Below are positions 1 to 64,000 of a stretch of DNA of 64,000 nucleotides, piece by piece. Positions within the stretch are counted from its first letter, which is position 1. Each line of letters opens with the position of its first letter. Made by a program: the position numbers and the translations under genes. Source of the DNA: Imbricaverruca yamaguchii (taxonomy: Eukaryota; Arthropoda; Thecostraca; Neoverrucidae); assembly GCA_034440575.1 (NCBI GenBank), contig JAOTOL010001623.1, forward strand, positions 1,140,501 through 1,204,500. The letters are read 5' to 3'. Below the pieces are notes generated by a model. That model was not told the origin of the DNA, did not search any database, and saw nothing but the letters and a program-made list of their open reading frames with translations.

Positions 1-1049
1 ATAGTTTTAACCTGCCGGACAAGACTAGTTGTATCCACTTTGTCTTGAAAAGTAGATGAAGCTAAATTTCACTAATGAGCTTTGATGAAGTTTGTCTATG
101 TGGGTTACATTAAATCTTCGTAAGCAAAGCAAAGCTTATTTCTATCAGTTAACTGCCAACAGTTTTTCACCATAGCATCTATGCTGTATCAGAACAGTGA
201 AGCTAAGTATGTGTTGGCAAAACCTTCATTAGTATAACGTGAAATCCAACTTCTTTAATTAATAGCTCGGTTCAGTTCAGCACATGCTTCATTATAGCAT
301 TACAACTACGGTGAACTGCAGTATTTCAACGAATATTGGAGCACGAATGGAACTAGCTGAATCAACAATCCATCTTCAATGTAGTTTGATGCCGTACCAA
401 GGTGGCTTCTCAAGTAAGATACCATGGTGCACACTATCCAAGCGTCTGCTCCAGTGCGAACCGCCTGCATTGCTCTTATGTTGACAATCTGTTAGCAAGG
501 TTGGGCGACTTTTATTTAAACAAAATGCTCCTTGCTTCAATACTTGTTCGATATTCAATACTCTCCCAGTTTGGGAGGTAATTCCTTGGATCTTGACCTT
601 GACATTGAACCCGTTGTGAAGGTTCTTCACGAGCACTAGTCGAGGGTGCATTCCAACATATGTCAGCTTGTACTCAATGCCATTATGTCAAACTGAGTTA
701 AAGCACTTTTCGACATCAGTGAATGCTATAAGTCTTCCCTAGGTCTCGGTTGGCTGATATAACCGCTTGCAGGGTAAAATTTGCTTGCAGGACTGCTATT
801 TGGCTATGGTAAGCAAACTGTAGCCATAAATGGACGTTTTCTTCTGTGAGGGTTTCATTTAGCCTCCTTAATATTATTCGTCCAAAGGGTTTACGAGGAT
901 TGTGAGTACATACGTATCGCGGTAGTTGTCGGCGTTCTCCGGATCTGCCGTGACCTCTGAAGATGGGTGTGACAGGTTAAAACTCGAAGTTTTCTGGAAA
1001 GTTTACTGGCGAAGAATTCTTTGAGTTCGTCTGAGTTTGGTGATGTGAC
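1..1049. other. Intergenic DNA, nothing recognised
   Basis: Mixed-composition DNA without a convincing coding region. The longest open frames are under 100 codons and resemble no protein family I know. No array, SINE head or LINE domain was seen. Confidence 0.5.
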
Positions 1050-1195
1050 GGTGGCATTGTCGCCACCAGGAGTGTCGGGGTATCGGCTTGGTGTTCCGGA
1101 AGCCGAGGTGAGACGTGTCGGTGGCATTGTCGCCAGCACAAGTGTCAGAGTATCGGCTTGGTGTTCGGGAAGTCGACGTGGGACGTGTCGGTACT
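1050..1195. repeat. Two-copy tandem repeat, 70 bp period
   Basis: The block starting GGTGGCATTGTCGCCA at 1050 recurs at 1120, and both copies contain GTATCGGCTTGGTGTTC. The copies differ by scattered substitutions, so this is an older duplication. No coding role is visible. Confidence 0.7.
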
Positions 1196-1368
1196 CGTTG
1201 ATGACGAGTCCTGTTCCGCCGTTTCATGGCGGGCTGTAGGTGTGGAGGCCGCTGCCACGAGCAGCTCCGGATATCCGCTGATCGACGGGCGGTTCCGGCG
1301 GCGAAAACGCACCTTCCGCTTCGGCAACGTTTGTTGAAACCATTTCATCCACCAGTTACACACAAGGG

Positions 1369-1425
1369 CGCTAAATAACCGGACCTGGTCGATGCGCCCT
1401 AAAACTCAAATAACCAACCAAGCAG
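1369..1425 (+). mobile_element. Dispersed 3'-hairpin retroelement tail
   Basis: GGGCGC and GCGCCC arms enclose about 20 nt, followed by TAAAACTC and a tail ending AATAACCAACCAA. The same hairpin-plus-tail recurs at more than ten places in the window. I read it as the 3' end of a SINE or short LINE family. A second diverged copy follows at 1467-1520 and ends in AAACAAACAA. Confidence 0.55.
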
Positions 1426-1634
1426 TTGCACATGCCGAGCCTGGTGCTCTCGTCACCTGGGCGCCAGATGACCACTAGCAGTTCAGGCGCCCTTCAGTCC
1501 AAACAAACAATATGTGTGTGTTCACGTCATCCACCCGTTAACATGCCGACCACATTCTTCACGTTATCCACTTGTTAACGTGCTGAACATGGTGGTCACA
1601 TTCTGAGTGTGATCGCAAGTATCGAATAAAAACA

Positions 1635-1718
1635 GATTTGTTCAACTGGTGTATCCAGTAACAGCTTAATCGTTACCAGTAACAGCTTAATCGTAACCCG
1701 TGACAGCTTAATCCAGTG
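1635..1718. repeat. Short tandem repeat, about 26 bp x 3
   Basis: The phrase CAGTAACAGCTTAATCG and close variants occur three times in a row. It is a small diverged array with no visible function. Confidence 0.6.
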
Positions 1719-3387
1719 TTAATCGGCTACACACGGGCGCAGACAGCGATCTAGGTGCTTCTTAACGAAGCGTTGCGAACGATTTTGGATATGCAGATAT
1801 AATTTGAATTATAAAGCGGTTCAACAGCTATCCAAAACAATTCCATAAAATGCTGAGGCCCATAATCCATTCCTTGTTAGCGCATTGCTTTATGAGAGCG
1901 TATTTCGTGTGCGAACTGCTTGAAACTGCCGATGCATGAAATACACTTGAAAATGCATGAATAGCATTCATGCATTTTAAAAGTTTTTTTTTCTTCTCGT
2001 GGATGCATGCGTTTTTTTGCTGTGTATTTTCCTGCCGTAGGGCGTTGAAGGGTTGGGAAGGTTGGCAGAACTATTCCTATCAATTGGAGTGCATTTGATT
2101 TGCTTAGTGGTGCATAACCTTTCTGTCCCTGAGTTCGGTCCCAATTAGGATGGAATGACGAGGGAACATCGACCACCGCCCTCTCGTAAGGAAGGATGAC
2201 GCAATGCTCTCGGGAGACGAGTGTTAATCAGCATCCGCGTGATGAGGTGATTTTTTACCCCCTCCATCAACCAGACTATCGTACACCACGAAACTTTCCA
2301 ACCGTAATGCTTAGTACTCCATGAATCATCACCAGAAATGTGTGACCTCACTTGACCTGACATCGCGTGCGCACGACGCCGTATGTGACCCGTAATTCCT
2401 AGACGTAAATGACGACGTTCCTGAATCTGGGAAACGTTTTCCCCAACCTCCGATATTCCGAAACATATACGACAATCATAACGCCAGTTGCAGTGGTTCA
2501 CAGTCAAAATGACTGTCAGTCGACGCGCCCCTGAGCTGTCAAAAATTGGTCAGAAGTTACGGTGTTTTGTGGTATGTTGACTTCGTCTGTGACGTAGTGG
2601 GTCACGTCGCGGTGGATTCAGAGTCGAGTTGTTGATCAGGCTTACGCAACTAGCGTCGTGATTGGCGCTGCATCTAAGTAAGGCGTATTACTCGGCCGGC
2701 TTTTCTCAGAGTTGGCTGAAGTCCTGAGAGTCGGAAGCACCAGTGGACGTCGGGAAATATCACACAGATCGCACTGTATCCATGAGTATATTTGCACACG
2801 GCACACAAAAGCGCGGGAACGAAAACACAAAAAAAAAACTGAGCAGGAAAACCCTGTCGACTTCGTGCAAATCGGTGACGCCATACTCGTGACCTGGTAG
2901 CGTGCAGGGTCGTGTCGTGCACCGCACTGTACTGTAGACTTACATATCACAGGAGGAATGGTCCGTCGCACGCTGGAAACGTAGGCTTGTGCGGCACTCC
3001 GCCGGCCGCGTCCTGGAACTACACCCTAATCTGCTCCTGCACAGGAGACTGCACTCCGCACCTCGGCACTGATGATGTCCGATGAACAGGTACCATCTGA
3101 GATGAGATTCGTCCCAACGAGGCAGTTGATGGCCGCCTGCCTTCGGCTCGACAAGCGGCACAAGTTCGATACTGCACAGCTGGAGTCCTGGGCTTGGCAC
3201 AGCGCACGTGGGAGACTCAGTACACAAGTCGGACACTGGACACAGCTCGAGCTCGAGGTTTTGCTCAGCATGACGGTTAGGCTGGTGCCACGGCGGTAGA
3301 GGTCACGGAGGTCATCAACAGCGGCCGACGACTGCGCTGTGTGCCGGCGGTAGTTCGGCTATGCCGCTGAAGGTCGGCGTGGGCCAA
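1719..3387. other. Intergenic DNA
   Basis: No gene recognised. A GTCGACGCGCCCCTGAGCT fragment near 2519 belongs to the dispersed 3'-hairpin family. The GC-rich part from about 2950 is the downstream flank of the minus-strand membrane-protein gene and may hold its 3' UTR. Confidence 0.4.
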
Positions 3388-3966
3388 TCACGTCTCGCGG
3401 ATGGCGCTGTAGTTGCCCAGCTGGTGCGCCTCGCTGCAGCCAGTGCGCAGCTGTCGGCAGTGCGCCAGCACCGCCGCGTACGCGTACCACACGAACGCCA
3501 GCACAATGATGCCGACCGGCAGCACGGGCACCAGCACGCTCCAGCTGAAGTCTGTCGTGGCGGAGGGGACGGCGCGCGGCGCCACGTCCTGCACCAGGTG
3601 CACCAGGCCGCCGAGCCAGGCGAGCGTCAGCAGGCTCTGGAACACGGCGTACCAGGCGAGCCAGGCGAACACCAGCCGCCAGCGGGCGCGCCGCACGCCC
3701 ACCACCAGCAGCAGGCAGGCGGTGGCGTTGAGCACGCACACCAGGCCGCCGCCGAGCACGGCCGGCAGCAGGCCGCGCTGCAGGTGCGCCGGCCGCGCGT
3801 CACCGCCGCTCAGCCCCGTCACGGCCAGGTACACGACGCCGGCCGCCAGCGCCGCCACGTTCACAGTCAGGTACGTCAGGCCCACGCTGAGCGACGCCAG
3901 CCGCCCGCTCACACACAGACACCAGGTGGGCGCCGGCCGCGCCACCGCCGCTCCCTGCTGCACCAT
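3388..3966 (-). CDS. Four-transmembrane protein, possibly DUF4728-like
   Basis: The 192-codon frame runs from ATG at 3966 to a stop at 3388. Seen directly: four hydrophobic segments near residues 25-50, 72-94, 97-122 and 142-166, a short cytoplasmic-type N-terminus with a CLCVSG motif just before the first segment, and a C-terminal tail ending SAIRET. Composition is very GC-rich, unlike the neighbouring DNA, and the protein reads smoothly only on this strand. The layout (Cys-rich entry, four helices, about 190 residues) resembles the arthropod DUF4728 group of four-helix membrane proteins. That assignment is an inference; a tetraspan-like unknown is equally possible. A pyrimidine-rich stretch ending GGCAG lies 10 nt before the ATG on the minus strand, so the frame may be the first coding exon after a 5' UTR intron. 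A 40 bp minisatellite begins about 25 nt upstream of the ATG. No function is assigned. Confidence 0.65.
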   Translation of the reverse strand: MVQQGAAVARPAPTWCLCVSGRLASLSVGLTYLTVNVAALAAGVVYLAVTGLSGGDARPAHLQRGLLPAVLGGGLVCVLNATACLLLVVGVRRARWRLVFAWLAWYAVFQSLLTLAWLGGLVHLVQDVAPRAVPSATTDFSWSVLVPVLPVGIIVLAFVWYAYAAVLAHCRQLRTGCSEAHQLGNYSAIRET

Positions 3967-3989
3967 GGTCGCCGCCTGCCGGGCAAGCG

Positions 3990-4575
3990 GGCAGTCGGAC
4001 GGTTATGGCGGCTGTCACACGAGTCACCGGGCCGTCGGACGGTTATGGCAGCTGTCACGAGTCACCGGGCAGTCAGACGGTTATGGCAGCTGTCACACGA
4101 GTCACCGGGCCGTCGGACGGTTATGGCAGCTGTCACACGAGTCACCGGGCAGTCGGACGGTTATGGCAGCTGTCACACGAGTCACCGGGCAGTCAGACGG
4201 TTATGGCAGCTGTCACACGAGTCACCGGGCCGTCGGACGGTTATGGCAGCTGTCACACGAGTCACCGGGCAGTCAGACGGTTATGGCAGCTGTTACACGG
4301 TTATGGCAGCTATCACACGAGTCACCGGGCAGTCAGACGGTTATGGCAGCTGTCACACGAGTCACCGGGCAGTCAGACGGTTATGGCAGCTGTCACACGA
4401 GTCACCGGGCAGTCAGACGGTTATGGCAGCTGTCACACGAGTCACCGGGCAGTCAGACGGTTATGGCAGCTGTCACACGAGTCACCGGGCAGTCAGACGG
4501 TTATGGCAGCTGTCACACGAGTCACCGGGCGGTCAGACGGTTTTGGCAGCTGCCACACGAGTCACCGGACCGTCA
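3990..4575. repeat. Minisatellite, 40 bp unit, about 14 copies
   Basis: The unit contains GACGGTTATGGCAGCTGTCA followed by CACGAGTCACCGGGC. Copies differ mainly at a G/A and a C/A position; one partial unit interrupts the array near 4290. It abuts the putative splice acceptor and start codon of the minus-strand membrane-protein gene. Long open frames across it in several frames are by-products of periodicity. Confidence 0.95.
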
Positions 4576-5509
4576 TGACGGGCCAGAGAAGTAGTCGCAC
4601 CTGCTAGATAAGCCATCGCATGAGCTAGGGATGGATCGCAGAATATTTTTGGAAAGGTCTGGTCGTCCCGCGAGCAAGAGGAGCCACCGAAGGGGGGGGG
4701 GAAGAAATCGGCGGTGACGTTACAAGAGGTTGAAGAATTTCTACTCCGGCAAGACGGCATGTCACAGACCGTCCAGGTGGTGTCGTACCATCATAGGTAA
4801 AAATAGAACAACGACATAAGTAAACACGGCTTTATGTCTCCGATGGAGTTTGTGCATGCGACCATTGATGCGACCATTGATGTGACCATTGATGTGCCCA
4901 TTGATGGAACACTTGTACTTGGAATAAGCCTAATTAATTACATAGCAATTCCCTGAATTCCCTCTCATCTGCCGGCATGGGCCGTGCGTCCAGGGATTTT
5001 CAGTGGGCGTCCTTGAACGACACCGCACGACCTAGCGTACGTCGTTCAGCGTTGAGTTGCCTGCGATGCAGACTGCCCGACCATGATCCCGGAGCCGGAA
5101 GTACGCCACGGGAGCAACGTTCTCGAGAGGGCCGAATGGTCAACACTGCCGACACTCACCGTAGGCTGGACGTTGTGCCTGTATCAGCTGGCCGGGACCG
5201 CTGCTGTGTCGACACGCCTGCTGTAGTCTGTTCTGCACCGCTGGCTTCTCCACCGTTGGTCGACGCTCCGCTCCGCAGCATGGGCACGACACAATTGCGG
5301 GCTGGCCGTGGGTGGTGCGCTATATAGACTGCCCCGGCGGCGGCTGACGAAACAACACTCTGAATCATCGGCTGTGCGGGCGGCTCCGTCCGCTAATGCC
5401 GTTGGGACAGGATGGGGAGAGGCTAATGCCGGTGCGGTATGGTATTATGCTGTCATGACCTTGGCAGTCGGCGCGCCCCTGAACCCAAATCCTACTGTAC
5501 TGTCCCCCC
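4576..5509. other. Intergenic DNA with a small 15 bp array
   Basis: No gene recognised. At 4855-4910 a 15 bp phrase around ACCATTGATGTG is repeated four times. A GCAGTCGGCGCGCCCCTGAA fragment of the dispersed 3'-hairpin family sits at about 5464. Confidence 0.45.
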
Positions 5510-6125
5510 CACAACAGCTGGGCACTGCTGGTACCGGTGTGGCATTGTGCTGTCCCGCCACAACAGCTGGGCACTGCTGGTACCGGTGTGGTATTGTGCT
5601 GTCCCGCCACAACAGCTGGGCACGGATGGTACCGGTGTGGTATTGTGGTGTCCCGCGACAACAGCGGGGCACGGATGGTACCGGTGTGGTATTGTGCTGT
5701 CCCGCCACAACAGCTGGGCACGGATGGTACCGGTGTGCTATTGTGCTGTCCCGCCACAACAGCTGGGCACTGCTGGTACCGGTGTGGCATTGTGCTGTCC
5801 CGCCACAACAGCTGGGCACTGCTGGTACCGGTGTGGTATTGTGCTGTCCCGCGACAACAGCTGGGCACGGATGGTACCGGTGTGGTATTGTGCTGTCCCG
5901 CCACAACAGCTGGGCACTGCTGGTACCGGTGTGGTATTGTGCTGTCCCGCCACAACAGCTGGGCACTGCTGGTACCGGTGTGGCATTGTGCTGTCCCGCC
6001 ACAACACCTGGATACTGCTGGTATCGGTGTGGTCTTGTGCTGTCCCGCCACAACAGCTGGGCACTGCTGGTATCGGTGTGGTATTGTGCTGTCCCGCCAT
6101 AACAGCTGGGCACGGATGGCACCGG
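5510..6125. repeat. Minisatellite, 49 bp unit, about 12 copies
   Basis: The unit contains CCGCCACAACAGCTGGGCAC then TGGTACCGGTGTGG and ATTGTGCTGTC. The period is 49 bp (for example GGCACTGCTGG at 5521 and 5570), which is not a multiple of three. The unit lacks stops in most frames, so long open frames appear on both strands. These are artefacts. Confidence 0.95.
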
Positions 6126-8284
6126 CGTCGTATTACGCTAATGTTATTCTGATATCGCGCCACCTCACTGAAAGATGCCTGCCGCTGTTTCTCGTGTGGT
6201 GTTGTGCTGGTAGAAATTGTGGCCGCAGTTGCTGTCGGACATTGTCGGCAGCTGGCTGTATTGGTGCGTTTCCTTCAAGCTCACCCGAGTAATACTCGAT
6301 GGAATGCATCGTCAAACAACTTTTCCGAATGTGATGACACAAAATTATGTTCGTAATGCTGTTTGTTCGTAACACTCCAAAAGCCACCAAAAGACAAACA
6401 GAGGTGTCCAGGAACTTTGCACCCCGGGTTATCTTATGCGATAGCAGACCGCCCCGCGGCCTGGGGAAAGCATCAGAAACTTCCGGACGGGCTCAGCTGT
6501 TGTGCACTTGTAAATGTTATGAATCCCAATGTAATGGTATGACTGTTGGTGTCAGCTTAGCCTCTGTCCTGCGCCTGATACGAGTGTCGTACCCGTGGAA
6601 AATGTGTTAGTCACTTATAATTCCGATAATACCACACTCTTGAGCCAGGGCATTTTTCGCTCGTTTAAGCGCGTGGTGTATGCATAAAATTGGCTGTGGT
6701 GCAGAGAATGGCGCATCCTGTTGTGAACCTCCTATTTCGCTACTCCAGCCTCACTATCAATTACTTCCACTATAATCATTAGACATCAGACAGGATTCGT
6801 CTAGCCTCTGGTTAGTAAGATATTTCCGCTTTGTTCGACAAGGCATGCAATTCTACCGTACTTCTCGGCGTATGTAATTGAAAACGGACCGTTCGTCACT
6901 ACCGATACTGGCTTAATCAGTGAAGTAGGCGAAGTTCAAGAGGAGGCAGTAATGTTCAGATATCTATATCTATAGGTGAATCAGTGTTTATGTAATGCAA
7001 CTGGCGACATATTTATACAGATAGTGTTCAGACTTGATAGGAGCCACAAGGTCCATCCAGGCTAAGTCTGTAAGGGGAAGATACCATAACCCTGGCAAGA
7101 GGACGCTCATCACCCCAACCGGCACCACATGATGCTTAGTGCTCATTCGTACGTACAATTGCCTTTCGTCTATGTGCGGAAAGCATATACAAATGGGGTA
7201 TGCGACACATATGTAGAACGACGGCGATATACATGTTCCGTGGCGTTCAGTCAATATTTATTTATTTATTTATGTATGTATTTATTTATTTCACAATGCA
7301 TGCCCTCCATGTGCAGTGACTTACGGACAGTATGTTATACTGTCCTCGGGCAGGACAACTCTGTATTCCTCACTTCTTTCCCGCCCACTGTTGTATAATC
7401 TAAACACGTGGAACAGAATCAACAATGCGGAGAGCTACTACAGGTGCCGCCGCTATCCCGACAGCCCGGATTGTGTCGGTCCGTGTATCAGGCGGCCGCG
7501 CCAGCCGCCTCTTGGTGTTCGGACATGTGTCGCGTCTCAGTTACCAGCTTCCAGAAACCTGCTCCAATGTCCGGGAGATCAGCAAGGCACACGCTGGCCA
7601 TGATTATACTTGACAAAAATATATTTTGACCAAAATGCGACCAGAAGTTTCCCTTTGTTCTGGCCGAATTAAGTTCCGAATTTGCATAGTTAACACGTGC
7701 CATGCACGTTGCACGGCTTACGAACTTGTTATGTTAAAATACAGTATGATTACCCATCGGGGTGTTCATCGTAGTCGACCCGCCCCTAAGCTAAATAATC
7801 AGTCAGTCGAATCATTCAAGATGACTGGGTGCAAAGTTCCCTGCGTCTTTTCCGCTACTTTTGGTGGTTTCGGCATGGTGCAACACAGTATTGCCATTAT
7901 GTTTTAGTCTGTGGCTGACGACACACCATGATCATGATGCGGCATGAACGGTCCAGGCATGACTAAGCAGCTGCGTTACCTACAACTCCCACCGGACTGT
8001 GCAGCTGGCGCCAGTGCCACGTCAGCAGCGGTCGGGGGGGGGGGGAGGGTGCACAGACGCGGCGACAGCGGGGACGCGGTCGCCCACTTCCGCCCCACAC
8101 TAACCACGTGTTGTCGCCGCGATCGATGAGATCAATACCGACCGGCGTCTCGCAAATGCGCGCCGAAAACCTGGAGAATCGTTGGCTTGCCGGCCCATCG
8201 GCTGGTTGGTGGGGGGTTGGTCGGGGTTGATCGGGCCCGGTCCGCACCTGTATCCGCCACCTGCGCTCTGTAGCTGCACGATAC
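6126..8284. other. Intergenic DNA
   Basis: No gene recognised. A TTTA-rich microsatellite lies at 7250-7292. A stretch at about 7030-7075 resembles the 3' UTR of the CR1-type LINE at 12.3 kb (both hold GGAGCCACAAGG/GGGCCACAAGG then CCATC), suggesting a short minus-strand fragment. A GTCGACCCGCCCCTAAGCT fragment of the 3'-hairpin family is at about 7775. A poly-G run is at 8035-8046. Confidence 0.4.
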
Positions 8285-8810
8285 CGCAGCTGAACCGCCG
8301 TATCCTGCGACTGGGCGGCTGCCCACCACAGTAGAGCTCAGGTCTACCGCGACTGGGCGGCTGTCTACCACAGTAGAGCTCATGTCACCACGACTGGGCG
8401 GCTGTCCACCACAGTAGAGCTCAGGTCTACCGCGACTGGGCGGCTGCCCACCACAGAGGAGCTCAGGTCTACCGCGACTGGGCGGCTGCCCACCACAGAG
8501 GAGCTCAGGTCTACCGCGACTGGGAAGCTGTCCACCACAGAAGAGCTCATGTCACCACGACTGGGCGGCTGCCCACCACAGTAGAGCTCAGGTCTACCAC
8601 GACTGGGCAGCTTCCCACCACAGCAGAGTTCAGGTCACCCACGACTGGGCGGCTGTCCACCACAGCAGAGTTCAGGTCTACCACGACTGGGCGGCTGCCC
8701 ACCACAGTAGAGCTCATGTCACCACGACTGGGCGGCTGTCCACCACAGTAGAGCTCATGTCACCACGACTGGGCGGCTGTCTACCACAGAAGAGCTCATG
8801 TCTGCCACAC
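8285..8810. repeat. Minisatellite, 41-43 bp unit, block 1
   Basis: Units read CGACTGGGCGGCTGTCCACC, then ACAGTAGAGCTCAGGTC. About 12 copies are present, more diverged than in the following blocks. This is the first of three blocks of one family (8285-10235) separated by retroelement tails. Confidence 0.9.
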
Positions 8811-8829
8811 CCCCACCCGTGAATATTAA

Positions 8830-8935
8830 AAACAGGCTATGATAGCAGCACCGTAGATTGATTACGATTTAGTTATGGGCGCAAAATGACCCTAGATGTC
8901 GACGCGCCCCCTAAACTCCAATCCAGTCGAAAATC
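8830..8935 (+). mobile_element. 3'-hairpin retroelement copy inside the array
   Basis: The stretch around TATGATAGCAGCACCGTAGA, followed by GGGCGCAAAATGACC and GACGCGCCCCCTAAACTCCA, is nearly identical to 54115-54206. It splits the 42 bp array into blocks 1 and 2 and is therefore an insertion younger than the array. Confidence 0.65.
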
Positions 8936-9760
8936 ATGTCTGCCACGACTGGGCGGCTGCCCACCACAGTAGAACTCAGGTCTATCACAACTGGACGACT
9001 GTCCACCCACAGTGTAACTCAGGTCTATCACGACTGGGCGACTGTCCACCACAGCAGAGTTCAGGTCACCCACGACTGGGCGGCTGCCCACCACAGTAGA
9101 GTTCAGGTCACCCACGACTGGGCGGCTGTCCACCACAGTAGAGTTCAGGTCACCCACGACTGGGCGGCTGTCCACCACAGCAGAGTTCAGGTCACCCACG
9201 ACTGGGCGGCTGTCCACCACAGAAGAGTTCAGGTCACCATGACTGGACGCTTGTCCACCACAGTAGAGTTCAGGTCACCCACGACTGGGCGGCTGTCCAC
9301 CACAGTAGAGTTCAGGTCACCACGACTGGGCGGCTGCCCACCACAGCAGAGTTCAGGTCACCACGACTGGACGCTTGTCCACCACAGTAAAGCTCAGGTC
9401 ACCACGATCGGGCGGCTGTCCACCACAGCAGAGTTCAGGTCACCCACGACTGGGCGGCTGTCCACCACAGCAGAGTTCAGGTCACCACGACTGGACGCTT
9501 GTCCACCACAGTAGAGTTCAGGTCACCCACGACTGGGCGGCTGTCCACCACAGTAGAGTTCAGGTCACCCACGACTGGGCGGCTATCCACCACAGTAGAG
9601 TTCAGGTCACCACGACTGGGCAGCTTCCCACCACAGCAGAGTTCATGTCACCCACGACTGGACGCTTGTCCACCACAGTAGAGTTCAGGTCACCCACGAC
9701 TGGGCGGCTGTCCACCACAGTAGAGTTCAGGTCACCCACGACTGGCCGGCTGTTTTTGAT
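8936..9760. repeat. Minisatellite, 41-42 bp unit, block 2
   Basis: About 20 copies of the CCACGACTGGGCGGCTGTCC / ACCACAGTAGAGTTCAGGTC unit. Variation is concentrated in GGCGGCTG versus GACGCTTG and CAG versus TAG, the mosaic pattern typical of unequal exchange. Confidence 0.95.
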
Positions 9761-9807
9761 TGATTATTTGGGCTTAGGGCGCGCCGACTACAAGGTCATT
9801 TAGCCAA
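9760..9807 (-). mobile_element. 3'-hairpin tail, minus orientation
   Basis: Read on the minus strand it is AATGACCTTGTAGTCGGCGC followed by GCCCTAAGCCCAAATAATCA. It interrupts the 42 bp array between blocks 2 and 3. Confidence 0.55.
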
Positions 9808-10235
9808 ACTGGGCGGCTGTCCACCACAGTAGAGTTCAGGTCACCCACGACTGGGAGGCTGTCCACCACAGTAGAGTTCAGGTCACCACGACTGGGCGGC
9901 TGCCCACCACAGTAGAGTTCAGGTCACCCACGACTGGGCGGCTGTCCACCACAGCAGAGTTCAGGTCACCCACGACTGGACGCTTGTCCACCACAGTAAA
10001 GCTCAGGTCTACCGCGACTGGGCAGCTTCCCACCACAGTAGAGTTCAGGTCACCCACGACTGGGCGGCTGTCCACCACAGCAGAGTTCAGGTCACCCACG
10101 ACTGGGCGACTGTCCACCACAGCAGAGTTCGGGTCACCCACGACTGGGCGGCTGTCCACCACAGCAGAGTTCAGGTCACCCACGACTGGGCGACTGTCCA
10201 CCACAGCAGAGTTCAGGTCACCCACAACTTAGTGT
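9808..10235. repeat. Minisatellite, 41-42 bp unit, block 3
   Basis: About ten more copies of the same unit. The array ends in a degenerate CCCACAACTTAGTGTCTGTC, which resembles the neighbouring 23 bp family and suggests the two arrays share an origin or meet here. Confidence 0.95.
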
Positions 10236-10717
10236 CTGTCTCCCACAGTGATACATTATTCGCGAAATACGGTGAAACATATCACTTTTTGAGCACTGGA
10301 TGGACATCCTACCCAAGGAAGTATGGACAGCATGCTTGTTGATGTGTGCTTATGCAGTTTCCGTGACTTATTTATAAGAGTATTTCGTATCATGCTTATG
10401 CTCACGTTTACAGATCGTGATACACAAGCATCCTGTTACACAGTTTCAGGTACGGATGTTATTTTTGTTGTGATCTGCTAAGCAATGTCATCTTCTGATA
10501 CCATGGAATTACAATCGTTATCGTTCGTATAAGTACCACTCTATTAGGTGGCCTACAAATTTAACGAAACACTTATGAGAACACTTGGTTCAAAATTGAG
10601 TTTTAAGAACTTAATCAATATATGAATTGACATTCGTTTATTACACATTTTGTGATCCTACTATACTCGTCTCGACATCTCACACCTAATGCAAAACCAT
10701 TATTTTAACGCTGATCT
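10236..10717. other. AT-richer spacer
   Basis: Nothing recognised. It separates the 42 bp array from the SINE and 23 bp array. Confidence 0.5.
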
Positions 10718-10731
10718 CCCACCACTGAGTG

Positions 10732-10899
10732 AGGAGACGAGTAGCCTAGGGGTAAGTTGCTTGTCTCATAATCGAAAGGTTGTGGGTTCGAGTCTCACCT
10801 GTCGCTACTCTTCGCCCGCGACCAATCGGCGTGAGTGATTTGCGACGCTACATGACTCAACTGTCGATGTGTCGTAAAAACCAATAACCAACCAACCAA
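10732..10899 (+). mobile_element. tRNA-derived SINE (Met-like head) with target-site duplication
   Basis: The head has AGTAGCCTAGGGGTAAGTTG (A-box-like), CATAATC as an anticodon-loop-like segment and GGTTGTGGGTTCGAGTC (B box). An unrelated body follows, ending AAAAACCAATAACCAACC. Identical 14 bp flanks, CCCACCACTGAGTG at 10718-10731 and 10900-10913, are the target-site duplication. The target is the edge of the 23 bp array. A minus-strand relative lies at about 51820-51955. Confidence 0.85.
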
Positions 10900-11405
10900 C
10901 CCACCACTGAGTGTCTGTCTCTTCCACCACTGAGTGTCTGTGTCTCCACCGGCTGAGTGTGTCTCTCCCACCACTGAGTGTCTGTGTCTCCACCGGCTGA
11001 GTGTCTGTGTCTCCACCGACTGAGTATCTGTGTCTCCACCGACTGAGTGTCTGTGTCTCCACCGGCTGAGTGTCTGTGTCTCCACCGGCTGAGTGTCTGT
11101 GTCTCCACCGGCTGAGTGTCTGTGTCTCCACCGGCTGAGTGTCTGTGTCTCCACCGGCTGAGTGTCTGTGTTCCACCGACTGAGTGTGTCTCTCACACCA
11201 CTGAGTGTCTGTGTCTCCACCACTGAGTGTCTGTGTCTCCACCGACTGAGTGTCTGTGTCTCTACCGACTGAGTGTCTGTGTCTCCACCGGCTGAGTGTC
11301 TGTGTCTCCACCGGCTGAGTGTCTGTGTTCCACCGACTGAGTGTGTCTCTCACACCACTGAGTGTCTGTGTCTCCACCACTGAGTGTTTGTGTCTCCCAT
11401 GGCTG
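10900..11405. repeat. Minisatellite, 23 bp unit, about 21 copies
   Basis: The unit is TGAGTGTCTGTGTCTCCACC plus GGC, GAC or AC. Several copies lack part of the TGTC repeat. The 23 bp period keeps three minus-strand frames open; these are not genes. Confidence 0.95.
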
Positions 11406-11429
11406 AGTCACCGTCCGCCCCAGCAGAGT

Positions 11430-11670
11430 TCCGGCCTCCCCTGCGCGTCCATTCTGCGTACAGGCGTCGCGCCGTCGCTGGGGGGCGGGGTGCCTTTGTG
11501 TTCCGCGTGTTTCGCGCTCGATTGCGTCAGCCGAGTGGTGCCACTGACCGTCTCGCCCCTCACCCTCTCGGGCAGAGCGGGCACCGCGGGGTAGCGAACC
11601 CTGAACCTCTGGTGGTTTCCCGCAGCCGCACAGCTTAACCACCGCGCTGCCGATGCGCGGCCAGTGGATG
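11430..11670 (-). mobile_element. Probable tRNA-derived SINE, minus strand
   Basis: On the minus strand a tRNA-like head GCAGCGCGGTGGTTAAGCTG (A box) and GAGGTTCAGGGTTCGCTACC (B box) is followed by a GC-rich body. The body differs from the other two SINE families seen here. No target-site duplication was identified. Confidence 0.6.
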
Positions 11671-12289
11671 TGTTTGGTGTTATCATACTACGGACATTTC
11701 ATCCTCGCTCTGGCCTGAATCCTATAACATGTCCAGTCGTCGTCAGACATTTATCGAACCTGACTAGGTGCTCTCGCAACAACAAAAAAGACCACCTAAC
11801 CAGCCATGCGTTTTTTTTCTGGGGGGGGGGGATACCGTAGGCCATTTCGGATTCCTCTGAATTCCGGATGAAGATATTTACCAATAAATTGCCATTTATT
11901 TTATTTTGTACAACTCTGCAATAACACATTTCTTATTGGAATGGTTAAAACCACATATTTCATACCAATAAATTACCGATGTAATTATCTGGCCGGGCAA
12001 AAAGTGGTCGGCACTCAGTTTTGATCGTGCCAGCCATCAGAACTGGTTTTAGTTGGTTAAAAGCAACACAAGCTGACAAACAAATTTGAAATTCCCGTTG
12101 TTCTGATTGTTATATTTATGAACTTAAAGTTGAGATTTCAAACAACAATCAGAACAATTGCATTTTGGAGACCTTGCTAGAGCAAGGTAAAGAGTAAGCC
12201 AGCTGGAAGATCCGGCGATCAGTTAGGGGCCAGGCTAATAGCTAAGGTGAGGTACGCAGATCGTGGAAGTCATAAAGTGTTAAGGCTTA
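11671..12289. other. Intergenic DNA
   Basis: Nothing recognised. It holds a poly-G run (about 11820-11830) and an inverted pair around CCCGTTGTTCTGATTGTT and AACAACAATCAGAACAA at about 12092-12160, which can form a short hairpin. Confidence 0.45.
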
Positions 12290-12534
12290 ATAAGGGCCAC
12301 AAGGGCCCATCTGGGTCAAGCCTGTCTAGAAGATATTAGAAAGTACATGTTCACACCTATCAATTCCAAACCCATGCAATCCCTCCACCTGTGCCACCAC
12401 AGCCAATCTCATCAGTATGACATCGCAAAGGAAGTTGCCAAATCCACTGCTAGGTACACCCCATATAGTACAACATAATACTAGCATAATGTTATACCCT
12501 ATATAGCTAGTGAAAATACTCAATATCCCATGCA

Positions 12535-15415
12535 TCACAAGTTAGAATTCAAAAACAACATTTTCCTGTCTAAAAAATTATCCACCCTACTTTTAAAGAC
12601 ATTCAATGAGGGACTCCCCACTGCATCAGCAGGCAGCCTATTCCATTGGTCAACAACCCTTTGACTGAAGACCTGTTGTCGTTTAACTGTCCTGCACCTC
12701 ATTTTGTCTAACCTGAATTGATGACCCCTATGGGATACTCTAAACTGCAGAGCATCATTCAAATTGACCTGATCTAGCCCTCTAACAATTTTGTACATTT
12801 CAATCATGTCTCCCCTTAATCTCCTATACTTGAGTGAGTACATATCTAATGCATTAAGCCTTTCTCCATATTCTAAGTTACTTAATCCACTGACGAGTCT
12901 AGTGGCTTTGCGCTGGACTCTTTCTAACATATCTATATCCTTTTCTAGGTAGGGGCTCCATGCTTGTACAGAGTACTCCAAGTGGGGCCGCACATATGCT
13001 AAGTACAGCTTTTTCATGACTTCCTGCTCTTATATTTCACACTTCTATTAATGAGTCCCAGCATTCTGAGTGCCCTATTTCTAGCTGAGATACATTGTTT
13101 TTTCTGCTTTAAGGTCTTTTGAGACCAACACACCTAAGTCCCTTTCCTCTTCAATAACATCCAGTTCCCTCCCTCCCATTTTATAACTGAATGTCTCGCC
13201 TGCAGACCCTATATGCATAACCTTACACTTATCATAGTTGAAAGTCATCTGCCATTGATCAGCCCACTCTTTTAGGTCGTCCAAATCTAGTTGAATATTA
13301 CTAGATTGATCTCTGCTGTTAGCCACTCCTACCAGCTTGATGTCATCAGCAAATTTGAACACTCTATTCCTCAGCCCTACTTCAATGTTGTTCACAAAGA
13401 TGATAAAGAGGAGGGGCCCTAGAACAGAGCCCTGTGGCACTCCACTCAGAACATCTTTCCAACCAGATTTACATCCATTCAATACTACCCTTGTTTCCTT
13501 CCCTGCAACCATGCTTCAATCCAATGTAGAACTTTTCCTACAATCCCATGTTGTTGTAATTGATGAATTAACCTTCCATGTGGAACTTTATCAAAAGCTT
13601 TGCTAAAGTCCAAGTACACAACATCCATCCTGCTTTCATTGTCTACTTCTTTGGTAACATACTCAATGAACTCCAATAGGTTAGTTAAACAAGACCTTTG
13701 AGATCGAAATCCATGTTGAGTATCCCTTAAAAGGTTGTGCCTATCAAGATGAATCTGAACATTCTGTTTAACCAGCTTTTCTAGTACTTTGCAAACTAAT
13801 GAGGTCAAACTGACTGGCCTGTAGTTTCCTACACTCTTCCTATTTCCCTTTTGAAAATTGGTACTACACTTGCATTTCTCCAATCTTCAGGTACTTCTGA
13901 ATACTCCATAGATCGCCTGAAAATGATACCTAGGGGAGTTGCTAAAGCTTTAGCACACTCTACTAAGATCCTAGCATATATTTCATCTGGTCCGGAAGCT
14001 TTATTAGGTTTTATATTCTGCAACTGCTTCTCTACGGCTTCTGTAGTTATTGTAAGATCCTCCAGCATATCACCTGCCATGGCATGGCCTACAGATGTTC
14101 CTATTGTACCAGAATTATCTTTAGTGAAGACTGATGAGAATTGCTTGCTTAGGGATTCCACAATGTCGCAATCATCAACCACTATTTCCCCATCTACCTC
14201 CAGTGGTCCTACACTACACTTTTTAGCCTTAAATTTATAGAAGCTAAAGAATCTCTTAGCATTACCTGCTGAACATTCTCGAGCAAAGTTGATTTCAGCA
14301 AGTCTTTTAGATGCTCTAACACACCTCCTAACTTTATTTCTAGCTATTCTATATGATTCTAGGTTTAACCCAGAGTTAGTATCTTTTAGTTTCTTGAATG
14401 CTTGTTTCTTTGAGTCCAGTAATTGCTTAACTTCCCTAGTCAGCCACGAAGGGTGCTTAACCCTGTTTGATCTAATTTGCCTACTGGGAATGAACCTATC
14501 CTGACCCTGAAATAGCTTATCTTTTATCATTGTCCACATTTCATGAGCATCTAAGCCATTCAATATGACTTCCCAATTAATTTCACTTAGGAAGCTCCTG
14601 AACTCACTGTAATTCCCTTTTGTAAAATTCGGAATCAATGTTCTGTTGGTTGCTACCCTTCCAACATATAATGAGAAGCGTATAATGTTGTGATCACTAT
14701 TACCAAAGGTCTCTCCTACGTTAACATTTTGCACAAAATTTTCCTCATTAGTAAGCACTAGATCTAATATTTTATTTTCCCTTGTAGGCTCGTGTATCAT
14801 TTGAAAGAAGAAATTGTCCTCAAAACAAGCCATGAAACATCTTTCTGATTTGCTTACACCTATTGTTTTGTTTCCCAATCCTGCTATGTTGAAATCCCCC
14901 AACAAAATAGTTCTCTCCTGTACTCTCCTACTTATCTCTTCCTGCATCAGCCTGTCAGTGTTTTCATTCTGGTCTGGAGGTCTATAGAATGCCCCAATCC
15001 TAAATTTTGTTCCATTCTTCAGAATTATATCTAACCACAAAGATTCTACTCCTGCACTATGTACTCCATCCTCTATGGAATGACATTTCATTACTTGCCT
15101 AACATACAAGAGAATGCCACCTCCTATCCTTGCCTCTCTTTGACAGGCATGCATGTTGTAGCCTGTCAATTCAAATTCTTGCAAGTTGTCTCCAAACATG
15201 CTTTCGTTAACCCATGCTTCTGTTATGCACACCAAATCTAGCTGTTCAGACAACATATATGCATGCAGTTCCCCAATTTTGTTCCTAACACTTCTGGCAT
15301 TGACATAAAAACATGATAAATTATTCCTTCCATTGCTTGCTATGCTTCTCTCTTTATCAGCTACATCCCCCATGTCCTGCCTAGTTTCCCTGTTTCCTGT
15401 TGAGAGCCTCCTCAT
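12535..15415 (-). pseudogene. LINE ORF2: endonuclease-reverse transcriptase, frameshifted
   Basis: The first frame (13829-15415, 528 codons) holds the APE endonuclease: FYVNARSVRNK, CITEAWVNE, GAFYRPPDQ, LLGDFNIAG and SDHNIIRFS are intact, including the catalytic Asp and the SDH block. It continues into the RT finger region. The RT resumes in 13485-13883 (YRPVSLTS, LDFSKAFDKVPH), then 13081-13512 (GVPQGSVLGPLLF, FADDIKLVG), then the C-terminal part 12535-13017 (YVRPHLEYSVQAW, QWNRLPADAV). Frame changes occur near 13857, 13494, 13101 and 13022, each fitting loss or gain of one base, mostly in homopolymers. ORF2 would start overlapping the end of ORF1. Confidence 0.85.
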
Positions 15416-15463
15416 ACCTATTGCTGAGCAATTCCACTCCTCTCTTGCTCAGATGTAATCCAT

Positions 15464-16222
15464 CTAAAGCAAACATCTCCGTCCTCCCCCAAAACTCCCC
15501 CACAAATCCAAGAACTGCACCCCAAGCTCCTTACAAATGTTGGCCACCCTGGTATTGAGCCCAATGGCCCTCGAATACCACTCCATGCTTGCATGGACCA
15601 TAGGGAGGATGGATGTCACCACTCCTCTTTTCCTACTTCCTGCTAAACTACCTATCAAAGCCCTATAGGCTTTCATTGTTTCCTCTGTATTATTTTTTCC
15701 TACATCGTTAACTCCAACCTGCACAATTACCGTTGCACCCTCTCCACTTCCCCTCATTACTCCCTCCAGCCTATCCCTAACATCTTTCACCTGCGCTCCC
15801 GGGTAGCAAACACGCATCCGTCTGCTGGGGTTCTTGCTACAAAATGTTCGATCCATGTACCGAACCCTGGAATCCCCTATGACTAAAACCTCTCTCTCCA
15901 TCTCTATCTTCAGCCATCTGGTCATCCCCACCTCCGTCCCTCTCATCATCACCTTCCTCTCCTCCAGTGCATCAAACCTATTTTTAATTGGGACGCCCAT
16001 GTCCACCTTCCTTAGCGCCAGTCGGGTGCTATGGCGCCTTGCCACCTTCCAACTGCCACCATCCCGGACCAAGCCATCCGAACTCCCATCAGTCCTCCGC
16101 TCGGGCACCCGAGTTGCCTGGCTGGCACCTCCCATGATGGGTCCCGCCACCAAACACTTCAAGCGCTCCACCTCCCCCGTTAACATATCTAACCTCTTAC
16201 TCAAGTCCCCAATGATTCCCAC
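15464..16222 (-). pseudogene. LINE ORF1 with SGNH-esterase domain, frameshifted
   Basis: The open part is 252 codons. A short coiled-coil-like start (LSKRLDMLTGEVERLK) is followed by VLVIGDSRVRYMD (block I, GDS with the nucleophilic Ser), VQVGVNDVGKNN (the GxND-like block) and LDLWGSF near the end. The frame stops at 15464. A one-base shift near 15482 would continue into the neighbouring frame, which encodes DGLHLSKRGVELL, the Asp-x-x-His block of SGNH hydrolases. Esterase-type ORF1 proteins are established in several CR1/L2 lineages and are thought to act in the RNP or on membranes. The shift lies in a run of G and T, so a sequencing error is possible. Confidence 0.75.
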
Positions 16223-16260
16223 ACACTTACAATTCCACAGTCTCCTTCCATTTTGTTGTT

Positions 16261-18835
16261 TTTTTCTTTCTACTCTTAGTACTAAGTCTAGTTACTGTAA
16301 GCTTGTAAGCCTACAAGTATCTACTGTAATATATCTACAGTAATACAGTAATATAGCCTATAAGTATCTACAATACACTATAATCCCGTATAATTACACT
16401 AGATATGAAGATACCTACTGTAATTTATGCCCACTATTTTAGTCCTAAAATCTATCTTAAACTTACACACCAATTTGACACAAACTTATTCACTACAGAA
16501 GCCTACACTATAGAATTATACACTCTAGAATTACACACTACAGAGCTCACACCACACAAATATACACCACTGAATCAAACACTGTAGTACCCGTCCACAA
16601 CACCCAACAATCCTGCAGAAGGATGATATTCCACACATTACGAGCAGCCGTCCTACTTTGGAGCTGGAAAAGGCGCCTGAAATTGAACTTATCCCTCTTC
16701 AAAATGTATTTGTGTTATATAAACTGAAAACAATCATGTTAAAGTATAATGCAATTGACGATATGAATGCAGGGCGGAATGCTGAATATGGTATGTTCGT
16801 TGATGCCACTGTTTTCCTTTGTTGTATAACTTCATCGCGAATATTTGCCGGGATTGCTTTGTGGGCAGGGCTTGTTGCGCGACCTCCTACCCCATCACCA
16901 GGTTCGTAAATTCCGATTCAGATGCAAAAATTAGCGGCAGTTCGCCGGCACCACGGCCATCCCGATTCCCTCCACGCGTATCGGCCTTATCGGGCTAGTT
17001 GTCTGTGGCAGTAGTGCCAGATACGCGTGGTGTGCCAGATACGCGTGGTGTGGTGTCGGTGGCAGTGGCTGGTACGCGTGGTGTGCCAGTTGTCGGTGGC
17101 AGTAGTGTCATGGGGGACGCTACTGCCAGCTGGTTACACCATGGAGGCAGAATGCAAGCGTGAGCAGCCACTAGAATCCTGCTTGCCACAGCAGAGAGGG
17201 CCCACGCAGACCGACGCTCGAACACACTGATGCATCTGGGCGCCAATCAATGCACACTTCATGACGACCTGGAAAACGCTACAAATCCTCGACGACGCTG
17301 GAATCTTGCAATTCCTGGCCACCAGATGGCTAATGCTAGTGTTGTCTAGCTTGTTTGGCCACGGCTTGATGATTTTGACACAAGAAGTCGCATGGCTTGC
17401 CAGCGTGGTAATAACCAGCAGGCGTCTGCACCAGAGAAAGGAGCCCCTGGCCTGTGCACGGTGCCTGCGGCCGCCGCGATCGCTGCGGCCCGCTGTCGAA
17501 ACTGGCTCCGCCCACCACTGAAACGTCATCAGCGGCCGGGCGCGCTTGAACGCCGTCGCGGCTGTCGCGGCCGAAGCAGGATTTTCACGAATAACACACC
17601 GCGTTCATGTGATGCCTCCACACAAAGAACAAAGGAAGTCCCGTGATGACTGCACAAAACACAATGCAAGTCCCGCGATGGCTGTACAAAAGGTACAACG
17701 TAGTTCTTGTGAAGACTACAAAAGTGAACATCAAGCTTAGCATTGACCTATTGACAGCTGGCGGGCAAAGGGTGTGGTCAACAACCTCTCGATCAGTTTA
17801 CATTTCGATACAATTCATGCGAGTGCGATCTAGCTAGTGCGGCATAATCCCACCCTCCTCAGTTGCCCGCTTTGGCGACACCTCTGCATATAGTCACGCA
17901 TAAGGTAAACTAACTACCTGTTTACCCTATCTTCCAACATCGTCTGATCCTGTGCCAGTATCGGTCCTCAGTTTTGCGGCCGCTGTGGTCACTGGCACAG
18001 CGGTCGAAGGAGCCGCAGAGGCCGCAGGGGTCATACTCGCCGCTGATTGGCTATCGGTTAATCTCCGCCCCTTCTGACCATAGGGCAGCAGTGGACACAG
18101 GCTCCGTGAACACAACCCCGAACAATTGGTGGGTACCGCTCTGCCTTGTGCAGCAAATTTGCATTGAGCTCCCCATGCTTGGAATATATCGAAGCTGGAT
18201 TTCCATTTTGTCAGTATGGATTTGGAGGTGCGATATTTTTCGTCGTGAAATTCGGTGAAATACGCTATGTGCACATAATGACATTACACGCGTATATGTG
18301 AATTATTTTTTTAAATCTCCGAACTTATTTTCTGAACATCAGATCAATGCTTTTTAGTCGCGGGCGGGTGGCGGTGTTAGGCATTACCGCTTTGGGTGTT
18401 TCCAGCAGCCCAGTTTCATTGGGAATATTTTGAATTCAGTCAGGATTCTTAGTTTCATTCAAACATACAAAAGCAAAATCAGATTCCACTTTAAGCTGGT
18501 GCTTTGGTGGTGTTGCTCGTGATGGTGTCTCAGAAGGTTAACCAGTATAAAACTTAGCTGTAAAGGTGAAAATCAAAATATTTAAATTCTTGTGTATATT
18601 TGTATCCTATACTTAGGTTGCAGATGTCCCTCTTCTCCTTTATTCTCTTTTGCTGGTCAATATCGACAAAATGTGTCACCCGCAACACCATCCACTGGCG
18701 GCAGACATATGAAACAGAACTGTTGCCCAGTATTGTTCTCTGAATCACATACTTTTGTGTTAGCCTCATATTTGGCATATATTATTTTATTGATGCTATA
18801 TATTGGTATCCACTACATCTATCTAAACGCGCCCC
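16261..18835. other. Intergenic DNA
   Basis: No gene recognised. At 17020-17110 the phrase ACGCGTGGTGTGCCAG recurs about four times with many MluI-like ACGCGT hexamers. At 16490-16570 there is a degenerate TACACT/ACA-rich stretch. GC-rich segments (17400-17580) give open frames without family resemblance. Confidence 0.4.
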
Positions 18836-19095
18836 TTGGGTGTGTATCCATCCGTATGTGCATCCGTATGTGTGTCCGTGCGCGTATTCTTATGCGTAAC
18901 CTTATGCGTACTCTTATGCGTAGCCTTATATGTAGCCTTATGCGTGTGCGCATTCTTACGCTTATCGGTTTGCGTATTCGTGTGGATATGCATATCTGTA
19001 TCCGTTAGGGTATCCGTATACGCATCCGCATGCGTATTCATTTGCGTAGCCTTATCCGTAGTCGTATGCGTATGCGCGTGCGTGTGCATAGGTCT
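18836..19095. repeat. Degenerate hexamer repeat, TATGCG-like
   Basis: About 260 bp in which a six-base rhythm (TATGCG, TATCCG, TATGTG and neighbours) persists without any two units staying identical for long. Multiples of three keep all frames open, giving spurious Arg/Met/Cys-rich or Thr/His-rich frames. Confidence 0.75.
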
Positions 19096-19465
19096 CTGAT
19101 TGCAATAAAGTCCAGCCGGGCGAGTACAGCAGGGGCGAAGCTGGGCGTCTCCGCGCTCGCCGGGCGCTATTTTCTGACGCAACTGGTATGTGACGATGGG
19201 GCGGACGTGAGCTGGTGTTTGAACGGCGGCGGTCCGGACGCCTGCTTCCCGTTAGTCGGGCTGACGAAACGCTGGCCGGTGTGGTCCAGTGACAGACGAT
19301 GGTGTCGTGCGCACTCGCTGACGACGCCGGCTAACTAAATACACCGTCATCGGCCAAGCGTACAGGCGCAATTGCTTTTGCATTCGCTCTCGGAATCTAG
19401 CGCAATTGCTCTCCGGATCTGGTGCAACTGCTCCCCTATCTATCCATGCTTGCATATGTATACAT
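19096..19465. other. GC-rich unassigned segment
   Basis: A GC-rich island between two repeats. No exon with family resemblance was recognised on either strand. Confidence 0.35.
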
Positions 19466-19548
19466 GCATATATATATATATACATGTTAGGTATATTTAT
19501 ATATTATATATTAGAGATATATATTATATATATTATATAGTATATATC

Positions 19549-19589
<41 letters not shown>

Positions 19590-19686
19590 TATATATATTA
19601 TATAATATATATAATATAAAAATAAAAAAAAATATATAAATAATAAAATATAAAAATTTTTAAAAAATAAAAAATATAAAAAAAAA
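19466..19686. repeat. AT-rich tract with (TA)n
   Basis: TATATA runs (19466-19620) pass into an A-rich tract with AATAAAA and ATATAAAA phrases that borders the left end of the inverted-repeat element. Confidence 0.9.
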
Positions 19687-20556
19687 TCTGATAATGCTGC
19701 AACATTATTCCGAGACTTTAAATCAGATCGAATCCAGTATTTTGCATCTGTTTTGTTCGTCACAGTGATACGTAAGTGAGTGATACGTAGTGATACGTAA
19801 TGTATGTATTACTACACAGATATATAGGAGAGCCATTGCGCAGCCATATTTCCTGTCTCACTTGTCGCCCTCTGAATTATGGTACAAATAGAGCGAAAAT
19901 AACATGGAATATTATATTGCATGCTCACTTTTTCGATGGGCATCGTCAACAAGTGACCATCTAGAATAACGAGTAAAGCAGGTGCCATCGTGTCACTCGT
20001 TTTAGAAGTACTAGTTATCGCACGGAATTGCTGAAGTAGTCATGTCAGTAAAATATCCATGTTGTGGTTCCGATTGCAATGATGTGACGGCTGATATGCG
20101 TGCCCAACAAAACGCACCAGATGCGCTCCTGAATGCATGAAGTGCTTGGGGTTGGGATGAGAACGGTGCATGTTATGTTCTTTTGCTCTACAATTAATTG
20201 GCTATTTTCCGTGTACGCCGGTTTAGGTTAAGGAAAACAGAACTAATCTTTAAACCACGTACTTGTCGACATCTTCAGAGATTTGTGAAATATCTCCTTC
20301 CATCCATGCGCATGATAATCAACCGGCAGACACCTGGGAAGAAGAATAGAAATGAAGTGAATAATTTACCACGTAAGCTGTTCAATTATTACTCAATGTT
20401 ATACTTAATCGTCAGGTTATAAGGTTAATTGTAAGGAACGACCTTTCCAGTTCCTCAACGTTCAATTTTACGTATCACTGTGACGAACAAAACAAATGCA
20501 AAATACTGGATTCGATCTGATTTAAAGTCTCGGAATAATGTTGCAGCATTATCAGA
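19687..20556. mobile_element. Inverted-repeat element (MITE-like), 870 bp
   Basis: The ends are inverted repeats of 89 bp: 19687-19775 starts TCTGATAATGCTGCAACATT, and the complement of 20468-20556 starts identically. Over the whole arm I count one difference (CATCTG versus CATTTG). The interior is AT-rich with no transposase-like frame (longest is 74 codons, unrecognised), so it is a non-autonomous element. The flanks do not show an obvious target-site duplication, and the superfamily cannot be named. The near-identical arms imply recent mobility or gene conversion. Confidence 0.8.
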
Positions 20557-22176
20557 GTAAGTTTTTAGTGTTCCCAAGAGTACACCTATTACATAGTTTG
20601 GTGTAACCTGATGTGCTTGACGACCATCACTGCATAGAGCGAAATATTGCCGATTGTATCCTGGTAGTAATGCTCGTACTTTCGGGCGTCATCGTACAAT
20701 ATACAACGTTACTCATATGTAGTTGGGTCCGATGTGATCCCTTTTTTAGTCACGAAGCAACAGGACTATTTAGACCAATGCAACGACTCACCACATGGTA
20801 CGATTATACTGTAGTGTAAAGTATTATAACGTTTGGTGTGGCATTGCTACACTTCGTAGAGTTGTGCTCTTCGCAACCTACTAATGCTGCTCTAGTAATT
20901 GTGGCTATCGTGAGAAGAGTGGCGATTTTTATGGGAAGTCAGATTCGATTGGTTTCCAGTTTTTGTAGTCATAGCGTAGCACGACTGCCCAGAGTATATG
21001 TGCATCTAGTCTATCTTGACCAGAAATGGTACTCTGGCCCATTACCTTGGATATGAAGTAGCTGGCCCTTTAGCTGCCGTCAGCGCATGCCATGAAACCA
21101 ACCAGGGCCAGATCAACACCGGGAGACCAAGGTACAGGGGTCAGGTGAGACACATCCGTACAAGCAGTATTGTTCGTATGCCACAGCCACAGTGCGGAAT
21201 AGACGCTGGGTTGTCGGCTGCACAACCACCCCGAAGTGTGGTCATAGGCCCACACAACATGCAGGCAGTTATTCTGAACATGAACGTACGTGTTTTGGTG
21301 TAGGTATTCGCACTTGGACGCAACTCTGTCTGTGTCACGACCGGGCCGTATGCCACATAAACTAATGAATGGCACCTAACAACTCGGTCCATGTCATGAC
21401 CGGGGCATATGGCACCTAAAATAATGACAGAAACGTAGGCGTGAGTATGTGCTGCATGCACGCCTTTTACCGAGGACTTCAAGAACCCCTGGGGCTCCCT
21501 CGTGTACGTTCTGTGGCTCCACGCACTCGCAGCATGCGTGTGTGCTTGTGGCACGCTGACCCCATCGTCTACCCTCAGCACGACATTTGTGGCGTGCGAA
21601 CCCATGATTTGTGTTTCCCGAGAGCCGGATTTTGAGCGTACTGTGCGGGAGGAACCGTGTCAGCAGTCGGCTGATTGCTGACGCCAGTGGGGTGCCAAAT
21701 TCTAAATGGCAGGACAATTTAAATGGTATTTCAGTCCTGCCAGCTTAATTTTGAACCAAAAGTGTACTTATTATTCGCGTTTTCGTTTACGATGTTGGAC
21801 ACGTAATATAAGGATGCCTATGCTAATTATTATAATTGCAATGCCATGCTATCAGCAGGTGGCATTGTTTAGCACAGACATGATAATATCTGTGCCTGGA
21901 ATTTGTCACAAGATGCTTGTGCACGACAATTCATAATGGTGAGCATAAGCTTGACACTTATACACAAAGTATTCCAAGAAATGAGTCATGGGGACTTCAT
22001 AAAGACACATCAGCAAGCATGATATGGGTACTTTATTGTAAATGTCTGTTCAGCGCCCAGAGAGTGGTGTATGCTACCCTTAGTTAGTTTTTGGGCTTTT
22101 GGGCGCTTCGACTAGAGTTAGCCATTCGCGCCCAACTATATGCGGCCCTATTTCACAGATAATTGATCACTGTGCT
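20557..22176. other. Intergenic DNA
   Basis: No gene recognised. A diverged two-copy repeat lies at about 21330-21425 (CACGACCGGGCCGTATGCCA and CATGACCGGGGCATATGGCA). A B-box-like GGGTTCGCACGCC on the minus strand near 21600 may be a SINE remnant. A hairpin-tail-like GGGCGCTTCGACTAG with CGCGCCC is at about 22098-22132. Confidence 0.4.
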
Positions 22177-22580
22177 GCGGTCACCCACCTACGGCAGATG
22201 TGGTCACCCACCTGCGGCAGGTGCGATCACTCACCTGCGACAGGTGCGGTCACCTGCCTGCGACAGGTGCGGTCACCCGCCTGCGACAGTTACGGTCACC
22301 CGCCTGCGGCAGGTGCGGTCACCCGCCTGCGGCAGGTGCGGTCACCCGCCTGCGACAGGTGCGGTCACCCGCCTGCGGCAGGTGCGGTCACCCGCCTGCG
22401 ACAGGTGCGGTCACCCCCCCGCCTGCGACAGGTGCGGTCACCCGCCTGCGGCAGGTGCGGTCACCCGCCTGCAACAAGTGCGGTCACCCGCCTGCGACAG
22501 GTGCGGTCACCCGCCTGCGGCAGGTGCGGTCACCCGCCTGCGACAGGTGCGGTCACCCGCCTGCGACAGGTGCGGTCCCA
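22177..22580. repeat. Minisatellite, 23 bp unit, about 17 copies
   Basis: The unit is CCGCCTGCGACAGGTGCGGT plus CAC, with GCGGCAGG as the main variant. The core CCTGCGGCAGG is an interrupted palindrome, so each unit can form a small hairpin. Open frames across it are artefacts. Confidence 0.95.
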
Positions 22581-22639
22581 GGTCGGTAACGGCCGTCCGA
22601 TGCGGTACGTGACGGTCGTCCGGACACTGGCCGACTCAG

Positions 22640-22850
22640 TCGCAGCCGGTGACCTCGGCTGAGATAGGTGCACGGTGCTGCAGCTGGTGACCTCGTCTGA
22701 GATAGGTGCACGGTGCTGCAGCTGGTGACCTCGTCTGAGATAGGTGCACGGTGCTGCAGCTGGTGACCTCGGCTGAGATAGGTGCACGGTGCTGCAGCCG
22801 GTACCTTGTCTGAAATGGGTGCACGGCGTTGTAGCTGGTGGCACTTTGTT
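22640..22850. repeat. Minisatellite, 38 bp unit, about 5 copies
   Basis: The unit contains TGACCTCGTCTGAGATAGGT followed by GCACGGTGCTGCAGCTGG. A further unit (GTAGCCGGTGCCGTCATCTG) lies just after the inserted SINE, at about 22982. Confidence 0.9.
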
Positions 22851-22857
22851 TCGTTTA

Positions 22858-22980
22858 TTGGGTGCCTTACGACGCAATTTTTCGCACGATCACGGGTAAT
22901 GGCTCCGTCCATACCGTTTCGCCGATGGGCCACGGGATTGGGAAATGTCCCGAGTGGTGCAAGTGTTGAACCCAGGAGCT
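22858..22980 (-). mobile_element. tRNA-derived SINE body, minus strand, head truncated
   Basis: Read on the minus strand it holds GGGACATTTCCCAATCCCGT, a GGCCCATCGGCGAAAC block and GGAGCCATTACCCGTGATCG. This is the same body as the SINE at 40326. It splits the 38 bp array. Confidence 0.75.
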
Positions 22981-22989
22981 TGTAGCCGG

Positions 22990-23864
22990 TGCCGTCATCT
23001 GAGGCCCGTTGTGCACATTGCACGGCGCTGCACCGCCGGCGCTGGGTTTCGGCTGACCGCAGCCGTGTTTGTGATGCCAGGCTGCACGGCAGCATTCCGC
23101 TCTGACAACACCCGAAACGTTTCAAAACTCTTGAGATCTGCTTGCTGGCACATTCTGGACCATGTCGAGGAGGTGGCGGACGGGCGAAGTCGGGATGAAG
23201 GTTTTCGATACAGAAGATGAAACGAATGCAATGAATAGCAAAGCATGCGTTGACAAGTTACGATTGCTCAAGGTTATTGATGTAATAGCACCTCAGGTAA
23301 TTTTGACACTTGATTGACGGGAGGTTTCCAAACTTTCGCCCAACGAAGGGATTGGCGACTGGCCCTGGCATAATGTAAGATGGGAAATATCGCAATGTGG
23401 TATTTGATTATGAGACTAAAGACGTTGAACGAAGCAAACAAAGACACAGGCATTAACCAAATGAATCTTGTAATGCATTCTTGGAAATACATATGTAAAT
23501 TTCATGTAAATTTTATGTAAATTTCATGTGGATATTTAAACATATTCATGATCAAATCATGAAACTAAAATAATAACGCTTCAGTTTCAAATGCCCATGC
23601 TCATTTTTATGGAGCTTGAAGACTGATAATTGTTTGTAAATGACTGCATTTGATAGCTCTCGTGAAACTGCGCGTTGTAAGTGCATCTTTCAAGCTCCTT
23701 TGTGTGATATATATTTATAGCCATGTTGAACGTGAATTAAGCCATACGGAGCAGTTTTCGTAGTATTTCGTCACCATTCCACAATGTCCATGTTCGAGTG
23801 TCCATGTTCCAATATCCATATCTCAACGTCCATGTCCAACCGTTCATGCTACAATGTTCATGTC
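22990..23864. other. Intergenic DNA
   Basis: No gene recognised. It includes a short ATTTCATGTAAATTT triplication at about 23496-23530. Confidence 0.45.
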
Positions 23865-24440
23865 CATTCACAGACCAGACACAACGGTTATTGACCAGAC
23901 ACTGCCACAAACCAGACACCACGGTTATTGTCCAGACACTGCCACAAACCAGACACCACGGGTATTGTCCAGACACTGCCACAAACCAGACACCACGGTT
24001 ATTGACCAGACACTGCCACAAACCAGACACAACGGTTATTGTCCAGACACTGCCACAAACCAGACACAACGGTTATTGACCAGACACTGCCACAAACCAG
24101 ACACCACGGTTATTGTCCAGACACTGCCACAAACCAGACACAACGGTTATTGTCCAGACACTGCCACAAACCAGACACCACAGTTATTGACCAGACACTG
24201 CCACCCACAGACCAGACACCACAGTTATTGACCAGACACTACCACCCACAAACCAGACACCGCAGTTATTGAACAGACACTACCACCCACAGACCAGACA
24301 CCACAGTTATTGACCAGACACTACCACCCACAAACCAGACACCACTGTCGTTGACCAGACACTACCACACACAAACCAGACACCACTTATTGACCAGACA
24401 TTGCCTCCCACAAACCAGACACCACCGACACCCAGACACC
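23865..24440. repeat. Minisatellite, 37 bp unit, about 15 copies
   Basis: The unit contains CCAGACACTGCCACAAACCA then GACACCACGGTTATTG. The 3' part (from 24200) has CTACCACCCAC variants and is more diverged. The long frames on both strands come from the periodicity. Confidence 0.95.
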
Positions 24441-24491
24441 CAGTGCAGTGCAAAGGAGTTCTCTCACAAGCTGGGTGAATGTACCTGGATG

Positions 24492-24493
<2 letters not shown>

Positions 24494-24560
<67 letters not shown>
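24494..24560. repeat. (TA)n microsatellite
   Basis: About 33 uninterrupted TA dinucleotides, followed by GTATGTACGTATGTATG. Confidence 0.99.
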
Positions 24561-24561
<1 letters not shown>

Positions 24562-24569
24562 TATGTACG

Positions 24570-25254
24570 TATGTATGTATGCATGCACATAGCACAATAT
24601 CCATGCGACGTCCTAGAGTATCCCTTTTGTGCAGGGTTCTCGGTATGACGCCCCTGCTAGTGGAGCTAATTTCAATTCCATTGCCTCGCGTGTATAGCAG
24701 GCATTATCAGGCGCAACACCGAACCATCGTTTCGTGCCCACTACCTGTTTTGTGCTTAAAAAGTCTGCGGTCCCTTCCTGCAATCCCTGGTCTCGGAAAA
24801 AAAAACAGCACCAGCACCTCATTTGACAACAGCTGGACAAGCCGGTCACTGGGCGCTACATGACCAATGTAGTGGATGTGCCCTAAAGCCCTAATAACTG
24901 ATTGGACAAATCGGTTGCCCAGCCCGTAAGTGAGGGCATGGGACGCGCCTGCGGCTAACTGCTGCCGGACCCCAGTACATATTCCAGGCAGCAGCACTTG
25001 TAACGTGTTGCACCTACTAACGAGCGATCAGTTCATTTTTGGACAAGACATAAATGCTCATGAAATATATACACCGATGGACTGTATTCCGGACTAATTT
25101 CACCTTTCAATGCTGAAGTGTATCAGGGGATATCACAACACGAATGGTACAGTCAGCACACTGTGTTGGCTTTAGCATGCACACTGATGTACGACTGTTC
25201 ACACGCACCCGAGCTCGTTTGTTGATTTCAAAATTGTTGATTTCACGTCAGTGT
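24570..25254. other. Intergenic DNA with a 3'-hairpin tail
   Basis: No gene recognised. At 24856-24905 GGGCGCTACATGACCAATGT then GTGGATGTGCCCTAAAGCCC and AATAACTGATTGG is a plus-strand copy of the dispersed 3'-hairpin tail, with an inner CTACAT/ATGTAG stem. Confidence 0.5.
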
Positions 25255-25425
25255 TTCACGATGCACTTCGTGCGCGATCACGGCTAATGGCTCAGCCCAC
25301 ACTGTTTTGCCGGTGGGTCTCGGGATTGGGAAATGTCCCGAGCGGCGCGAATGTTGAACCCTGGACCTTTGGTATTCAGGGCTCAACGCGTTAACCACTC
25401 CGGTCATGCCCGGCCCATCCGCCCG
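25255..25425 (-). mobile_element. tRNA-derived SINE, minus strand, with tRNA-like head
   Basis: On the minus strand: ATGACCGGAGTGGTTAACGC (A box), CCAAAGGTCCAGGGTTCAAC (B box), then the family body GGGACATTTCCCAATCCCGA. It is the same family as the copy at 40326 (ACCAAAGGTCCCGGGTTCGA). Confidence 0.8.
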
Positions 25426-27104
25426 AGCTGCAGCGCGCACGCGCCGACCCAGCCCGCTCACGAGTCGTCATGCCACTTGTCTGCCAATCGACCTGATGAG
25501 ACTGATCCAGCGCTTCGGCTGAAGGCCGGATGTGGCCTGTCAGCCACCTTTGTGCACTTGTTTGGTTAAGCCCGAAAGGTCCTCAATGGAGCGAAGTTTA
25601 ACACACCAGGATACGTAGCTGTCTCCTGGATATGTAGCTGTTACGTGGATACTTAGGGTTAACCAAACTGCTTTCTGGATACGTAGATGTTCCCTGGATG
25701 TGTAGCTGTTCCCTGAATATTTTGTTGCTTTCCGGATACGTAGCTACTTCCCGTCGCTGCTGCTGTTCACTGGCTTACTCCTGGTGGCATGCATCATGCT
25801 ACGTTTCAACCAGTCATTCATTGCCACGTTTGTGCAAGAGGGCCTTTCTTTATTGTCATGCTCTGGGTCCCCTTTAGCTCAGTATTCGTGATAGTGTCTG
25901 AAATACTGACGACAAATCACCGATTTCGACGAAGTTGAAGTTCGTTTTTCTTCCTGAATAAAGTCCGCCACAAAAGCTCGCTCTGTCTGCTTCTTCGCAA
26001 CAGCCATGACGACCAGGGTCATGAGCGCAGAATGATCATGGCAGTCGGCGCGCCCATAAGCTCCAATTCATCATCACGCCCAAGGCCATGTATCAACGTC
26101 GGCCGATGTCTACAGCTCATGCAATGCGTCAGCTGACGCATTGCAGTCCACGTGTCAACATCGGCCTCGTCGAAAGCCGACAGGTCGACGCGGGTGAATG
26201 CGTTCTGGTGCGCAACGCTGGCGTGCTGTTGGTCCAGCATTGTTCACGTGTCGGGACCACACCACTTGTATCACGGCACTACACGTACGGACACGCAAGA
26301 CGAAAATTTGTCCAAGCACCAGCGCACAGGATCACGTATCTGACTCCGGTCGTCAGAAACGACTGCCAACTGCCAACTGCCAAGATTGTGTGCTCTTTAA
26401 TATTTGTGGGTGCTCTTTCTTATTTGTGGGTGCAAAATGACCTTGGCAATTGACGCGCCCTAAGTTCCAATTCGTGATCGTCTTTTATTTCTACGAAGTG
26501 TTTATCCATTGTTTCTTTGTTCGTTTCCCATCGAAGGTATATACTAGCGTGTTTTTCGTTTTTTTTTCCATTTGGATATATGTAGGCTATTTCTGTGTCG
26601 CCATATTTATCAATGCAGCCACGTACTTATTTGTGCATGTACCATGTGCCTTGGATGTTGACGACACCTTGTGGAGAACTGATGACAACGGCCCGACAGA
26701 ACCCCTGATGGCGACCGCATAAGTAGTTTGTCAAGTTACTTTTTGCCAATACGCGTAAAATAACACATTCCTTGCTTCCAGACAACACCATTCCAAACTG
26801 TGCGTTTCTGTGCAAGCTGTACAGCGTGCATTTTGTCCACAAAAATCAGCTGATCACCCATTAGTGTGCACAACGGTGTCAGCTTCTGTGCGTTTTTTTC
26901 GTATCGTTCATGGCCTTACGCCACCAATCTAACTTGTTTCTTCTTTTTTTCTTCTTCTAAACATCAGCTCAAACTTGTCGCTGGTCCGTAAATAAAACTG
27001 TAAAAGTGTGTTGTGGTTAACCGGAGCTGACTATCGGGACATTTTCCCTTTGTCAACTAATTCAGCTGTGCGTCGTCTGAAAACTAATCGCAAGCCCAAC
27101 GATA
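25426..27104. other. Intergenic DNA
   Basis: No gene recognised. At 25610-25745 a diverged unit of about 27 bp around CTGGATACGTAGCTGTT recurs about five times. Dispersed 3'-hairpin fragments occur at about 26036-26075 and 26428-26475 (GGGTGCAAAATGACCTTGGC then GACGCGCCCTAAGTTCCAAT). Confidence 0.4.
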
Positions 27105-27370
27105 TCCACACCAGGGATAACCAAAACAGAACATCAGGGGTAACCAAAACAGCACACCATGGATAGCCAAAACAGGACACTAGGGATAACAAAAACAACA
27201 CCAACACGGGTGGCCAAAACAGCACACTAAGGATACTCAACACAATACACCAGGAATAACCAAAACAGCATACCAAGGATAACCAAAACAGCACACCAGG
27301 GATGACCAAATGCCTGTGCCTGTCACTGATGACCAAATGCCTGTGCCTGTCACTGATGACCAAATGCCCG
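27105..27370. repeat. Diverged minisatellites, about 27 bp units
   Basis: Variants of AACCAAAACAGCACACCAGG followed by GAT occur about seven times, then GATGACCAAATGCCTGTGCC with TGTCACT occurs two to three times. Confidence 0.8.
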
Positions 27371-27544
27371 CCTGTCACTATTTTAGGACGATTTTGATGT
27401 TTTAGACTATCTTGCGAGTGGCGTGCGCTCGAGTAAACTTGGCACAATACATCTATGTCGAGGCTTCCTTCATCTAAATTTGTCTCCCCGAGTAGAACCG
27501 GTGGGGCTCTCATTCAGATTAAACCCTGGTGCTGCGATGAATGC
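27371..27544. other. Spacer before the 47 bp array
   Basis: Nothing recognised. Confidence 0.4.
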
Positions 27545-29530
27545 TGTCCAGAGAGCCAGTTGTGGTACCGTCTTGTGGCCGCTAGATGGCACCCTCAGTC
27601 AGAGTGTGATGGTACCGTCTGGTGGCCGGTAGATGGCTCCCTCAGCCACAGAGTGTGGTGGTACCGTCTGGTGGCCGGTAGATGGCTCCCTCAGTCAGAG
27701 TGTGATGGTACCGTCTGGTGGCCGGTAGATGGCTCCCTCAGCCACAGAGTGTGGTGGTACCGTCTTGTGGCCGCTAGATGGCACCCTCAGTCAGAGTGTG
27801 ATGGTACCGTCTGGTGGCCGGTAGATGGCTCCCTCACTCAGAGTGTGATGGTACCGTCTGGTGGCCGGTAGATGGCTCCCTCAGCCACAGAGTGTGGTGG
27901 TACCGTCTGGTGGCCGGTAGATGGCACCCTCAGTCAGAGTGTGATGGTACCGTCTGGTGGCCGGTAGATGGCACCCTCAGTCAGAGTGTGATGGTACCGT
28001 CTGGTGGCCGGTAGATGGCTCCCTCAGCCACAGAGTGTGGTGGTACCGTCTTGTGGCCGCTAGATGGCACCCTCAGTCAGAGTGTGATGGTACCGTCTGG
28101 TGGCCGGTAGATGGCTCCCTCAGCCAGAGTGTGGTGGTACCGTCTGGTGGCCGGTAGATGGCACCCTCAGTCAGAGTGTGATGGTACCGTCTGGTGGCCG
28201 CTAGATGGCACCCTCAGTCAGAGTGTGATGGTACCGTCTGGTGGCCGGTAGATGGCTCCCTCACTCAGATAGTGTGGTGGTGCCATCTGGTGCCCGGTAG
28301 ATGGCACCCTCGGTCAGAGTGTGGTGGTACCGTCTGGTGGCCGGTAGATGGCTCCCTCACTCAGATAGTGTGGTGGTGCCATCTGGTGCCCGGTAGATGG
28401 CACCCTCGGTCAGAGTGTGGTGGTACCGTCTGGTGGCCGGTAGATGGCTCCCTCAGCCACAGAGTGTGGTGGTACCGTCTGGTGGCCGGTAGATGGCTCC
28501 CTCGGTCAGAGTGTGGTGGTGCCATCTGGTGGCCGGTAGATGGCTCCCTCAGCCACAGAGTGTGGTGGTACCGTCTGGTGGCCGGTAGATGGCTCCCTCG
28601 GTCAGAGTGTGGTGGTGCCATCTGGTGGCCGCTAGATGGCACCCTCAGTCAGAGTGTGATGGTACCGTCTGGTGGCCGGTAGATGGCTCCCTCACTCAGA
28701 TAGTGTGGTGGTGCCATCTGGTGCCCGGTAGATGGCACCCTCGGTCAGAGTGTGGTGGTACCGTCTGGTGGCCGGTAGATGGCTCCCTCACTCAGAGTGT
28801 GGTGGTACCGTCTGGTGGCCGGTAGATGGCTCCCTCGCTCAGAGAGTGTGGTGGTACCGTCTGGTGGCCGGTAGATGGCTCCCTCAGCCAGAGAGTGTGG
28901 TGGTACCGTCTGGTGGCCGGTAGATGGCTCCCTCAGCCAGAGTGTGGTGGTACCGTCTGGTGGCCGGTAGATGCCTCCCTCACTCAGAGTGTGGTGGTAC
29001 CGTCTGGTGGCCGGTAGATGGCTCCCTCAGCCAGAGAGTGTGGTGGTACCGTCTGGTGGCCGCTAGATGGCACCCTCGGTCAGAGTGTGATGGTACCGTC
29101 TGGTGGCCGGTAGATGGCACCCTCACTCAGAGTGTGGTGGTACCGTCTGGTGGCCGGTAGATGGCACCCTCAGTCAGAGTGTGATGGTACCGTCTGGTGG
29201 CCGGTAGATGGCACCCTCACTCAGAGTGTGGTGGTACCGTCTGGTGGCCGCTAGATGGCTCCCTCAGTCAGAGTGTGGTGGTACCGTCTGGTGGCCGCTA
29301 GATGGCTCCCTCAGTCAGAGTGTGGTGGTACCGTCTGGTGGCAGGTAGATGGCTCCCTCGCTCAGAGAGTGTGGTGGTACCGTCTGGTGGCCGGTAGATA
29401 GCACCCTCAGCCAGAGTGTGGTGGTACCGTCTGGTGGCAGGTAGATAGCTCCCTCAGCCAGAGTGTGGTGGTACCGTCTGGTGGCAGGTAGATGGCTCCC
29501 TCACTCAGAGAGTGTGGTGGTACCGGAGAA
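27545..29530 (+). repeat. 47 bp minisatellite, about 42 copies, CTCF-like motif in every unit
   Basis: The unit runs GGTACCGTCTGGTGGCCGGT, AGATGGCTCCCTCAGTCAGA, GTGTGGT. Every copy includes TGGCCGSTAGATGGCWCCC. Against the published 19-position CTCF consensus (YDRCCASYAGRKGGCRSYV), the form TGGCCGCTAGATGGCACCC fits 18 positions, and the TGGCCGGTAGATGGCTCCC form fits 17. All copies point the same way. The array ends about 0.9 kb before the first FEN1 exon found. It therefore lies either in FEN1 intron 1 or in its upstream flank. Whether any protein binds is unknown. Confidence 0.9.
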
Positions 29531-30404
29531 TGTGGTGGTGGTCCATGTGACTCCCACCCAGAGTTGTCATCCATTATCACGCTGGTGTGTCAATATTGTG
29601 CCGCTGATCCTGTGGTGTTATGCACCAAGAACCTGGGACGGACGGAATAACATCTCCAAACTTGGCGTCATAATCTCAGCTTTGTGGGATGCAAGTGCAA
29701 CGCAAAGAAAATAAGACGTAGCTATGGTTGTGGATGCCACCGAAACGAATCAGAAGCTCCCTCAGCTGCATCCGAAACCAAACCAAAATTAAATATATGA
29801 GGCAAAAAAGCACCAGCATTGCAGTACATATGTCAGAATTGGGTTAGAATAGGAGAGCGAACTAGTAGGAATCCTAGTGACCAACGGTATCGATGCATTT
29901 ACTATGCCGGATTTGGGTCGGAATAGGGCAGCGAACTAGTAGGAGTTCACGTGAACGACACCACCGTTTTATTTCCTACATGGAAGTAACGTCCTGGGAT
30001 CCTGTGTGTGCGAGACACGGTTGGGGCTCGAGGTGAAATTTTTGGGAAAACCTAGTGGAAAACGAACATTCTCCGCAGTGCGCGAGCGGTCGTTCCCATA
30101 GTAACACACAGAAGCAGTGTGCACCACCACAGGCATTTTTCCGTATCCAAACTGGTAATCAGGACGCGTGCTTTACATTTTTGGTAGCAAACCGATACGC
30201 TGCTATCAGCTTAAATGATGATTGTGATGAAGTGGAGTTTATGAGCTCGTCCGCAACTAGTAATTCTGTGCTACGCGGTGCGATGCAATACAACACAATA
30301 CAATGCAACACAGTGCAATACAGTGCATATCGGTGCTGTGTAGTGTATCCTATGACGTGTTGAGCTCACGTGACGCACCGCCTGACCGTGTGCTGCGCCT
30401 CCAG
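29531..30404. other. Flank or intron 1 of FEN1
   Basis: A two-copy diverged repeat (GGGTTAGAATAGGAGAGCGA and GGGTCGGAATAGGGCAGCGA) is at about 29838-29945. A CAATACAA/CAATGCAA-rich tract is at 30280-30325. The end, CTGCGCCTCCAG, is the acceptor of FEN1 exon 2. FEN1 exon 1 (start codon to about Phe27) was looked for here and further upstream and not found. Confidence 0.5.
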
Positions 30405-30507
30405 GTCGGAAGATAGCCGTCGACGCCAGCATGTGTATGTACCAGTTCCTGGTGGCCGTGCGACAAGAGGGCTCCACCCTTACCACCGCTGACGGCGAGA
30501 CCACCAG
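30405..30507 (+). CDS. FEN1: FEN1 exon 2 (N domain, first catalytic Asp)
   Basis: The acceptor is GCGCCTCCAG. It reads from Gly28 through [16 protein letters not shown] to TTADGETT and ends in phase 2 (AG before GTGAGT). The last 27 nt plus 47 nt of intron are the seed unit of the 74 bp array that follows. Confidence 0.93.
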
Positions 30508-33500
30508 GTGAGTGGGCCGTCTGCCGACGGGACCATTGTAGGATGCCGCCGGGGTACCACCGCTGACGGCGAGACCACCAGGTGAGTGGGCGGTCTGCCG
30601 ACGGGACCAGTGTAGGATGCCGCCGGGGTACCACTGCTGACGGCGAGACCACCAGGTGAGCGGGCCGTCCGCCGACGGGACCAGTGTAGGATGCCGCCGG
30701 GGTACCACCGCTGACGGCGAGACCACCAGGTGAGTGGGCGGTCTGCCGACGGGACCAGTGTAGGATGCCGCCGGGGTACCACCGCTGACGGCGAGACCAC
30801 CAGGTGAGTGGGCCGTCTGCCGACGGGACCTTGTAGGATGCCGCCGGGGTACCACCGCTGACGGCGAGACCACCAGGTGAGTGGGCCGTCTGCCGACGGG
30901 ACCAGTGTAGGATGCCGCCGGGGTACCACCGCTGACGGCGAGACCACCAGGTGAGCGGGCCGTCTGCCGACGGGACCAGTGTAGGATGCCGCCGGGGTAC
31001 CACCGCTGACGGCGAGACCACCAGGTGAGTGGGCGGTCTGCCGACGGGACCCGTGTAGGATGCCGCCGGGGGTACCACCGCTGACGGCGAGACCACCAGG
31101 TGAGTGGGCCGTCCGCCGACGGGACCAGTGTAGGATGCCGCCGGGGTACCACCGCTGACGGCGAGACCACTAAGTGAGCGGGCAGTCTGCCGACGGGACC
31201 AGTGTAGGATGCCGCCGGGGTACCACCGCTGACGGCGAGACCACCAGGTGAGTGGGCAGTCTGCCGACGGGACCCGTGTAGGATGCCGACGGGACCAGTG
31301 TAGGATCCCGCCGGGGTACCACCGCTGACGGCGAGACCACCAGGTGAGTGGGCAGTCTGCCGACGGGACCAGTGTAGGATGCCGCCGGGGTACCACCGCT
31401 GACGGCGAGACCACTAATTGAGCGGGCAGTCTGTCGACGGGACCAGTGTAGGATGCCGCCGGGGTACCACCGCTGACGGCGAGACCACCAGGTGAGTGGG
31501 CCGTCTGCCGACGGGACCAGTGTAGGATGCCGCCGGGGTACCACCGCTGACGGCGAGACCACTAAGTGAGCGGGCAGTCTGCCGACGGGACCAGTGTAGG
31601 ATGCCGCCGGGGTACCACCGCTGACGGCGAGACCACCAGGTGAGTGGGCAGTCTGCGCGGGACCCGTGTAGGATGCCGACGGGACCAGTGTAGGATCCCG
31701 CCGGGGTACCACCGCTGACGGCGAGACCACCAGGTGAGTGGGCAGTCTGCCGACGGGACCAGTGTAGGATGCCGCCGGGGTACCACCGCTGACGGCGAGA
31801 CCACTAATTGAGCGGGCAGTCTGCCGACGGGACCAGTGTAGGATGCCGCCGGGGTACCACCGCTGGACGGCGAGACCATTGGTGTACGTTAGGTGGTGAA
31901 CGGGCGAATTTGCCGACGGGACCAGTGTTAGGATCCGCCGGGTACCGCTAGACTTTTGGCGAGACCACTAAGTGAGTGGGCAGTCTGCCGACGGGACCAG
32001 TGTATAATTGGATGCCGCGCCGGGGTACCACCGCTGACGGCGAGACCACTAAGTGAGCGGGCAGTCTGCCGACGGGACCAGTGTAGGATGCCGCCGGGGT
32101 ACCACCGCTGACGGCGAGACCACCAGGTGAGCGGGCCGTCCGCCGACGGGACCAGTGTAGTATGCCGTTGGGGGCGCTGGATGAGTGAGGGCAAGGAGTG
32201 GGCTATCAGGCTCCGGCCACATGAGGCCGACTTTGCGCGTTTTCTGGTTGAAAACCACCAGGCGCGAGCGCCTGTCCTCACCCCCCCCCCCGCCCCTCCC
32301 ATAACATTGGCCCGTTTTCATCCACCTTTGGACCGCCCTGGCTGCGCTTCCGGCTCCCTTAAGGCTGGCGCAGAATAGGGTATCGCACCGGCAGAAGTGT
32401 TGCAGATACGGCAGGGGCACGGCAGAGCACGACAGAAGTACGGCATAGCACGACATTGCCTATGCTCCAATGTCTGGCCAGGAGTTGCAGCCTACGCAGA
32501 TGCGCCGGCTCGCGATATTTACGTACGATAGGTTTAAATACATTACATACATTACATGCATGTAATACATGCATTGCGTACATGCATTTCATACGTGGAA
32601 TACATACACTACGTACGTGTATTACATACATTGCATGCATGCATTATATACATTACATGATTGCACTGCATATATACATTCTACTTATGCATACACTACA
32701 TGCGCTACATACATTAGGTTGACGGCCGAAGCTCGGCGCAAGGAGCCGGCAGCGAAACAGCCGGAGCCGTTGGAACCATGGCGGGGTGTTGGTGTGCAGA
32801 GATACAGAGCGGAGAGAGGTCAGGCACGGATACGGACCAGTGGGAGAAGAGCGCCTTTTCGCCGGTAGGGGGTATGATGGGCACACAACACAAGGCAATG
32901 CGGGAAGCCCTTCAGTTCGAGGTGCAGCGGGACGCAGCAGAGAGCCGGGGAGTGACGCGACCGCACGTCTGATAGAAGGCAAACTCGCGGGGAGTTACCT
33001 GGCCCTTCTCGGGTCGTTCATTCATTTTCGTGTCGCGTCTGACCACTGAACGTTTTGGTCTGTCTTGGGATACGGCCGCGCCCCTCGTCGAGCCGCCAGG
33101 GCTGGCTGGCCAGTCGGTCTCGCCGGTCGACGCTCTCACCGCTCTAGGCATGCAGTGCACTCGCTCCGGCACACGTTCCAGTGTTACCGGTCCTGTGGCG
33201 GGTGGCCCACCTCGGCGCATACACCTGTGTTGCCTGGTACTCGCGCTGCCTGATACCTCTGGCCGGCATATCACGTCTGCGTCAGCTGGTGAAGGAGGGT
33301 GGACCTCTGGGATGGGCGGCGGCCGGCTGTCAGCACCACCCCTTGCCCTCTGTGTCGGTCGCGCCCAGCCACGCAGGGCGGCTGGGGTGCCGGCCGGCAA
33401 TGCCAGAGGGAAAGTTTCGTCTCTGGTGAGGACATTTTCGCACTTTTTTGGTATCTATTGGCTCTATGCTTGTGCCTCTGTTGAGTAGTCGTAATGAGCC

Positions 33501-36500
33501 CTCCGACAAAAAAGTAATTTTCGGAAATTATCCCCCAAAAAGCAGCGTCAGAAAGGACATTTCAGCACAGTGCCGTGTTCTCGCTATTATAGAAAAAAGC
33601 CTCACGGAAGGCAGGCGGATTTTTTTGCCTTCACCCCACTTCCCGCCGTTTCCTCACATGGAAAAACCAACCTCCGATTTTTGCATGTCGGTCGGTCTGG
33701 CAAATTGCCTACCGGCTGTTCGTGTATTATCTGCCAGTGTGTTACATGTGTGCCCGACCGACCTAGCTTCTTCGCGTTTGCCGCCGAAACAGCTGTGCTG
33801 ATCGGACGGTAATTTTGACATGTGGTGCACCCATTTAGTTGGACAGATTGCGGTGGTGATTTTATGTTCTCGCGGTCACGTGCGCTCGCGCCATGTGACA
33901 CCAACCAAACGCCGTGCGCACCCGCCACGCAGCGCTAACTGGGACGACATGGACGACCTCCATATGTCTTTTTTATTATTCTTTATATTTCTGAGTACCG
34001 CCACACCTCAAACCAACAATGTGGACTTTTGGACAAACTAGGGGTATGTGAAGTTGGATTGCACTTATTATATTATGCTTTTTTTGTCGTCGCGACGGAA
34101 CAAGCTTAACGTCTAGGTGAGGTTCGAGAGTTAGCAACGCAACTGAGAAGACTAACCACAAAAGCGTTTTCATTTGCCCGGTTTCGTGTATGTAATGCCA
34201 TGTGTGACGTTCCCGTGTGATGACGTGTGACTTGCGACGTGTGATCCATTTCAGTCACCTGATGGGAATGTTTTACCGAACGATCCGCATGGTGGAGAAT
34301 GGCATCAAGCCTGTGTACGTGTTCGACGGCAAACCTCCAGACATGAAGGGCGGGGAGCTGGCCAAACGCGCCGGGCGGCGAGACGATGCGCAGAAGGCGC
34401 TCACCCAGGCCGAGGAGCAGGGTGAGTTACGGTGTGAGAGGGGGAGGGGGCGGCGTGACGGTGGCAGAAGGCGATTACCCAGGTTGAGGAGCAGGGTGAG
34501 TTATGGTGGCAAGGGGGGGGGCGAGCGGCGGGATGATGCGCAGAAGGCGTTCACCCAGGCTAAGGAGCAGGGTGAGTTATGGTGGCAGGGGGGGTGGCGA
34601 GCGGTGGGATTATGCGCAGAAGGCGTTCACCCAGGCTAAGGAGCAGGGTGAGCTACGGTGGTTAGATGAGAGGGGGCGAGCGGCGAGACGATGCGCAGAA
34701 GGCGCTCACTCAGGCCAAGGAGCAGGGTGGGTTCCGGTGGAGATGAGGGGAGGCTGTTAGTCAGAAGTATATGACGGTAGTTGGGAAGAAGGACGCTGGG
34801 AATGGGTGAGCCTGAGAGTCGATGAAGGCGTGTGTTAATATTTAGAGGGACATCGTTTGGGGAATTGGGCTCGGATAAGTTAAGGTGGCTAGATATATAT
34901 AACATGCATTTGTGCTGTTGTTGTTTTGCCATGTCATCGGCATGGTGTTGCATCCTGTTGGCTATAAACACCTCGAATCCTGCAATGATCAACACTGGAT
35001 ACCAATACGCGGACGCTCCGGATCACTTGCTGGACACTGGCCGCTAGCCGCCGGCCGCTTCCACACCATCAACGAGAACTGCAGCGGCTGCCACTGCAGA
35101 AGTACGGAGCTCAGCTCAAGGTGGCCAGCGCAGCATGAATTTCCCCGTCAATCGTTTGGAGAAGAGTGTGTGCGACCGAATCCAACGGGCGCCTTGCTGT
35201 AGACACTGATACAACATTCCGTAGCCGACTGTAGTGCCCAAAGCTCAATGTCAGTTGATGCTACAGGAAGTGCTATTTAGTGGCGGGGTCTCACGTGTTC
35301 AGCGATTTGCCAGCTTCTGGGCATTGTGATTACCGGGCGCCTGTTGCGTCGCTCGCGAAAACATTCAGTCTAGGATCATTCAGCGCGTGTGTTTCCAATG
35401 GTAGTGAGAAATTAGTGTTGCTTGGGGCGTGTTATAAAGTGGAGAGTCATCTGGTGGTGTCTTCCTGCACCAGTGCTTCAGGAAGACAGCCCCAAGTGGT
35501 ATTTGGTATGTGGTACGTGTGCCACAGTGGGGCATCTGCTGCCTGGCAGTTTTACAATGGGCACGAGGTGCAGAGTCATCTGGTGGTGTCTTCCTGCATC
35601 AGTGTTTCAGGAAGAGAGCACCTGGTGGTAGAGGAGCCCTGGTGTGGGGAACTTCAGGAAGTGTGCCACAGTGCGGAAGCCACAGGAAGTGTGCCTGATG
35701 TACTGTTGTACCACAATGGACACATGCTTACATCACGTAACCTGTGGTTTTGCAGGGAACCAGGAGGACATCGACAAGTTCAGCCGTCGCCTGGTCAAGG
35801 TTACCAAGGCTCATGTGGACGAAGTCAAGGAGCTGCTCAAGTTGATGGGCATCCCGTGCGTAGAGGTGGGTGCAACAGTCGCATCTCGATCAGCAGTCAG
35901 CGGCCGCCATTGCCGACGGGTTCGTTCAACTAAACTGGTCCCTGCAGGGCGCTTGTTCCACCTCATACCTTCACGCTATCATGGAAACACCTGGCTTCCT
36001 GGTGTAAAGCGTGGCCTAAGTCGTGGTACGGCGGTGTTGTGTGTTCATGGTCACGTCACGAATACGGTCCCAGCATCGGCTCAGAACGTCGGGCAAAAGA
36101 TGCCAGTGAAGACCAGTGAGGGGCGCAGTGGAGACAATTGGTGCCGTGTCGTCCGGTGGCGATGCACCATGCACATTGTACACTAAATAGTGCACATTGG
36201 TGTGCATATGTACGGCAGGGCATTGGCTGAAGTGTCACGGGCGGGTGTCTGCTGTGACGTCATTGTCTGCGACCCGCGGCTGCCTTGCAACGCTATGTCG
36301 CCTTCGCTCCTGTATCATCTGGGCGTCTCGGATAGAATGCCAAGTAGGGTACTCACGTCAGCATACAAAAACTACACCCGGTGCGTTGTAATTCATGTAT
36401 ACCAACCTGGGTCACTGATGGGCTTTGCCTACCAGTGTCCTGGGATTCCGCACCGATGCTCAACTGGTTAGAACGCTGGCCTGCATTGATCTCTCCTTTC

Positions 36501-39500
36501 ATGGCACAGACTGGGTTGGAGTCGCTTCACGCGCTCCCATTTAATTCCCGGCTAGGAGGGTCAGTTGGCAGCTGGCCCGATAAGGCCGGGGACAAGCTGC
36601 CGGCTGGCCGTGTCGGTGTGTTGGCGGGGCGATACACTTTCGGTCATAATACTGCCGTTGAACTGGAATTAACGGATTGCGGGGGACAGGGTTCACGCTA
36701 CGAGCTCTGGTCAGTAAAAGAACCGCGGTCCATGCAGCCATTCCAGTAAGATGCAGGCCAAATTTCTTTTCTTTTTTTAAAAGAAAAAGTGGGTTGGTTG
36801 TTCAAGGCTTTCAGTGATATCTGTATTGCATTGATACGGCCTTCCCACCGGTAAGCAACAGCACACCAATTGTCTACAGTGCACTAGCACACGGATCACT
36901 ACGGCAGTATGCAACAGAAGCAACACTAATGGTGTGCAGTGCACTAGCACACGCATCACAACGGCAGTATGCACCAGAAGCAACCCTAATAGTGTGCAGT
37001 GCACTAGCACACTGTTCACTGCGGCAGTATGCAACAGAAGCAACACTAATGGTGTGCAGTGCACTAGCACACGGATCACTACGGCAGTATGCAACAGAAG
37101 CAACGCTAATGGTGTGCAGTGCACCAGCACACGGATCACTACGTGAGTTCGGGTGCCATGTTCCAGTACGCGTGCACCTGACGAGTCGGCCAACAACACC
37201 AATACATTGTTATGGCAGCGGCAGGGTATCACAAGACAGCAGCTCAGCTCAACATCCACCACCTCATGATACAAGTGGACTGCATTGCAGGATGTACAAG
37301 AGTGGTAGGGTATGCCATAGGCCGTAGCGACCAACGCGCAGGTGCTGTGAGGGCAAGTACTGCGTACGACGAAACCAATTCTATTGGGTGCTGAATGATC
37401 AAGTTTTGGTCGAAGCGCACTTAAACTAAAATACTAACTAAGAGCAATACTAAAATACTAACTAAGAGCAATCCTAGTTTGCGTGTTCAGTTGCCTAAAT
37501 TGTTTTTGCAAGGAGTAAACTATGAACTTGGTGCACCAGCATCCATCCACGATTTCGTGTTGCCTGTGCAACAGGAGTTAGCGTCTATGGTTGTATCATG
37601 CAGCTGTGCTTTATATCAAGCTGCTCCAAAAACTATCGTGAAAAAGTATGCTTATATCAAACAGGCCTTTCTCCTCATCTAGGCTACATTTCTGTGGGAA
37701 GACACTTTATGATGAAAAAAATCCGATTCTCATTTGCTGTTAAAACCTAGGATGTATCATTAAATACAGAGGTGCTACCGGTGGCGCTGTACAAGACCGG
37801 TGCGCGTGTGCGGGTGTCGCTCCGTACGGTGTCACTCCTTACGGTGTCACTCCTTACAGTGTCACTCCGTACGGTGTCACTCCTTACGGTGTCACTCCGT
37901 ACGGTGTCACTCCGTACGGTGTCACTCCGTACGGCACCACGTGTGGTGTCGTGTGAAGGTATCGTCAGGCCGGTGGCCGGTGAATGAGGGTAAGGGCCGA
38001 CATCGACTGGTGCTGACGTCACTGTCCACAAGTCCACTGCATCCGGCTAACCCCCTGGTCCTGCCCTCACAGCTTCGCCGTCTACACTACTGTACATACT
38101 CACCGCTCAGCCGGTAATGCCGTGGTCAGATCCGTCGCTGCCGCTTCACTGCTACACATACTCACCGCTCAGCCGGTAATGCCGAGGCAAGATCTGCCTC
38201 CCGCGTGGCAGTTAGTTGGCAACACACGGACGGTGATCCGCGTCTATCCCTGGAATGGATAGACGCTGGGATAGAAGCCGTAGCCGGTCAGACCGTTGTA
38301 GTACTGGCTGTAGTCGGGATAGTAGTAGAGGCCGGGCATGACGCCGAAATCGGCGACGGCGGCGGTTGGCGGCGCTGTCGGAGCTGCCGTGGGGGCTGCC
38401 GTAGGGTCTGTAGTTGGAGGTGCCGTCGCAGCTTTGGTCGCGGTGGCTGCCGACGACGGCCCCGCACCGGCTGCGCCACGCGTGGCGGAGCCGGCCCCGA
38501 CCCGACTAGCGGCTGTGACCGACGCCGGCACGGCGGTGATGGGCGCGCCGGCGGCCGCCGCCGATATGGCCGCCTCCAGAGCCGCCTGGATGTGCGCGCG
38601 CGCCGCCTGCAGCGCCAGCCTCTTCACGGTGGCAGCGTCAGAGGCAGGCTCTGCGGCGCCTGAGGCGGGTCCTGCGGGCACGGCAGCGAGCTCTGCAGAA
38701 CCTGCGGCGGGTGCTGTGGGGACCGCAGCCGGTGCTGCGGGTACGGCGGCTGGTGCTGCGGGCACGGCGGCCGGTGCTGCGGGTACGGCGGCCGGTGCTG
38801 CGGGTACGGCGGCCGGTGCTGCGGGTACGGTGGCCGGTGCTGCGGGTACGGCGCCCGGTGCTGCGGGTACGGCGCCCGGTGCTGCGGGTACGGCGGCCAC
38901 GTTTACTGCCAGCGGCGGGCCAGCTCCAGGGACTGGCCCGACCTGCTGACTGAGGACAGACTGGCAGTAGCTGGGGTGGTACAGACTGCAGTACCAGGGC
39001 AGCTGAGCCTGCCTGGCCGTCACCAGCGTGACCAACACCAGCAGGTACTTCATGCTGACGCCGGGACGTGACGGGTGGCCGGCTGACACTTGGCTGGCAG
39101 GCGTGCGTGGCCGCTTTATAGGCGGCGGCGGCGGCGGCGGCCCGCGGCCAGGACCGGTTGGGGCGGCGGGCGGCAGCGGCAGGCGACGGCGGCAGGTGAC
39201 GGGCCGATAACCGATGGCGTGCCGTCTGCCGCGCGGATCGGTCGCCACCGGTGCTGTCGTGCGTCGCTGGCCCGCCGCCCTGCACGGCACGCGCCGAGTC
39301 TGTCGCAACCGGGGAAGGTCGCGCTGGGGTAAAGTGGCGTCGTGGTGCGTGGGGCGTGGTGGAGGAGCAAGGCTGAAATTTTCCTTGAAAATACTAAACA
39401 ATTTATTGCAATCCACCTGTACTAGTTAGACATCGCACTAGCTTTGCTGTGGACTGTAGCAAATATGTGTACGCATGATCCCCTCTGCCGAATATGGTGA

Positions 39501-42500
39501 ACATATATCAAGTTACGATGCACTACCATTGTCGAAATACGCTGTGCTTCGTTCAGAAAAGCCTGCACTCACGCACGAAAATTAAGGCAATATGGACGTG
39601 TGAACTTGTCACGACATTGTATACACTGTTGTCTATCGCTGCTCCTTCGTCTGGCCTGTATAGACCCTCCATTTATTATCTACATGTGAAGGGTCCGTCT
39701 ATTGCATCCGAGTCACCCAGGGGCCCTCTGTACTTGTAAGACTGACATGGTGTCTCCTCGTTAGGTATCCTGTCTCCCTATGAGACACAAGTGTATGACC
39801 TTCCCGTGAGACAAGTGCAGCCCCCCCCCCGTGGGAAACTAGTGTGCCGTCTCCCTATGAGGAACGAGTATGGTGTCTCATCGATACGTGGGTTCGTATC
39901 TCCCCGTGACGCTGGGGAAGTGTTAAACATGGAATCGTAGGTGGATTTTTGAGTGCCGAGCAATGACGAATCACTAATAAAACTTACTTCGTTTTTCCAA
40001 ATCGTAGTTTATAATCTTTGTGCTCAAGCAGTATAACCTGGGCGCTACATGACCAATGTAGTCGATGCGCCCTAAAGCCCTAATAACTAACTAAGCAGTA
40101 TAACCAATATTCTGTTACTAGCTGGCTACCTTGCTGATGTGCTCGTGGGACTAATTCTACTAATACCTGGTGGTCTATCTGAAAAAGAAAAGTCAGGCAT
40201 TCATGATTTCGCTGTGCTGATTCTCGGACAGTTTTACTACAGGAAAACCCAGAATAAATGGAAATTGTAATAGTCCGCGCAGCTAAATATGCTAGGGTAT
40301 TGCATATGAAACAAAAGTCGACATAAGGGGTGGGGATGGCCGAGTGGTTAAGGTGTCGGGCTATGGGTACCAAAGGTCCCGGGTTCGACTCTAGCGCCAC
40401 TCAGGACATTTCCCAATCCCGCGGCCCACCGGCGAAACAGCGTGGGCGGCGCCATTAGCCGTGAATGTGCATAAAGTGTGTCGTGAACCAACCAATAAAC
40501 AAACAAAGAGTCGACATAAGAAAAGACACCTGAAGTGACATTGTCAACATATTGTGAAGACATATTTGGTTTATACTACATATGTGCTGAATATTTCATT
40601 TTGCTGTCTTGTGTTTTCTGGGCTTATACGTTCCTGCAACAGAAACCGAATCCAACAATCCAGCCCAGGTGTAGCATCTAAGGCGTAGCTGTAGTGTCTC
40701 CATGCGAGGCGGATGGGGAGACACTGCATTTCACATCTCCATGTGAGGGGAGATGCAGTGTCTCCATGTGAGGCGGAGGTGTGCTGTCTCCCCGTGAGGC
40801 GGAGTCGCAGTGTCTCCCCGTGATGCGAAGGTGTGCTGTCTCACCGTGAGGTGGAGGTGTGCTGTTTCCCCGTGAGGCGGAGTCACAGTGACCCCTGTGA
40901 GGCGGAGTCTCAGTGTCCCCCTGTGACCATCAGGCACCCTGTGAGGAGGAGTCACAGTGTCCACTATGACCATCAGGCACCCTGTGAGGCGGAGGCGCAG
41001 TGTCCCCCTGTGACCATCAGGCGCCCTGTGAGGCGGAGTCACAGTGTCCACTGTGACCACCAGGCGCCCTATGAGGAGGAGTCAGTGTCCTCTGTGACCA
41101 CCAGGCGCCCTGTGAGGCGGAGTCACAGTGTCCACTGTGACCACCAGGCGCCCTGTGAGGCGGAGTCACAGTGTCCACTGTGACCATCAGGCGCCCTGTG
41201 AGGCGGAGTCACAGTGTCCACTGTGACCACCAGGCGCCCTGTGAGGAGTCACAGTGTCCACTGTGACCACCAGGCGCCCTGTGAGGAGTCACAGTGTCCA
41301 CTGTGACCACCAGGCGCCCTGTGAGGAGGAGTCACAGTGTCCACTGTGACCACCAGGCGCCCTGTGAGGAGGAGTCGCAGTGTACTATGTGACCATCAGG
41401 CACCCTGTGAGGCGGAGTCACAGTGTCCACTGTAACCACCAGGCGCCCTGTGAGGCGGAGTCAGTGTCCACTGTGACCATCAGGCGCCCTGTGAGGCGGA
41501 GTCACAGTGTCCCCCTGTGACCACCAGGCGCCCTGTGAGGAGGAGTCACAGTGTCCACTGTGACCACCAGGCGCCCTGTGAGGAGGAGTCACAGTGTCCT
41601 CTGTGACCACCAGGCGCCCTGTGTGGAGGAGTCACAGTGTACTATGTGACCATCAGGCACCCTGTGAGGAGTCACAGTGTCCACTGTGACCACCAGGCGC
41701 CCTGTGAGGAGTCACAGTGTCCACTGTGACCACCAGGCGCCCTGTGAGGAGGAGTCAGTGTCCACTGTGACCATCAGGCGCCCTGTGAGGCGGAGTCACA
41801 GTGTCCTCTGTGACCATCAGGCACCCTGTGAGGCGGAGTCACAGTGTCCACTGTGACCACCAGGCGCCCTGTGAGGGGAGTCACAGTGTCCACTGTGACC
41901 ACCAGGCGCCCTGTGAGGAGGAGTCACAGTGTCCTCTGTGACCATCAGGCACCCTGTGAGGCGGAGTCACAGTGTCCACTGTGACCACCAGGCGCCCTGT
42001 GAGGAGTCAGACAGACAGACAGACTTTATTGAGGTCATCCACAATTGACTTGTGGCTATTACGACATCGCGTCAAATAGATAAAACAACACAGCACAAAA
42101 GGTAAAAAAGAGGGTCAAAATCAGAGAATACAAGTTAAACTATTAAAAAAACATATATATAAAATAACAGCAAGTCGAGCAGTCTATCAGTCCGGCACGG
42201 GCGGCACGTCAAGTACATACTCCCGTAGGTGGCGACCAAAGATCGATACGGGAAGTCGCGTCAGCTCAGGTGGCAGTGAGTTGTACATGTGTGGCGCTCT
42301 GGAACTAAAACGTCTCTTCCCCATCTCGGTGCGGGACCGGGGGACATACAAGTTGTGATCTTGACGGGTGGTCCGGTCACGAATCTCCGCCATGGTGGTG
42401 AGATCGTGAGCCAGTGACTCTGGCTCACCATGGAGACGCACCTTGTGTATGAGGCGAAGGGTGTGATAACTCGCCAGGTTCTCCGCGCTGAGCCAGCCCA

Positions 42501-45500
42501 GCCTCCTCAGCAGATCCGAAACGTGGTCAAACTTTTTGCGGCCGAAAATTACCTTAGCCGAGTAGTTTATGATTTTTTGAATGCGAGATAGGTTCTTTTT
42601 GCCTCCGTTACCATACACAGAAATACAGTAGCGGATCTGCGAGAAGATCAGAGCATTGTCCAGCGCGGAGATGGCGGCAAGTGGAAGGTGCCCCCTCAGA
42701 TGCGACAGACCACCTAGAACTCCGAAACAACGCCGAGTCAATTCTGAGACGTGCGAGTCCCAGCTGAGAGAGCGATCGAAAATAATACCGAGATTTTTGC
42801 ATTCCGAAATGGTGGGTAGATGATCGCGAAATTTCACTGTGACATCCGGTAAGGCACGCAGATTTTGTGGGCTGCCCAACATCATCAGCTGTGTCTTTGC
42901 TACGTTAATTTTCAGTCCATTTGCTCGAAACCAGATATCGAGGGAGGCCAGAACTGTTTCCATATGAGTGACAACATTTTGAATTTGAGATTTCTTACCA
43001 CTGACCAAAATTTGGGTGTCGTCAGCGTATTGAACAACTACTGCACCTTCGGCGAACAGGCTGAGGTCGTTGGCGAAGACGCAGTAGAGGAGAGGTCCGA
43101 GAGATGATCCTTGAAAAACGCCGATGCTGTTGGGCAACGGGGCAGATTTGTGGACGACACTCAGATTGTCAGTAAGGCTGACACTCTGGGTGTGGTTCTG
43201 AAGATAAGCCGAAAACCAGGAAGTATCGATGCTGTGGAGACTTAATTTTGACAGGAGTTTTGAGTGATCTATCACATCAAAGCACTTGCTCAAATCCAGC
43301 AGGCAGAGAAGGGACACCTCTCCATGGTCACATGCGGATAGGATCTGGTCAGATATGGAGGTCAGTGCGGTTTCAGTCGAGTGACGAGGACGGAAGCCGT
43401 GCTGAGTTTGGGAGAGGAGGTGGTTATCGGACAGGTAATTGTAGAGTTGCTGGTGGACGGCACGCTCTACAATTTTCGCAATGACTGGGACGATGGAGAT
43501 AGGACGGAAATTGGAAGGGTTACAGGGATCACCGGACTTGAAGATAGGATGGACGAGGGAGTTCTTCCAAGAATCAGGAACATCGGATTGGGTAATGCTG
43601 GAATTGACCAAATGCAGGAGCACCTCACCTAACGAGTCGAAGCACACCCTGAACATGTGGATGCTGATGCCGTCTTCGCCACAGGCCGACGACCCGCTCA
43701 TCCCGAAGACGATGGCTCGCAGCTGAGATAGCGACAACGACTCCAGGGTGAACGCACAGGCACCGACACGCGGCAAACGGCAGGAGATACTCGGCGTCGC
43801 TCCCATACTCCTAACCTCGTCAGCCACGCACGGGCCCACGCGGACAAAAAATAGGTTAAGGTCATCAACTGTCGCGTCGGGCAGCTTACGAATGGCCTGC
43901 TTGCCGCCGACAAATGACCTGATATGTCGCCACATTGACCTCTGCCCATCCTCACGGATTCGCCGCTCAACGTCGTTCCGGCTATCACGTCTAATCGCCG
44001 ATCGTACAGCTCGGTTGGCGTCCCTGTACTCCGTGGACTGGTGCCCATAAACGGTCAGCGCACCACGGCGGCTACACATTAAAGCTTTAGTTCCATCTGA
44101 TACGAATGGGGCGCTAGGGTTCCTGATTCTAACAGTCCTGATGGGAGCATGGATGTCAATGATGGGTAAAAAGATGTTCAGAAAACAGTCCCACTTGAGC
44201 GTGACGGAGGGATAATTAAAAACAGAACTCCAGTCAGCCAAACAAAGATCGTAAAGCAAAGCATTCGGATCAGTACGGCGAAAGCAACGCGTGCGAACGG
44301 TGGCGCCGCTCGGTCTGGATCTGGGCACATCGACTGAAAAACGAACGAATCTATGCGGACTAAAATGACAAAATTGTGTACGGCAGTGCTGCACAATGTC
44401 ACGACAGTTGGTGATAACTACGTCAAGGAGGGAGCCAGTTGAATAGGTGGGCTAGGTCACACATTGAAATAACGAGTAATCAAAAATAAAATTAGACAGC
44501 ACACGCTTACCTTGGTCCGAGTCTGGTTTCCGTAAGTCACAATTTAAATATCCGCAAATAAAAAGTTTGGACTTCGGATAGTCAACAATCACACGCTGGA
44601 ATTGTGCTTCTAGGTCTGCAAAGTCCGCTTTCAAGTCGGTCAGATTCCGTCTCGGTGGACGATATGCGGTGCAGATGATGAATTGGCGCTTGCTGTCTGG
44701 TTTAACCAACATCCACAACGTCTCCAGCTTGCTGGTGGGATGGTTGACAGCCGTTGTGATTTTCAGCAGAGACGCGTTGGTACCTTCCCTGGCGGCCAGC
44801 GCCACTCCTCCGTACCCTCGCCCGTCGGGGCGATCGGCCCGGTACAGCTGGTACCCAGGCAGCAGCAGCAATCTGTTGGGCGTCGCAGGCTTCAGCCAGG
44901 TTTCGGCCAGGCATATGATGTCATACTTGTTGCGATGTAGTACTTCAGACATTTCCAGTAATTTTGGCTTAATGCTTTGGATGTTCAGCAAGCAAATGTT
45001 GAGTCTTGAACTTGGAGCTGGCCATAGATTCCTCTGTCGGCGTTGGGCGCCTTTGCTCCCTCGCTTCCTCGCGTCACGGTGTCCACTGGGACCACCAGGC
45101 GCCTTGTGAGGAGGAGTCACAGTGTCCTCTGTGACCACCAGGCGCCCTGTGAGGCGGAGTCTCAGTGACCCCTGTGAGGCGGAGTCTCAGTGACCCCTGT
45201 GAGGCGGAGTCTCAGTGTCCCCCTGTGACCACCTGGCGCCCTGTGAGGCGGAGTCTCAGTGTCCCCCTGTGACCACCAGGCGCCCTGTGAGGAGGAGTCA
45301 CAGTGTCCTCTGTGACCATCAGGCGCCCTGTGAGGCGGAGGCGCAGTGTGCGGCCCTGGTGAAGGCCGGCAAGGTGTACGCCACGGCCACCGAGGACATG
45401 GACGCGCTCACCTTCGGCACCACGGTGATGCTGCGCCACATGACTGTCAGTGAGGCGCGCAAGATGCCCGTCAAGGAGTACCACCTCAACAACCTGCTGG

Positions 45501-48500
45501 CAGAGGCCGGCCTCAACCAGGAGGAGGTGGGTGGCCAGTTGGCCGGCGCACCGGATAGATAGACGACCGTTTAAAATTAAGACGCGATACCGAGACGCTT
45601 GCTCGGTGTGGAAAATTAGATCTGACTATCTGACCATCTGATTGTGGTGAAGGTGCATTGGTTCAACTATCTAATCACAGCGAATGGCGCCAAGTGACGT
45701 TGGCAGTCGACGTGCTCCTCAGCTCTAATAAACAAACGGAAGTAATCGCAGTCATGATGGTTCCGCATGCCCACACGAGTTCATTTCCAGTGCTTTATCT
45801 GAAGAGAGTCGTTCCGTTTCCGATGCTCGGATAAAAAGAGTGATTTCGTCAACATCTGGTCCATTCGTAAGGACATTGCATATGCATTGTTTTAACGAGA
45901 AGCTAGTATAATATATGTATTTGTATGTTCCGATCGGCTGCTTTTCGACGAGGTGGTGCCCTACTTGTCCAGGCGTCGCTTAACTATTTGGCTGTCCAGT
46001 GACATAATACCGTGGTGAGTGTCTCGCGTCAGACGCAGTTTTTTTCTTCCTAATGTCGACCCCTGTTCGTATGCAGTAGCCTATCCTATTTGGCTACACG
46101 TACTGTTACAGGCTCGATTGCTATTGGGCTTTCCCATCGCCAACTATTCAAAAGTTAGGACAGCCAGCTTCGGAATGCCTCAGGATGCCAATATACATGT
46201 CAGTACTCTCCACACCTACAGTTCACTATAACTATTTGCATCTTTTTATTTGTCTTTTTTTGCAGGGAGGCCACCACCAGTTATTAGTAGAAGTATCCCC
46301 AGGAGCGCCTCAGCTAGGTAGCAAGCTAGTAACGCCAAGGAACTCCTGGGGCCACAAAGTGAAAAGTGTTATGAGGGGAAAAGTGTACATACATCTGCAC
46401 TATCACACAAATCTGTGTGACAGCGTCACATCATGTCCACACACATGAAACATGTACACCTAAACTTACTTCACTTACATAAATACATGCACTCACACAT
46501 ACATACAAATATATATACATACACATATGCTGGCATATACATACATAAGTTTACACTGATATGCATCCATGCACATCCATGCACATCCATGCACAAACAT
46601 CCACACAGTAGCACACATGCAATTAATCATATAGGTACAAATGCATCATCGCATATGTATTTACTTGTTTGTCCAGCTTTACTCATACATACATATTATA
46701 CATATCAACCTACATATAGCTTCTCCTTTTTGTAATGCGAAATTGTTAATTTTACTAACCATTTAGTTTGAGATGTATAAATCAATAAAATATGTTCTGA
46801 TAACTATTTTTATGTCTTCTTTCTGAATAGGTACATTATTACAAGAGGGAAATTTTGTACCAATGATAGTATTCCAAGTTCTTGGTGCTATAAATTGTAT
46901 GGAATGAAGTCTATAGGTTTTTTATGAAAAAGGTACATGGAAATGTTCAGCATGCCTCAAGTTACTTGGTGATGAGTATTTGAACATAATAAGCATAAGT
47001 TTACACCACTTGGCTGTCCAGTGACGCAACACCGTGGTGAGTGTGACGTCAGACGCTGTCTACACCACTTGGCTGTCCAGTGTCGTGATACCCTGGTGAG
47101 TGTCGCGTCATCAGGCGTTGTTTACACCACTTGGCTGTCCGGTGACGTGATACCGTGGTGAGTGTCGCGTCACCAGGCGTTGTTTACACCACTTGGCTGT
47201 CCAGTGTCGTGATACCTTGGTGAGTGTGTCGCGTCACCAGGCGTTGTTTACACCACTTGGCTGTCCAGTGTCGTGATACCGTGGTGAGTGTGTCGCGTCA
47301 TCAGGCGTTGTCTACACCACTTGGCTGTCCAGTGTCGTGATACCGTGGTGAGTGCGTCGCGTCATCAGGCGTTGTTTACACCACTTGGCTGTCCGGTGAC
47401 GTGATACCGTGGTGAGTGTGTCGCGTCATCAGGCGTTGTTTACACCACTTGGCTGTCCGGTGAGGTGATACCGTGGTGAGTGCGTCGCGTCATCAGGCGT
47501 TGTTTACACCACTTGGCTGTCAAGTGACGTAGTACCGTGGTGAGTGTGTCGCGTCATCAGGCGTTGTTTACACCACTTGGCTGCCCAGTGTCGTGATACC
47601 GTGGTGAGTGTGTCGCGTCATCAGGCGTTGTTTACACCACTTGGCTGTCCAGTGTCGTGATACCGTGGTGAGTGTGTCGCGTCATCAGGCGTTGTTTACA
47701 CCACTTGGCTGTCAAGTGACGTAGTACCGTAGTTAGTGTGTGACGCAATTGTGTGCCGGCCAGTTCATCGATCTGTGTATCCTGATGGGCTGCGACTACT
47801 GCGACTCGATCCGCGGCATCGGACCCAAGCGTGCCATCGAGCTGATCCAGAAGCACCGCAGCATCGACAACATCCTCGTCCACGTGGACCGCTCCAAGTA
47901 CACGGTGCCCGAAGACTGGCCGTACAAGGAGGCGCGGCGCCTCTTCGTCTCGCCGGATGTGAAGGACGCTGCTGAGGTGCAGGTGGGTGCTGCAGAACTT
48001 CATTTCCCCCACCTCGCATCTCCAAATTCCATGTCTTGGCTAATGGACGTACAGGTGGATGCTGGAAAGCTCCAATTATTCCCTTATCGCTCCCGTGATC
48101 TGGACGTACAGGTGAATGTCGTGCTCCCGTGCGCTGGGTAACAGACACGCAGGTGAATGCTCCACAGCTTCTGTCTCCCTTCTGTACCGTGCGCCAGGTA
48201 GCCGACGTACAGACTCGAGAGCTTCAGTCCCCTCGCGCCCCCGCGCGCTGGCTAACAAGCGAAGTCCATGTGCAGTTAACTACAGTAATGCGCTTTATTC
48301 CATTTTCAGAACAGTCCTTCCGAAGCTCAACTTGTAAATCGTTCTGTGGTGACACAGGCATACGTGGTGCGCGAATCCCTGACTTCCCGAGACAAACTAG
48401 CGTATTTATGAACATGTTCTCCTCGTCACAGTCTGTTTCCGAGCTCACGTTCGCCAGTAGCTCGTACGACAAACGTACGACACCGTTGCGATTTGAACCC

Positions 48501-51500
48501 GCACAAAGTTGTAGCAATCGTTGCCAAGCTTAACCGCGCTGTGCCAGTGGCTGTGGACGTATGCACTCGATGGGTGTCTCGCACCAATCGAAATGTGTTT
48601 TTTTAAATCACATCTTTGGTGTTACTTGAGATACATTTATGAGTCGTCGGCGTGCTACTGACGTCCGGTTCCCGATAAAAGAACATGTTTAAGAAAAAGA
48701 ATTACGGGTACTGGTGCTTGGCTGTCATGCGTGATTTATAAAGCGTGGTTTATGTCTAGATGATTTTTAATTGACTTGTTTATTGACATGAGAAATAGGA
48801 TTATGTATATAGTTTTACAGAAATGTATTGACGAAAGGGCTGAAAAGCCATGTTATTGTGGAGACCTTAATAAATCTGACTATGACTATGACTATGCCCG
48901 TACACAGCGGGCCAGGTTTGCATCGCATTGCGCACTGACACCATCTGTCACCTAGTGTTCAACGTCCTCGCCCATTGATACCACACACTACCTTGTGCCG
49001 AACGTAAGGCGGAGGGAACTGGGTGGCACGCGCGCGGTCCCGCTGACTACACCCGACCGACCGGCGAGTCTGGCGGGTCTGTAGTCAGTGGAGCCGTATA
49101 GTCGGGACGAGTGTTGGTCGGTGTGGGGCCACTTGTGGCTGTGGACTGGTGGCTGGGGACGATAACTGACCTCACCAGTCACCCCCCCCCCCTCGGCAGC
49201 ACGTGTGCGGTTGAGCTGACAGCTGTTGATCTGGACGGGCCGGGCAGTAGTCTATGACATGAGGAGTACGTCAGCGGTCGCAGACGATGGCATGTGTAGC
49301 CGTGTACTCGGCTAGTGCAGTCAGAAATATACCGCTCGACATTATCAGTATTATGTACGTCGGTTCTCTGTGGCCAATTCACGTTGACTTTGAAACGTCG
49401 TACACACTATCTTTGTATAAGGCGAACCTTCTGGTCATTAAATTGTTGGCCATTATCCAGCAAACTTTTACTGACCCCCTGCAGCTTCAGTGAATGGAGC
49501 CAGGCTAGGCTCGACTTATTTCTCGCCCCTTACAACTCGCTACATGACAGACGTAGTCGATGCGCCCCTAACCCCCTCCCCCTTACAGCTCAAGTTGGTG
49601 GAGCCAGACCAGGCTTGACGTGTTTATCGCCCCTACAGCTCAAATGGGTGGGGTTAGACCAGGCTTGGCGTGTTTTTCGGCCCCCACAGCTCAAGTGGGT
49701 GGGGATAGACCAGGCTTGACGTGTTTATCGGCCCCCACAGCTCAAGTGGGTGGAGCCAGATGGGGTTTTGCGTGTTCATCGCCCCCACAGCTCAAGTGGG
49801 CGGAGCCAGGTCAGGCGTGACATGTTTCTCGTTCCCTACTGCTCAAGTTGGTGGAGCCACACCAGGCGTGACGTGTTCTCGCCCCCTCACAGCTCAAGTG
49901 GGTGGAGCCAGACGAGGACGGGCTAGTGTCCTTCATGTGTGGCGACCGGGGCTTCAACGAAGAGCGGATCAGAAAAGGTGCCAAGAAGTTGACCAAGGCT
50001 CGCAACACACCCACCCAGGGTCGACTTGACTCGTTTATCAAGGTGTTGCCTTCCACCACCCCAGGAAAACGGAAGGTGGGTGGTTGCGAGGACTGCAACC
50101 GAGGCGTCTTAAGAAGCGAATGCCGGTGGTGCTGTGTTGATGTATATTCGTGTCGATGACGCTTACTGGCGTCGTCCTGACAGCCACAGTGTTCTGTCTG
50201 AATGAACGGGGTCAGTGCCGTTATCACTAGGATAGAACGTGTCGTTAATTGTCCCACGAGACGGCGTCTGACTGGGGAGGCGCTGTGGGCATGACAGCTG
50301 TTGCGCTCCGCAGCGAGAATACATCCAGTGCGTCTTGAGTGCGACTCAAACACAACACCCATGACTAAATCCCACTGCTACGACATGGATAGTCGTTAGT
50401 TATGGACTAATTTCTATTTGAAGCAGTTGCCTTCGCAGTCGATGCCAACTTGGGCGGTAACCAGCCAACCAGTAAAGCGATGAAGTCCACCATGAATATG
50501 ATCCAGAGGCACTTAGACGTGAATGTTTTCTGACTACCACTAAATGGTATGGAACACCTGACACAGCACTGTCTTCAAATGGCGCCATTTGAGACGAGTG
50601 ATTCTTGAACACGGGCATGGGATGACAATTGGAAGTCGCGAAATATATGGCAATTATATCCATGCCCGCGATAGTTTCGGCACCTTATACCACAAAACCT
50701 GCTGCCCATAGCATACCAGCTGTGTGTTGCCGGTACACTAGTTGTACCCATGGCCCGAAAATTACAGATAGTTTCGACTGCCTTTGAAAACCTTCCACTC
50801 ACACTTAAATGCAACTACCGAGACGTGATGTTCATGGATGCGTACCGTTCTTAGATGCCCTTTTGGCGGTAAACGCTATCTTTAACCTTCGCCTTCGCCT
50901 TTGTTCGATATATTGCCACCTTCAACCGTAAAGGATGTAGGTGGCCGTATCCCCCTCCCCTCCACGCCCCTTGCATTCCCAAGCTATAGATCGTACAGTG
51001 TAGGGAAATGAGGGTGTTGCGGCCGATGATATCTCTTGTTTCGTTTTTGTTGTGGGTAGGGTAGCCTTTGAAGAGTAATATTTGCCGAAAGTGCTGGATA
51101 TTTTCGTGTTCAATTATGGACTGAGATAAAGCAAATATTCACTTGGGAGAATGGCCAGGCACAACGTAAGTTAGTTTAACACGAGGACTGCATTTTCCTT
51201 TTTTAATGGTAAGTTCGTTCATTGCTCTCTGGTGTGCTCTTGAATGTGGAAAATGTGCGCTCAATCTAAATTCAGGACCAACCGTGGGATAATCACGAAC
51301 TTAATGAGGTCGTCCTACGTTACCAGAGGCCAGTAGTTTCATGTATGGGTTTATGGGTCACTGACCCGATGACCCTAAAAGTTCGCTGATATATAACTTC
51401 CACATTCAGATGAACCGCTGCCCAGTGTCCTAAAATTATTTCACCTTTAACTGTGAGGATGAAGAAAGAAGTTATTTGGGAATAGTGAAAGATTGGAAGA

Positions 51501-52596
51501 AAATAAAGGATCGTCACTTAAGGATTAAAAAATTGGAATGCCTTTCACTTCAGTCACATGCATTTTACATTATATAGCAGTTGTGTGTATAATGACTGCC
51601 CACACATGTGGCAAAATGGTAAAAATATAAGGCAAGGATGAAATAGCACAATTCCATTAACTGTGAAATTCCAGGCCACATGGTCAATTATTTTACACTG
51701 CCGCTGCCTAGCACTGGCTTTATGTACTATAAGGTATGGTTAATGCAAAATTGTGTGGATATGCTCCCACATTTGCCTTCATTTATCATCTCATCCAACA
51801 CTCCATCTCGATTCCCGACGTTGACCGTTGGGTCATGTAGCGTCGCCAATATCACGCCGATTGGTCGCGGGCGAAGAGTAGTAACAGGTGAGACTCGAGC
51901 CCACAATCTTTCGATTGTGAGGCGGGAAACTTACTACCAGACTACTCGTCCCCTGGTTTTACAGTTGAGAGGTAACGCTCGTCAAAGGTCGCATCTATCT
52001 GAGACCTGGGGTGACACTGCAGGCAAAGCTAGGGATATCGAGTGCGAGCAGTAGTTCGCGAATTCACATAGGGAGACTTATCCGAATTTGAGACAAATAT
52101 GTGAAGGAAAATTCATAGCAAAATTGTAGGAGCTGTGTCTAAACGTTTTTATCGTGCTCTGCTTGGGAATGCTATTTTGAGGTTCTGATATAGTTATCGT
52201 CCATCCGGGTTTTCAAGTCATTTTGATGTTCGGCCTACCTCCGTCGTAAAGCTGGGCGCTCAACGACCGCGTAAAGTTCTGGTTAAGGCGCCCTTAAGCC
52301 CACGTAATTAATGAGGGGTCATAAAATATTTATTCTGCGAAATACTGGTGATGTGAATTGCATGAAGAGTGCTAAGCCACTCTCCAAAGTATTATCTGGT
52401 CCTCTCGCTCCTGTCCTCTTTCCTGCTACTGTGGATTGATCCATGCGTGGTTGCGCACTTCGCAGTGAAATTCCGCCTGTGTGCAGCGTTGATTTGGATG
52501 ATAAGGTGACGAGCGAACGATTTTCAGGCCGATGTTAAGAAGCCAACGTCAAATAAGAAGGCGAGGGGCAGCGGCAAGTACAAGAGGGGAAAGTAG
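30405..52596 (+). CDS. FEN1: Flap endonuclease 1, exons 2-8 (exon 1 not found)
   Basis: FEN1 is the nuclear structure-specific 5' nuclease that removes 5' flaps in Okazaki-fragment maturation and long-patch base excision repair, working with PCNA. Seven exons with GT-AG introns and consistent phases join to 351 codons. With the roughly 27 missing N-terminal residues this gives about 378, against 380 in human. Metal-binding residues are all present: Asp in VDASM, Asp in VFDGKPP, the two Glu in APCEAEAQ, the two Asp in TEDMD and Asp in GCDYC. The flap-contact Lys/Arg in GGELAKR, the helix-hairpin-helix IRGIGPKRA, a PCNA box QGRLDSFI (Ile where Phe is usual) and a basic C-terminus KYKRGK follow. 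Exons lie at 30405-30507, 34255-34421, 35756-35865, 45323-45526, 47764-47982, 49893-50075 and 52528-52596. The introns total about 21 kb and are full of arrays copied from the exon edges. The coding sequence itself shows no break. Confidence 0.95.
30481..32165 (+). repeat. 74 bp array built from the FEN1 exon 2 donor, 22 copies
   Basis: The unit is the last 27 nt of exon 2 (TACCACCGCTGACGGCGAGA, CCACCAG), the donor GTGAGT and 41 further intron bases up to GCCGCCGGGG. The first copy is the exon itself; the next starts at 30555. About 15 copies keep CAG|GTGAG, four have TAA|GTGAG, and at least two have TTGAG and have lost the GT. Two units (near 31280 and 31680) carry an internal 20-odd bp duplication. 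The copies near 31870-32040 are the most degenerate. Long minus-strand frames here are by-products. Confidence 0.95.
32166..34254 (+). other. FEN1 intron 2, remainder
   Basis: It contains a poly-C run (32281-32292) and a degenerate TACAT/GCATGCA repeat with many palindromic ACATGCATGT-type words at 32525-32720. A GC-rich unassigned stretch spans 32720-33420, and AT-rich DNA follows. The acceptor is TGATCCATTTCAG. No gene was recognised inside. Confidence 0.6.
34255..34421 (+). CDS. FEN1: FEN1 exon 3 (helical clamp region)
   Basis: The first T completes the Ser codon split after exon 2. It encodes [28 protein letters not shown] with the catalytic Asp, GGELAKR, and the [15 protein letters not shown] helix. 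It ends in phase 1 before GTGAGT. Its last 45 or so nt are repeated in the intron. Confidence 0.95.
34376..34740 (+). repeat. 74-79 bp array built from the FEN1 exon 3 donor, 5 copies
   Basis: The first unit is the exon end itself. Four intronic copies follow, with donor-like GAGCAGG|GTGAG or GTGGG at 34496, 34572, 34648 and 34727. Each holds a version of GATGCGCAGAAGGCG, then TCACCCAGGCTAAGGAGCAG, and about 30 nt of G-rich intron. The copies differ from the exon at several sites (for example GCTAAG versus GCCGAG), so they are older than simple assembly duplication would give. Confidence 0.93.
34741..35755 (+). other. FEN1 intron 3, remainder
   Basis: A two-copy unit AGTCATCTGGTGGTGTCTTC with TGCA, then CAGTG(C/T)TTCAGGAAGA, occurs at about 35444-35490 and 35573-35620, with GTGTGCCACAGTG phrases around it. 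The acceptor is CTGTGGTTTTGCAG. Confidence 0.6.
35756..35865 (+). CDS. FEN1: FEN1 exon 4
   Basis: Its first two bases complete a Gly codon with the last base of exon 3. It encodes [18 protein letters not shown], then [16 protein letters not shown], matching the family's KFTKRLVKVTK and LLSLMGIP region. It ends in phase 0 before GTGGGT. The next residues, APCEAE, come from exon 5 almost 9.5 kb away. Confidence 0.94.
35866..36875 (+). other. FEN1 intron 4, first part
   Basis: Anonymous DNA. A tRNA-like A-box phrase GCTCAACTGGTTAGAACGCT near 36462 hints at a SINE head, but no clear B box or known body follows. A short pyrimidine/purine palindrome lies at about 36766-36790. Confidence 0.4.
36876..37145. 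repeat. Minisatellite, 60 bp unit, about 4.5 copies
   Basis: The unit contains GTGTGCAGTGCACTAGCACA then CGGATCACTACGGCAGTATG and CAACAGAAGCAACACTAATG. GTGCAGTGCAC is an interrupted palindrome. It lies inside FEN1 intron 4. Confidence 0.92.
37815..37937. repeat. 15 bp tandem repeat, about 8 copies
   Basis: The unit is TCCGTACGGTGTCAC, alternating with TCCTTACGGTGTCAC. It lies in FEN1 intron 4, downstream of the antisense cuticle-like gene. Confidence 0.95.
38244..39053 (-). CDS. Secreted Ala/Pro/Val-rich cuticle-like protein, antisense in FEN1 intron 4
   Basis: A single uninterrupted frame of 269 codons starts at 39053. A signal peptide [16 protein letters not shown] is followed by mature [15 protein letters not shown] block of about 12 heptad-like VPAAPAA repeats comes next (residues 50-125), then an Ala-rich helix-like stretch ([20 protein letters not shown]), a Thr/Pro/Ala linker ([15 protein letters not shown]) and a Tyr-rich tail ([23 protein letters not shown]). 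AAPA-type repeats and Tyr-rich ends are typical of arthropod structural cuticle proteins, though no chitin-binding R&R motif is visible. I chose this Met because it alone begins a signal peptide and sits 62 nt downstream of a TATA box. The product is probably extracellular; its exact function is unknown. Confidence 0.8.
   Translation of the reverse strand: MKYLLVLVTLVTARQAQLPWYCSLYHPSYCQSVLSQQVGPVPGAGPPLAVNVAAVPAAPGAVPAAPGAVPAAPATVPAAPAAVPAAPAAVPAAPAAVPAAPAAVPAAPAAVPTAPAAGSAELAAVPAGPASGAAEPASDAATVKRLALQAARAHIQAALEAAISAAAAGAPITAVPASVTAASRVGAGSATRGAAGAGPSSAATATKAATAPPTTDPTAAPTAAPTAPPTAAVADFGVMPGLYYYPDYSQYYNGLTGYGFYPSVYPFQG
38739..38905 (-). repeat. Coding minisatellite, 21-24 bp, in the cuticle-like gene
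   Basis: Imperfect GCCGTACCCGCAGCACCGGC-type units encode the VPAAPAA repeats. Variation is mostly synonymous or Ala/Gly/Thr. Confidence 0.85.
39115..39120 (-). promoter_or_regulatory. TATA box of the cuticle-like gene
   Basis: TATAAA on the minus strand, 62 nt before the start codon. If initiation is about 30 nt downstream, the 5' UTR is only about 30-35 nt, as is common for arthropod cuticle genes. Confidence 0.7.
39121..40325. other. FEN1 intron 4, middle part
   Basis: A GGCGGC repeat (39121-39140) lies in the upstream flank of the cuticle-like gene. At 39750-39900 there are diverged GTCTCCCTATGAGAC-type phrases. At 40030-40100 GGGCGCTACATGACCAATGT, then AGTCGATGCGCCCTAAAGCC and CTAATAACTAACTAAG, is a complete copy of the 3'-hairpin retroelement tail. 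No further gene. Confidence 0.45.
40326..40505 (+). mobile_element. tRNA-derived SINE, most complete copy
   Basis: The head GGGGATGGCCGAGTGGTTAA (A box, Ser/Leu tRNA-like) is followed about 35 nt later by GGTCCCGGGTTCGACTC (B box). The body reads GGACATTTCCCAATCCCGCG, GCCCACCGGCGAAACAGCGT and GGCGCCATTAGCCGTGAATG, with a tail of CCAACCAATAAACAAACAAA. Relatives: 55015-55185 (+), 22858-22980 (-), 25255-25425 (-). Confidence 0.88.
40690..42008 (+). repeat. Array built from the FEN1 exon 5 acceptor, left block
   Basis: The typical unit of about 43 bp is CCACTGTGACCACCAG then GCGCCCTGTGAGGCGGAGTC and ACAGTGT, with frequent 3-6 bp deletions in GAGGCGGAG. The first 16 nt match the intron end before exon 5 and the last 27 match its start (APCEAEAQC codons, with TCA for GCG). 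The oldest-looking part (40690-40930) lacks the CACCAG piece and has a period of about 30 bp. The block ends where a LINE is inserted and resumes at 45078. Confidence 0.93.
42009..45077 (-). mobile_element. CR1/L2-type LINE, 5'-truncated, inserted in the exon 5 acceptor array
   Basis: About 3.07 kb on the minus strand. It starts just before the endonuclease domain of ORF2 (no ORF1 present) and ends with AATAAAG (complement at 42024-42030) and a TCTGTCTGTCTGTCTG tail. The insertion splits an array unit between GAGGAGTCA and CGGTGTCCACTG; any target-site duplication is at most three to four bases. It lies in FEN1 intron 4, opposite to FEN1 transcription. Confidence 0.9.
42187..45069 (-). pseudogene. 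LINE ORF2: endonuclease-reverse transcriptase with one in-frame stop
   Basis: One continuous reading frame of about 960 codons, interrupted only by TAG at 44454-44452. The endonuclease part has [29 protein letters not shown] and TAYRPPRRN. The expected GDLN/GDFN catalytic block reads GYLN, a one-base Asp-to-Tyr change. After the stop come [15 protein letters not shown], then the RT with [47 protein letters not shown] and [20 protein letters not shown] replaces the usual GVPQGS. HSTETAL and the general order place it with CR1/L2-like elements. No frameshifts were seen, unlike the LINE at 12.3 kb. The first array-derived codons upstream (to 45138) are not part of the element. Confidence 0.88.
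45078..45322 (+). repeat. Array built from the FEN1 exon 5 acceptor, right block
   Basis: About six units continue the array after the LINE. The last leads directly into the true acceptor GTGACCATCAG and exon 5. Two units near 45150-45215 are shortened to GAGGCGGAGTCTCAGTGACC. Confidence 0.93.
45323..45526 (+). CDS. FEN1: FEN1 exon 5 (active-site Glu pair and Asp pair)
   Basis: It starts [17 protein letters not shown], where the two Glu correspond to human E158 and E160, then [14 protein letters not shown] with the D179/D181 pair, and ends AEAGLNQEE in phase 0 before GTGGGT. The first 27 nt are the exonic part of the upstream array. Confidence 0.96.
45527..46399 (+). other. FEN1 intron 5, first part
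   Basis: A fragment of the dispersed 3'-hairpin family (GACGTTGGCAGTCGACGTGC, then AATAAACAAAC) is at about 45698-45736. A lone unit of the downstream 64 bp array (GGCTGTCCAGTGACATAATA, CCGTGGTGAGTGTCTCGCGT) sits at about 45988-46037, separated from the main array by a LINE fragment. Confidence 0.5.
46400..46992 (-). mobile_element. 5'-truncated LINE fragment with ORF2 C-terminus
   Basis: On the minus strand the stretch 46990-46763 reads, with one stop, HAEHFHVPF, then [16 protein letters not shown] and [18 protein letters not shown] before a terminal stop. APRTWN near the C-terminus is the familiar end of non-LTR reverse-transcriptase ORFs. The 3' part (46440-46700) is a degenerate CATA-rich tract. 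It separates one unit of the 64 bp array from the rest, so it inserted into that array. Confidence 0.6.
46993..47735 (+). repeat. Minisatellite, 64 bp unit, about 12 copies, before FEN1 exon 6
   Basis: The unit reads TGTTTACACCACTTGGCTGT, CCAGTGTCGTGATACCGTGG, TGAGTGTGTCGCGTCATCAG and GCGT. It ends about 30 nt before the exon 6 acceptor. Unlike the other FEN1 arrays it shows no clear exonic component, although each unit carries a GGTGAGTG donor-like word and TCATCAG acceptor-like word. Confidence 0.95.
47764..47982 (+). CDS. FEN1: FEN1 exon 6 (helix-hairpin-helix)
   Basis: The acceptor is TGTGCCGGCCAG. It encodes [20 protein letters not shown] (metal-binding Asp in CDYC), [11 protein letters not shown] (helix-hairpin-helix), then [19 protein letters not shown] and AAEVQ. 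It ends in phase 0 before GTGGGT. Confidence 0.96.
47965..48225 (+). repeat. Degenerate copies of the FEN1 exon 6 donor
   Basis: After the exon end GAGGTGCAG|GTGGGTGCTG, similar words recur: GACGTACAG|GTGGATGCTG at about 48050, GACGTACAG|GTGAATG at about 48109, GACACGCAG|GTGAATGCT at about 48149 and GACGTACAG|ACTCGAG at about 48208. The spacing is 40-70 bp. CTCC and TTC-rich pieces between them are also shared. This looks like an old donor duplication, far more eroded than the exon 2 array. Confidence 0.65.
48226..49480 (+). other. FEN1 intron 6, middle part
   Basis: No gene recognised. A phrase AATAAATCTGACTATGACTA followed by TGACTATG at about 48870-48895 looks like the 3' end of a retroelement with a short tandem tail. 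A poly-C run is at 49183-49192. Confidence 0.45.
49481..49892 (+). repeat. Array of about 50 bp units built from the FEN1 exon 7 acceptor
   Basis: The unit reads CCCCCACAG, then CTCAAGTGGGTGGAGCCAGA, then CCAGGCTTGACGTGTTTATC. Copies of the AGCTCAA acceptor-exon joint occur near 49587, 49638, 49688, 49739, 49789 and 49841, before the true joint at 49892. A diverged one (CCTGCAGCTTCAGTGAATGG) is near 49483. A 3'-hairpin retroelement tail (CGCTACATGACAGACGTAGT, CGATGCGCCCCTAA) is inserted at about 49538-49575. Some copies have lost AG or carry GGGGTTAGAC for GGAGCCAGAC. Confidence 0.93.
49893..50075 (+). CDS. FEN1: FEN1 exon 7 (C-terminal part and PCNA box)
   Basis: It encodes [34 protein letters not shown] and [20 protein letters not shown], ending K before GTGGGT in phase 0. 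QGRLDSFI is the PCNA-interacting box, with Ile in the second aromatic position where animals usually have Phe. If read on, the frame would add 28 unrelated codons; the downstream basic exon argues for splicing here. Confidence 0.94.
50076..52527 (+). other. FEN1 intron 7
   Basis: Mostly anonymous AT-richer DNA without arrays, unlike the other large FEN1 introns. A minus-strand tRNA-Met-like SINE lies at 51820-51955. A 3'-hairpin tail, GGGCGCTCAACGACCGCGTA with AAGGCGCCCTTAAGCCCACG and TAATTAATG, is at about 52255-52315. The acceptor is ACGATTTTCAG. Confidence 0.6.
51820..51955 (-). mobile_element. tRNA-derived SINE (Met-like head), minus strand
   Basis: On the minus strand: GGGACGAGTAGTCTGGTAGT (A-box region), CACAATCGAAAGATTGTGGG with CTCGAGTCTCACCTGTTAC (B box), then CGCCCGCGACCAATCGGCGT, matching the SINE at 10732. 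Confidence 0.8.
52528..52596 (+). CDS. FEN1: FEN1 exon 8, basic C-terminus and stop
   Basis: It encodes [20 protein letters not shown] then GK and TAG. The KK...KKA...GKYKRGK pattern matches the Lys-rich tail of animal FEN1 (ending GKFKRGK in human), which carries the nuclear-localisation function. It is too short for an ORF search to detect. Confidence 0.9.
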   Translation, partial: ADVKKPTSNKKARGSGKYKRGK

Positions 52597-52854
52597 GTGT
52601 CGATCCGACAGTGGGATGCCGTTGTCGCCGCGCCTCCAGACCCTCCAGACCAGACTTCGCTGCGTCGGTGTCTGGTGCCTCGATTTGATGTCCCACGCCT
52701 ACTGGGTGTTGGTCGTGCTTCATTCGTCGGCCGGGGTGGGATAGGTGAGGGACGAGACCGAATGCGCTGTGCATTCGGTCTCACCGTTTGGGCTTGCGGT
52801 GCTGGCTTGCGTTATGCAGTGTACATTTCGCTCTGTTGACTTGTCTCATATGGA

Positions 52855-52860
52855 AATAAA
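52855..52860 (+). terminator. FEN1 polyadenylation signal
   Basis: AATAAA 259 nt after the stop codon, the first such hexamer downstream. It implies a 3' UTR of about 270-290 nt. Cleavage would be expected 10-30 nt further on. Confidence 0.75.
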
Positions 52861-53737
52861 CATCTGTCATCCGAGATTTGCTTCCGAATGCTTATCTACC
52901 CGTCTGGTGGCCACATGGCGGGACTCGCCTGGGGGTCGGGGCCGGTCCCAGCGGCGGCGCTTCACGGCGTCCCAGCCACCCGACATGGAAGGGTGTCCGT
53001 GAATATATCGGCGCGTTGACCTGTGGCCATCGGTTGCGTGCCTAACAGATGACGAATGCGTATCACAAGCCGACACCGCTCTATTGTGAGCGGGCGACAC
53101 AACGGGGCTCCGCGTCCACTATAGCGCAGAACCGTCACTCCGATAGTGCACGTGCGGCGGTCCTCACGTGATACTGGGGTCCGCCTGCCACCGGGTACGG
53201 CCGGATGCTCGACGTTGTGCCGGTGGACTGGTGCTGTACCGATGCTGACGTCACCTCCACATTGGGGTGGGGAGGTGACTGTGCTGTGGTGCCAGGCTGT
53301 CCTGATATAGTGCCTGGTGTACTGGCCGGACTGGTGCTGGTGATGCTGACGTCACCTGCACATTGAGGGTGACTGTGCTGTGGTGTCAGGCTGTCTTGTT
53401 GGCGTAGTGTGGTGTACTAGCCAGCCAGGCTGGCACATCCTACCACCGAGACTGATCTGACCCGCCCCTCCACCGAGAATGGCCTGCCCTGTCCCTCCAC
53501 CGGGACTGGCCCGCCCTTTCCCCACCCCCTACACACCGAGACTGCCCCGTCACCGTCCGTCCGTGCCAACAGCGGTCTCTGCTGTGGCTTCGTTGTGCTT
53601 TCTCAGTGCGGTGTTCCTCGGCATGACTGAGCAGACCACGGTGTGAAGGTGAGGCTGGCCGGGAAATGTGTCGCCGCAACACACCGGGCCCGAAGTGTTG
53701 GACCTTCCCTTCTCAGATCTGGGTCCGAGAGGTGGAG

Positions 53738-53740
<3 letters not shown>
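52861..53740. other. Intergenic DNA with a two-copy repeat
   Basis: Around 53222-53310 and 53325-53415 a unit of about 100 bp recurs, with GATGCTGACGTCACCT, CACATTG, GTGACTGTGCTGTGGTG and CAGGCTGTC. Each copy has the palindrome TGACGTCA. No gene recognised. Confidence 0.5.
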
Positions 53741-53741
<1 letters not shown>

Positions 53742-53811
<70 letters not shown>

Positions 53812-53814
53812 GTG

Positions 53815-53869
<55 letters not shown>

Positions 53870-54020
53870 GTATGTCTGTATGTCTGTCTGTCTGTCTGTG
53901 TATGTCTGTCTGTCTGTCTGTGTATGTATGTCTGTCTCTGTGTGTGTCTGTTTGTCTGTCTGTCTCTCTGTCTGTCTCTCTGTTTGTCTCTCTGTCTGTC
54001 TCTCTGTCTGTCTGTCTGTC
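53742..54020. repeat. Compound microsatellite (AT)n, (TATG)n, (TCTG)n
   Basis: About 28 AT dinucleotides pass into TATG/TTTG and then TCTG repeats with TATG and TCTC variants. All frames stay open, giving Tyr/Ile and Cys/Leu/Ser artefact proteins. Confidence 0.98.
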
Positions 54021-54114
54021 CTTGTTGGACCGTTGCGTCTGGGAATATTTTTATGTTCATTCGACAAACTCGCCTTGACGTGATATACCCCTATCCGTGA
54101 AGATGGATAGTGAG

Positions 54115-54206
54115 CTATGATAGCAGCACCGTAGATTTATTACATTCCAGTTATGGGCGCAAAATGACCCTAGATGTCGACGCGCCCCTAAACTCAAATC
54201 CACCAC
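54115..54206 (+). mobile_element. 3'-hairpin retroelement copy
   Basis: TATGATAGCAGCACCGTAGA, GGGCGCAAAATGACCCTAGA and TGTCGACGCGCCCCTAAACT match the copy at 8830-8935 almost base for base. Confidence 0.7.
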
Positions 54207-55014
54207 CAATCTTGTGTAACCTCGGCAAATGACGCTGCCTTTTGATTTAGTGTACTTGTATCGATTCGAGAGGGACGGAAGAACAGTACGCCACCCCCTT
54301 GAGCGCTTGTGGGGGCATGGTCGGAATGGCCCCTCCCTGGATCCGCCAGTACGTGCTCCTACCCTCATCTCCCTACTAACTTGTGAAGTATTCGTTCACG
54401 CCAAGCCAATTATTTACAGATTCGATATTGAGTGCCAAGGTGCGATTGCAGCGATAATAAATGGTCGTCCCCGTGAGGTACATGTGCAACGATGGGTGAC
54501 TGACTTCACTTTTGCTGTCGCCATTCAACAACTGTTGAAGTTGCGAAAAGCGGAACAGTGAAAGCCGGCCCACCACGACCACATGCAATGCAGTGGTTAG
54601 CCATAGCACTTACACAGCAGTGTGACAATGAAATGCATCGCTCGACTGTAATCCCATAGGTAATGTGCACAAATGTGCCATCTTACTGGAATTGTCGGGA
54701 GAGCCCAGGAATGCTCGTGCTGATAGTCCACACCCATTGGAGCGGCTCGGTAGTAGCGTTTCATGTTAAAATATTGTCTCATCAGAAGGGCTCAACCGAT
54801 CATTGGAGAGCCTCGTGCCTTCCAAAGAAGGGGAGGGGAGGAAGTCAACATCTGGTGACGTCGCTGCCGGGTCAAAACCACAGTTTTGTCATGGATGCTT
54901 GTTATCCAGAACATTATCTCCTCCGATCCACCTTGCCACCGGCGAATCTCGTTCGGAAATGACTGAATTCTGCACTGTTTGCTAAACTAAATACCTATAC
55001 TTACTAGGAAAATA
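54207..55014. other. Intergenic DNA
   Basis: No gene recognised; open frames up to 110 codons lack family resemblance. Confidence 0.4.
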
Positions 55015-55185
55015 TAGAGGTGTTGGGCACTGGGTACCAAAGGTGCCGAGTTGGACACTCGCACCTCTCAGGACATTTCCCGATCCCGCGGCCCACCGGC
55101 GAAACAGCGTGGGTGGCGCCATTAGCCGTGAATGTGCATAAAGTGCGACGTGAACCACGAAAAAAAAACAGACTAGGACATTTTT
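55015..55185 (+). mobile_element. tRNA-derived SINE, head truncated
   Basis: GGGTACCAAAGGTGCCGAGT, then CAGGACATTTCCCGATCCCG and GCCATTAGCCGTGAATGTGC, with an A-rich tail. It is the same family as the SINE at 40326 but lacks the A-box half of the head. Confidence 0.82.
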
Positions 55186-55319
55186 TTTCATAATAATCGT
55201 AATTGTTATTATTAATAGCGATAATAATAGACAATCGGAATCAAATACAAATCATCCTCTTAACCTGGAGTTTCCATACGATATTTCGCATCAAGGATTC
55301 CCAAGCATTATTTAAACGG

Positions 55320-56097
55320 TGTGTCAGCGCCATCTTGGGACCGCAGGGCGTCACTGCACACATGTACCTGTCGCTGTGCTGCACATTGGGACCACAAGGC
55401 ATCACTACACACATGTACCTGTCGCTGTGCTGCACATTGGGACCGCAGGGCGTCACTGCACACATGTGCCTGTCGCTGTGCTGCACATTGGGGCCGCAGG
55501 GCATCACTACACGCATGTGCCTGTCGCTGTGCTGCACATTGGGACCGCAGGGCGTCACTACACACATGTACCTGTCGCTGTGCTGCACATTGGGACCGCA
55601 GGGCGTCACTACACACATGTACCTGTCGCTGTGCTGCACATTGGGGCCGCAGGGCGTCACTACACACATGTGCCTGTCGCTGTGCTGCACATTGGGACCG
55701 CAGGGCGTCACTACACACATGTGCCTGTCGCTGTGCTGCACATTGGGACTGCAGGGCGTCACTACACACATGTGCCTGTCGCTGTGCTGCACATTGGGAC
55801 TGCAGGGCGTCACTACACACATGTGCCTGTCGCTGTGCTGCACATTGGAACTGCAGGGCGTCACTACACACATGTGCCTGTCGCTGTGCTGCACATTGGG
55901 GCCGCAGGGCGTCACTACACACATGTGCCTGTCGCTGTGCTGCACATTGGAACTGCAGGGCGTCACTACACACATGTACCTGTCGCTGTGCTGCACATTG
56001 GAACTGCAGGGCGTCACTACACACATGTGCCTGTCGCTGTGCTGCACATTGGAACTGCAGGGCGTCACTACACACATGTGCCTGTCGCTGTGCTGCA
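55320..56097. repeat. Minisatellite, 51 bp unit, about 15 copies
   Basis: The unit reads CTGTCGCTGTGCTGCACATT, GGGACCGCAGGGCGTCACTA, CACACATGTGC. Because 51 is a multiple of three, all six frames are long and open; this alone is no evidence for coding. Confidence 0.95.
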
Positions 56098-56722
56098 CCT
56101 GCGCCGGCTCCTTTGTCTCTGCCCGCCGTGCTGCGACGCTGGGCCGCCAGAATGGCCGCTGAGCTGAGGTCGGTGGCGGAGCGATGGCCGTGACCTGACC
56201 TGCCGGACTGGAGGGTGTGCCCGGCGGAGCGGTAGCCGTGACCTGACCTGCCGGACTGGAGGGTATGACCGGCGGAGCGGTAGCCGTGACTTGACCTGCC
56301 GGACTGGAGGGTGTGACCGGCGGAGCGTTGGCCGTGACCTGACCTGCCGGACTGGAGGGTGTGCCCGGCGGAGCGGTAGCCGTGACCTGACCTGCCGGAC
56401 TGGAGGGTATGACCGGCGGAGCGATGGCCGTGACCTGACCTGCCGGACTGGAGGGTATGACCGGCGGAGCGATGGCCGTGACCTGACCTGCCGGACTGGA
56501 GGGTATGACCGGCGGAGCGATGGCCGTGACCTGACCTGCCGGACTGGAGGGTGTGACCGGCGGCGGGTACCGGCCGCCGGCCAGGTCGGAGCTGCTCGAG
56601 ACCCTGACACGCGCCGGGTGTTGCGCTGGCCGGGTCGGCGGCACGTGGGCAGCGGGCGTGACCAGCGTGGGACCGCCCCGCTGGCAGGCCGCTGACGTGG
56701 TGCCGCCCGCGAAATGTCTCAA
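56098..56722 (-). CDS. Possible exon of a Pro/Ala-rich structural protein, minus strand
   Basis: On the minus strand a frame reads RGGPTLVTPAAHVPP, then SSSSDLAGGRYPPPVTPSSP, then about eight 16-residue repeats of the type AGQVTAIAPPVIPSSP. It ends TSAQRPFWRPSVAARRAETK and EPAQ, where CAG|GTGCAG could be a donor. The non-repetitive ends have a GC-rich, proline-rich composition that resembles arthropod secreted structural proteins. However, the 48 bp unit keeps all frames open, no signal peptide was found, and the same frame runs on through the next array. I regard it as a candidate only. Confidence 0.3.
56165..56570. repeat. Minisatellite, 48 bp unit, about 8.5 copies
   Basis: The unit reads TGACCTGACCTGCCGGACTG, GAGGGTATGACCGGCGGAGC, GATGGCCG. 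It directly follows the 51 bp array. Variants are GTGTGCC for GTATGAC and GGTAGCC for GATGGCC. Confidence 0.95.
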
Positions 56723-58059
56723 TCAGACGTGGCGAGCAGGTCGGCTTTTTAGGTCCCGGGTTCGGCTTCAGCTTAGTATGACTTTGTAAGTTAGGCTTCG
56801 GCTTGGGACTCGGCTTCAGTTTTGGATGGTCTTGTAAGTCTAGCTTCGGCTTGTGGCTTAGCTTCATGCCTTTGGTTGGTTTCGGGTTAGGCTTCTAAGC
56901 CGTCCATGGAATAGCGAATCATAATTTACATTCCACTAACTATATATATTGTAAGGTGGAAAAACAAAATATAGTAAAATTATCATGTGCCTTTTTTGTA
57001 TGCTCAAAATCAATTCAGCATTTACATCTGCTTCGTGATTGATTCCAAAAGGATGTCCCAGCGAATGCGCTCGCTCCAATTCACGCGATGCAGTTTTTTT
57101 TAAAGTCTGGCGTCTACGCCTGCTTGGGCGGCGGTCATCAGCACAATTTCCATTTGCCGATTCATCTCCGTGAATGCATAGAGTTGTGACGTTGCTAGTG
57201 GCCGCCGGTGGTACCGGCCGCTGTGGGGGATGCGTCAGGTGGAGGGTTTGGGCATTTCAATGATGCTTCTGTACAGGCCTCGTTCAGGTCAGCCCAAATT
57301 CTGCTCACGGTCGGTGGTCAATTGGCCAAGTATAGGCGGTTTAATATCGCTGCGATGTCCCCAGGCATAATGATGATCTCGTACTTACAGTGCCTTCCCG
57401 GTTCAAACCTTACGCTGACTGATCGGCTGTTGAGATGTGGATGTATAATTGCCGTTAAGGGCTGTATTACGGTCAAATTTGGTACCTCGCCACATGCCTG
57501 AGGATGGGTTATTAAGAACACGTGCACCTCCCGATGTGCGACAAGTTCAATCCTTAGGCTGCTACGGCCGGACACAGGCTCCTTCGTTGTCTGGGAACCT
57601 CCAGAAGTGCTGATTTCTGGAGGCTAGTGGTCGGTGCCTCTTTCTGGGATAGTGAGCCTCATATGTGGTGTCGAGCCCCATTGCTGTAACTCAAAAGTCG
57701 GGTCGCCGACTCGCCTGTTGGTCGGCGCTTCCTAACGCTTCACAAGAAAACCATAATTGTCTCTTGGAGTTTTTGTGTGGGGGATTTGGCCTTCTTCTTC
57801 CTTTATAAATATCCTGGCTGCGCCTATTGCCCAAAGTCTATGTGCCAACGCACCAAATTTGGTACTTTGACCCTGCGAAATTATGCCGTTCAATCCGTTC
57901 TTGTCTTCCGCAAAATGTGCCCCCCACCTCCACACCTCAGTATTAAACATGAAGTTACATTTGTACTGGAGGACGGGAGCGGGGACTGTCTAGAAAACAT
58001 TCTTAGCCTTCTAGCTTGAAAATCGTTTCTGCGCCCCTGGGGCTGGACCTCACCTGGAA
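56723..58059. other. Intergenic DNA
   Basis: A diverged GGCTTCGGCTT-type repeat lies at about 56745-56900. No gene recognised beyond that. Confidence 0.4.
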
Positions 58060-58680
58060 ACTGAAGGTCACGTCATTGGGTACGAGTCTCCGTGTGCTAG
58101 ACGTACGGTTCTTCCCTACCACGTGCACGGGTCTCTGCCACGACAGACACGAGTCTCCTCCTACCATATAGACGAGTTTCCCGACTACAGGCACGAGTCA
58201 TCACTACCACAGACAGGAGTCTTCCCTTGCAGCCATTGGAAGTTGGTTGCATTGAATTAACATATCGGTTCGTAGCAATACATCTCCGCAGTGATGCTCT
58301 GTGGGTAGCCAGTTCACACGATATGCCGGTCGCCCAGCTGCTTGTTTGGAAATATACTGGCTGCGCAGCTGCGTTTTTGCATGATCTACTGGAGGGTCCA
58401 GCTGCGTCTTTTGCGTCATATACCGACCACCCAGTTGCGTTTTTGCGTGATATACCGATCGCCCTGCTGCGTTTTTGCGTCATATACCGACCGCCCAGCT
58501 GCGTTTTTGCGTGATATACTGATTATCAAGCTGCGTGAATGCACGATATGTCGGTCTTCCAAATGCGTGCTTGCAAGATGATGCGTATGCCGGCCACCTA
58601 GTTGCGTATTTGCGCTATATTTTGGATTCCCAGTCGTGTGCTTGCACAATTTACCGACCCCGTCCAGGTGCTTGCGCTCA
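58060..58680. repeat. Degenerate arrays, about 27 and 32 bp units
   Basis: From 58080 to 58220 variants of ACGAGTCTCC with CTACCA recur about every 27 bp. From 58320 to 58660 variants of GCGTTTTTGCGTGATATACC followed by GACCGCCCAGCT recur about every 32 bp, some ten times. Both are old and strongly diverged. Confidence 0.75.
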
Positions 58681-59264
58681 AAATCGCGCTCGTCATGCTT
58701 CATGCTGTTGTCGTCATGCTTCGACTTTTGGATTTAACATGCACACCGGAGGGGTAGGGGTGGAATCCGCGCACCTCTTCAGTTTTTTTTCGACGATACC
58801 TCAGCGGGGAGGAGATAGTATGAGTTGCATTGTGTCGCGTGGCGTTGTTCAAAATTGAAAAGTAGGTCCTATGCCAATGCAAAAATGTGTGTTTAATGTG
58901 TTAGTAAATACAGGAACTGCGGAGTACGAAGTCTTCCAACCAGCCATGCAGCCGCCGAGTGTTGAAGGCCACACAGGTTTCGTCGGCGCGGTGACACGGT
59001 TGCCGGCCGATCTCGACCTCGGGTGACCCTGAAGGCTAGGACCATCAATGGCGTACTGAAGCAAATTCACTACGACCGTTCGTATCCTCCAGATGTTGCG
59101 CTTCTGGCTCCAGTGGTTTCCTATGAGGAGAAGGGGCGAATCCCCCTTCTACATAGTTCGCGTCATGTGGGAGGCCCTCCGCTTGCTTGTTAAGGGCGCT
59201 TCGCCCACAAGATGTGATCATTTAGCGACCATCAGCATGCTTCATCATTTGTGTCGAGACAGGG
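58681..59264. other. Intergenic DNA
   Basis: Nothing recognised. Confidence 0.4.
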
Positions 59265-60405
59265 GATGAGATGAGGTGACTGCGAGAACAGCCAGACGGT
59301 GGTGCAGTGAGACTGTGTGGCCCGACCCCCGCTCTTGAGATGAGATGAGGTGACTGTGAGGCCAGCCAAACGGTGGTGCAGCTGTATCACCTGATCTGGT
59401 TTCGAGAGATGAGATGAGGTGACTGTGAGGCCACTGAGACGGTGGTGCAGTGGGACTGTGCGGCCCGACCCCGGCTCATGAGATAAGATGAGGTGACTGT
59501 GAGGCCAGCCAGACGGTGGTGCAGTGAGACTGTGCGGCCCGACCCCGGCTCGTGAGATGAGATGAGGTGACTGTGAGGCCAGTGAGACGGTGGTGCAGTG
59601 AGACTGTGTGGCCCGACCCCGGCTCGTGAGATGAGATGAGGTGACTGTGAGGCCAGTGAGACGGTGGTGCAGTGAGACTGTGTGGCCCGACCCCGGCTCG
59701 TGAGATGAGATGAGGTGACTGTGAGGCCAGCCAGACGGTGGTGCAGTGAGACTGTGTGGCCCGACCCCGGCTCGTGAGATGAGATGAGGTGACTGTGAGA
59801 CCACTGAGACGGTGGTGCAGTGAGACTGTGCGGCCCGACCCCGGCTCGTGAGATGAGATGAGGTGACTGTGAGACCACTGAGACGGTGGTGCAGTGAGAC
59901 TGTGTGGCCCGACCCCGGCTCGTGAGATGAGATGAGGTGGCTGTGAGGCCAGCCAGACGGTGGTGCAGTGAGACTGTGTGGCCCGACCCCGGCTCGTGAG
60001 ATGAGATGAGGTGACTGTGAGACCAGTGAGACGGTGGTGCAGTGAGACTGTGTGGCCCGACCCCGGCTCGTGAGATGAGATGAGGTGACTGTGAGACCAG
60101 TGAGACGGTGGTGCAGTGAGACTGTGTGGCCCGACCCCGGCTCGTGAGATGAGATGAGGTGACTGTGAGACCACTGAGACGGTGGTGCAGTGAGACTGTG
60201 TGGCCCGACCCCGGCTCGTGAGATGAGATGAGGTGACTGTGAGACCAGTGAGACGGTGGTGCAGTGAGACTGTGTGGCCCGACCCCGGCTCGTGAGATGA
60301 GATGAGGTGACTGTGAGACCAGTGAGACGGTGGTGCAGTGAGACTGTGTGGCCCGACCCCGGCTCGTGAGATGAGATGAGGTGACTGTGAGGCCAGTGAG
60401 ACTGT
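59265..60405. repeat. Minisatellite, 74 bp unit, about 15 copies
   Basis: The unit reads GAGATGAGATGAGGTGACTG, TGAGGCCAGTGAGACGGTGG, TGCAGTGAGACTGTGTGGCC, CGACCCCGGCTCGT. The period is 74 bp (59702 and 59776). It ends about 210 bp upstream of the TATA box of the YKPAP gene. Confidence 0.96.
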
Positions 60406-60614
60406 GCGGCCCGCTGTCATCAGGAGCATGTGACTGGCGGCTGGGTGGCTCCCACGGCAGACAGCGTCACCCCCGACTGACCAGTGGCCACGCCGTACAC
60501 CACGGTCAAACGCCGCCGCTTGCGCAACTCGGCCACAGCACCGTAGTTGCCGCGGCGGCCGCGCGGCCTTGCTACATTTGTGGGGAACTGAGACGCCGCC
60601 GGCTGTGCGTGCGG

Positions 60615-60620
60615 TATAAA
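60615..60620 (+). promoter_or_regulatory. TATA box of the YKPAP-repeat gene
   Basis: TATAAA in GTGCGGTATAAATGTC, 101 nt before the ATG at 60716. Initiation about 30 nt downstream would give a 5' UTR of about 70 nt. Confidence 0.65.
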
Positions 60621-60715
60621 TGTCGCCGCGCCGAGGATTTGGCAGCAGAGTTGGCAGCGGTGACTGCACTGGTCAGCACGCTGCAGCTGGGAACGTTGCC
60701 ACCGCGGCAGCCGTC

Positions 60716-60721
60716 ATGAAG
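60716..60721 (+). CDS. YKPAP-repeat protein, coding part of exon 1 (Met-Lys)
   Basis: ATGAAG followed at once by a donor GTGGGT. A two-to-four-codon first coding exon that interrupts the signal peptide is a well-known layout in arthropod cuticle-protein genes. It joins in phase 0 to the exon at 63363, giving MKVLLLCTVLAVVSA. The pairing is inferred from TATA position, phase and signal-peptide logic. Confidence 0.65.
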
Positions 60722-63362
60722 GTGGGTCGGCTGGTCACCTCGGCCATCGCCAACATCCGCCAATACTCTACCTACCTCACTCTACACCAACGCTATGATG
60801 TACAAAACTGTGTTTTCTCTTCTTCTGGTTTAGTCGGCTGGAATATGTTTGTATCCAAGATCACCGCGTAAATATAAAGTGTTAAGAAAAATATTGTATA
60901 GTGGCATCGAGGAATAAGGCGAGGAATGTTTTCTTCTCACGGTTTAGTCCCGTTGATAGTGAGCTGCATGACCGATGTAGTCGATGCGCCCCTAAACTCC
61001 CGTTGATAGTGACTGAGTCTGAGCAGTTTAGTCTGTCACTGATCGGTGCCCTTCCACTGGGCGAACACCGCACAATTGTTACATCAACCTCACAAACCCA
61101 GTACAAAACCCCGTGCCTCTTGAAACGCATGGTATACTTGTGTGATTCCTCAAACGGCTCACGTGCATTTTCGGCTTCACAAGCATTCACTGGATCAGTA
61201 ACGTGAACGAATTAGTATTTTAAGAGTAGTATCTCCTGATAAGAAATTTGTATGGACCAGGACATGTTATTTTGGTCATGTTTTGCTCCCATTATTCGAA
61301 GTGAATAAATCGCAACACAAATTGTACTTTGCAGAGCACCGTAAATTTGTTATATATTGCCATCAGTAGATCAATAACACGATTACGGTGCTGGAGCGTT
61401 GGCTGTGAGATGGCCTTGATAAAATTTTGGATGACAATTCGGTCCGGAACGTGATTCCTGACGCTCGTATTGCGAGCTCCCAATCGGTTAGTTTAACATT
61501 TCCTTTCAGAAATGCATAGCTCAAGCAGAAGAACCTTCGACGCCATCAGAAGAGGGCGGGGAGGGTGGGGTCGAGGTGCTAACCGCTCCCACGATCTCGA
61601 AAACCATAGGTGTCACACAAAGGAGGTGCTTCCAATACATAAGGCCTGGGTAGCCGTCCAGCTCGTCGGCTGCTAATGTTGTGTTTTAGCGATTCCTCAA
61701 GGTTGCTCTTCTCAAGGTGTCAAGTGAAGAACACTTGTTGTATTAATGTCTGATTTTCACGGACTGAGGAGACTGGGGGTTACTGTCCTCTTAGGTTGAC
61801 CGGTTACAGTCGCAAGTAACCTCATATGACGGCATGTAAACTCGTGTGTCAGGCGATTGTATTTGGCTTTGGTGTTACCCCATGGTGATTGCAAGAGCAG
61901 AAATCAACTTCAGAAATCAATTTTATCGAAGGAAGTTATGGAATGTGGTTTCATTTCTGGTATGTGGATGTTTATTTGTGGTTTATTTATTGGGCAGTGG
62001 TGACTGAGTATAGCTGGCTGGGTGCTGGTGTGATCTGACCACAGGTCGTAGTTTATTTTATCAGTATCCCATGATGACCTTTCCTCCATGATTTGATGAA
62101 AAAGACAGTCGAAAGTTACTTGTTCTTCGTATATATTCGGGTACAACCCTGCGTCAAACCACAAAACATTTTTTTCAATGCTTTTGTGGTTTGACGAAGG
62201 GCTGTGCCCGAACATGCACCAAGAACAAGTAATTTTCGACTGTTTTTTATCATCGCATCATCGAGGAAAGGTCATCATAGGATACTGATGAATTAGTATG
62301 TTTCCCGTCAGAGCGCTTTATCATATAGTTTATTAGGGAACATTTTCTTATCTCTGATCATAATACGCATCAATATCTATGTTTTGCTCAAAAGTACCAA
62401 CAAACGAGGAAAATGCCCAAAGACAAATTTGGCATCCCTGGGAAAAAGACACGTTTGCTTGTAATAAATTGGTGTTTACTTGGAGTTTGTTTATTGGGTA
62501 TATGCAGCACGGTAAATTTTGCACCTTGCAAAATCATCCAGGTGAAAAAAAAGATCGCATTCTGTGGGTTAGTTGTATTTGAATTGTTGTGTAGTGCCAG
62601 TGGCCTAACATTAACATTAATTGGAGCAAAAGCCCTCACAGAAGATTTATAATTCACATCGGGAAGGTCGTTATGTCTGATTATTATGTCCGCTTCATTA
62701 TCGGTAATGCCAGAACAAAATCAAGAGGAGGCTCATGGCTGACTGCTCCCATGGCTCGAGTTTGTTATCTCAGAGGACCTAGTGTCTTCCAGGGAAGCTG
62801 AAATATGCGGACTTGGATGAAGACCGCGCAGCTTGATTTAGAAGTAGCTTGAACTCAATACATATGAACCATTTTCTTATCTTACCCGTTTATAATTCCA
62901 TATAAGAATCACCTGCGTGTCACTAACTTTAATTCCCCTGTTGAGACGCTTCTAGAAAGCAAGTGTAATTGTGTTTTGGTTACATTTGGAGTGTCGCCAG
63001 GATTAATATGCGCTCGCATCTTGGTCGCGTAAGAAAACATTGGCCCTTCACTTCTTCTTCTGTGGTAGTGGAGCACAGCTTGCTGTGGAGCCATGCTGAG
63101 GTGACCACCGATATGTGTTTAATTACGTGTCATGTAGTAAGATGTTCGTTAATTTTGGCAGGCAAACTTGTGAGAAATCGGTCTTTCAAGTGAAAGCCGA
63201 CAAATGAGGTGCACCAAAATTTGTTTTCTTTTTCGCACCTTCTTTCCATGCTCCTATTGTCTTGAAGAAGTTAATTTGAAGACAATGCTCATCATCGCCA
63301 TGCCATGCACAGATGTATTTCGCTCCGATGTGCTAAGATATCGGCCTGTGCCACGTCCACAG
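60722..63362. other. Inferred intron 1 of the YKPAP gene
   Basis: It holds a 3'-hairpin tail at about 60963-61000 (GCTGCATGACCGATGTAGTC, GATGCGCCCCTAAACTCC) and a long foldback at 62061-62290 (listed separately). A 79-codon frame at 62413-62652 has two hydrophobic stretches but no recognised family. Nothing else was identified. Confidence 0.5.
62061..62290. repeat. Foldback: long imperfect inverted repeat, about 230 bp
   Basis: The left arm starts CAGTATCCCATGATGACCTT and reaches CGTCAAACCACAAAACATT. The complement of the right arm starts CAGTATCCTATGATGACCTT and ends CGTCAAACCACAAAAGCATT. The arms of about 105-110 bp differ at roughly 15% of positions around a loop of about 10 nt near 62173. 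It could be a MITE or a hairpin-RNA source. Confidence 0.8.
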
Positions 63363-63851
63363 GTACTACTTCTTTGCACTGTGTTGGCTGTGGTGTCAGC
63401 GCAGACCTACAGACCTGCACCTGCCTCGGCCCCTGCCCGGAGCTACCGGCCTGCCCCAGAGCATGCCCAGAGATATAAACCTGCCCCGTCCCCTTCCCCG
63501 AGCTACCGCCCTGCCCCGTCTCCCGCCCCAAGCTATAAACCTGCCCCTTCCCCTGCCCCGAGCTACCGGCCTGCCCCGTCTCCCGTCCCAAGCTATAAGC
63601 CTGCCCCTTCCCCTGCCCCGAGCTACCGCCCTGCCCCGAGCTACCGGCCTGCTGCGTCTCCTACCCCTAGCTATAAACCTGCTCCTACTCCTGCCCGGAG
63701 CTACAAGCCTGCCCCTACTCCTGCCCGGAGCTACCGGCCTGCCCCGTCTCCTGCCCCTAGCTATAAGCCTGCCCCTACTCCTGCCCGGAGCTACAAGCCT
63801 GCCCCGGCTCCCAGCTACGCCAAGTCGCCACAGGCGTCAGCATATGAAGAG
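63363..63851 (+). CDS. Secreted Tyr-Lys/Arg-Pro repeat protein, exon 2 (gene continues past the window)
   Basis: After the acceptor CACGTCCACAG the frame gives VLLLCTVLAVVSA (rest of the signal peptide), mature QTYRPAP, then about 15 repeats. Many are exact decapeptides of the type SYKPAPTPAR or SYRPAPSPAP, ending SYAKSPQASAYEE before a donor-like GTAATG. Known parts total 165 residues with exon 1. Regular Tyr with adjacent Lys/Arg and Pro in a secreted protein suggests an extracellular structural or adhesive protein, and the pattern recalls DOPA-forming mussel foot protein repeats. Cuticle protein is the more conservative reading. Further exons would lie beyond 64000, unless the frame simply runs on to its stop at 63941. 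Confidence 0.75.
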
Positions 63852-64000
63852 GTAATGCGACATACGATGTATAGGATCATGTATATAAACGTACAGGTTG
63901 TCATCACCGTGTACATTCGTCGTATTTCTTATGCTGGATGATCTGTGGACATTATTAGGGGCGAAATGTTCCTGAACATATGGAGATACATGCTCATGAG
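63852..64000 (+). other. Probable intron 2 start of the YKPAP gene
   Basis: If the donor GTAATG is used this is intron. If not, the frame adds about 29 hydrophobic codons (VMRHTMYRIMY...) and stops at 63941. Confidence 0.4.

What the first reader, a model, noticed from the sequence alone, without database searches (positions are those of the whole stretch)
30405..50075. FEN1 splice junctions are themselves amplified into minisatellites
Seen directly: at five of the FEN1 exon edges in this window (exon 2 donor, exon 3 donor, exon 5 acceptor, exon 6 donor, exon 7 acceptor) the adjacent intron holds tandem copies. Each copy contains both a piece of the exon and its splice site. Four cases are clear and the exon 6 case is degenerate. 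Exon-edge-derived arrays recurring through one gene are not something I know as a described pattern. It suggests a mechanism or local predisposition that duplicates DNA across exon-intron boundaries, for example replication slippage, R-loop-linked breaks or gene conversion with retained exon homology.
Basis: seen in the sequence. Interest (0 to 1): 0.92.

Follow-up and report, generated by a model that had tools for sequence, protein, structure and literature searches.

The report
Splice-junction minisatellites in barnacle FEN1
In a barnacle's FEN1 gene, four exon edges together with their splice sites have been copied over and over into the neighbouring introns; this looks like the 'mirage' repeats known from lancelets, here in a minisatellite-rich crustacean genome where some other genes show it too.

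Summary
Four of the five edges hold: exon 2 donor, exon 3 donor, exon 5 acceptor, exon 7 acceptor. Each copy carries 25-47 nt of exon plus the splice site. At the exon 6 donor the repeats are degenerate and the exon part is not above chance.

The animal is a barnacle (FEN1 82-84% identical to Amphibalanus and Pollicipes). The pattern is already described in lancelets as 'mirages', so 'not a described pattern' is wrong.

It is not special to FEN1. In the window's own 767-Mb assembly, minisatellites cover about 19% of 12 sampled 10-kb stretches, and junction-spanning arrays sit at 13 of 101 scored edges: FEN1 4 of 14, other genes 9 of 87 (80 of them CCT edges), where 2-4 are expected from GC-adjusted noncoding points (P 0.002-0.03 at most settings, 0.07-0.12 at the strictest). 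One CCT junction has 8 copies on one contig and at least 43 on another. One two-copy case looks newborn: an exon-intron segment duplicated between 8-nt direct repeats.

Best reading: ordinary slippage minisatellites that started across splice junctions and are tolerated because the outermost splice site still works. Known kind, new lineage.

The parts
30405..30507 (+). FEN1 exon 2
   Evidence: open frame, AG/GT sites, homology
30481..32173 (+). exon 2 donor array, 22 copies of ~74 nt; unit = last 27 nt of exon 2 + donor + 47 nt of intron
34255..34421 (+). FEN1 exon 3
34375..34751 (+). exon 3 donor array, 5 copies of ~76 nt; 47 nt of exon per copy
35756..35865 (+). FEN1 exon 4, no array at either edge
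40878..42006 (+). exon 5 acceptor array, distal block, about 26 copies of ~43 nt (acceptor + first 27 nt of exon 5)
42007..45072 (-). non-LTR retroelement inside the exon 5 array, splitting it; GTCA at both ends as likely target site
   Evidence: open frames 42190-44451 and 44455-45186 minus; reverse transcriptase and endonuclease domains among the scanned frames (one search does not name the members, so the assignment is inferred); ends read by eye
45073..45349 (+). exon 5 acceptor array, proximal block, ~6 copies including the functional junction
45323..45526 (+). FEN1 exon 5
46999..47741 (+). minisatellite upstream of exon 6 (64 nt); ends 22 nt before exon 6; no exon sequence found in it; one genome search found its unit only here
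47764..47982 (+). FEN1 exon 6
48046..48262 (+). degenerate repeats after the exon 6 donor; exon part not above chance
49578..49917 (+). exon 7 acceptor array, 7 copies of ~51 nt plus a degenerate one at 49475; 25 nt of exon per copy
49893..50075 (+). FEN1 exon 7
52528..52596 (+). FEN1 exon 8 with stop codon

Best explanation
These are mirage-type minisatellites. Step 1 (one example in another gene; inferred for FEN1): slippage or repair between two short direct repeats, one in the exon edge and one in the adjacent intron, tandemly duplicates a segment of some 20-100 nt that contains the splice junction. Step 2 (a copy-number difference shown at one junction, inferred for the others): ordinary minisatellite slippage or unequal exchange changes copy number. 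Step 3 (inferred from coding frame): the outermost splice site (first donor, last acceptor) keeps working, so the extra copies fall in the intron and are tolerated, while duplications wholly inside exons are removed by selection. The genome is dense in minisatellites, so a number of splice junctions are caught; FEN1 is a gene with an unusually high share, not a special target.
For: Four FEN1 edges with exon+splice-site units, interiors essentially clean. Same in XRCC1 (40-nt unit, 9.8 copies, 19 nt of exon) and in four of eight CCT loci. Minisatellite density: 52 arrays and 19% coverage in 12 sampled 10-kb stretches, one of them half N. Two-copy case at a CCT donor: ~96-nt unit, 51 nt of exon, TGTGCGTG beginning the exon copy and again after the second copy. 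Copy-number difference at one CCT junction: 8.3 on C1012 versus at least 43.7 on C89, where the array reaches the end of the fetched stretch. Edge arrays resemble other arrays: 13 vs 55 arrays, median identity 84 vs 83%, copies 6.6 vs 5.9, period 51 vs 34 nt, none significant (P 0.30, 0.32, 0.11). Decoy use would hurt: 56 of the 57 FEN1 decoy splice sites caught by simple motifs give a premature stop. FEN1 itself is an intact 378-codon gene.
Against: The flanking direct repeat was looked at for one array only and lies beside a TG-rich tract, so chance is possible; at the FEN1 arrays I saw no clear short repeat by eye. Junction-spanning arrays exceed the random-placement expectation, so pure indifference to exon edges may be too simple. 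No RNA data: that the outermost site is used is inferred from frame. C1012 and C89 could be recent paralogues rather than alleles. The survey outside FEN1 is mostly CCT genes (80 of 87 edges).
Confidence: 0.8

Rival explanations
1. Splice junctions are preferred seeding sites: something tied to junctions (transcription or R-loops, splice-consensus microhomology, high exon GC) makes duplications there more often than elsewhere.
For: Non-FEN1 genes: 9 of 87 edges versus 3.1 expected after GC adjustment (P 0.004; 3.1-3.8 and P 0.004-0.014 with other GC covariates), 7 of 87 versus 2.9 at exon part >=7 nt (P 0.03). Unadjusted control rates 1.4-3.5%.
Against: Weakens to P 0.07-0.12 when >=15 nt of exon is required. 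Few genes, edges of one gene are not independent, and the 3-nt cut-off was chosen. Array coverage 10 nt inside the intron is 13 of 101 (12.9%), against 6.5, 14.3, 22.1 and 26.4% at control points. 0 of 55 arrays in the sampled stretches carry a strict donor motif (about 1 expected).
Confidence: 0.35
2. Exons preserve rather than seed arrays: purifying selection keeps one copy intact, so edge arrays stay recognisable longer.
For: Exon-derived columns are less diverse than intron-derived columns in 4 of 4 FEN1 arrays.
Against: With the functional copy left out no array reaches significance (P 0.16, 0.43, 0.16, 0.21); with it in, only the exon 7 array does (0.03). Edge arrays are not more diverged than other arrays.
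Confidence: 0.2
3. Assembly artefact: collapsed or falsely repeated sequence.
For: Long arrays are error-prone; no reads were available.
Against: Copies differ individually, arrays have different periods and identities (80-95%), one is split by a retroelement, and the same kind of structure recurs on other contigs. Copy numbers may still be inexact.
Confidence: 0.05
4. Dispersed repeat or introner-like element that inserted at or made these introns.
For: None found.
Against: Units contain the gene's own exon. The one unit searched genome-wide was found only at this locus (13 matches, all on C1390), but that unit is not exon-derived, the tool scores only its best candidates, and the exon 2 and exon 3 unit searches did not complete.
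Confidence: 0.03

Closest known systems
Amphioxus 'mirages' (Adh3, globins BflGb6 and BflGb9, PGBD5, troponin C); PMC3087553 and PMC3902484, passages seen
   Same: Tandem repeats that span an exon-intron boundary, at donors or acceptors, many units carrying splice signals, with copy number differing between haplotypes of BflGb6 (6 and 3).
   Different: Cephalochordates versus a crustacean; here four edges of one gene and 13 of 101 sampled edges; unit lengths here 23-96 nt (10-160 bp in the lancelet passages); normal splicing was checked there by RT-PCR and not here.
Human introns in tandem arrays (Zhuo 2007, cited in PMC3087553; not seen, recalled) and tandem repeats that modify genes in human segmental duplications (PMC2812944, passages seen)
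   Same: Tandem duplication of DNA at or near splice sites.
   Different: As I recall it, there the two ends of one intron match each other; here only one end of each intron is repeated.
rad27/FEN1-type duplications, ABA to ABABA between short direct repeats (PMC5677150, passages seen)
   Same: The two-copy CCT case has that form, with an 8-nt A.
   Different: There seen on loss of the nuclease in yeast; no such loss is shown here.

Membership tests
Mirage minisatellites | tandem repeat unit spans an exon-intron boundary | tested here: met
   FEN1 E2, E3, E5, E7; XRCC1 and CCT
Mirage minisatellites | both donor and acceptor boundaries affected | tested here: met
   FEN1: two donors, two acceptors
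Mirage minisatellites | copy number differs between haplotypes | tested here: inconclusive
   8.3 versus >=43.7 copies at one CCT junction on two contigs; allelism not proven; FEN1 itself not tested
Mirage minisatellites | regular mRNA splicing despite the repeats | not testable with these tools
   no RNA; coding frame needs the outermost sites
Mirage minisatellites | somatic instability | not testable with these tools
   no reads
Mirage minisatellites | reported host group: cephalochordates | tested here: not met
   best named FEN1 hits are barnacles; the host group is where the term was coined, not a structural criterion
Introns created within tandem arrays | 5' and 3' ends of the intron match each other | tested here: not met
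   24-mers of the four FEN1 array edges have no copy near the other end of their intron; shorter matches not tested
Dispersed repeat or introner-like element | same unit at many loci | tested here: inconclusive
   46999 unit found only here; exon 2 unit search not answered, exon 3 unit search not answered

The most novel reading that the evidence does not exclude
A self-referential mutator: the one FEN1 found in this barnacle's assembly carries Ile in place of the second aromatic of its PCNA-binding box (F344I) and F27C, both at positions that are Phe in the scored homologues. A weakened FEN1-PCNA link could raise rad27-like direct-repeat duplications, flooding the genome, and the FEN1 gene's own splice junctions, with minisatellites.
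Probability: 0.06. Interest if true: 0.85.

Novelty: new member of a known kind. Interest (0 to 1): 0.5.

Why it matters
It carries a curiosity of lancelet genes into arthropods and suggests that junction-spanning minisatellites may be frequent in a minisatellite-rich genome (13 of 101 sampled edges with FEN1, 9 of 87 without it). That would make barnacles a test bed for how the spliceosome picks the outermost of many near-identical sites, for how intron boundaries drift, and for whether exon edges seed tandem duplication. It also warns that gene annotation in barnacles may meet decoy exon edges.

Tried and rejected
Exon 7 array versus the PIP-box segment of exon 7 (15 nt, 13 matching): reached by 78 of 500 array shuffles and 39 of 500 exon shuffles, so chance. 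In the same table the exon 7 array versus exon 4 scored above 60 of 60 shuffles (27; maximum 22) and the 46999 array versus exon 5 was reached by 3 of 60; with 36 comparisons I did not follow these up. Exon 6 donor as a fifth case: exon part at background. Exon-anchored conservation: same direction in 4 of 4 arrays, not significant overall. Other genes beside the window's remaining arrays: Pfam scans of 115 and 148 frames gave reverse transcriptase and endonuclease domains plus scattered other hits, some below 1e-4 among frames beside arrays (HupH_C, DUF6378, Inhibitor_I68), which I took for repeat artefacts and did not follow up; I placed no further gene. Donor motif among arrays: 0 of 55 in the sampled stretches, 0 of 23 flanking, 2 of 29 in the window, where the exon 2 unit was missed because the shortest period was kept. 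Of 1,730 codon-scored frames, 40 were scanned against Pfam; the second twenty gave no usable exon. No match to Rfam at gathering scores and no tRNA by ARAGORN. First fuzzy-match script timed out. Barnacle genome papers (PMC8917513, PMC8270832, PMC11331182; passages): no account of such arrays in the passages shown; 'satellite' occurs in neither of the two papers where I searched for it.

Rows dropped before the 101-edge count: the talin PTB donor (junction misplaced), the two edges of the C1012 ex3-ex4 pair (profile gap mismatch), and two exon pairs without a model. Edges never entered: glutathione peroxidase and potassium-channel exons, which showed no edge array in the copy profile, the GEN1-like exon L003, likewise none, a cuticle exon with internal coding repeats, three unplaced frames, and the unpaired first and last CCT edges. 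The L024 4995 and last-exon acceptors were set by hand; the XRCC1 b donor may be off by one; some CCT junctions have weak splice scores. Names EXO1 and GEN1 are mine by eye; Talin_middle and Branch scored just under Pfam's cut-offs. The splice-site weights used in the models are recalled, not fitted.
Full report
What is there. FEN1 in this window is an intact gene. Exons 2 to 8 lie at 30405-52596 and exon 1 lies about 3 kb upstream of the window on the same contig (L007 6925-7008). Together they encode 378 residues without an internal stop. The closest named proteins are barnacle FEN1s: Amphibalanus amphitrite 83-84% and Pollicipes pollicipes 82% identical. The window is position 1140501-1204500 of contig C1390 in a 767-Mb assembly.

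Check of the observation. Twenty-four-base words along each exon have forward-strand copies of exon sequence at four edges only; two overlapping words at the 3' end of exon 5 have one reverse-strand match each. Scored against the adjoining kilobase of intron, those four edges reach 80-110, while the best of 100 shuffles each is 33-42; 60-nt pieces from exon middles score 14-30. The arrays reach 27, 47, 27 and 25 nt into the exons. The exon 6 donor edge is weakly above shuffles (33 versus a maximum of 31 in 100; 14 of 1000 in a longer comparison), but its exon part cannot be told from background. A retroelement of about 3 kb sits inside the exon 5 array, so that array appears older than the insertion.

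Are the copies usable as splice sites? Taking a decoy instead of the outermost site would give a premature stop for 18 of 18 exon 2 donors, 3 of 4 exon 3 donors, 29 of 29 exon 5 acceptors and 6 of 6 exon 7 acceptors, so 56 of 57 (decoys found by simple motifs; 31 exon 5 rows were listed, of which one is the authentic site and one lies in the retroelement). Correct splicing therefore has to take the outermost site. This is inferred; no RNA was available.

Beyond FEN1. Twelve hand-picked 10-kb stretches (one with 5,000 N) hold 52 arrays of period 20 or more and at least 2.5 copies, covering 19%. A codon score found exons of XRCC1, talin, glutathione peroxidase and others. XRCC1, about 17 kb upstream of FEN1 exon 1 on the other strand, has an acceptor array of 9.8 copies of 40 nt that includes 19 nt of exon. 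A search for the chaperonin family gave 66 exon matches. Stretches with 54 of these 66, from eight contigs, were fetched, and edges were placed by frame, splice score and profile continuity. Four of the eight loci have at least one junction-spanning array.

Counts. 101 edges were scored: 14 FEN1, 4 XRCC1, 80 CCT, one each of talin, a Branch-domain gene and an EXO1-like gene. An array spanning the junction and ending 3-60 nt inside the exon occurs at 13: FEN1 4 of 14, others 9 of 87. The same event at random noncoding points has a rate of 3.5% in the sampled stretches, 3.0% and 1.4% in two sets of CCT introns and 3.2% in FEN1 introns. Exon edges are GC-rich (61% versus 51%) and arrays favour GC, so expectations were adjusted by logistic regression: for the 87 others 3.1-3.8 expected depending on the GC measure, P 0.004-0.014. 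In the sensitivity run others are 9 observed versus 3.1 expected (P 0.004); with at least 7 nt of exon 7 versus 2.9 (P 0.03); with at least 15 nt 5 versus 2.4 (P 0.09). Stricter array definitions give similar ratios, P 0.002-0.02 up to 10 nt and 0.07-0.12 at 15 nt. I moved the lower limit from 6-7 to 3 nt; that added two hits, which is why all limits are given. Edges of one gene are not independent. Coverage by arrays 10 nt inside the intron, 13 of 101, is within the 6.5-26.4% of control points, so arrays do not crowd towards exons; it is their ends that coincide with exon edges. A few looked-at exons without edge arrays were not entered in the count (see Tried and rejected).

How it arises. 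One CCT donor (L026 5634-5835) has just two copies of about 96 nt, with four differences over 99 aligned columns, the array reaching 51 nt into the exon; the octamer TGTGCGTG begins the exon copy and follows the second copy, next to a TG-rich tract. That is the ABA to ABABA form described for yeast lacking Rad27, the FEN1 homologue (PMC5677150, passages). Another CCT donor has 8.3 copies of a 62-68 nt unit on contig C1012 and at least 43.7 on C89, a second contig with the same exon. These show, in other genes of this genome, a likely birth and a copy-number change of the kind I infer for FEN1. Edge arrays do not differ significantly from other arrays in identity, copy number or period. A genome search with the unit of a neighbouring intronic array found it only at this locus, as expected for local birth; the same search with FEN1 edge units did not complete.

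Known or new. Lancelet papers describe the same structure, call it 'mirage', and report that splicing appears unaffected (PMC3087553 passages; PMC3902484 passage); the original Adh3 paper was not held. Seven literature searches, two of them naming barnacles, listed no crustacean report among the titles and abstract openings shown (several lists were capped far below the number of papers found). Passages of three barnacle genome papers did not mention it. I file it as a new member of a known kind in a new lineage.

A speculative link. FEN1 guards against this kind of duplication. The barnacle protein has Ile at the second aromatic of the PCNA-binding box; of the 120 best homologues held, 114 show the box in recognisable form and all 114 have Phe there. 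It also has Cys at residue 27, where the frequency of Phe in the compared homologues is 1.00 after rounding. The equation of this motif with human F343/F344 is recalled. Whether it weakens FEN1, or is a sequencing error, is open; I give the mutator reading 6%.

Noticed in passing
window 50037-50039 (exon 7, residue 344); exon 1 residue 27 in L007: FEN1 has F344I in the PCNA-interaction motif and F27C, both at positions otherwise Phe in the scored homologues.
   Followed up: partly
L005/L006 (C1390 minus strand, upstream of FEN1): XRCC1, another DNA repair gene, lies near FEN1 on the opposite strand and has its own acceptor array of 40-nt units.
   Followed up: partly
L037 (C89:301-3500) and L031/L035 (C1012): One CCT splice donor carries 8.3 copies on one contig and at least 43.7 on another: a striking length difference inside one assembly.
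   Followed up: partly
L012-L023: About 19% of the sampled sequence is minisatellite with period 20 or more; density rises with GC.
   Followed up: partly
window 38247-39425 minus: Long alanine-rich open frame with internal 21-nt coding repeats, nested in a FEN1 intron on the opposite strand.
   Followed up: no
window 40893-42006: The exon 5 array unit contains GTCACAGTG-TC-CACTGTGAC, an inverted repeat with a 2-nt loop, which may help slippage (read by eye).
   Followed up: no
window 40334-40400: tRNA-like stretch by eye, perhaps a SINE; ARAGORN reports no tRNA.
   Followed up: no
L017 7336-7623 (reverse-strand coordinates): In a Branch-domain gene a short-period array (about 12 nt) appears to run up to the exon start without containing exon sequence.
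   Followed up: partly
window 49578-49882 versus exon 4 (35756-35865): The exon 7 array has a local alignment with exon 4 above 60 of 60 shuffles; one of 36 comparisons, not examined.
   Followed up: no
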